Program-made: the position numbers and the translations under genes
Notes under the pieces: model-generated
Database searches by the model: none
Seen by the model: the letters and a program-made list of their open reading frames with translations, nothing else
Told to the model about the DNA's origin: nothing
In this document: positions 1 through 32,574 of the stretch, one piece after another
Numbering within the stretch: the first letter of the stretch is position 1
How the letters are laid out: the number at the start of each line of letters is the position of its first letter
Assembly (NCBI RefSeq): GCF_000003605.2
Contig: NW_003146288.1
Location: 152,993-185,566, forward strand
From: Saccoglossus kowalevskii
Lineage: Eukaryota; Hemichordata; Enteropneusta; Harrimaniidae
DNA length: 32,574 bases
Direction: 5' to 3'

Positions 1-750
1 TTATGTGTTCTTGTGATTATTTACTATCATGATGTAAGCATCATATGAATTTGCAATAAAATACAGAATGGAAAATACCTCTATGGATACAGTAAAACGT
101 CTAGTAAATACAAATATAACTCAATTTTATTCTCAAACATTAACAAACATAAAAAACAGAGAAGAGTACAGCTGAAAACAGCAAACGATACAACACTATA
201 GTGTGAGCTATAACTCTAAACATATCAACCCCGTGGTGTCAACATAACAACATATCGAAATGCCGGGGTTATTTTTCCCCCGTCGGAGATTTTTCATAGC
301 ACACACGGACGTGATTTAACGACAGGAATGGCGTTCCTGCGTTGTATGGGACGACTTATTCAGTTTACCTTTATCAGAAACAAGTTCTAATTCTTCGGTG
401 ACATTCACCCACTGGGAAATTATGATTCTGTTATCAGGGACATACTTATACACGAACTTTGAAGCAGAAGACAAAAAAACAGCACACCAAGTTCAGCGCA
501 GAGGATTGTGGGAGAATACGACAGGACGACGAACTATTTATTCTGTCAGCATGCAGTGAAGTTGTTGTGGGACCGGCGATTATAATGTGGGTGGGTGAAG
601 GTATCGGAATGAATGAGATTATAATAATAAAAGCCGCATTCAATATGAAGTTCATGAATAAAGCGTTGGCACAGATGCTGTGTATTTTACTATGAGTATC
701 AGACAACTACAATGAAATTCAGATTAACTATCTAGAACAGAGAGGCCTGA
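1..750. other. Upstream flank, no gene recognised
   Basis: No coding region with recognisable similarity or splice structure was found. Short overlapping open frames on both strands near 446-706 look fortuitous. A short CCCCG/CGGGG inverted repeat sits at about 228-270. Confidence 0.5.
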
Positions 751-933
751 TTAACGACACGTCATCACGTTGTTCAGAAAAAAAACATCACCCCATTGAT
801 CACGTGATTATTTACTATATATCATCACGTTCTGATCTAACTCACCGCGTCTGTATAGTCCGTACAGGAGAGGCAACGACTTGATACGTGTTAATTTTAA
901 AAATATTTCTCAACTGATCCAGATTAAAAACAG
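751..933 (+). promoter_or_regulatory. Possible ISYNA1 promoter and 5' non-coding exon
   Basis: The acceptor at 2185 requires an upstream non-coding exon. The best donor upstream is CAG|GTACGT at 931-939, which would end that exon at 933. Above it lie three TCACGT motifs (765-770, 799-804 with a full CACGTG E-box at 801-806, and 825-830), a TATATAT stretch at 816-822 and a small CpG cluster. The motifs are seen directly; the promoter role and transcript start are inference. Confidence 0.3.
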
Positions 934-2185
934 GTACGTAGTTTACGTTGTCATTGAAATACCATTATTTATTTACACTGACGCATCGAAGAAGGTTACA
1001 AAATTAATTGAAAAAACAAAGAAAATTAACACGATAAAGTCCAATAGAACAAACTACTTTATTTAAAAAAAACGGGCACTCAAAACAGAAAGAACAAGTT
1101 ACCAAAATAAGATAATTGCCCAACCTAAGACTCAACCTAGAGCTAAACGAAAATTAGAAACTTGTTTCCATTTGCGATGTTTATACAAGCGAAGCTCGCA
1201 GCCGAGATAAATGAACGGGTGTTTAATTTTGTTTGTGAATGATAATCGTCCTTGATAATATACCGCTATGGTCGAGTACCGAATACTAGTAAAACTCTTC
1301 AAACCGCGGACATTTTGTATCTCTAGATGTTTTCCTTCTCACTTCTCATCCGTGTGAGTTTTGGTCGCAAACAGAACACTTCTATTCCTAAGGCAAAAAA
1401 AAAACAGCTTGCTTATCGTCATACAGAGCCGGCATGGATCAGGGAGCTATAGCTCCCTGCATGGACGTACTAACACAGTCCATGCCTAGAGGGAAATTAA
1501 AAACGATACGGAGACGGGATTTAATTTATTTTTTATATTGAGAATATTTAATAGCATAACAGGAAGATATTTGGTCAACGTTCACTATTTATTACATGCA
1601 TTAAATTATGAACAGTATAGTAGTATATCATGTTTAATCTGAAACAGAAAACAAACATTTCCCAATACTACCGTTAGTGGCACACTTCACCGGTACGCAA
1701 GAAAAGAAACGCGTGAGTCGCTTGTTTCAATGTGAGAAGCACAAAATTTAGAGGAAATGTGAGTAAAAGAAGATAAATATGCCAACTATCCGTAATTTTG
1801 TCATTTGAAACAAACATCTTCAGTTTTTGATTTAGTCATCCCGGTTAGTCATAAGGGAAATCCATGTTTTTATTCAGGGGTGGTCCAATTAAATTGTTTG
1901 TGAATGACAAAGTGATTGAAAGATATATACAACGTGGCATGTCAATTCTGAGCAAATGTTGAACAAAAACAATTCTGTGACAGTTTTCACGGGTGTTTGA
2001 TATTCTTACTCACCAACATTTTAAATGGTACATCCCTTACAAATAGATAGGACCAACTTAAAATGATTAAAAACATCCCCATCCCCACCCCCTCCCAACA
2101 GGATGGGTAGAAAAAATAGAAGAGATAACTAAAAACAACAATCTTTCGTGTTGAATAAAAATTATTATTATTATCTACATTATAG
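934..2185 (+). other. Probable first (5' UTR) intron of ISYNA1
   Basis: No coding exon is visible. The stretch contains the palindromic hairpin at 1431-1486, an A-rich low-complexity stretch and an ATT trinucleotide run ending near the acceptor at 2185. Its status as an intron depends on the donor proposed at 934. Confidence 0.3.
1431..1486. repeat. Perfect 18-bp palindrome inside an imperfect outer inverted repeat
   Basis: AGGGAGCTATAGCTCCCT at 1441-1458 is a perfect palindrome. GGCATGGA at 1431-1438 pairs with TCCATGCC at 1479-1486. It may be a remnant of a small foldback element. Confidence 0.55.
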
Positions 2186-2482
2186 GTTTTATCACAATAT
2201 CATCAATACAAAATGGCATTTAAAGTGGATAGTCCCAACGTGAGTTACACTGAAAATTTTATCATCAGTGACTACAAGTATGAAACAACCGAAATACTCC
2301 AGGACAATGGTACCATGAGAGCTGTACCAGTCTCGACTCAGTTCAAGTTTCGTACTGAGTGCAAGAAACCCAGAGTTGGCTGCATGTTGGTAGGATGGGG
2401 CGGCAATAATGGCACAACTGTTACAGCAGCCGTCATTGCCAATAAACTCGGTCTGTCATGGGAAACCAAAACTGGCATGAAG
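2186..2482 (+). CDS. ISYNA1: ISYNA1 exon with start codon (coding part 2213-2482)
   Basis: The first coding exon holds residues 1-90, ending in phase 0 at an AAG followed by the donor GTAGG at 2483. A 27-base 5' UTR piece (2186-2212) follows a good acceptor: a pyrimidine/TTA stretch ending in TATAG at 2181-2185. That acceptor implies at least one upstream non-coding exon. The exon carries the Rossmann-fold GWGGNNG motif. Confidence 0.92.
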
Positions 2483-5400
2483 GTAGGATAGTGATTTCTT
2501 TTGTTAATTGTTGTACCGGTATGTGAAGTTTTACTTAATTAGGCCAGACTTTTATTATCCCTTGTTTAGCGCCGAATAAACAGGAGCCGAAAATGAAATA
2601 AAAATAAGCCCACCAACTTGTGTACAAAAAACTGCTAAAAACAAACAAACCCAAGTTGCATTTTCATGGGAGTATGATGATCAAAGTACCGAAGTCTCGC
2701 ACAGATGAGAAACAAGGTTATACATGGAATAACATTTTATTTTATTTCTTCTCTCCGATCAATGATCTCACTTACAATTCTTCGAGAATCACACAAATCT
2801 AATAGAAAAAAAAAAATTAATTTTATTTTTTTCCGCCCTCCTTAAAAAAATTGTCTTATAAAAACTTGAGAAACAAGGAATACAAAAAGTCTGGCCTTAT
2901 TATCAGAAAAGTTATATCGTCAAATTATTCTGATATGTTTTGTCTGCTCCAGTATGTCAAATTTACATATTTATAAGTCAAATTACCTAATGAAAGAAAT
3001 ACAATTCTTTGCTTATTACTCTCTTTGTTTTATTAGTAGCTGAGGTGTTTATGCACTTCTAAAAGAACAAATATGGTAATCTTTTCAATGCCAGACTCTT
3101 CCTAGCTGAAAGTTTTGTGCAAAATTTGTATTTATTTTTTTTAAATAATTTTTTTCAATTTTTTTCTGAATGGACTTAATTTTCTGTTCCTCACTGGTTA
3201 TAATCATTATTTTAAATAAAAAATGTATAAAAATGTTATGTGGGTTTAATTTTCACAACGTCAATTTTGATGTTTGGTGTTTGTTAATTCACACACCAAA
3301 GCCAAAAGTACTATTTCTGTTTTAAAAATGTTAGTGACGAAACAAACTAATTTTGAGTGGTAAAACAATAGGTGACTTTGTAAGATACTGCATACAGAAA
3401 TAGAATCAGCTTTCTTGGGGTTCCATATAATTGATGTATATTCGTAATCGTTTTTCCTTAGCATGCCAATTATTTTGGTTCTCTGACTCAAGCATCAACA
3501 ATTTGTCTTGGAAGTGGACAACATGGAGATGTGTACATTCCTTTCAAAGACATTTTACCCATGATAGAACCAGAAGATATAGTGTTCGATGGCTGGGACA
3601 TTTCCTCATTGGATTTAGCTGAAGCCATGGAGAGAGCTTGCGTACTGGATGTCCAGTTACAAAAACAACTGTACAAGCATATGGAAAAATACAAGCCACG
3701 CCCATCCATCTACTTTCCAGACTTCATTGCCGCTAACCAGGCTGATCGTGCTGATAATGTTCTCAAAGGCAGTAAGCAGGAACAAATGGAACAGATACGA
3801 AAAGACATCAGAGATTTTAGAAATGAAAATCAGCTTGATAAAGTGAGTGAAATTTATTTTGTCAATTTGTTTCAGGAAGAAAATAAAAAGCATATTGTGC
3901 CATGTTTTGAATATCTTCAAATTGAAATTGAATGTTTACACAACCACACGTTTATTTCTCTATGTAGCAATAACTATTCATATCCTTTTTATATTTTAAA
4001 CATCTCTGTCTAGATATTTAATTAGTAGCCATATTAAGAGAGTCAACAAAATTTTCTTAAAAGTAGGAAAAAAAAAACAATTTCATGATGGGATAATAAG
4101 TTGATTACATTGATATTTGATTACAACTTTTTTAGCTCCGCTGTCGACTTTGTCGAGCGGAGCTTATCATATCCGTCGTCGTTCGTTGTCGTCGGCCGTC
4201 GTCGTCCGTGTCAATGTTTTACTTTTTCGACTTCTTCTTGAAAACTACAAGCCTGAATGCTTTGATACTTCGTGTATATGTACCTTGGGTAGACCTTTCT
4301 CAGATATGTTCATTTCATGATGATATCTTCAATTCTCTAATTTTGGTGAATATTTTTATCATTTTGGGTAAAAAGTGATATTTTCAACTTCTTGTTAAAA
4401 ACCGCAAGTCCAATTGCTTTGATATTAAACATATAGGTACTATATGTGGACCTCGCTCACATTTGTTCATTTTGTAATGATATCTTCATTTCTCTAATTT
4501 TGGTGAATATTTTTGTCATTTTTGGTAAAAAATTATATTTTTGACTTCTTGTTAAAAACTTCAAGTCCAATTGCTTTGATATTACATATATAGGTACTAC
4601 ATGTGTACCTCTCTCAGATTTGTTCATTTTGTTATGATGTCTTCAATTCTCTAATTTTGGTGAATATTTTTGTAATTTTTGGTAAAAAGTGATATTTTCG
4701 ACTTCTTGTTAAAAATCAATAGTTCAATTGCTTTGATATTACGTATATAGATACTACATGTAGACTTTTCTCAGATTTGTTCATTTCGTGATGATATCTT
4801 CGATTCTTTAATTTTAGTGAATATTTTTGTTATTTTTGGTAAAAAGTGATATTTTCGACTTCTTGTTAAAAACTGTAAGTCCGATTGCTTTGATATTACA
4901 TATATAGGTACTACATGTAGACCTCTTTCAGATTTGTTCATTTTGTGATGATATCTTCAATTCTCTAATTTTGGTGAATATTTTTGTCATTTTTGGTAAA
5001 AAGTGATATTTTCGACTTCTTGTTAAAAACCAAAAGTTCAATTGCTTTGATATTACATATATAGATACTACATGTAGACCTTTCTCAGATTTGTTCATTT
5101 CGTGATGATATCTTAAATTCTCTAATTTTGGTGAATATTTTTGTCATTTTTGGTAGAAAGTGATATTTTCTTGTTAAAAACTGTATTATAAAGTCTGATT
5201 GCTTTGATACTATACATATTGTTCATTTTCTAATGATATCTTCTGTTCTTTAATTGAAATGTGCATTGCTAACAGCGGAGCTATCTCAGTCGAGAGGCTG
5301 CTTGTTTTAAATTTGAATGATTCCCTGCAGGTGATAGTTCTATGGACTGCGAACACAGAACGCTTCTCTGATGTCCGGTCCGGTCTCAACGACACTGCTG

Positions 5401-8400
5401 CAAACCTTCTAACTTCCATCAAGGAAGGTGAATCGGAAGTTTCACCATCAACTGTATTTGCTGTTGCTAGTATCCTGGAAGGATGTGCATACATTAATGG
5501 ATCACCACAGAATACACTGGTTCCTGGCGTCATTGAACTGGCTGCCAAGCACAAAGTATTCATTGGTGGGGATGATTTCAAGTCTGGCCAGACAAAAATC
5601 AAGTCAGTCTTGGTTGATTTTCTTGTCAGTGCCGGTATCAAGGTAAGATGACTGATCCATGTCCTCATGTCGCTGTTGTACTATTTCACTGCTACCGTAA
5701 TACCCCTATGCGCTATTAAATACCCCCTATGTTACTGTAAAACTGCTAATACCCCCTATGCTAATGTTACACTGCTAGACAAATATATAACCGACAGGGG
5801 GGGGGGGGGTACAAGTTTTAATATCTTCTAAAACTCACTTCCGTCGCTAAAGTTTAAGCTTAATTCAGTACATTTTGGTAGCAAAAAAAAAAACCCAATG
5901 TAAAAAACACAAAAGCCTAATGAAACTTGGTCATTCAGTAAATAAATAAATAATTAAATAAATTATGTTTTTAATTTTTAAAATGATCACTTTCTATTTT
6001 TCATGCCACCTTGTGTTTATGGACTGGTGATGATAACTGACTTAATTTGGCTTGTGTTCTTCATCATTTAAATCTGCATTGAGTCAATTTTGAAAGATAG
6101 ATGATAAGGCCAAATAAATGAAATGAATGAAAAACACACACATCCAATACTTTATTAAATATATTAAATATATAGAAATTAAATATAAACTTATATAGAG
6201 TTCATGTTTTTAAAGATGTTTAAATAATTTTGTTTGATATTTTGTCTTGGTTTGAACTGAAGTTGTTCTGGTGACAAACTTAACAGCATTTTTTGATGAA
6301 ATAATGAAAAACGCAAATATGAATGCATCTCTGATTTACCAGTTTACTCAAAGTATGCATTCATCAGCGTTGTCATCATAGCATTAAACAAATACTGTTT
6401 TGTTTACTACCAAAATATTTGTAACATATTGTTTTAACCAATATACATTTTGAAACAAAATCATCAAAGAATACACAAATTTATCTACCCCAGTATATTA
6501 ATGTAAAATACTTTATTTTTGCTTGGAATATATTTTGGCTATTTTCGCTGAAGGGATGATTCAGTAAAAATAAAATCCGACAAATACACTTTTTTTTCTA
6601 TATTTTACATTCAACTTGTCAAAAATCAGTGAAAATAAATTCCATACAAAACACCCAAAATGTCTTTTCAGCGAAAATTTATTCCAGCTAAAATAAATTA
6701 TTTTTCAATACCTCTTTAAAAAGGTAAAGATTGAATAAAAGGAAAACTGGATCTGTCTTTTCCATGACAATTTAACCTTACAAAATGGCTGAAGCAGTCT
6801 ACTCTCATTGCTGTAAATTCACCCTTACCTTGCCCTCCCTGGTCTTACTGGTTGTCCAAATGTATAATTAGAATAAGCTGGCATATATCTGCTTCATTTT
6901 CATGGCTTTAGAAAACCGCACCATAATTCCGTGATGCATGTTAAACTATGGATAGAATATTTCTAGTTTACATGATTAATGATTTGATAATATATTCAGA
7001 ATCTTATTCAAAAAGCAAAATGATATTTGTTTGAACTGTAAGGTCGCTTACTATGCACCGATATCATTTAGTGCTTCTCAGACATTTATCCAGTGTAGAT
7101 CCGAGTTGGTGTCAAAATATGCAAATTTTATGCATGATATATTGATAATACAATACGCAGCATGGTCTCATGTTTATAGCACTCTTGTTGAATGTTGCAG
7201 ATGTAGTGAACCCACTTTCACGGTGGAAGAAGAATCAAAACAGCTGGCATCCAGTGTTCACTGAAACAATCCTATGTGTTCGTTCATATATGCATGTTGT
7301 GAATTTCTATGCTTTGTTTTTATGCATGATTAATGTTAATTGAAAATTTGTATATTCACCGCATTAATGCATACATTTCCTTCTTCGGGACCTTTCCAAT
7401 TCTCATCTTCCTCGGGACCTTTCCAATTCTCATCTTCCTCGGGACCTTTCCAATTCTCATCTGTACACATACCTCTGTTATGGTATGGTATGTTTTTCTG
7501 TTCCTGACAAATTGTGCTAATTAATTAACCCTGTAAATGCCAAAGTCAATCTTTTGAACCTGCATTCACAAAATAATTTTTTTTTTTTCTACTACTTTTC
7601 AACAATTTTGATGAATATCTAAAGATAATTGGAAATTACTGTAAATTAATTTTCAATGCTAGGAATTTTTATGATTTGATTTTATGGTATTCATGAAAAC
7701 AAAATTTTGCGAAAGTCGTCAACACTTACTCATACAAAATTTCACGATTTTCACTGACGCAAAATTCGCTAAATTGTGAATCATATAAACAAAAATGACG
7801 AATTTGACTATTGGGCAGACCAACATGTAGAAACTGAGACGTTACAAAGCTTAATAGATAATTTCTTTGGTGACTGAAAGATATCAAAGGAGTCACCTGT
7901 GGTAATTATAGTGCATGTTGCGTCCAGGTCAATACTTGTACTCGTGATTTCAATTAGAAGAGCGCATTGGATTGTGGGAAAATCAATGTTTATTTTAGAC
8001 AAATGTTATAAATGCAAATGCACGGCAACCACCGCTCTTTAAATTCGATTTACAATAAATTTGATCCAAAATTAATAAACATGCTTTAAAAAAATAGTTT
8101 CAAAATACTGTGTCCAATATTTCGACGGGAACATTTTTAGCTTTCATGCGTAAAAGTTTTTGATATTAGAAATTTGTTTTCCCAAATTATTTTGCATGTT
8201 TGTTTCAGCTGCAAGGTGGAATTTTTTTTTATTAGAAGGGTAATAATTATTACAATGAGATTGTATGCCCCCTTTACATTGAACATCCCCACCCTCCATT
8301 ACTGGCCACTAACAGTCTGCTTCTTTTGCTTCTGTAAAAGTCCTTTCTTTCAGTGACCTGAGCGTTCATGTGCTACAGAAGTTGCACAACAATTTGATTA

Positions 8401-11217
8401 GCATAAGGTGTCTGTATATATTGTACTCTCTGTGCCATGGATTTAATGGCACCATTGAGGTAAAAAAAGACAACTGATTTACTTTCTCTTTTTCTCTTTT
8501 GTAAAAAATAATGAAACAAAACATATTTATTATAGGCCATAAAAATTGTCTTTTTTTTTTGAGTGAGTAGACTGTTTTTGAGTGACAGCTAGTCAAATAT
8601 CTGAGATTTGATGATGTTTTAGTATCTGCCAGACAAAAACCGGCTACTCACTTCATTGAAAGCTGAGTTTGATGCCTATAATGAAGTCATAGAACGATTT
8701 TTTTTGTGTGAATCTTGTACATATATGATGCGTGATTTCAGTTTTCCAGTTTTTCTCAATTCATTAGAGCATGAACATTTTACTATGGTGTTGCCACACA
8801 GTATAGGCTATTGGTATTTTAATTGTTGCACCAATGTTAGTTAAATTAGATACAATTTTCAACTAATAAGCCGCATATACAGTACATTGTAATTTTCCTG
8901 CAGCAAAAATAAGATACTTTTAAAAACACTAAACATTAAATATAGTTTTCAAAAGAGTTTAAGATATTTGGTTTTGTCATTATATTGACAAAATATCCAG
9001 CATTTTTATTATCTTCAAGTAAATACACCTGTAGCTAGAGCTACTTTTGTAAATGAAGCCCCCATGTGCATTGTGATATTCCCATGATGCATCTCACCTC
9101 AGTCAAGGCATTTGCTCCATGCTTAGAAAGATGATACGTACATCACAGCGTAAAATTTTATCATCAATCACAACTGGAAGTTAGGCACATATTAGGAAAA
9201 TGGAAGTATCAGCTAGGCTGTATGAAATTTCAATTATTCCCTCAATTATATTTACTCATTTATATTACAGTGTTGACGTACTTACTGTTTAAGGCTTTAA
9301 AATTTATGCATTGTTTTAAAATAAATTCCATTCCTTTCCCTCAATTAGTATATTGAATCTTTACGGTAATTATGTATTAAAAAATATATTTTAAACTGTT
9401 ATCTGTTCTAAAGAGACCAATACCCATAAATGAAAAAATTAAAGAGCCAAAATTACACTAAATGCAAAATTGAGAAATATAACTCAGTTATACTTTAAAC
9501 ATTAAATCGGTTTTACTAATTACTTGAAGAGATTGGACCATTACCTAGTCATAATTACTGATGTAGTGTTGCTCTATAAAATAAGATAAATTGCAGTATC
9601 CAGATTTCTAAATTATTGAACCCAAGCAACAGCTGTTGCTAAGGTAGAATGGCTTTATTTTAGCACAGAAGCTGTCAGAAGGTAAAATTTCTGTTTTCAG
9701 GAAAAATTGTACTTCAGTGTTGCTATGGTTTCACTACACATCAGTGTTGCTATGGTTTCATGTACAGATCCATGATTTAAGCAAACGGATCCTGAATGTA
9801 ACTAAAATACTATATTCGAATCTTGAAATTAAATTATTTCAACAAATATTAATTTCTAACATTTTTTTTTAATCTTTTTGAATCACAGCCAGTTTCCATC
9901 GTCAGTTACAATCACCTTGGCAACAACGATGGCAAGAATTTGTCGGCACCCCAACAATTCCGTTCGAAGGAGATCTCCAAGAGCAACGTAGTTGATGATA
10001 TGGTCCAGTCTAATTCTATCTTGTATGAGGAAAATGAGAAACCAGATCACTGCGTCGTCATTAAATACGTACCATTCGTTGGTGACAGTAAGCGTGCTAT
10101 GGACGAATATACCTCAGAGATTATGATGGGCGGCCACAATACCATCGTGATGCACAATACGTGCGAGGATTCGCTTCTTGCTAGTCCAATCATATTAGAC
10201 TTGGTTATCCTCTGCGAGATGTGCCAGAGAATCAATTTCAAGACAGGTATATTATTATTTTTCAGTAAATTGTGCTTTCAATACATGTACATTAACATTG
10301 ACTTTCAACTGTTTTTGAACTGAAAAGTATCCATATGAATTCAAAGCCGGAATATAGTCCATTATACAATTCAGTTACTATCGGCCCAGATGATGGGGCA
10401 TTTCCCAATTTGATAAATTCAATGTAGGTACCAGCTTCAATTTTTTTTTTAATGTAATTTTCATTGTTATTTATTGTCTATTTATGTTTTCGTTTTGGTT
10501 TTATTTGCAGCAAGTAAAACAAACAAAAAATAGTTATGAATAAACAAAAATAACAATAAAATAAATAAATAAAAAATAAAAAAATTTGAGCCTATATGTA
10601 CATCAGATTTTAATCAGATTGGGCCATAGCCCAAAATATCCAGTTTAGTGAAAAATTACAATGTATGAGAATGGCTTATGATTACCAAAAACTGCATTTT
10701 ATTTACTGGTACATTGTACAAATTTATTATATTTATAGATGGTATTGCTGATTTTAAACCACTTTATTTTCCGGGATAAATGTTCTCGAATGGTGTAAAC
10801 AATAGTTTTGTTTTGTAATGAAATTAAAGGATGAAGGAGTAGTTGAATAAATTCTGTTTTTGTGACCGTTGTTGTCGTTGTTAACGTCTCTTATTTCACC
10901 CTTTGGTTACAGCTAACAGTGATGACTGGGAAACTTTCCACCCAGTGTTGTCCATCCTCAGCTACCTCTGTAAAGCCCCGCTTGTTCCCTCGGGTACACC
11001 AGTGGTCAATGCACTCTTCAAACAACGTGCCTGTTTGGAAAACATCTTCCGAGCCTGCATCGGACTACCGCCAATCAACCACATGACTCTGGAACACAAA
11101 GTCAGCACACCACTGCCAAAGATCGCTGAAACTAAAAAGGTTGAGATCACCGAAAAGACTAAACCGGTTATTTTCAAGACGATGAAGCAGGCTTCAGCTG
11201 TGCCATGTGAAGAATAA
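2213..11217 (+). CDS. ISYNA1: Inositol-3-phosphate synthase (MIPS), complete five-exon coding region
   Basis: The enzyme converts D-glucose 6-phosphate to 1D-myo-inositol 3-phosphate with bound NAD+, the committed step of de novo inositol synthesis, in the cytosol. Coding exons are 2213-2482, 3462-3842, 5331-5642, 9889-10246 and 10913-11217; introns are GT..AG and the phases join without a stop to give 541 residues, close to the usual animal length of about 550. Visible family motifs: the dinucleotide-binding GWGGNNG at residues 61-67, LWTANTERF near 221-229, [11 protein letters not shown] near 273-283, [11 protein letters not shown] near 296-306, [10 protein letters not shown] near 326-335 and SKSNVVDDM near 351-359. 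The start ATG has A at -3 and G at +4, and the protein aligns from its first residues with animal homologues known to me. No frameshift or missing motif was seen. It runs convergently towards the SPRY/TIR gene; no functional link is evident. Confidence 0.97.
2541..2897. mobile_element. MITE-like element with 13-bp terminal inverted repeats, ISYNA1 intron 1
   Basis: AGGCCAGACTTTT at 2541-2553 is exactly inverted at 2885-2897. The 357-bp interior has no convincing coding sequence. No clear target-site duplication was identified, so the superfamily is unknown. Confidence 0.55.
3462..3842 (+). CDS. ISYNA1: ISYNA1 coding exon 2
   Basis: This exon has 127 codons, phase 0 at both ends. The acceptor TTCCTTAG ends at 3461 and the donor GTGAGT starts at 3843. 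It encodes residues 91-217, beginning [10 protein letters not shown] and including FDGWDISSL and [12 protein letters not shown], all conserved in animal MIPS. Confidence 0.95.
4134..5282. mobile_element. Hairpin plus 157-bp tandem-repeat element (Helentron/pearl-like), ISYNA1 intron 2
   Basis: The left end is a hairpin, AGCTCCGCT (4134-4142) against AGCGGAGCT (4156-4164), followed by a CGT/CGTC-rich simple repeat. About seven copies of a roughly 157-bp unit follow; each contains the phrases CTTCTTGTTAAAAA, GCTTTGATATTA and TGATGATATCTTC. The far end is a single AGCGGAGCT at 5274-5282. Read on the - strand, it ends in a hairpin followed by a run of A. This plan matches non-autonomous Helentron (HINE) or bivalve pearl elements; the family assignment is inference. 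It ends 48 bp before exon 3. Confidence 0.6.
4230..5225. repeat. Tandem array, about 157-bp period
   Basis: The phrase CTTCTTGTTAAAAA (or a close variant) recurs near 4230, 4388, 4545, 4701, 4858 and 5017, with a shortened copy near 5170. Adjacent copies differ by a few scattered substitutions and small indels, so the array is not recent. Confidence 0.85.
5331..5642 (+). CDS. ISYNA1: ISYNA1 coding exon 3
   Basis: This exon has 104 codons, phase 0 at both ends. The acceptor CCCTGCAG ends at 5330 and the donor GTAAGA starts at 5643. It encodes residues 218-321 with [20 protein letters not shown] and the Lys-rich [15 protein letters not shown] stretch that forms part of the MIPS active site. 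A transposon-like element ends only 48 bases before this exon. Confidence 0.95.
6500..6710. mobile_element. TGTAAAATA-type palindromic MITE, degraded copy 1
   Basis: It has the same sequence order as the reverse complement of the copy at 26265-26474, including GCTTGGAAT, TTTCGCTGAAGG, the ACATTCAACTTGTCAAAAAT core and TTCCAGCTAAAATAAATTA. The terminal TACTGTAAAAT is decayed at both ends here. Confidence 0.7.
7386..7466. repeat. Three tandem copies of a 27-bp unit
   Basis: CGGGACCTTTCCAATTCTCA recurs at 7386, 7413 and 7440, so the spacing is exactly 27 bp. It lies inside ISYNA1 intron 3 and is not part of the protein. Confidence 0.85.
9889..10246 (+). CDS. ISYNA1: ISYNA1 coding exon 4
   Basis: This exon encodes residues 322-440 plus the first base of codon 441. 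The acceptor AATCACAG ends at 9888 and the donor GTATAT starts at 10247. It contains [23 protein letters not shown] and [10 protein letters not shown], the most conserved C-terminal MIPS blocks. Confidence 0.95.
10247..10912 (+). other. ISYNA1 intron 4
   Basis: A 666-bp AT-rich intron with an AAATAAATAAAT-type stretch near 10556-10583. Nothing else was recognised. Confidence 0.8.
10913..11217 (+). CDS. ISYNA1: ISYNA1 last exon with stop codon
   Basis: The acceptor TTGGTTACAG ends at 10912. The leading CT completes the split Ala codon from exon 4, and the frame runs to TAA at 11215-11217. It encodes residues 441-541, including [29 protein letters not shown] and the Lys-rich, poorly conserved tail typical of animal MIPS. 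Confidence 0.95.
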
Positions 11218-11229
11218 GACAAATTCTGA

Positions 11230-12392
11230 AATAAAGACTATGCAAGGATTTAGAAAACTGGTTAATTATAGAGTGGGTTTTGTATATAACCACTGTCTTA
11301 TACACAATTTAAATTCGCAGATCTCATTCTGTGAAATATGGATACATTATATAAATCTAATATGTGTCACTGAGTTTCCATGTCTAGGGTTCATTGAACA
11401 TTTTTTTTTAATTTTTCTACACCTATTATCAATATTATTTTAATGTATTATTTATCATAAGTTTCAAGCAATATTGTCACAAAAAAGATCCCCTAACTTA
11501 CAGAATGTTGAAAAACTTTAATAACATTAGACAGACCAGACTGCAGACGCCTTTGACTTCATAATAAACAGAGACCCCCTTGCTAAATATTGCATTTACC
11601 CGATACATCCTTAAATTCATCTATCCTCAATTCTAATTACATTTTAAATACTGAAATGCCAAAGACCTGTAAATATAACTAAAGTTTTTCAACAATTATG
11701 ATTACTGTGAAAGAAATGGTTTTAATGTACCTTATTTATCTGATTTAAAAAAACAAGAACATTTCTGAAGTAGAAGCACACAAGCCAAAAATTGCATTTA
11801 TTGTATGCAAAATCATTGAAATGTGAATGTAGACTCATCTCAGTCATTTACATAAAGATATGTTTCTAGCAGTAAAAAATATGAGATACATTCTAGTAAT
11901 TAACCATGCAATTCATTGCTTCATTGATAAAAATTTGAGTTCAAAATAAGATTAACATCAAATATAATTATGTAATTGGGTCTAAAATTAGTTCAGAACT
12001 TCAAAAAATATTTTGCTTCAATATTTAGAAAAGAAATACCAGTCATGTTAAAGTGTACATCATGAATATAGGTAACAATGATTTATTGCAATTTAATTTG
12101 GAATGTCTGCACTCGACAACTATATTTTGACAGATTATTTCTGCGTTTATGTGATCAACTGCATTTTTTTAACAAGGAAATCAGCACCCATGTCTTAAAG
12201 ATGACAAATTATAAGAGGATTTATCACATACATGTATCAGCTTTTTATATCAGTATTGTAAATAAAAGAGCTCACCAATATTAAATGTTTTTAGAAATAT
12301 AATGTTACATATTGCAAACGTTGGGCTCACTGTAATGACAACTTGGTTGGGTACTACCAGTAATATTTTGCTGTAAAATCATAATCAATAAA
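11230..12392 (+). terminator. ISYNA1 3' UTR and candidate polyadenylation signals
   Basis: AATAAA occurs at 11230-11235 (13 bases after the stop), 11563-11568, 12261-12266 and 12387-12392. The first gives an unusually short 3' UTR. The spaced later copies would fit alternative 3' ends of up to about 1.2 kb. No coding sequence is recognised in this stretch. Confidence 0.4.
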
Positions 12393-12500
12393 TCAATAAT
12401 TTATATTATAAACAAAAAAAATGTATTGTCTGCTGGAATTAATGAATTTTTTACTCCCGTGTGCGAAGCACAAAAAGGGAGTCTTTGCAGTTAGTGTGTC

Positions 12501-12504
<4 letters not shown>

Positions 12505-12543
<39 letters not shown>
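12505..12543. repeat. (TG)n microsatellite
   Basis: About 19 TG dinucleotides, located just inside the hairpin end of the element at 12453-16190. Confidence 0.95.
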
Positions 12544-12544
<1 letters not shown>

Positions 12545-13639
12545 TGTTCCACTGATATCTCAAGAACCATACATTGATTTTTGATGAAACTTGGTGCATA
12601 GATGCTCTGGGCCAATGCGCAGATTTGATTAGGTTTTGGTAAAAATCCATGCACATTAATTACCTAATTTGCATGATAATTAGCTAATTTTTAGCTGTTC
12701 CATGACTGTTCCACTGATATCTAAAGAACCACCCATTAGATTTTGATGAAACTTGGCATATATATGCTCCAAACTAATGCGCAGATTTGATTAGTTTTGG
12801 GTAAAAATCTGTGCAATATTGATTACCTAATTTGCATAATGATTAATCAATTTCTGGTTTTTCCACTGATATCTCAAGTACTAATCATCACATTTCAATA
12901 AAAGTTGGTACATAGATGTCATAGGACACTGCACAGACCTGATAGTTTTTAGGGTAATATCAGTACATATTAATTACCTAATTTGCATAATTAATTAATT
13001 TTCGGCTTTTAATATTTCAAGTAGTAATCATCACATTTCAATAAAACTTGGTACATAGATATCATAGAACACTGCACAGACCTGATAGTTTTTAGGGTAA
13101 TATCAGTAGATATTAATTACCTAATTTGATAATTATTTAATTTTCAGCTTTTGATATTTCAAGTATTAAGAGCAAATGTCTGTAAGAATCAAACAATGGT
13201 GGCAGGGGTCAAAAAATAGATTTGGCTCATATTTTGCACAGTGATAGTACTTGGTCCACAACCCCTCAAAATAGCTTTCTTTTAGATCAAAATCCTTGTT
13301 GCCATGGTAACGGGCAAACAAACCAATTTTCGCATCTCAAAAACACGGAAATCAGCATATTTTACGGCACTGTCTCGGCAACACCTTCAAACCTACCATA
13401 AATACAAAACAAGATCTGAATAGACCAACGTTTTGGCTTTTTCAAAATTGTTGTGCAATTTCAAAAGACATACATTTTAGTTCTTGGGCAGCCTGAAAAC
13501 AATTAGATGTTTCAAGTTAAAAAAAAAAAAAATTTTTTGCCCAAATTTGCTATAATTGACGCTCTGGTATTTTTTTTGGCTTGAAACTTGTACCATATAT
13601 AGATAATTGGAACATCTATCAAAAGCATTTTTGCAAAAT

Positions 13640-14545
13640 TTGGTACCTTGTTTGGTTGTCACGTGACTGTCCTTAAATTAGGCCACTTTTTGTGTGTTGC
13701 GAAAATTGTGAACTTTAGCCATGTTCAAAGTACGCTACATGACGAAGTAAAATATATTTCTAATTTAACTTATTGTCAAAGGTGAATCTATGCATTGCCT
13801 ATCAAATGAATGCTTGCAGAGTTTCGGGTCATGAGGTTCGATCACGTGGTTGTCCCTGAAAGTAGGCCATTTTTTAAATTTGACAAAAATTGAGAATTTT
13901 AGCTTTGTTCAGCGTACACTACATGACGAAGTAAACAATAATTCTAATTCAACTTCTGGTCAAATGTACATCTATGTATTGTCTATCAGATAAAAGCTTG
14001 TAGAGTTTCAGGTCATGACGTTCAGTCACGTGGTTGTCCCTGAAATTAGGCCATTTTTTAAATTTGACAAAAATTGAGAATTTTAGCTTTGTTCAACGTA
14101 CGCAACGTGACGGAGTGAATACAAATTCTAATTCAACTTCTGGTCAAATGTACATCTATGTATTGTCTATCAAATAAATGCTTGTAGAGTTTCGGGTCAT
14201 AACGTTAAGTCACGTAGTTGTCCCTGAAAGTAGGCCATTTTTTGCATTGTGAATTTTCAAAGTATGCAACGTGAAAAACTGAAGAAGAATTCTGATTCAA
14301 CTTCTAATCAAATGTACATCTTTGAATTTTTTACTGAATAAATGCTTGTAGAGCTTCGGGACATGACATTTAATCACATGGTTGTCCCTGAACCATGTTC
14401 AAAGTATGCTACTGTACCTGAAAAATCAGAATTCTAACTCAACTTCTTCTTAAGCCAGTCAAGTAAATGCTCGTAGAGTTTTAGGGAGTGACGTTTAGTC
14501 CCGGGAGGTCTCTGAACATAGGTCATATTTAGACATTGTGTATCA
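13640..14545. repeat. Tandem array, about 180-bp period, within the nested insert
   Basis: Copies are marked by GTGGTTGTCCCTGAAA (near 13843, 14028 and, degraded, 14213, 14380 and 14508) and by ACATGACGAAGTAAA (near 13738 and 13920, with degraded later copies). Spacings are about 165-185 bp. The unit differs from the 150-bp unit of the surrounding element, so it came in with the insert. Confidence 0.7.
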
Positions 14546-14858
14546 ACTGAATGTTAGGAACGTTTGTTCTCGTGTCAGTGTTCCTTTTGATATGCATTAT
14601 AGAACATAGCTGAATTTAAAACAATATCTTAGTTTCTTTATTACAAATTGATATTTACACTTATAACAGAGTCAGCGCTTAACTGAACTTTAAGTTAACA
14701 CTGTAAGTGCATTATCAGTCATTGTACCGGTAGTACCAATATAATATACATTGGACATTGACAATGTTAAAAGAAACAAACGATTCAAGAGGCATCTTCT
14801 CCAAGTAACATCCTAACAGCATTTATCTAACTAAGCCTACATAAAAACACACAAACCT

Positions 14859-15765
14859 CTACGTCTTAGTACACTCTAGTTTTACACAAACCAGGCAGAA
14901 ACTCAAGTACTCTCGAAGTTTTGCAACAAATGCCGACTTGCATCGACGGTCAGTGATGGAGGATACGTCGACATCAAAGTGCTTGCAAATGAACATTAAT
15001 GTTACTATGCCAATCTCATACAGGCCTCCCCTCTTTGCCAAGTCACAAAGGTTGAATGTATCGTACAAGACATGGTGACATAGTTCGACGTTTGTGATGA
15101 TTTTCTCTTGTATGCGACTGTTGGAGGATTTGATTACAGTAGGGGCATGTTGCTCCTCCTCCTCCTCCTCCTCAGAGTCTTCTGAAACTTTACGGCGTTT
15201 AGCTGCCAGTCGGGAGAAATAGCTAGAGACTTGCTGGCCATTCAAAAAGTCCTGCACCTGGAATAGCCGTTGGCCTTGTGCATCACGCGCATGCCTCATC
15301 TCTTTGGACACAGTAATGGGGTCTGACTTTCGTCCAGTAGCTTGTCCAAGCCAAAACCGCTTATCAAGGTCCTTTTTTGCTTGTGGCTAAACCAGACAGC
15401 CATCTTCGGACTGCGCAGTGCCCATCCTTGCTGTGGGAAAGGTGTTGTTCTATTTACTTCTACTTCTAAGGATGGCTCTACATGTGGCACTTCTGACAAA
15501 CTCTGTGCAAGCTTTTCTGCGTACTTCAACTTTGTCTTGTCCAGCAAAGTCTCTCTTTCAAGGCGACGTTTGTGCTTTCCAACAGCTACATGAGCCTCCA
15601 GACCTTTGCATGTTTGATAAATCTTGACGCAGCTCTCTTCTGGACAAGGGAAAAGGCTACCCCTGGCTGGGTTGCACAGTCTCATGACTTGCCGCATCTT
15701 CATCGGAATCTGATTTCTTGTTGAGCTTGCACCTTAATTCATCTGCCTGGACCTGATGGGTCGAA
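14859..15765 (-). pseudogene. Frameshifted C2H2 zinc-finger / GWAL-type protein, probable pseudogene
   Basis: On the - strand, a fragment reading LRCKLNKKSDSDEDA runs into a stop near 15660. The next frame (15703-15296) has a C2H2-like finger, C-x4-C at FPCPEESC and H-x5-H ending at VGKH, then GWALRSPK. It stops, and the third frame (about 15315-14859) continues with MRHARDAQGQRLF, QQVSSYFSRLAAK, an acidic Glu run and a C-terminal region. From memory, a family of invertebrate proteins of unknown function, often in repeats, has a finger followed by GWAL and SFFSRLAAK motifs in this order; I cannot verify a match here. Two frameshifts (near 15660 and 15315) indicate a dead copy. A - strand AATAAA lies at 14642-14637. 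It sits within an insert in a transposon-like element, which suggests captured or nested mobile DNA. Confidence 0.55.
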
Positions 15766-16190
15766 ATGCAGAACCAGGATTGCATAATGTTCCACTGATA
15801 TATAAAGAACCACAAATTGGATTTTAATGAAACTTTTAAAGAGAACTATGCAGAAACCCAATTAGTTTTTGGTAAATATTTATGCTTATTAATCACCTAA
15901 TTAACATAATTAATTAACACTGATATCTCAATTACTGATCATCACATTTGAATAAAATTTGATACATAAATGCTCCAGGACAATATACAGGCCTGATTAA
16001 TTTTGGGTTAAAATTTGTTCATATTAATTCTCTAATTAGCATAATAATTCATAATTTTTTTGTTCTGTTCTGTTCATATTAGTTACCAGATTTACATAAT
16101 TAGTTTTCAACTTTTCCATCAATATCTCATGTACAAGTAATTTTGAATTAATTTTTAATGTGTCTTCAATACTCTCAAGCACACGGGAGT

Positions 16191-18610
16191 TCTTTCTAAG
16201 CTTTCTTTGATACAGATATTGTTATACGTATTGCTGTCATTTTTTTTCTTTTTGCACACTTTCGTGCAATTTTCTCCAATATCTTTGTTAATTTTAGACC
16301 TAAATATGTGAAAATATCATGCAGTTTTATTTCACCTATTTGGTAGGTGACAAAAATGGACATTTTTCAATCCAATGTGAAAACATTTTTAAAAAAAATT
16401 CTCAAACCTCATTACAAGAACACAGAGAAATCATGGAAACAGCTTCTAGTTATATCTTACCTAATTTGGATATGGGAGATAAACTGTTGTTAAAGTGCCT
16501 GCAATTTCGAATTTCATTTTACCATAATAGACTACTTACTATATTTTGCATGGGACCCATGTCAAATAAGACACGTTGCATGCACATGTTTCAAATATAG
16601 CCTAACATTAATAGTGATAGTTTTTGTGAACTACTAGAAAGATATAAATAGATAGTACTGGTAATTCACCAACACGAAATTCTTAAAAAATAAAACAAAA
16701 AATAATTTGGCTTGTAGTTTCCTGTTAAATTTTTAAAATCTTGTTTTCTTTATTCTATCTGTACCAAAATTGATCTAATGGAATATTTTTTCGGTGTAAA
16801 GTTTGTTTCTATTTAGTGTATCAGGATAATGAAAGGAATATCTCAATTATTCTTCACAAACATTCAATTAATGAAATATGTGAGGGGCGAGCCAAAACAT
16901 GCTAACTAGATTTTTTTTCTTTGTGTCACTTTCACAGCAAACAGTCACGTATTCCAGCTTCGTGAAATAAAATGCATGTGATACTTAACAGATTATCTGT
17001 GAAAACTAGCTTTATTCTTTGATCACTCGTACAAAATCCCACTTTTGCGCATACCGTAAACCAAACTTCCTTCCGGGTCATGGCACATGCGCAAAGCCCA
17101 TACAAAATAAAACACAGAAAAGCACATAACTTAACAGCATGAATAAAACAAGTCATTGTTAATGACATAGTCCCTGTTGGGGGAAATGTTGTTCATGTCT
17201 AAGATACAGTTATATGGATATTAATTGCTAGATGCATAAATATATGCAATCAAATTTAATGTGGTCATGTGACCTAGTAAATTGTTTCTAAATGAATTTG
17301 TAGTGTCAATAATGGTCAGTAATTGAGAGTGAATAATCTAATATCAAAAATCATATTTATTAAATATCTTCTAAATTTACAATCTAATATATGGTCACTG
17401 TATATTTTTATTTCTCATATTTATGCAAATTTGTATTGATACTCAAGTAAAGAACATGTGAATGTGTACCAAGTGACTAACATACAATTTATGTTTGAGA
17501 ATATACAACTTTGAAAGTCAATTCAAGTTTGCTCGCACCCATAGTTGTAATAAGAGTAATGGGAGGATATCTTGCCATTCATGAATTCATTTGCAGCCAG
17601 ACTCACTCATGTTATCCTAAATTATCTACCGGTATGAATTTTTTTTTATATTTACTAATTTTTTTACTATGAACATTTGGAAGATATTCCTACAAGTAAA
17701 CATAGGCATGTATTGATGATGTATGTGACAAAAATATGATAAATAACAAATTTTTTTAAAACAAGATGGCTGCCAGTCAGCCATTTTGATTCAACCGCAA
17801 AATGAATCATCATCATCATCTCAACATTTGTAATGTATGTACCAAATCTGAATAAGCTGGTATAATTACCTTACACATTGTTTAATAACATAAAAAAATA
17901 CAAATATACAATATCATAATCATACAAATAAGTCTTGTTAATGACAGATACACACGCGCAAAATATAAAAATAAATTATTGAAAAAATATATGCAAAGAT
18001 AGAAGAAAACCTGGAATTCTTGATACATGTTAAATATTCCCATCATAGCTATATTGATAACGACACCCAAACAACAACAATGCTAGCTAAGTTGTTGACT
18101 GGTTTGCAGTGAGCATTACAAGATTTGAACTGAGTTGAATTGAGTAGAATAAACTATTTTTATGAGGGTATGCTGTGCAAATACTAGTAAATACTAGCGC
18201 TGTGCAACACACTAGACAAACACCTGGGAGTGACCGTGCCCTGACGCGCAAGAACGCATTAGTACATACATTTTGTTTAATTTGTTTGGATTGGACTATC
18301 GGAAAAATTAAAATCAACACGTTTTTCAGTATTAGTTTGACATCATCTATCAAGGTTGGTTTGACCCTACTTGTTTCAATCATGTAACAATCTCGAGACA
18401 CGCATCGAAAACCAGTCAGTTTTTTTAGCTGGCAGTGTTGCTATTTTGGTGTCTAAAACAATGTGGCGGTGACATTAGGACATACAGGGTGAACAAAATA
18501 TATAGTACCTCACAAATTGATGTCAAGAAGTATTACAAACTGGTACATGTATCATTTTTTATATAGACAAAATGTGCTGCTCTAAAAACTGATTGACAGT
18601 GAAAAAATTA
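16191..18610. other. Intergenic, no gene recognised
   Basis: AT-rich DNA with short fortuitous open frames only. A fragment near 17755-17860 (AAGATGGCTGCCAGTCAGCC and the phrase AATGTATGTACCAA) resembles the 300-bp unit of the element at 29947-31209, so it is probably a decayed copy. An ATC trinucleotide run is at about 17805-17820. Confidence 0.5.
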
Positions 18611-18797
18611 ACATACTGTAAAATAAGCCCACATACTGTAAAATAAGCCAACATACTGTAAAATAAGCCCACATACTGTAAAATAAACCCACATACTGTG
18701 AAATAAGCCCACACACTGTGAAATAAGCCCACACACTGTGAAAAAAGCCAAAATACTATAAAATAAGCCTACATACTGGGGAAATAAGCCAACAAAC
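18611..18797. repeat. Minisatellite with a 20-bp unit, about nine copies
   Basis: The unit ACATACTGTAAAATAAGCCC repeats with an exact 20-bp step. The first four copies are nearly identical and later copies carry substitutions such as CTGTG for CTGTA. The unit contains TACTGTAAAATAA, the same string as the ends of the palindromic MITEs at 26265-26474 and 32126-32311. Confidence 0.9.
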
Positions 18798-18824
18798 TGT
18801 TGACTAAAACTACATTCAACCAGA

Positions 18825-19060
18825 GATAGTGACCATTCTTATATAAAGACCAATTTTACATGAAAAGTGACTTGTACATAAACACCACCTGTCCAGTGAC
18901 CAGTGCCCACTCTTTTGGCACAATTTGGTCAAACAAACGTGTGTATAAAAGAAAAAAATGATGCAAAATAATTAAATCAACCTCCATATAAAGACCACCT
19001 GTCTATAAAGAACTAAAAGTACATTGTTTGGTCACTATACACAGGTTTGACGACACAATG
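18825..19060. repeat. Dispersed-repeat remnant with ATATAAAGACCA phrases
   Basis: The phrases ATATAAAGACCA and CACCACCTGTC recur near 18841, 18879 and 18984 with partial repetition. This looks like a decayed DNA-transposon remnant; no termini could be defined. Confidence 0.35.
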
Positions 19061-20750
19061 AGACAAAATATTGTCACTGTACGCGATGACAATGAATAGT
19101 AAAATGTTTCAATAAAGTGTCACGAAACAATGTTTACCATTCTCCTGGTAATAAACATATTTTATGGGTTTTATAAAATTAAAACAATCTTTTTAAAAAC
19201 CTTGGGAAAATTTTGACTGGTATAAATTAGTTTATTCATAGCGACATGGGCTAATAAGACAGGTAAGAGAATCAACTTTCAAATATTTATACAAGTATTT
19301 AAGTATTGACTTTAGAAAGGTTATTTAAAGGTTTGAGTTAAAAAAAAAAGTCGCTGTACATTGAGTGGTATTGCATTTGGAAAATATTAATATTTAGGTT
19401 GTTGGAATAAATATACCCTGATAACAATAATTTGTACAATATGTGTAATTTCTACACACAACAACACAATATATTGACTGTAATCTGTCAAATTTTTACT
19501 GCCGAAAATTTCTGTCACTGACGTTCGTTGTTTTCGATTCTACAAAATTAAACTGACATTCTGTCTCATGAATATAAAGCAGCTTATCTCTCATAAAATT
19601 AAAGAGGTTTACAGAATCTATTTAGTTGAAAGATTAAAAGATTATACATATAAGCCCCTCCCCCGCACTTAAAAAATCTCTCATTCCTGGTAATCGTCCA
19701 TGTCAGTTAAAAAATATTTGTAAACACAGCTTTCTTTAGATATTTGTAAAAATTGCAGGATAAAAATCAATTTGCATGAAAAATCAAATTGAAAGAAAAT
19801 TGTTATAATTAAACTAAACAAGTGTTGACATAGCAACGTCTCTGTTTGGTATAAACAGTAATGGATCACAGTGTTCAGTACAAATCACAAGTACATGTCT
19901 GCCAAAGAACTCCATGCATCATCTGTGTGTCAAATTCAAGTCAGTATGACTAAAAGTGAAAATACTGACAAAATGTGGTGATTATAATCACACATACAGA
20001 CAGAGAAACTATCATGGATACCATAACAAAAACAAATAGTTGACAGTCAAAAAAAATGATGTGGATCTCACCCAATATGCTTGATCATGCAAAAAAATTT
20101 GAAGGAAATCAACGTATTCATCATTTTAAGATGGTAGTCATTTTGACAAATTTCATCAAATCACAAAGTAAGACCTTAAGGTCTATGGTAAGACATACTA
20201 GTAATAATTGTGTGCAAACTTTTAGCTGAATCAAGCTATATGTTAATAGTGAGTATTTAAATTGGCATAGACATGAATAAAAACAAAATGGCCGCCTGTC
20301 AGGCATTTTTATTTGAAACTCCAAAAAAAAGAAAAATATGACATGCACTAGTACCTTTATATGTAAATGACCTGTTCATCTCCTTCAAATGGTTCAAGTA
20401 TCTGAATTTGAGAATCAAAATGTTCAGTCGATAAAAATCGAAGTGCATGCATGAGATCGACCAAAGCACATTTAAGAAATGGCGTCAGATATCTGATAAT
20501 GCACAGATGACAAAAAATAATCAAAGCGGGATCAAAGCAATATTAGAAATAGCTGTACTGGACCCTGTATATACAATTTCAAGATGGGAAAACAAAAATA
20601 TAATAAAGTAAACATATATACAGAAAATAAAAATCATTCCTGAAATGTCATTTCAAGAGATACCGGTAAGTGATAAATACACAAGTCGTGACCCAGTAAA
20701 AACTACAATATAGGGTAATTGAAAAATGTACAAAATTATTCAACCATAAT
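19061..20750. other. Intergenic, downstream of the SPRY/TIR gene
   Basis: No gene is recognised. A stretch near 20280-20320 (AACAAAATGGCCGCC) resembles the 300-bp unit of the element at 29947-31209 and is probably a decayed dispersed copy. The remainder is AT-rich and unremarkable. Confidence 0.5.
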
Positions 20751-20756
20751 TTTATT
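20751..20756 (-). terminator. Candidate polyadenylation signal of the SPRY/TIR gene
   Basis: TTTATT on the + strand is AATAAA on the - strand, 87 bases beyond the stop codon. It gives a plausible short 3' UTR. Confidence 0.45.
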
Positions 20757-20842
20757 TAAAAATACATGCTTTTACACTTGATAAACAATTTCTAAAATTG
20801 GACGGCAGAGGGCGCACTACATAATTGCCACAATTTTCAGCC

Positions 20843-21007
20843 TCAAAGAATTGTACATGCTTTAGAATTTCTTTGTACATTAGCCTGTTTTCTTGTTGGC
20901 GATGAATCATCCATGTTGCCAAAACCCTGAGCCTTCCTTTTATCTGCATCAGCAATTGCTTTTTTCAAAGCATTGGGGTCAGTCTTCTCATTACGACGAC
21001 TTGCATT
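20843..21007 (-). CDS. SPRY/TIR gene, last exon with basic tail and CaaX box
   Basis: The acceptor is TAAATTTAG, in phase 0, and the stop TGA is at 20845-20843. The 54-residue tail is rich in Lys, Arg and Ser (NASRRNEKTDPNALKKAIAD, SPTRKQANVQRNSKACTIL). Cys-Thr-Ile-Leu at the extreme C terminus is a CaaX box; Leu in the last position favours geranylgeranyltransferase I. The upstream basic residues would help membrane binding. Confidence 0.85.
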   Translation of the reverse strand, partial: NASRRNEKTDPNALKKAIADADKRKAQGFGNMDDSSPTRKQANVQRNSKACTIL

Positions 21008-24000
21008 CTAAATTTAGAAAAAAAAATAAAAAACCATGATTTGGGAGATTACACTCTGAACTAGTATGAGATAGTCATCATTTGAGATTTATTTATTTAT
21101 CATTAATTTGATTGAAATATTTAGTATGATCAACAATTGATGGGTCCTTTTTTTTTTTTTACAAAATTTTGCCTGTCTTTCAATTTGTGTAACCAGGATC
21201 TGAGAATCTAGTATCTTTACACTGCCCTCATGTTAGTAACAATAGAGGCACATGTTAACCAACAAATTCTGTTTTGATATGTACAACAAACTCACAAAAG
21301 TGACATGGCAAAAAAAATCAGAAATGAAATGTACTGATCCATTTCTGCCAACGTATCAACAAGTCATTTACGTAATTAAATGCATGCACTACTAATAGAG
21401 CAAATACTGTATGTGTGGGCATTTTCCCTGATTACTTTGAAATAGATCAAATGCACAACCTGAGAAAATGAATTATTGGATCTTGAATTGGAAAACCTGA
21501 CTAACCTGTGCATCGGTGTAGAGTAATCTCGCTCCTTCTCCCTCACTGACATGAAACTCCACTGCATTGTAACCTTTACCCTTGACATCAACAAGATGCT
21601 TTTCAAGTTGTTCAATCCCCCACGTAAAATCCGAATACATTTCTGACGAAATAAAATCAAATTAAATTGGAAACAATGATCATCCAAAAAAAGTAAAACT
21701 TATCAAAGTCGGTATTCCCATCCAACAAAGTATTTGAACCGTTGAAAACCGCTTCACATCTTTTATGTACCGAGTATTAAATGGTTAAGTACTCCAAAAA
21801 ATACAAAGCATAATACATACCGATTCGATACATTGTCAGATACTGCAGCGTATCTTGAATATTTCCAGCAGGCGGCCATTCCGTCTTCTCCATCACGGCT
21901 AGTAGTATCGGCTTATTATACTTCTTGGCTAACTTTAATTCAATCGGTGCATGCTTACTGTTGCAGTATTGTGGAGTGATACACATCACGATCACCTGAC
22001 ATGTCTTGATACGTGGTTCCATGTCTAACTCAATGCTACCCTTTGCCACGCGTGCCTGGGGCAGCAACATAGAGTTAAAGCCATAGGAATCCAACCTGTG
22101 ATGTAACAGACAATATTTAAAATTTTAAATATTACATAGTTGGTAATGTTTTTTTTTTATATAACTTATAACTTAATGCAAGTATCATAATATTGTTAAT
22201 GAACTAAAATTAATGTATTTGTATGTACCCAGCCTTGACATAAGTGGCTTCATTCCACCGTTCGGCATCACAGGTAATATACACTTTCAGCTTATTGAGG
22301 TGACTTGGAGGTCTTTCTACAGGCGATGCCGGCCTCGCAAGTCGGCTTTCATCGGTTTCTTTATCTGCAAACAAAACACAGCATTGAAGAATTATAATTA
22401 AACTTAATGAAATAGTTTCTCTGCATAAATTTTATATCAAATGTCACGTTTACATTGATGATTTCAAGATAATAAGATTTGAGCGATATGCAAAGTTTTG
22501 AAGACAATCCAGCAATGTGGTCTGGCTCAGATACACTAGTATGTCAACTCCATATTTTCGCCATTACCAGTAACCAAATTTTTATTGTATGCTGGATCAT
22601 TATAATACCTCTTAATTCGACAAAAGACACATCACTGTCTATTACGCGAGCATACGAGCAGCTAATATATTTTGCCCTTAACTGTGATACAGTAAACATA
22701 TTAATTATTAGCTGGTTTTTAATTTTGCTATTTTCGCTAAATTATATCCACATGAACATGTAAAATAAGAATAGAACTCATTGTTTCCCTGCCAAGATTG
22801 TGCACCTAAAAATCAGTGAATTCGCATGAATCATTAAAATAGTAAAATTAAAATGATTTTACAGTATATGTATTCGTTGAGTAACATTTCACCTGCTTTA
22901 TGATACTCAGTATTACCAGTATTATTAGACTACAATATTACTCCACACCCACCGTGATAACAAATAACGTCAACAAAGTAAACCAATGATAAATAAGACA
23001 ATAAATTGTATCTACACTCTCTTGACATTGGGCAGCGTGAAATGAATAAAACCAAATATGACAACAACAAAAAAAGACTTCTGATTTCTGTATATACTTA
23101 CGCAAGGCCTTCACAAGTACTTTGTGTTGTTTGATCTTTTCAAATGCTTTCTCATTCCAAGCGTCTTTTTCAGGTAATGAAGGTGCTTTGAAATTTGTGT
23201 TAATTTCAAGTTCATCTCCTGCAATAATAAAGTATATAATACCTCCTGTAAGCAGCTTCAATTTTACAAGACAAATTTTCATGATTTGGTGAGATTTGTG
23301 GAATTTGTAGCATTGCAACATTTCACTGGGAGGTCATTCATTAAAACTGCATAATTTTTCCTGAAATATTATCCCCAAGAATCATTAAATCCGGAAATGG
23401 GACAAATGACAAACTTGGGTGGTTGAAGTGACTTACCATAAACTTGGGTGGTTAGAGTGACTCACCGTAAACTTGTGTGGTTAAAGTTGGATACAGTCCA
23501 CCATGTGGTTGTTCTACAATTTCATGGAACACAACGGAACCATTGACGGTAAAATATACAGTGACGAACTGTTGTACTCTTTCATCTGTCTGTTCAGGAT
23601 CAGGATATACAATGCCACAACCAATAGTGTCATTGGTGAAGCCGGCTGGTATGTCCAGGTGGTCTACAAGAAAAAACAGCCAATCAGGATTAAACAATGC
23701 CACAACCAATAGTGTCATTGGTGAGGCCAGCTGGTATGTCCAGGTGGTCTACAAGAAAAATAGCCAATCAAGATTAAACAATGCCACAGCTGGTATGTCC
23801 AGGTGGCCTGCAAGAAAAACAGCCAATCAGGATTAAACAATGCCACAACCAATATTGTCATTGGTGCGGCCAGCTGGTATGTCCAGGTGGTCTACAAGAC
23901 AAACAGCCAATCAGGATTAAACAATGCCACAACCAATATTGTCATTGGTGCGGCCAGCTGGTATGTCCAGGTGGTCTACAAGAAAAACAGCCAATCAGGA

Positions 24001-27000
24001 TTTAACAATGCCACAACCAAGAGTGTCATTGGTGAGATCAGCTGGTATGTCCAGGTGGTCAACAAGAAAAATAGCCAATCAGGATTAAACAATGTCACAA
24101 TAAGTGTTGCCACTGGATGAACCAGCTGGTATGTCCAGGTGGTTCTATCAGAATAACAGCCAATGAAGGTGAAACAGATACTACAACAACTGCTAACCAA
24201 TTAGAATAAACACATTTCTAAATTCAAAGAAAAGTAATTATTTCTGCAGAATCAGCATTGTTATTTTCAGAACAGTATTTCATATGATGTCCCAAAACCC
24301 ATGCACAAAACCAAGTACACTCCATTTCATATTCGCATGATTGTTTTGTTGTGGGAATTTTTAAATTATTTATCAAACTTTCACTCCAGAAGACCCTCAG
24401 CTACACTGAAATTCAAAGAGGATGTTTTTATTGGTTATATAAGGAGTTTGGGTAACATTCATCATCTGAGTCTTAGCGAGTCTCTTTCAATTATTGGTAT
24501 ATATGGGTGGCATTGTATCCGCTAAGACATTGTGATTGGTCAAGTTGTTTTCAATAAATAATTTATAAATATTTTATCAGAAAAACATTCACGCCTTTAT
24601 GAAACTGGGTGTAACAATGATAAATGCATTTACTACTTTCAATATACTTGTATCTTTCAATACTTACTGACTGAAGGTATTCTGGATCGACTTTTCATTA
24701 TGATATCATTTCTATGCGTAAAGAAACTAACGTCCAAATAGTTGGAGTTTGTTCTCGGTACATGGGAGTGATTTGATATCCCTATGGTAGGACCCTTCTT
24801 CTTTGACCTTCGGGATAATATCTTGACCGAAAAAAAGCTGCATTCTGAAAAAAAGAGGAAGGTTTATTTGCAAGATATCTGCGCCAGGTTTGAAGCACCT
24901 TTCTTGGTAAACATTCACGGCTTTGTAAGCCTTCCACACACCTATATGCAAAGTTATGACAAGTGTTACTCCAAACCAAGTGACAATTTGTGTGACTTAA
25001 GACTCACAATTTTTAATCACTAATTGATGATTCTCCATTTTGCATGTTAGTTTGTGTTTACTTACCTCTACTCAATGGATGTGGTGCACTAATCATTTGG
25101 GGTTCACTTTTCCTCGATTTATTCTTCAGTTTGAATTTTTGCAATCCTTGAACACTAACCTCGGCACTTTTCATCCAGTCATTCAAATCTTTCTACAAAC
25201 AAGAAATATCATTGTTTTTGTGACAAGTTGGTTAAACACATGATGAAAGTATAATCTCAAAATTGTCATTAATTTTATCGTTAAAAAGTCATGAAAAAGA
25301 CAATCGTCATAAAACAGACATTTTAACTACACAATTTGAATGCATACATGTTTGAACATGGTGACATTATAAATGTTTTTCTATTTATTTTTCCTCAATT
25401 CCATACAATTTTTTAACAATGACCAGGTGACGATATCAACCAAAACCTCCTAAGTTATTTCCCTTGCACTCTAAAAATAGAAACTTCTGATACATGTGAT
25501 ATGAACAGTTTATCTGTCAGATTCAAATTACAGACATATAGATAGAGGCTCTGGATTCTTTTATTATACAGGCATCAGTGTACATCGCCTCTAACTAAAT
25601 ACGTACAAAACTGCTTTCAAGTCTTGTACAATCAACAGCCAATCAGAACTCATGTTACATGCAGACACTATTAAAGAGACATACTAATTGGACATATTGG
25701 TTGTGCAGACTGAACACAATTGTTGTTCAGATGTGAGATGTTGTATGCTGGCAGCCACATTTGTCGGGGCGAGATGCAAATCATAGGTGTGTTTGTTGAT
25801 TAAGTTTGAATTGTCTAGTTAGACTTCAAAATGTTTTCTATAATTAATATTCAATTCGCTGTATTATTTCTGTTCAGCAATAGCTTTGATGTTTAGTTTA
25901 GATTATTCGTATTCCTATTATATCATACATTGTATTTGACCTATGACGTTATTACCGCGATCAGTGATTGGTTTAAAACCGATCTATCACAACTTGAGTT
26001 TTGTGTCATGTGACTCTTGAGGTCCTCGTGCCATTGTTATCGTTTATTATTTTTACGTTTGTTGTTGTTTCAAGCCGTTGTTGATGTTTCCTTTTCAAAG
26101 TTCAATAAATGTCAATCCTGACATGAGACTTTCCGACTTCGTGAATTGTTCCGACCTATAGAGTACAGTGGCTATACTTCGAGCCAAATCACAGCCACCA
26201 CATTTTAAAAAATCAGATTTTAATCCGGATAAACAGAAATGAGTCAATCCATCATCCCTTGTAGTACTGTAAAATAATTTATTTTAGCTGGAATTAATTT
26301 TCGCTGAAAAGAGTTTTTGCGTGTTTATGGAATTTATTTTCACTGATTTTTGACAAGTTGAATGTAAAATTTAGAAAAAAAAGGTATATTCGTTGTATTT
26401 TATTTTCACTGAATCATTCCTTCAGCGAAAATATCGAAAATTAATTCCAAGCAAAAATAAAGTATTTTACAGTATATTAATCCTTTGTGTGCCTAGGACT
26501 AATTTTAGCACCTTTCACAAAATAAAGCCCACATAATTTTTTGGCATATTCATAAAACCTGTAGCCAATAAATAAATGTCTGCCTGGTAAAACATTAACA
26601 AAGAATTTAAAGAGAAATACACTGTACATATAAATAGACAAAATTTTGCACAAAAATTTTGGCGGGAAAACTGATGGTGTTCAAAAGGTTATATATACAA
26701 TGTAACAACCTCATAGCCTGAAAGGTTGGCATCATGAACCCAAGTACAGAAACACAAAAACCAATGCCGCCATGTTGGACTTGGTCTTCAGCAGAAGCAA
26801 CATAACTACAGTTAGTTGTAGCCCTTCAAACATGACAGATATTTTTGTCTAGGCAGTCTTAAATAAAATATAGTCACATAAACACAACTCCTGAATCCCA
26901 TACAAGTGTCCATTAAAGTACATAAACAACAGCCGTGAACCCCTTTTTGTGACTTTATTCATGTGTTGTATTTATATATTTATGCACAGGTTTTTACTCT

Positions 27001-30000
27001 TCAAAATTAAACAGTCGTTTGCATTCACATACCGGTATATTTTTCCCGATTTATTCAGAAATGTTGTTAGTTGGTATCCTACAGACTGTGATAGCTACAC
27101 TATTGTGCATCAAACTCAGTACTTGGGATGATTTTTGGATTTACAGCAGACTTGGAATGTATCAGGAAATGGTATGATGACAAACAAATATTCAAGTCTC
27201 AGGTCATCGACTGAACATAAATGCATCAAAAAAATTCAACTTTTGTTTACAAAGTTAAAATAAAAACACAATTTCTATGCCAAAAAATTTAAAATGCACA
27301 CATTGACTTTCAAAAGAAAATTGATCTTACACATTTTTTTTTTATTCAGGGCCTAATAAACTGAAAGAAGTTATTTTGAATACAGACAAACAGACAACAT
27401 GAAAGCTCAGTTCATGCCTTCTATCACACAAGGCACCATGAATACAGCGATATATAATCATACCTGATTAAAGATAGGCTTTGGCTGAGTTATTTTGTGG
27501 GGCCAATCAGGCCGGACAACACTTGGCATGTTCTTAAAACCAATGGATGCCAATAAATCATATTTTCTGTTGTTCATGACTTGTGCCCTTCCCATCAGTT
27601 GGCCATTCTTTGTAAATGATACAATGTAGACTTCACCAGAATAATCAAGAATGCATCCTACTATGTCTCCTACAAGACGAAGAAAAAAAAAAACTTCATT
27701 TATTAGACACTATGAACGAATCTTATCCAAAATGGCTGCCGATTAAGTCTTGTTGACAGCAAGAGAGCCACGTAAATTGTTTTTGCCTGGTAGTGTTTTA
27801 TTTTCTATCACCATTATGACCACTGTCCTGATGTTACATAGATCAGCAGAATAAAGAATGTGATGACAATGAAAAAATGAAACATTATTTGGGAGGCACA
27901 AACATGTAGTGTTGCTCTCTCACTCTCAATAAGATCTCAGATAGCAATTGCAAATTGAAAATGAGCACCATATTTTCTTTTAATATTAGAAGTGCATCTG
28001 TAATCAGAGCATGCAACAAACGAAATTTATATAAATTCTACACAGGATCATTAAAATACAAATTGATCATAAATACATCTGTCATTTCATGAGTGCATAT
28101 GCTATGAAATAAATAAACGTAGTACCTGCATACAAAAAATGTGAGGTGACAATCTTCTGAACACCGAAAGCTGTGATGTCATAACCTTAAATTCTGAACA
28201 CCAAAAGCCGTGAGATGACAACCTTCTGAGCACCAAAAGCTGTGAGATGACAACCTTCTGAACACCAAAAGCCGTGAGGTGACAACCTTCTGAACACCAA
28301 AAGCTGTGAGGTCACAACCTTCTGAACACCAAAAGCCGTGAAGTGACAACCTTCTGAACACCAAAAGCTGTGAGGTCACAACCTTCTGAATACCAAAAGC
28401 TGTGAGGTCACACCCTTTTGAACACCAAAAGCTGTGAGGTCACAACCTTCTGAACACCAAAAGCCGTGAAGTGACAACCTTCTGAACACCAAAAGCTGTG
28501 AGGTCACAACCTTCTGAATACCAAAAGCTGTGAGGTCACACCCTTTTGAACACCAAAAGCTGTGAGGTCACAACCTTCTGAACACCAAAAGCTGTGAGGT
28601 CACAACCTTCTGAACACCAAAAGCTGTGAGGTCACAACCTTCTGGACACCAAAAGCTGTGAGGTCACAACCTTCTAAACACCAAAGTCAACTTTTGTAAC
28701 CTTTCCCAAAATAAACCTGCAGAGATTTATTCCATATTTTTTTCAAAAATTTGTTTGATCAATGGGAAATTACATCCATTTAGTCTAAAATTAAGATGAA
28801 AAGATGATGGTGTTCAATGGTGAAATAGATGATGAATTACAAATGTTACAAAACCACAAACAAGTAAACATATTACACCTGACATAAGTACATGTATATT
28901 CATGCTCAATAAATGTCTCGCGGGTTCTTGTGTGATTTCTGTAGATCTGCATTGCATGTTACCTTAAAATAATAGGTGCAAACCCTTGCATATTATCATC
29001 GCCTTTGTCACAAGAATCCTTGAATAAATTAATGTGTTACCTTTATCATACTCTTCTGATTTAAAGTATGCATTCTTGTGTCTTGAACCTCTGTATACGC
29101 CCCCATGGCAATGATATCCCGCTGTCTCTGTTAGGTATCCTGGTAACGTACCGACAGTTTGTCCTGACCTCGTGATACCAATAGCCAATCCACTGTCATA
29201 CCCTATATGCAACACAACACCAATCAAGTGAAATCAAACATTTATTTATTTTTGATGGTTCATAAAAACTCTTTCACACTTTGAATGCCAACCTTTTGCA
29301 CAAAATTCAAAAATATTGATCAAGACCTACAGGCAATGCTACAGGTATCAGGAATTTTCTTGATTTGAGGTTATTTAGTGAAAGTCCCTGACACTTTGTG
29401 TCGTGAATCCTCAAAACCTTTTCACTGAAAATGTGTCTCACACAAAATAAAATTTTTAATGCAAAATAATTTTGTGATTTTCACTGAAAATGTGTCTTGC
29501 ACAAAATTTAAAGTGATTGACAGGATGTTTATTTGGTTCAAAATTAACAGAAATTATTAAAAAAAAAACATCACAGCATGCCAAATATATGGCATATAGA
29601 TTGTAAATGGTTGAATGTGAAGAAAATACAGAAGTTTTCATAAAATACATGGGTCGGGAAAGATGAAAAAATTAGTAATTTAGTCATAACTATAACATTA
29701 AAACACAGTTCTCACCCATTTCAGTGACAGTGACAGTGAAATATGGTCTCTCCGAAGTCATGGCTTCCATACATTGTATCATTGCAGGTTTTATCAAAGG
29801 TTCACTAGGACTGACTGTACCACTGGCCTGAACTGTACCAACTGATGGTGCAAAACAGTACACACCACTCATTTTACCTTCAATCTCAACATCTTCAAAA
29901 TCATGAGGTTTGGACTGATCTGAAAAAAACAAGCCATGCATGGCACAGTCCCCGTTAGTTATCGAATTTAAGATATATAGTTTTGTTTATAGTAATATAG

Positions 30001-31764
30001 ATGGAATATAACCATGTCAGGAATATGATTATGATGATTTTTTAACATTAAAATGATTGACATTTCTATCTGATCATCAAACAAGTACTTGTCCATATTG
30101 AGAGATATTGCTCTGGAACAGTGTTCAAAATCAGCCATTTTGAGTAAATGAATATATCTATAACATGATGTATAACGAATATATAAAATTTGAATATAAT
30201 CAGTCAAAGCATGTCAGAGATATGGCTCTAGAAGCCCAGCCATTAAAACACAATGGCCGCCAGTCAGCCATTTTGAATTTAATCTGAAAAATAAAATGAT
30301 GTGCATCAGGAACCTGTTATGTCTAATGTATGTACCAAGTTTGAACAAAATCCATCCATAAATGCCAGAAATGCTAGATATTCAATGATTTTTTAGCACA
30401 AAAATGGCCACCATTCGGTCATTTTGAATAGGATCGTCAAACCAATACATCTGTATATCTATGACATGATGTATAATGAATATTAAAATTTGAACATAAT
30501 CAGTCAAAACAAGTCAGAGATATGGATCTAGAAGCCCATTCATAAAAACAAAATGGTCGCCAGACAGCCATTTTGAATCTGATCTGAAAAATAAAATGAT
30601 GTGCATCAGGAACCCGTAATGTCTAATGTATGTACCAAGTTTGTACAAAATCCATCCAGAAATGCCAGAAATGCTTGATATTTGATGATTTTTTTAGCAC
30701 AAAAATGGCCACCATTCAGCCATTTTGAATAGGATCGTCAAACCAATATATCTGTCTATCTATGACATGATGTATACCGGTAATGAATATTTAAAATTTG
30801 AACATAATCAGTGAAAGCAAGTCACGAGAACCACATTCATTAAAACAAAATAGCCGCCAGTCAGCCATTTTGAATCTTATCTGAAAAACAAAATTATTTG
30901 CATCAAGGTCCATAATGTCTATACCAAGTTTGAACAAAATCCATCTGTAAACAGCTAAGAAATGCTTGATTTTGATGATTTTTTAAACACAAAAATGGCC
31001 GCCATTCGGCCATCTTGAATAAGATCGTGAAACAAATTGATGTGCATATGGGTGAAGTTTGATTAAGATTGGTCCAGGCATTTCTAAGATACAGGCATTT
31101 CTAAGATACAGGACCGGACGCACGCACGCACGGACAGAAGCACAGACGCACAGACGCACAAGGGTCAAAACACAAGTCCCCGTTTTCGGACTGCGTCAGC
31201 ACGGGGACTAAAAACATAACATAAGAAAACATCTATTTATGAGCATAAAATGGTAATATTGAAAAAACAAAAACAAAGTAAAAATGAAATATGCCACTGA
31301 GGGTGTATAACATTTTATTTAAACTTGTAGTGTATGCTAAAAACCAAACTCTGAATGCTGAACAGCAAAAGCTGTGAGGTCACAATCATCTTAATACCAA
31401 AAACTGTGAGGTCACAACCTTCTGAACACCAAAAGCTGTGAGGTCACAACCTTCTGAACACCAAAAGCTGTGAGGTCACAATCTTCTGAACATCAAAAGC
31501 GATGAGGTCACAATCTTCTGAACACCAAAAGCAGTGAGGTCACAATCTTCTGAACACCAAAAGCGGTGAGGTCACAATCTTCTGAAAAGGCAAGATTTCA
31601 TTAATTCATAAACTATTTGATTTCTGGATACCATCACTTACCAGGCATGTGGAACTCGGGTAGATCGGTGAATGCACCATCGGACTTAGCAGCCACGTCC
31701 TCTATCCATCCGTTGAAGTCACATGACGGGGCAGCAGCTTGCATATTGACACTCACAATGTCAC
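20843..31764 (-). CDS. SPRY-SPRY-TIR protein with C-terminal CaaX box, 12 exons, 5' partial
   Basis: Twelve exons join with consistent phases and no stop: 31764-31642, 29919-29716, 29202-29041, 27669-27464, 25192-25066, 24844-24668, 23663-23466, 23218-23102, 22364-22229, 22095-21821, 21642-21506, 21007-20843. They encode 674 residues from the first whole codon. SPRY 1 spans about residues 56-215 (YFTVTVTEMGYDSGLAIGI, LPGYLTETAGYHCHGGVY, GDIVGCILDY, VSFTKNGQ). SPRY 2 spans about 275-398 (FFSVKIL, NDTIGCGIVYP, VTVYFTVNG). The TIR domain spans about 463-605 (LKVYITCDAERW, CQVIVMCITPQYC, KPILLAVMEKTEWPPAG). The chain ends in SKACTIL. SPRY domains bind proteins; TIR domains self-associate and some cleave NAD+. 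The terminal CTIL predicts geranylgeranylation and membrane anchoring. An immune or cell-death role is inference; I know no named orthologue. The acceptor before the first exon shows that the 5' end is missing. Confidence 0.85.
21506..21642 (-). CDS. SPRY/TIR gene, exon for the TIR end
   Basis: The acceptor is TTTCGTCAG and the donor is GTTAG, a non-consensus +3; it enters in phase 1 and leaves in phase 0. It encodes EMYSDFTWGIEQLEKHLVDV and a charged segment ending in YTDAQ. The W..GI..L pattern fits the last helix of TIR domains. Confidence 0.85.
21821..22095 (-). CDS. SPRY/TIR gene, exon for the TIR core
   Basis: The acceptor is TCACAG and the donor is GTATG; it enters in phase 2 and leaves in phase 1. 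It encodes GLDSYGFNSMLL, CQVIVMCITPQYCNS, KHAPIELKLAKKYNKPILL and EKTEWPPAGNIQ. The Glu in HAPIEL (about residue 535 of the visible chain) is at the position where enzymatic TIR domains keep their catalytic Glu; this alignment was made by eye. Confidence 0.9.
22229..22364 (-). CDS. SPRY/TIR gene, exon for the start of the TIR domain
   Basis: The acceptor is TTTGTTTGCAG and the donor is GTACAT; it enters in phase 1 and leaves in phase 2. A Pro/Ser/Arg-rich linker precedes LKVYITCDAERWNEATYVKA, the first strand and helix of a TIR domain. Confidence 0.88.
22688..22866. mobile_element. Degraded palindromic MITE, copy 2, SPRY/TIR intron
   Basis: The left end TACAGTAAACATATT with TTATTAGCTGG and TTTTCGCTAAA, and the right end GATTTTACAGTA, correspond to the family at 26265-26474. 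The interior is strongly diverged. Confidence 0.4.
23102..23218 (-). CDS. SPRY/TIR gene, linker exon between SPRY 2 and TIR
   Basis: The acceptor is TTATTGCAG and the donor is GTAAGT; both ends are in phase 1. It encodes GDELEINTNFKAPSLPEKD and AWNEKAFEKIKQHK, probably helical and charged. It resembles the first visible exon (31642-31764). Confidence 0.85.
23411..23497 (-). repeat. 29-bp tandem triplicate covering the donor of exon 23466-23663
   Basis: AAACTTGGGTGGTT-type copies start at 23411, 23440 and 23469 (+ strand). On the - strand each is the exon's 3' end; the two downstream copies are followed or preceded by ACGGTGAGTCACT and ATGGTAAGTCACT. The GTGAGT donor ends the exon at 23466. 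A second donor, GTAAGT, would end it at 23437 but reads through an in-frame TAA. Confidence 0.8.
23466..23663 (-). CDS. SPRY/TIR gene, exon for C-terminal half of SPRY 2
   Basis: The acceptor is TTTTCTTGTAG and the donor is GTGAGT; both ends are in phase 1. It encodes HLDIPAGFTNDTIGCGIVYP, VTVYFTVNGSVVFHE and GGLYPTLTTQVYG, a clear SPRY C-terminal half. Its acceptor with the first part of the exon is repeated upstream in an 84-bp array, and its 3' end with the donor is repeated downstream. Of the acceptors, this copy is the only one whose frame continues past residue 20. Confidence 0.88.
23611..24170 (-). repeat. 84-bp tandem array of splice acceptor plus exon start, about seven copies
   Basis: AATGCCAC recurs at 23611, 23696, 23780, 23839 (short unit), 23923, 24007 and 24091 (as AATGTCAC), with a step of 84-85 bp. 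On the - strand each unit is a pyrimidine tract, CTTGTAG, then the start of exon 23466-23663. AG acceptors would put exon starts at 23748, 23807, 23891, 23975 and 24144; the copy near 24060 has lost its AG. Each upstream unit reaches TAA after about 19 codons in the exon's frame. Confidence 0.9.
24668..24844 (-). CDS. SPRY/TIR gene, exon for N-terminal half of SPRY 2
   Basis: The acceptor is CTTTTTTTCAG and the donor is GTAAGT; both ends are in phase 1. The only frame that joins its neighbours is open: ECSFFSVKILSRRSKKKGPT, IGISNHSHVPRT, DVSFFTHRND. It is a divergent, basic first half of SPRY without the usual LPG...GYH motif, so this domain call rests partly on the next exon. Confidence 0.8.
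25066..25192 (-). CDS. SPRY/TIR gene, inter-SPRY linker exon
   Basis: The acceptor is TTGTTTGTAG and the donor is GTAAGT; it enters in phase 0 and leaves in phase 1. It encodes KDLNDWMKSAEVSVQGLQ followed by a Lys/Arg-rich stretch. The W-containing start resembles the linkers after the other SPRY modules. Confidence 0.85.
25193..26264 (-). other. SPRY/TIR intron, part without recognised genes
   Basis: No exon fits here. A CpG-containing stretch at about 25740-26205 has an AATAAA (26104-26109) and could be a retroelement LTR fragment, but its ends and target duplication are not identifiable. Confidence 0.4.
26265..26474. mobile_element. TACTGTAAAAT palindromic MITE, best copy
   Basis: TACTGTAAAATAATTTATTT at the left is inverted at the right as ATTTTACAGTA. 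The inner arms TTTTCGCTGAAAAG and TTCAGCGAAAAT also pair, and the ends are flanked by TA. It is nearly palindromic over about 50 bp at each end. No coding capacity. TA ends suggest the Tc1/mariner type. Confidence 0.75.
26475..27463 (-). other. SPRY/TIR intron, no gene recognised
   Basis: AT-rich intron sequence without a supported exon, array or element. Confidence 0.5.
27464..27669 (-). CDS. SPRY/TIR gene, exon for C-terminal half of SPRY 1
   Basis: The acceptor is GTCTTGTAG and the donor is GTATG; it enters in phase 1 and leaves in phase 0. It encodes GDIVGCILDYSGE, IVSFTKNGQLMG and ASIGFKNMPSVV, matching the end of SPRY domains (GD.IG, F.KNG, strand with bulky residues). Confidence 0.9.
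27670..28145 (-). other. SPRY/TIR intron, low-information part
   Basis: Nothing is recognised apart from an A-rich tract at about 27680-27692 next to the exon at 27464-27669. Confidence 0.5.
28146..28690. repeat. Minisatellite with a 32-bp unit, about 17 copies
   Basis: The unit AGCTGTGAGGTCACAACC followed by TTCTGAACACCAAA steps by exactly 32 bp (for example 28303, 28335, 28367). Two main variants alternate, GCTGTGAGGTCAC and GCCGTGAAGTGAC. It lies in the intron between exons 29041-29202 and 27464-27669. Confidence 0.95.
28691..29040 (-). other. SPRY/TIR intron, remainder after the minisatellite
   Basis: AT-rich, nothing recognised. Confidence 0.5.
29041..29202 (-). CDS. SPRY/TIR gene, exon for the middle of SPRY 1
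   Basis: The acceptor is GCATATAG and the donor is GTAAC, a weaker +5 position than usual; both ends are in phase 1. It encodes YDSGLAIGITRSG and LPGYLTETAGYHCHGGVYRG, the SPRY core pattern (GLAIG, then LPG..., then GYH..GG.Y.GS). Confidence 0.9.
29203..29715 (-). other. SPRY/TIR intron between the first two SPRY 1 exons
   Basis: Contains a pair of similar segments (TTTTCACTGAAAATGTGTCT at about 29419 and 29473). No exon fits. Confidence 0.5.
29716..29919 (-). CDS. SPRY/TIR gene, exon for N-terminal half of SPRY 1
   Basis: The acceptor is T7CAG and the donor is GTGAG; both ends are in phase 1. It encodes DQSKPHDFEDVEIEG, SGVYCFAPSVG and ends in RPYFTVTVTEMG, the typical first conserved strand of SPRY. 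A transposon-like element begins 28 bases upstream of its 3' splice site, so the branch point lies in or beside that element. Confidence 0.88.
29947..31209. mobile_element. Hairpin plus 300-bp tandem-repeat element (Helentron/pearl-like)
   Basis: The right end is a hairpin, AGTCCCCG (31175-31182) against CGGGGACT (31202-31209), followed by AAAAAC. Just inside are CGCACG/CAGACGCA simple repeats (about 31116-31160). About three and a half units of roughly 300 bp follow, each with AAATGGCCGCCAGTCAGCCA, GATGTGCATCAGGAAC and ATGTATGTACCAAGTTTG phrases. The left end repeats AGTCCCCG at 29947-29954. The plan is identical to that at 4134-5282, in the opposite orientation. Helentron-like assignment is inferred. 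Confidence 0.6.
31345..31595. repeat. Second 32-bp minisatellite array, about seven copies
   Basis: It has the same unit and orientation as the array at 28146-28690 (AGCTGTGAGGTCACAACC then TTCTGAACACCAAA), in a different intron of the same gene. Several copies have the variant CACAATCTTCTGAAC. Confidence 0.9.
31642..31764 (-). CDS. SPRY/TIR gene, first visible exon (linker)
   Basis: The acceptor CTTATCAG lies just above 31764 and the donor GTAAG just below 31642. Two leading bases belong to a codon split with an exon that is not identified. It encodes DIVSVN then MQAAAPSCDFNGWIED and a linker. The Met at 31744-31742 has A at -3, but the frame is open above it. The exon resembles the post-SPRY linker exon at 23102-23218 (same phase, D, N and APS at matching positions). 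It therefore probably follows a further SPRY domain upstream. Confidence 0.75.
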
Positions 31765-31880
31765 CTGATAAGCAAACAATTTAGTTTTGAATGTAGTTGG
31801 CAATATTCCGACTGTGTAGCACATTCTGATACTGTGGGTCTTGCATCAATAGCTTACAACAGAATAATATAAATTGTTAA

Positions 31881-32039
31881 AGCGGGGGAGTCGTCACCTA
31901 TGAACGTGTGGGAATTGAGTCCCAAGCAACGATAACAACACACGCTTAAAACTGCAATGGCTCATGAGTAGACGTTTGTTTATAAACAATGACACGCTAT
32001 GGCCATCTGACGTATGCGCAGGTGACGACACCCCCTGCT
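31881..32039. mobile_element. MITE with TTAA target duplication (piggyBac-like)
   Basis: The terminal inverted repeats are AGCGGGGGAGTCGTCACCT at the left and the inverse of AGCAGGGGGTGTCGTCACCT at the right. TTAA flanks both ends (31877-31880 and 32040-32043). The 159-bp body has no coding capacity. A TTAA duplication is the hallmark of piggyBac transposition. Confidence 0.8.
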
Positions 32040-32125
32040 TTAAGATTTTGTGAATTTATCTTTTATGAAATTACAGCAATTAACAGTAAAAATTGATGTG
32101 CATCTGTCATTTAAATATTTTTTTA

Positions 32126-32311
32126 GTACTGTAAAATCTGTATTAGAAACCGCGGCTTCTATTAAAATGGTACAATGCAATAGAGGGAATGCGGCTTCTA
32201 TTAGAGCATCTACACATATGAGAAATGATGAATTTTTGGTTCTCAATTATTCAAAAAGAATGGGTGCGACTTCTATTAGGGATGCGGCTTCTAATACAGA
32301 TTTTACAGTAC
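32126..32311. mobile_element. Palindromic MITE with TA flanks, TACTGTAAAAT-type ends
   Basis: The ends GTACTGTAAAATCTGTATTA and its inverse match over at least 28 bp, continuing into GAARCCGC, with TA at each side (32124-32125 and 32312-32313). Inside, GCGGCTTCTATTA-type motifs recur in both orientations. Its ends share TACTGTAAAAT with the element at 26265-26474. It lies upstream of the first visible exon of the SPRY/TIR gene. Confidence 0.75.
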
Positions 32312-32313
32312 TA

Positions 32314-32574
32314 TATACCAGGGCTCATACTGAGTAACTTGAGAACTTAAAGAAAACAACATAGCTCAATACTGTTCAAACTTTTTTACATGTATTTAGA
32401 AATAAATGAAACCACCAACAGAGGTGTGATGACAATAAAAGTTCCTCAATGTTACAATATTTTTAGGAAAACACGATGAATATAAACAAATGATGTATTT
32501 TGATTCATGAAATCATATGGATGCAACAACCTGTATGTTTCATGTTACAGTGGGAAAGATCCAGCATTGGGTTG
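32314..32574. other. Right edge, nothing firmly recognised
   Basis: AT-rich. A short - strand open stretch at 32574-32530 ending in ACAG|GTTGTT has the right phase to precede the first visible exon, but the donor is weak and the piece is too short to judge. Confidence 0.3.

Follow-up and report, generated by a model that had tools for sequence, protein, structure and literature searches.

A candidate gene joining two SPRY domains, a TIR domain and a CaaX-like tail in the hemichordate Saccoglossus kowalevskii

Results

The window analysed here is the whole stretch of 32,574 nucleotides from S. kowalevskii, corresponding to C3691:152993-185566 in the 572 Mb genome searched. On its minus strand, the existence of a SPRY-SPRY-TIR gene is confirmed at the level of sequence. 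The interpretation we favour, with confidence falling just short of even, is that of a single gene of animal type, whose product would be a cytosolic and probably geranylgeranylated adaptor; binding by its SPRY domains would cluster the TIR domain, a domain of a kind known from immunity and cell death, at the membrane. The predicted order SPRY-SPRY-TIR-CaaX in one chain, proposed in a preliminary description of this DNA, is borne out by the exon chain, Pfam matches for the first SPRY domain (SPRY1) and for TIR_2, the solved structure 2yyo, a gene finder, shuffle tests and a profile of TIRs from the same genome.

Gene structure

The gene was reconstructed exon by exon between positions 20843 and 31764 of the minus strand. 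Twelve exons with continuous phase, as previously claimed, could be rebuilt: all 11 introns are of the GT-AG type, and in each of the 12 exons the proposed frame ranks first among the six by codon score, stops penalising the alternative frames. Since the splice sites were picked with the reading frame in view, phase continuity alone is no independent proof. The spliced chain has 674 residues when counted from the first acceptor, and 668 from the in-frame ATG at 31742-31744 in exon 1 (31642-31764), which is flanked by a CAG acceptor and a GTAAGT donor. The outer limits had been placed at 20843 and 31764: the exons are recovered within this span, but 31764 corresponds to a splice acceptor and coding begins at 31744. 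From there the open reading frame proceeds to the stop at 20843, with neither a stop nor a frame break across the 668 codons, and the predicted protein ends in SKACTIL. An AATAAA motif is found 86 nt past the stop (20751-20756, minus strand).

The adjacent gene, for inositol-3-phosphate synthase, supplied the 524 codons on which the codon table was trained. Scores are positive in 10 of the 12 exons and negative in exons 3 and 6; for exon 3, the lead of the proposed frame is only 0.1. When the whole protein was searched against the genome, the best 21 candidates being scored exon by exon, all 12 exons were recovered at this locus, as well as the first part of exon 7 in a single array copy.

A blind gene finder, using general metazoan consensus values as splice matrices, was run at different intron costs. 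At -11 and -13 it returns a single gene from the ATG at 31744 to the stop at 20843, with the SPRY and TIR parts joined: 10 of the 12 exons are correct (exon 1 being counted from the ATG), exon 3 is missed and exon 6 is moved. Inclusion of about 17 kb of upstream sequence brings in no further coding exon and leaves the result unchanged at these two costs. At -14, exons 3, 6 and 8 are dropped, with the two parts still joined; at -7 and -9 over-prediction occurs, with 23 and 18 exons, respectively. A 27-exon gene generated by a first gene finder was rejected, because splice sites were overpaid.

The window is intron-rich, with a GC content of 0.29-0.43 per kilobase, and repeats are found within the gene. 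In intron 6, a tandem array of 84-85 bp units (23599-24164) repeats the acceptor of exon 7 along with the first part of that exon; the TAG acceptor is kept in four of the six ACCACCTGG copies, the real exon start being counted, and exon choice could be variable at this array. The donor of exon 7 occurs twice owing to a 29-bp repeat at 23411-23487: use of the second GTAAGT, 29 nt downstream, would shift the frame. One 32-bp minisatellite unit occurs both at 28133-28685, in intron 3, and at 31358-31586, in intron 1. Elsewhere in the window, exons of the inositol-3-phosphate synthase gene (PF07994, PF01658) lie on the plus strand at 2186-11214. Two overlapping frames of 175 and 145 aa, with no Pfam match, are located on the minus strand at 14862-15733, in the GC-richest kilobase; at a guess, they are possibly part of a mobile element. 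No Rfam match is found in the window at gathering thresholds.

SPRY domains

SPRY1 starts in exon 2 (29716-29919), returned by both the reconstruction and the gene finder, has its core in exon 3 (29041-29202) and ends in exon 4 (27464-27669). Exon 3 is absent from the gene-finder output at costs from -11 to -14 and is crossed by the Pfam and 2yyo alignments; exon 4 is found by reconstruction, Pfam, the search for structural relatives and the gene finder. The Pfam family PF00622 is matched over cut-off (E 1.7e-8). Among solved structures, SPRY1 is nearest to SPRYD3 (2yyo, E 3.2e-9), followed by RanBP9 (2.3e-5) and then by RanBP10; no TRIM chain is present among the solved relatives listed. The TRIM and RanBPM families had been named earlier as examples of protein-binding SPRY modules; RanBP9 and RanBP10 are second-best here, and SPRYD3 is closest.

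The second SPRY domain (SPRY2) begins in exon 5 (25066-25192), which also encodes a linker and is found by reconstruction, 2yyo match and gene finder. Exon 6 (24668-24844), for which the gene finder chose 24762-24941, contains its N-terminal half, and exon 7 (23466-23663), present also in the gene-finder output, its C-terminal half; the last strand, at the end of the 2yyo alignment, and the linker to the TIR domain are encoded by exon 8 (23102-23218; reconstruction, gene finder). No Pfam match is obtained for SPRY2. Its best solved match is 2yyo (SPRYD3), with E 0.0066 over 142 residues, the sole other match being unrelated (0.93). The SPRY2 scores are reached by none of 1000 whole-domain shuffles; if exon 6 alone is shuffled inside the domain, one of 1000 reaches the SPRY profile score, the profile containing the window's own SPRY1. 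When single exons are compared with SPRYD3, the score of exon 7 is reached by none of 1000 shuffles, that of exon 6 by 110 and that of exon 8 by 222. SPRY2 as a whole scores 85 with SPRYD3 versus 32 with a RanBP9 fragment, which is shorter; the latter score is reached by 70 of 1000 shuffles.

Human SPRYD3 was also compared by halves: SPRY2 scores 85 with the first and 78 with the second, neither value being reached in 1000 shuffles. SPRY1, too, matches each half, and the window TIR matches neither. Since SPRY2 matches the two halves alike, a one-to-one order of the SPRY domains with SPRYD3 is not established. SPRYD3 being the best solved match for both domains, the N-terminal two thirds of the predicted protein look like a divergent SPRYD3-type tandem.

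SPRYD3-like genes are present in the same genome on contigs C993 and C1001 (in the latter, three tandem copies, C1001:454290-461541, L041-L042). Orthology of the window gene with them is not supported: in the genome-wide search at E 0.01, with the best candidates scored, neither locus is matched by the window protein, and matches on the loci themselves are at chance level. Their intron positions, compared by eye, are mostly unlike those of the window gene, and no TIR is found on their contigs among the matches listed. A genome scan for SPRY, which misses intron-split domains, the window's own included, lists 10 matches on nine genome stretches, none of them a close relative of the window SPRYs.

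TIR domain

The TIR domain is encoded by exons 9 to 11. Exon 9 (22229-22364) carries a linker and the first strand and helix, exon 10 (21821-22095) the core with the conserved glutamate (SKHAPIEL), and exon 11 (21506-21642) the C-terminal part. The junction between exons 9 and 10 is spanned by the TIR_2 match; exon 10 is marked by Pfam, genome scan, alignment and same-genome profile, and exons 9 and 11 are returned by the gene finder in agreement with the reconstruction. TIR_2 (PF13676) is matched with 30.3 bits by the TIR alone (cut-off 28) and with 26.9 bits, below the cut-off, in the full chain; in the genome scan, the window TIR is one of 43 matches, with 30.5 bits. Pfam profiles, suggested earlier as a check on the spliced protein, back it only in part: SPRY1 passes, and TIR_2 passes alone, but SPRY2 has no match and TIR_2 falls short in the full chain.

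Among the 21 candidates scored in the genome search, the only matches to the window protein elsewhere are three weak TIR matches (E 2.9e-4 to 0.005), on contigs C3896, C1644 and C4186; no SPRY match is found on these contigs in the scan, which is blind to exon-split SPRYs. By eye, their TIRs share the signature TP-[KRQ]-Y ... KPI ... WPP with the window TIR. With a profile built from the TIR of C3896 and both TIRs of C4186, the window protein scores 42.9 bits, versus 6.9 for the highest-scoring of 2000 shuffles; the test is tilted towards these TIRs, which had been selected for lying on contigs that match the window. If the profile is instead built from SARM1 together with six further TIRs from the same genome, the score is 8.9 bits, and with all ten it is 31.8. 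In pairwise tests on an earlier set of 12 TIRs, the best partner is C3228 (L014, 0 of 500 shuffles), followed by C843 (2 of 500) and SARM1 (6 of 500).

Comparison of SARM1 with the window TIR is weak by BLASTP and phmmer, and the local score is the one reached by 6 of 500 shuffles; the score of a global alignment is reached by 1 of 1000. Assignment to the SARM1 type was rejected, because the profile test favoured the other TIRs (8.9 bits with the SARM1-containing profile versus 42.9 with C3896/C4186). The glutamate in SKHAPIEL is aligned with the SARM1 catalytic position, in helix C. Four residues before it, a histidine is found, versus the tryptophan, an aromatic, of SARM1, and Box 1 reads YITC, not FISY. 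The window protein thus departs from the NAD+ hydrolase pocket at both the aromatic preceding the glutamate and Box 1; the roles of these residues are taken from general knowledge and, in part, from the accessible portion of PMC7075850. At the glutamate position C3896 has an aspartate, while C4186 and C1644 keep the glutamate, with an asparagine four residues before.

Two other arrangements were observed among TIRs of this genome. C4186 (L058) features a tandem pair of TIRs, and the frame that holds the second of them closes with KSVSCILI-stop. In C3164 (L060, 617-1366) the second half of a TIR is followed by UBX in one frame, an unusual TIR architecture: the first TIR exon scores 30.9 bits, the second 14.1, under the cut-off, and the UBX match spans profile positions 2-41 of 82.

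Wider searches produced no relatives: none was found for the TIR in plasmids, phages or IMG/VR, none for the whole protein in GTDB contigs, and NCBIfam gave no match. PADLOC reported only weak ThsB matches (E 0.0038 and 0.035).

C-terminal tail

Exon 12 (20843-21007), returned by reconstruction and gene finder, encodes a tail ending in CTIL-stop, a CaaX-like end. Ends of this kind are uncommon in the window: of its 310 open frames of at least 40 residues, 5 close with the loose C-x-a-x pattern and 2 with the strict pattern, the last exon of the gene being included. Like ends are found at C4186, where one open frame contains both the second TIR and the CILI-stop, and, less surely, at C1644, where a frame of 114 residues, lying downstream of the TIR exon and presumed to belong to the same gene, ends in CTVCSIL-stop; as the only CaaX-ended frame among 32 listed, the latter may be due to chance. 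The TIR exon of C3896 appears to splice onward. A CaaX-like tail is thus probably common to part of this group of TIRs.

A CaaX box with X = L favours geranylgeranylation, and the CTIL tail is a candidate for prenylation. The membrane tethering proposed earlier gains some support from the end of the C4186 TIR frame and from that of a likely last exon at C1644.

Alternative explanations

It is improbable, in our judgement, that two neighbouring genes were merged, the first carrying both SPRY domains and stopping past exon 8, the second made up of TIR and CaaX. The intron that separates the SPRY exons from the TIR exons, intron 8, does contain the polyadenylation-like hexamers ATTAAA and AATAAA, and the same genome does have SPRYD3-like genes and, apart from them, TIR frames ending in a CaaX-like box; but the exon 8 donor and the exon 9 acceptor are phase-matched, no methionine is encoded by exon 9, and when the intron between them is forbidden at cost -13 the gene-finder score falls from 55.3 to 35.1 (20 log units), leaving a TIR gene that begins within the TIR domain. 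With the same intron forbidden at cost -11, the score falls from 75.3 to 56.3 and both parts are still joined via another exon, as they are at -7 and -9. We infer one transcript carrying both SPRY and TIR exons. The 668 uninterrupted codons, codon scores above zero in 10 of the 12 exons and the intact splice sites, stop and polyadenylation signal make it very improbable that the TIR, or the entire gene, is a decaying, non-functional copy, as might be suspected from the divergent Box 1, the weakness of SPRY2 and the repeats crowding the introns and the exon 7 borders.

A SARM1-like reading is a more serious contender, although we regard it as rather unlikely: the TIR would be an NAD+ hydrolase triggered by ligand binding to the SPRYs, making the protein a SARM1-like death effector with other regulatory domains. 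The SARM1-aligned glutamate, present in the window, C4186 and C1644, is consistent with it, as are the placement of SARM1 in the same TIR_2 family and the global alignment; the weak local comparison, the low score with the SARM1-containing profile, the changes in Box 1 and at the aromatic, and the aspartate of C3896 argue against it. On balance we lean slightly towards a TIR acting as a scaffold rather than as an enzyme.

Discussion

The favoured reading, a membrane-anchored SPRY-SPRY-TIR adaptor, may be pictured as follows. The tail (CTIL, X = L) would anchor the protein to the membrane, where the two divergent SPRYD3-class SPRYs would bind a partner protein; this binding would cluster the chain on the membrane and lead to TIR assembly, and the assembled C-terminal TIR could then recruit other TIR proteins or consume NAD+. 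Such a SPRY-TIR-CaaX protein would give animal TIR signalling a ligand-binding, membrane-anchored layout.

The preliminary description knew of no named animal protein with this domain order. In agreement with this, no SPRY-TIR protein was found among the open-access papers listed in our searches, nor any relevant report on the combination of SPRYD3 with TIR; the architecture may, however, already be present, unnamed, in public gene models. The accessible part of one comparative-genomics study of eukaryotic SPRY-like domains lists RING, HECT, NACHT and death-fold partners and does not name TIR (PMC8195603); SPRY is not mentioned in the accessible part of PMC6321704. A survey of TIR domains (PMC7075850), as far as available, reports a metazoan group of varied architecture, and SPRY does not occur in its main text. 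The SPRY-SPRY-TIR-CaaX combination may thus be undescribed; no new principle is shown by it.

A link to the ubiquitin system is conceivable. NMNAT2 connects to SARM1. According to the accessible part of PMC12664034, human SPRYD3 binds the ubiquitin ligase MYCBP2 via its SPRY2, and MYCBP2, its reported partner, acts on the axon survival factor NMNAT2. Given the connection from SPRYD3 through MYCBP2 and NMNAT2 to SARM1, a SPRY-TIR fusion is a lead, not proof. A ubiquitin theme is also hinted at by the UBX in the TIR relative C3164. As a conjecture of low probability, the window gene may belong to a membrane-anchored invertebrate TIR lineage, in which geranylgeranyl-tailed TIRs are combined with modules of the ubiquitin system, namely UBX at C3164 and SPRYs of the SPRYD3 type in the window gene, and a ubiquitin ligase or an invader, as ligand of the SPRYs, would set off TIR-driven NAD+ loss at membranes. 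If this were true, the union of these domains in one gene would naturally suggest a shared pathway for SPRYD3-MYCBP2 and NAD-consuming TIRs.

Among known systems, the SPRY part is closest to SPRYD3 (2yyo), best solved match for both domains and, as described in the accessible part of its source, likewise made of two tandem SPRYs; to our knowledge, human SPRYD3 has neither the TIR nor the CaaX of the window gene. RanBP9 and RanBP10, whose SPRY domains are the second-best solved relatives of SPRY1, are also, as far as we know, without a TIR, unlike the window protein. For the TIR part, the likeness within the genome is to C4186, C1644 and C3896, with their shared signature and the CaaX-like end at C4186 and probably at C1644. 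SARM1 has the layout ARM-SAM-TIR, lacking the SPRY domains of the window protein; as to the TIR itself, both are assigned to TIR_2 by Pfam, have their glutamates aligned and feature an EWP motif.
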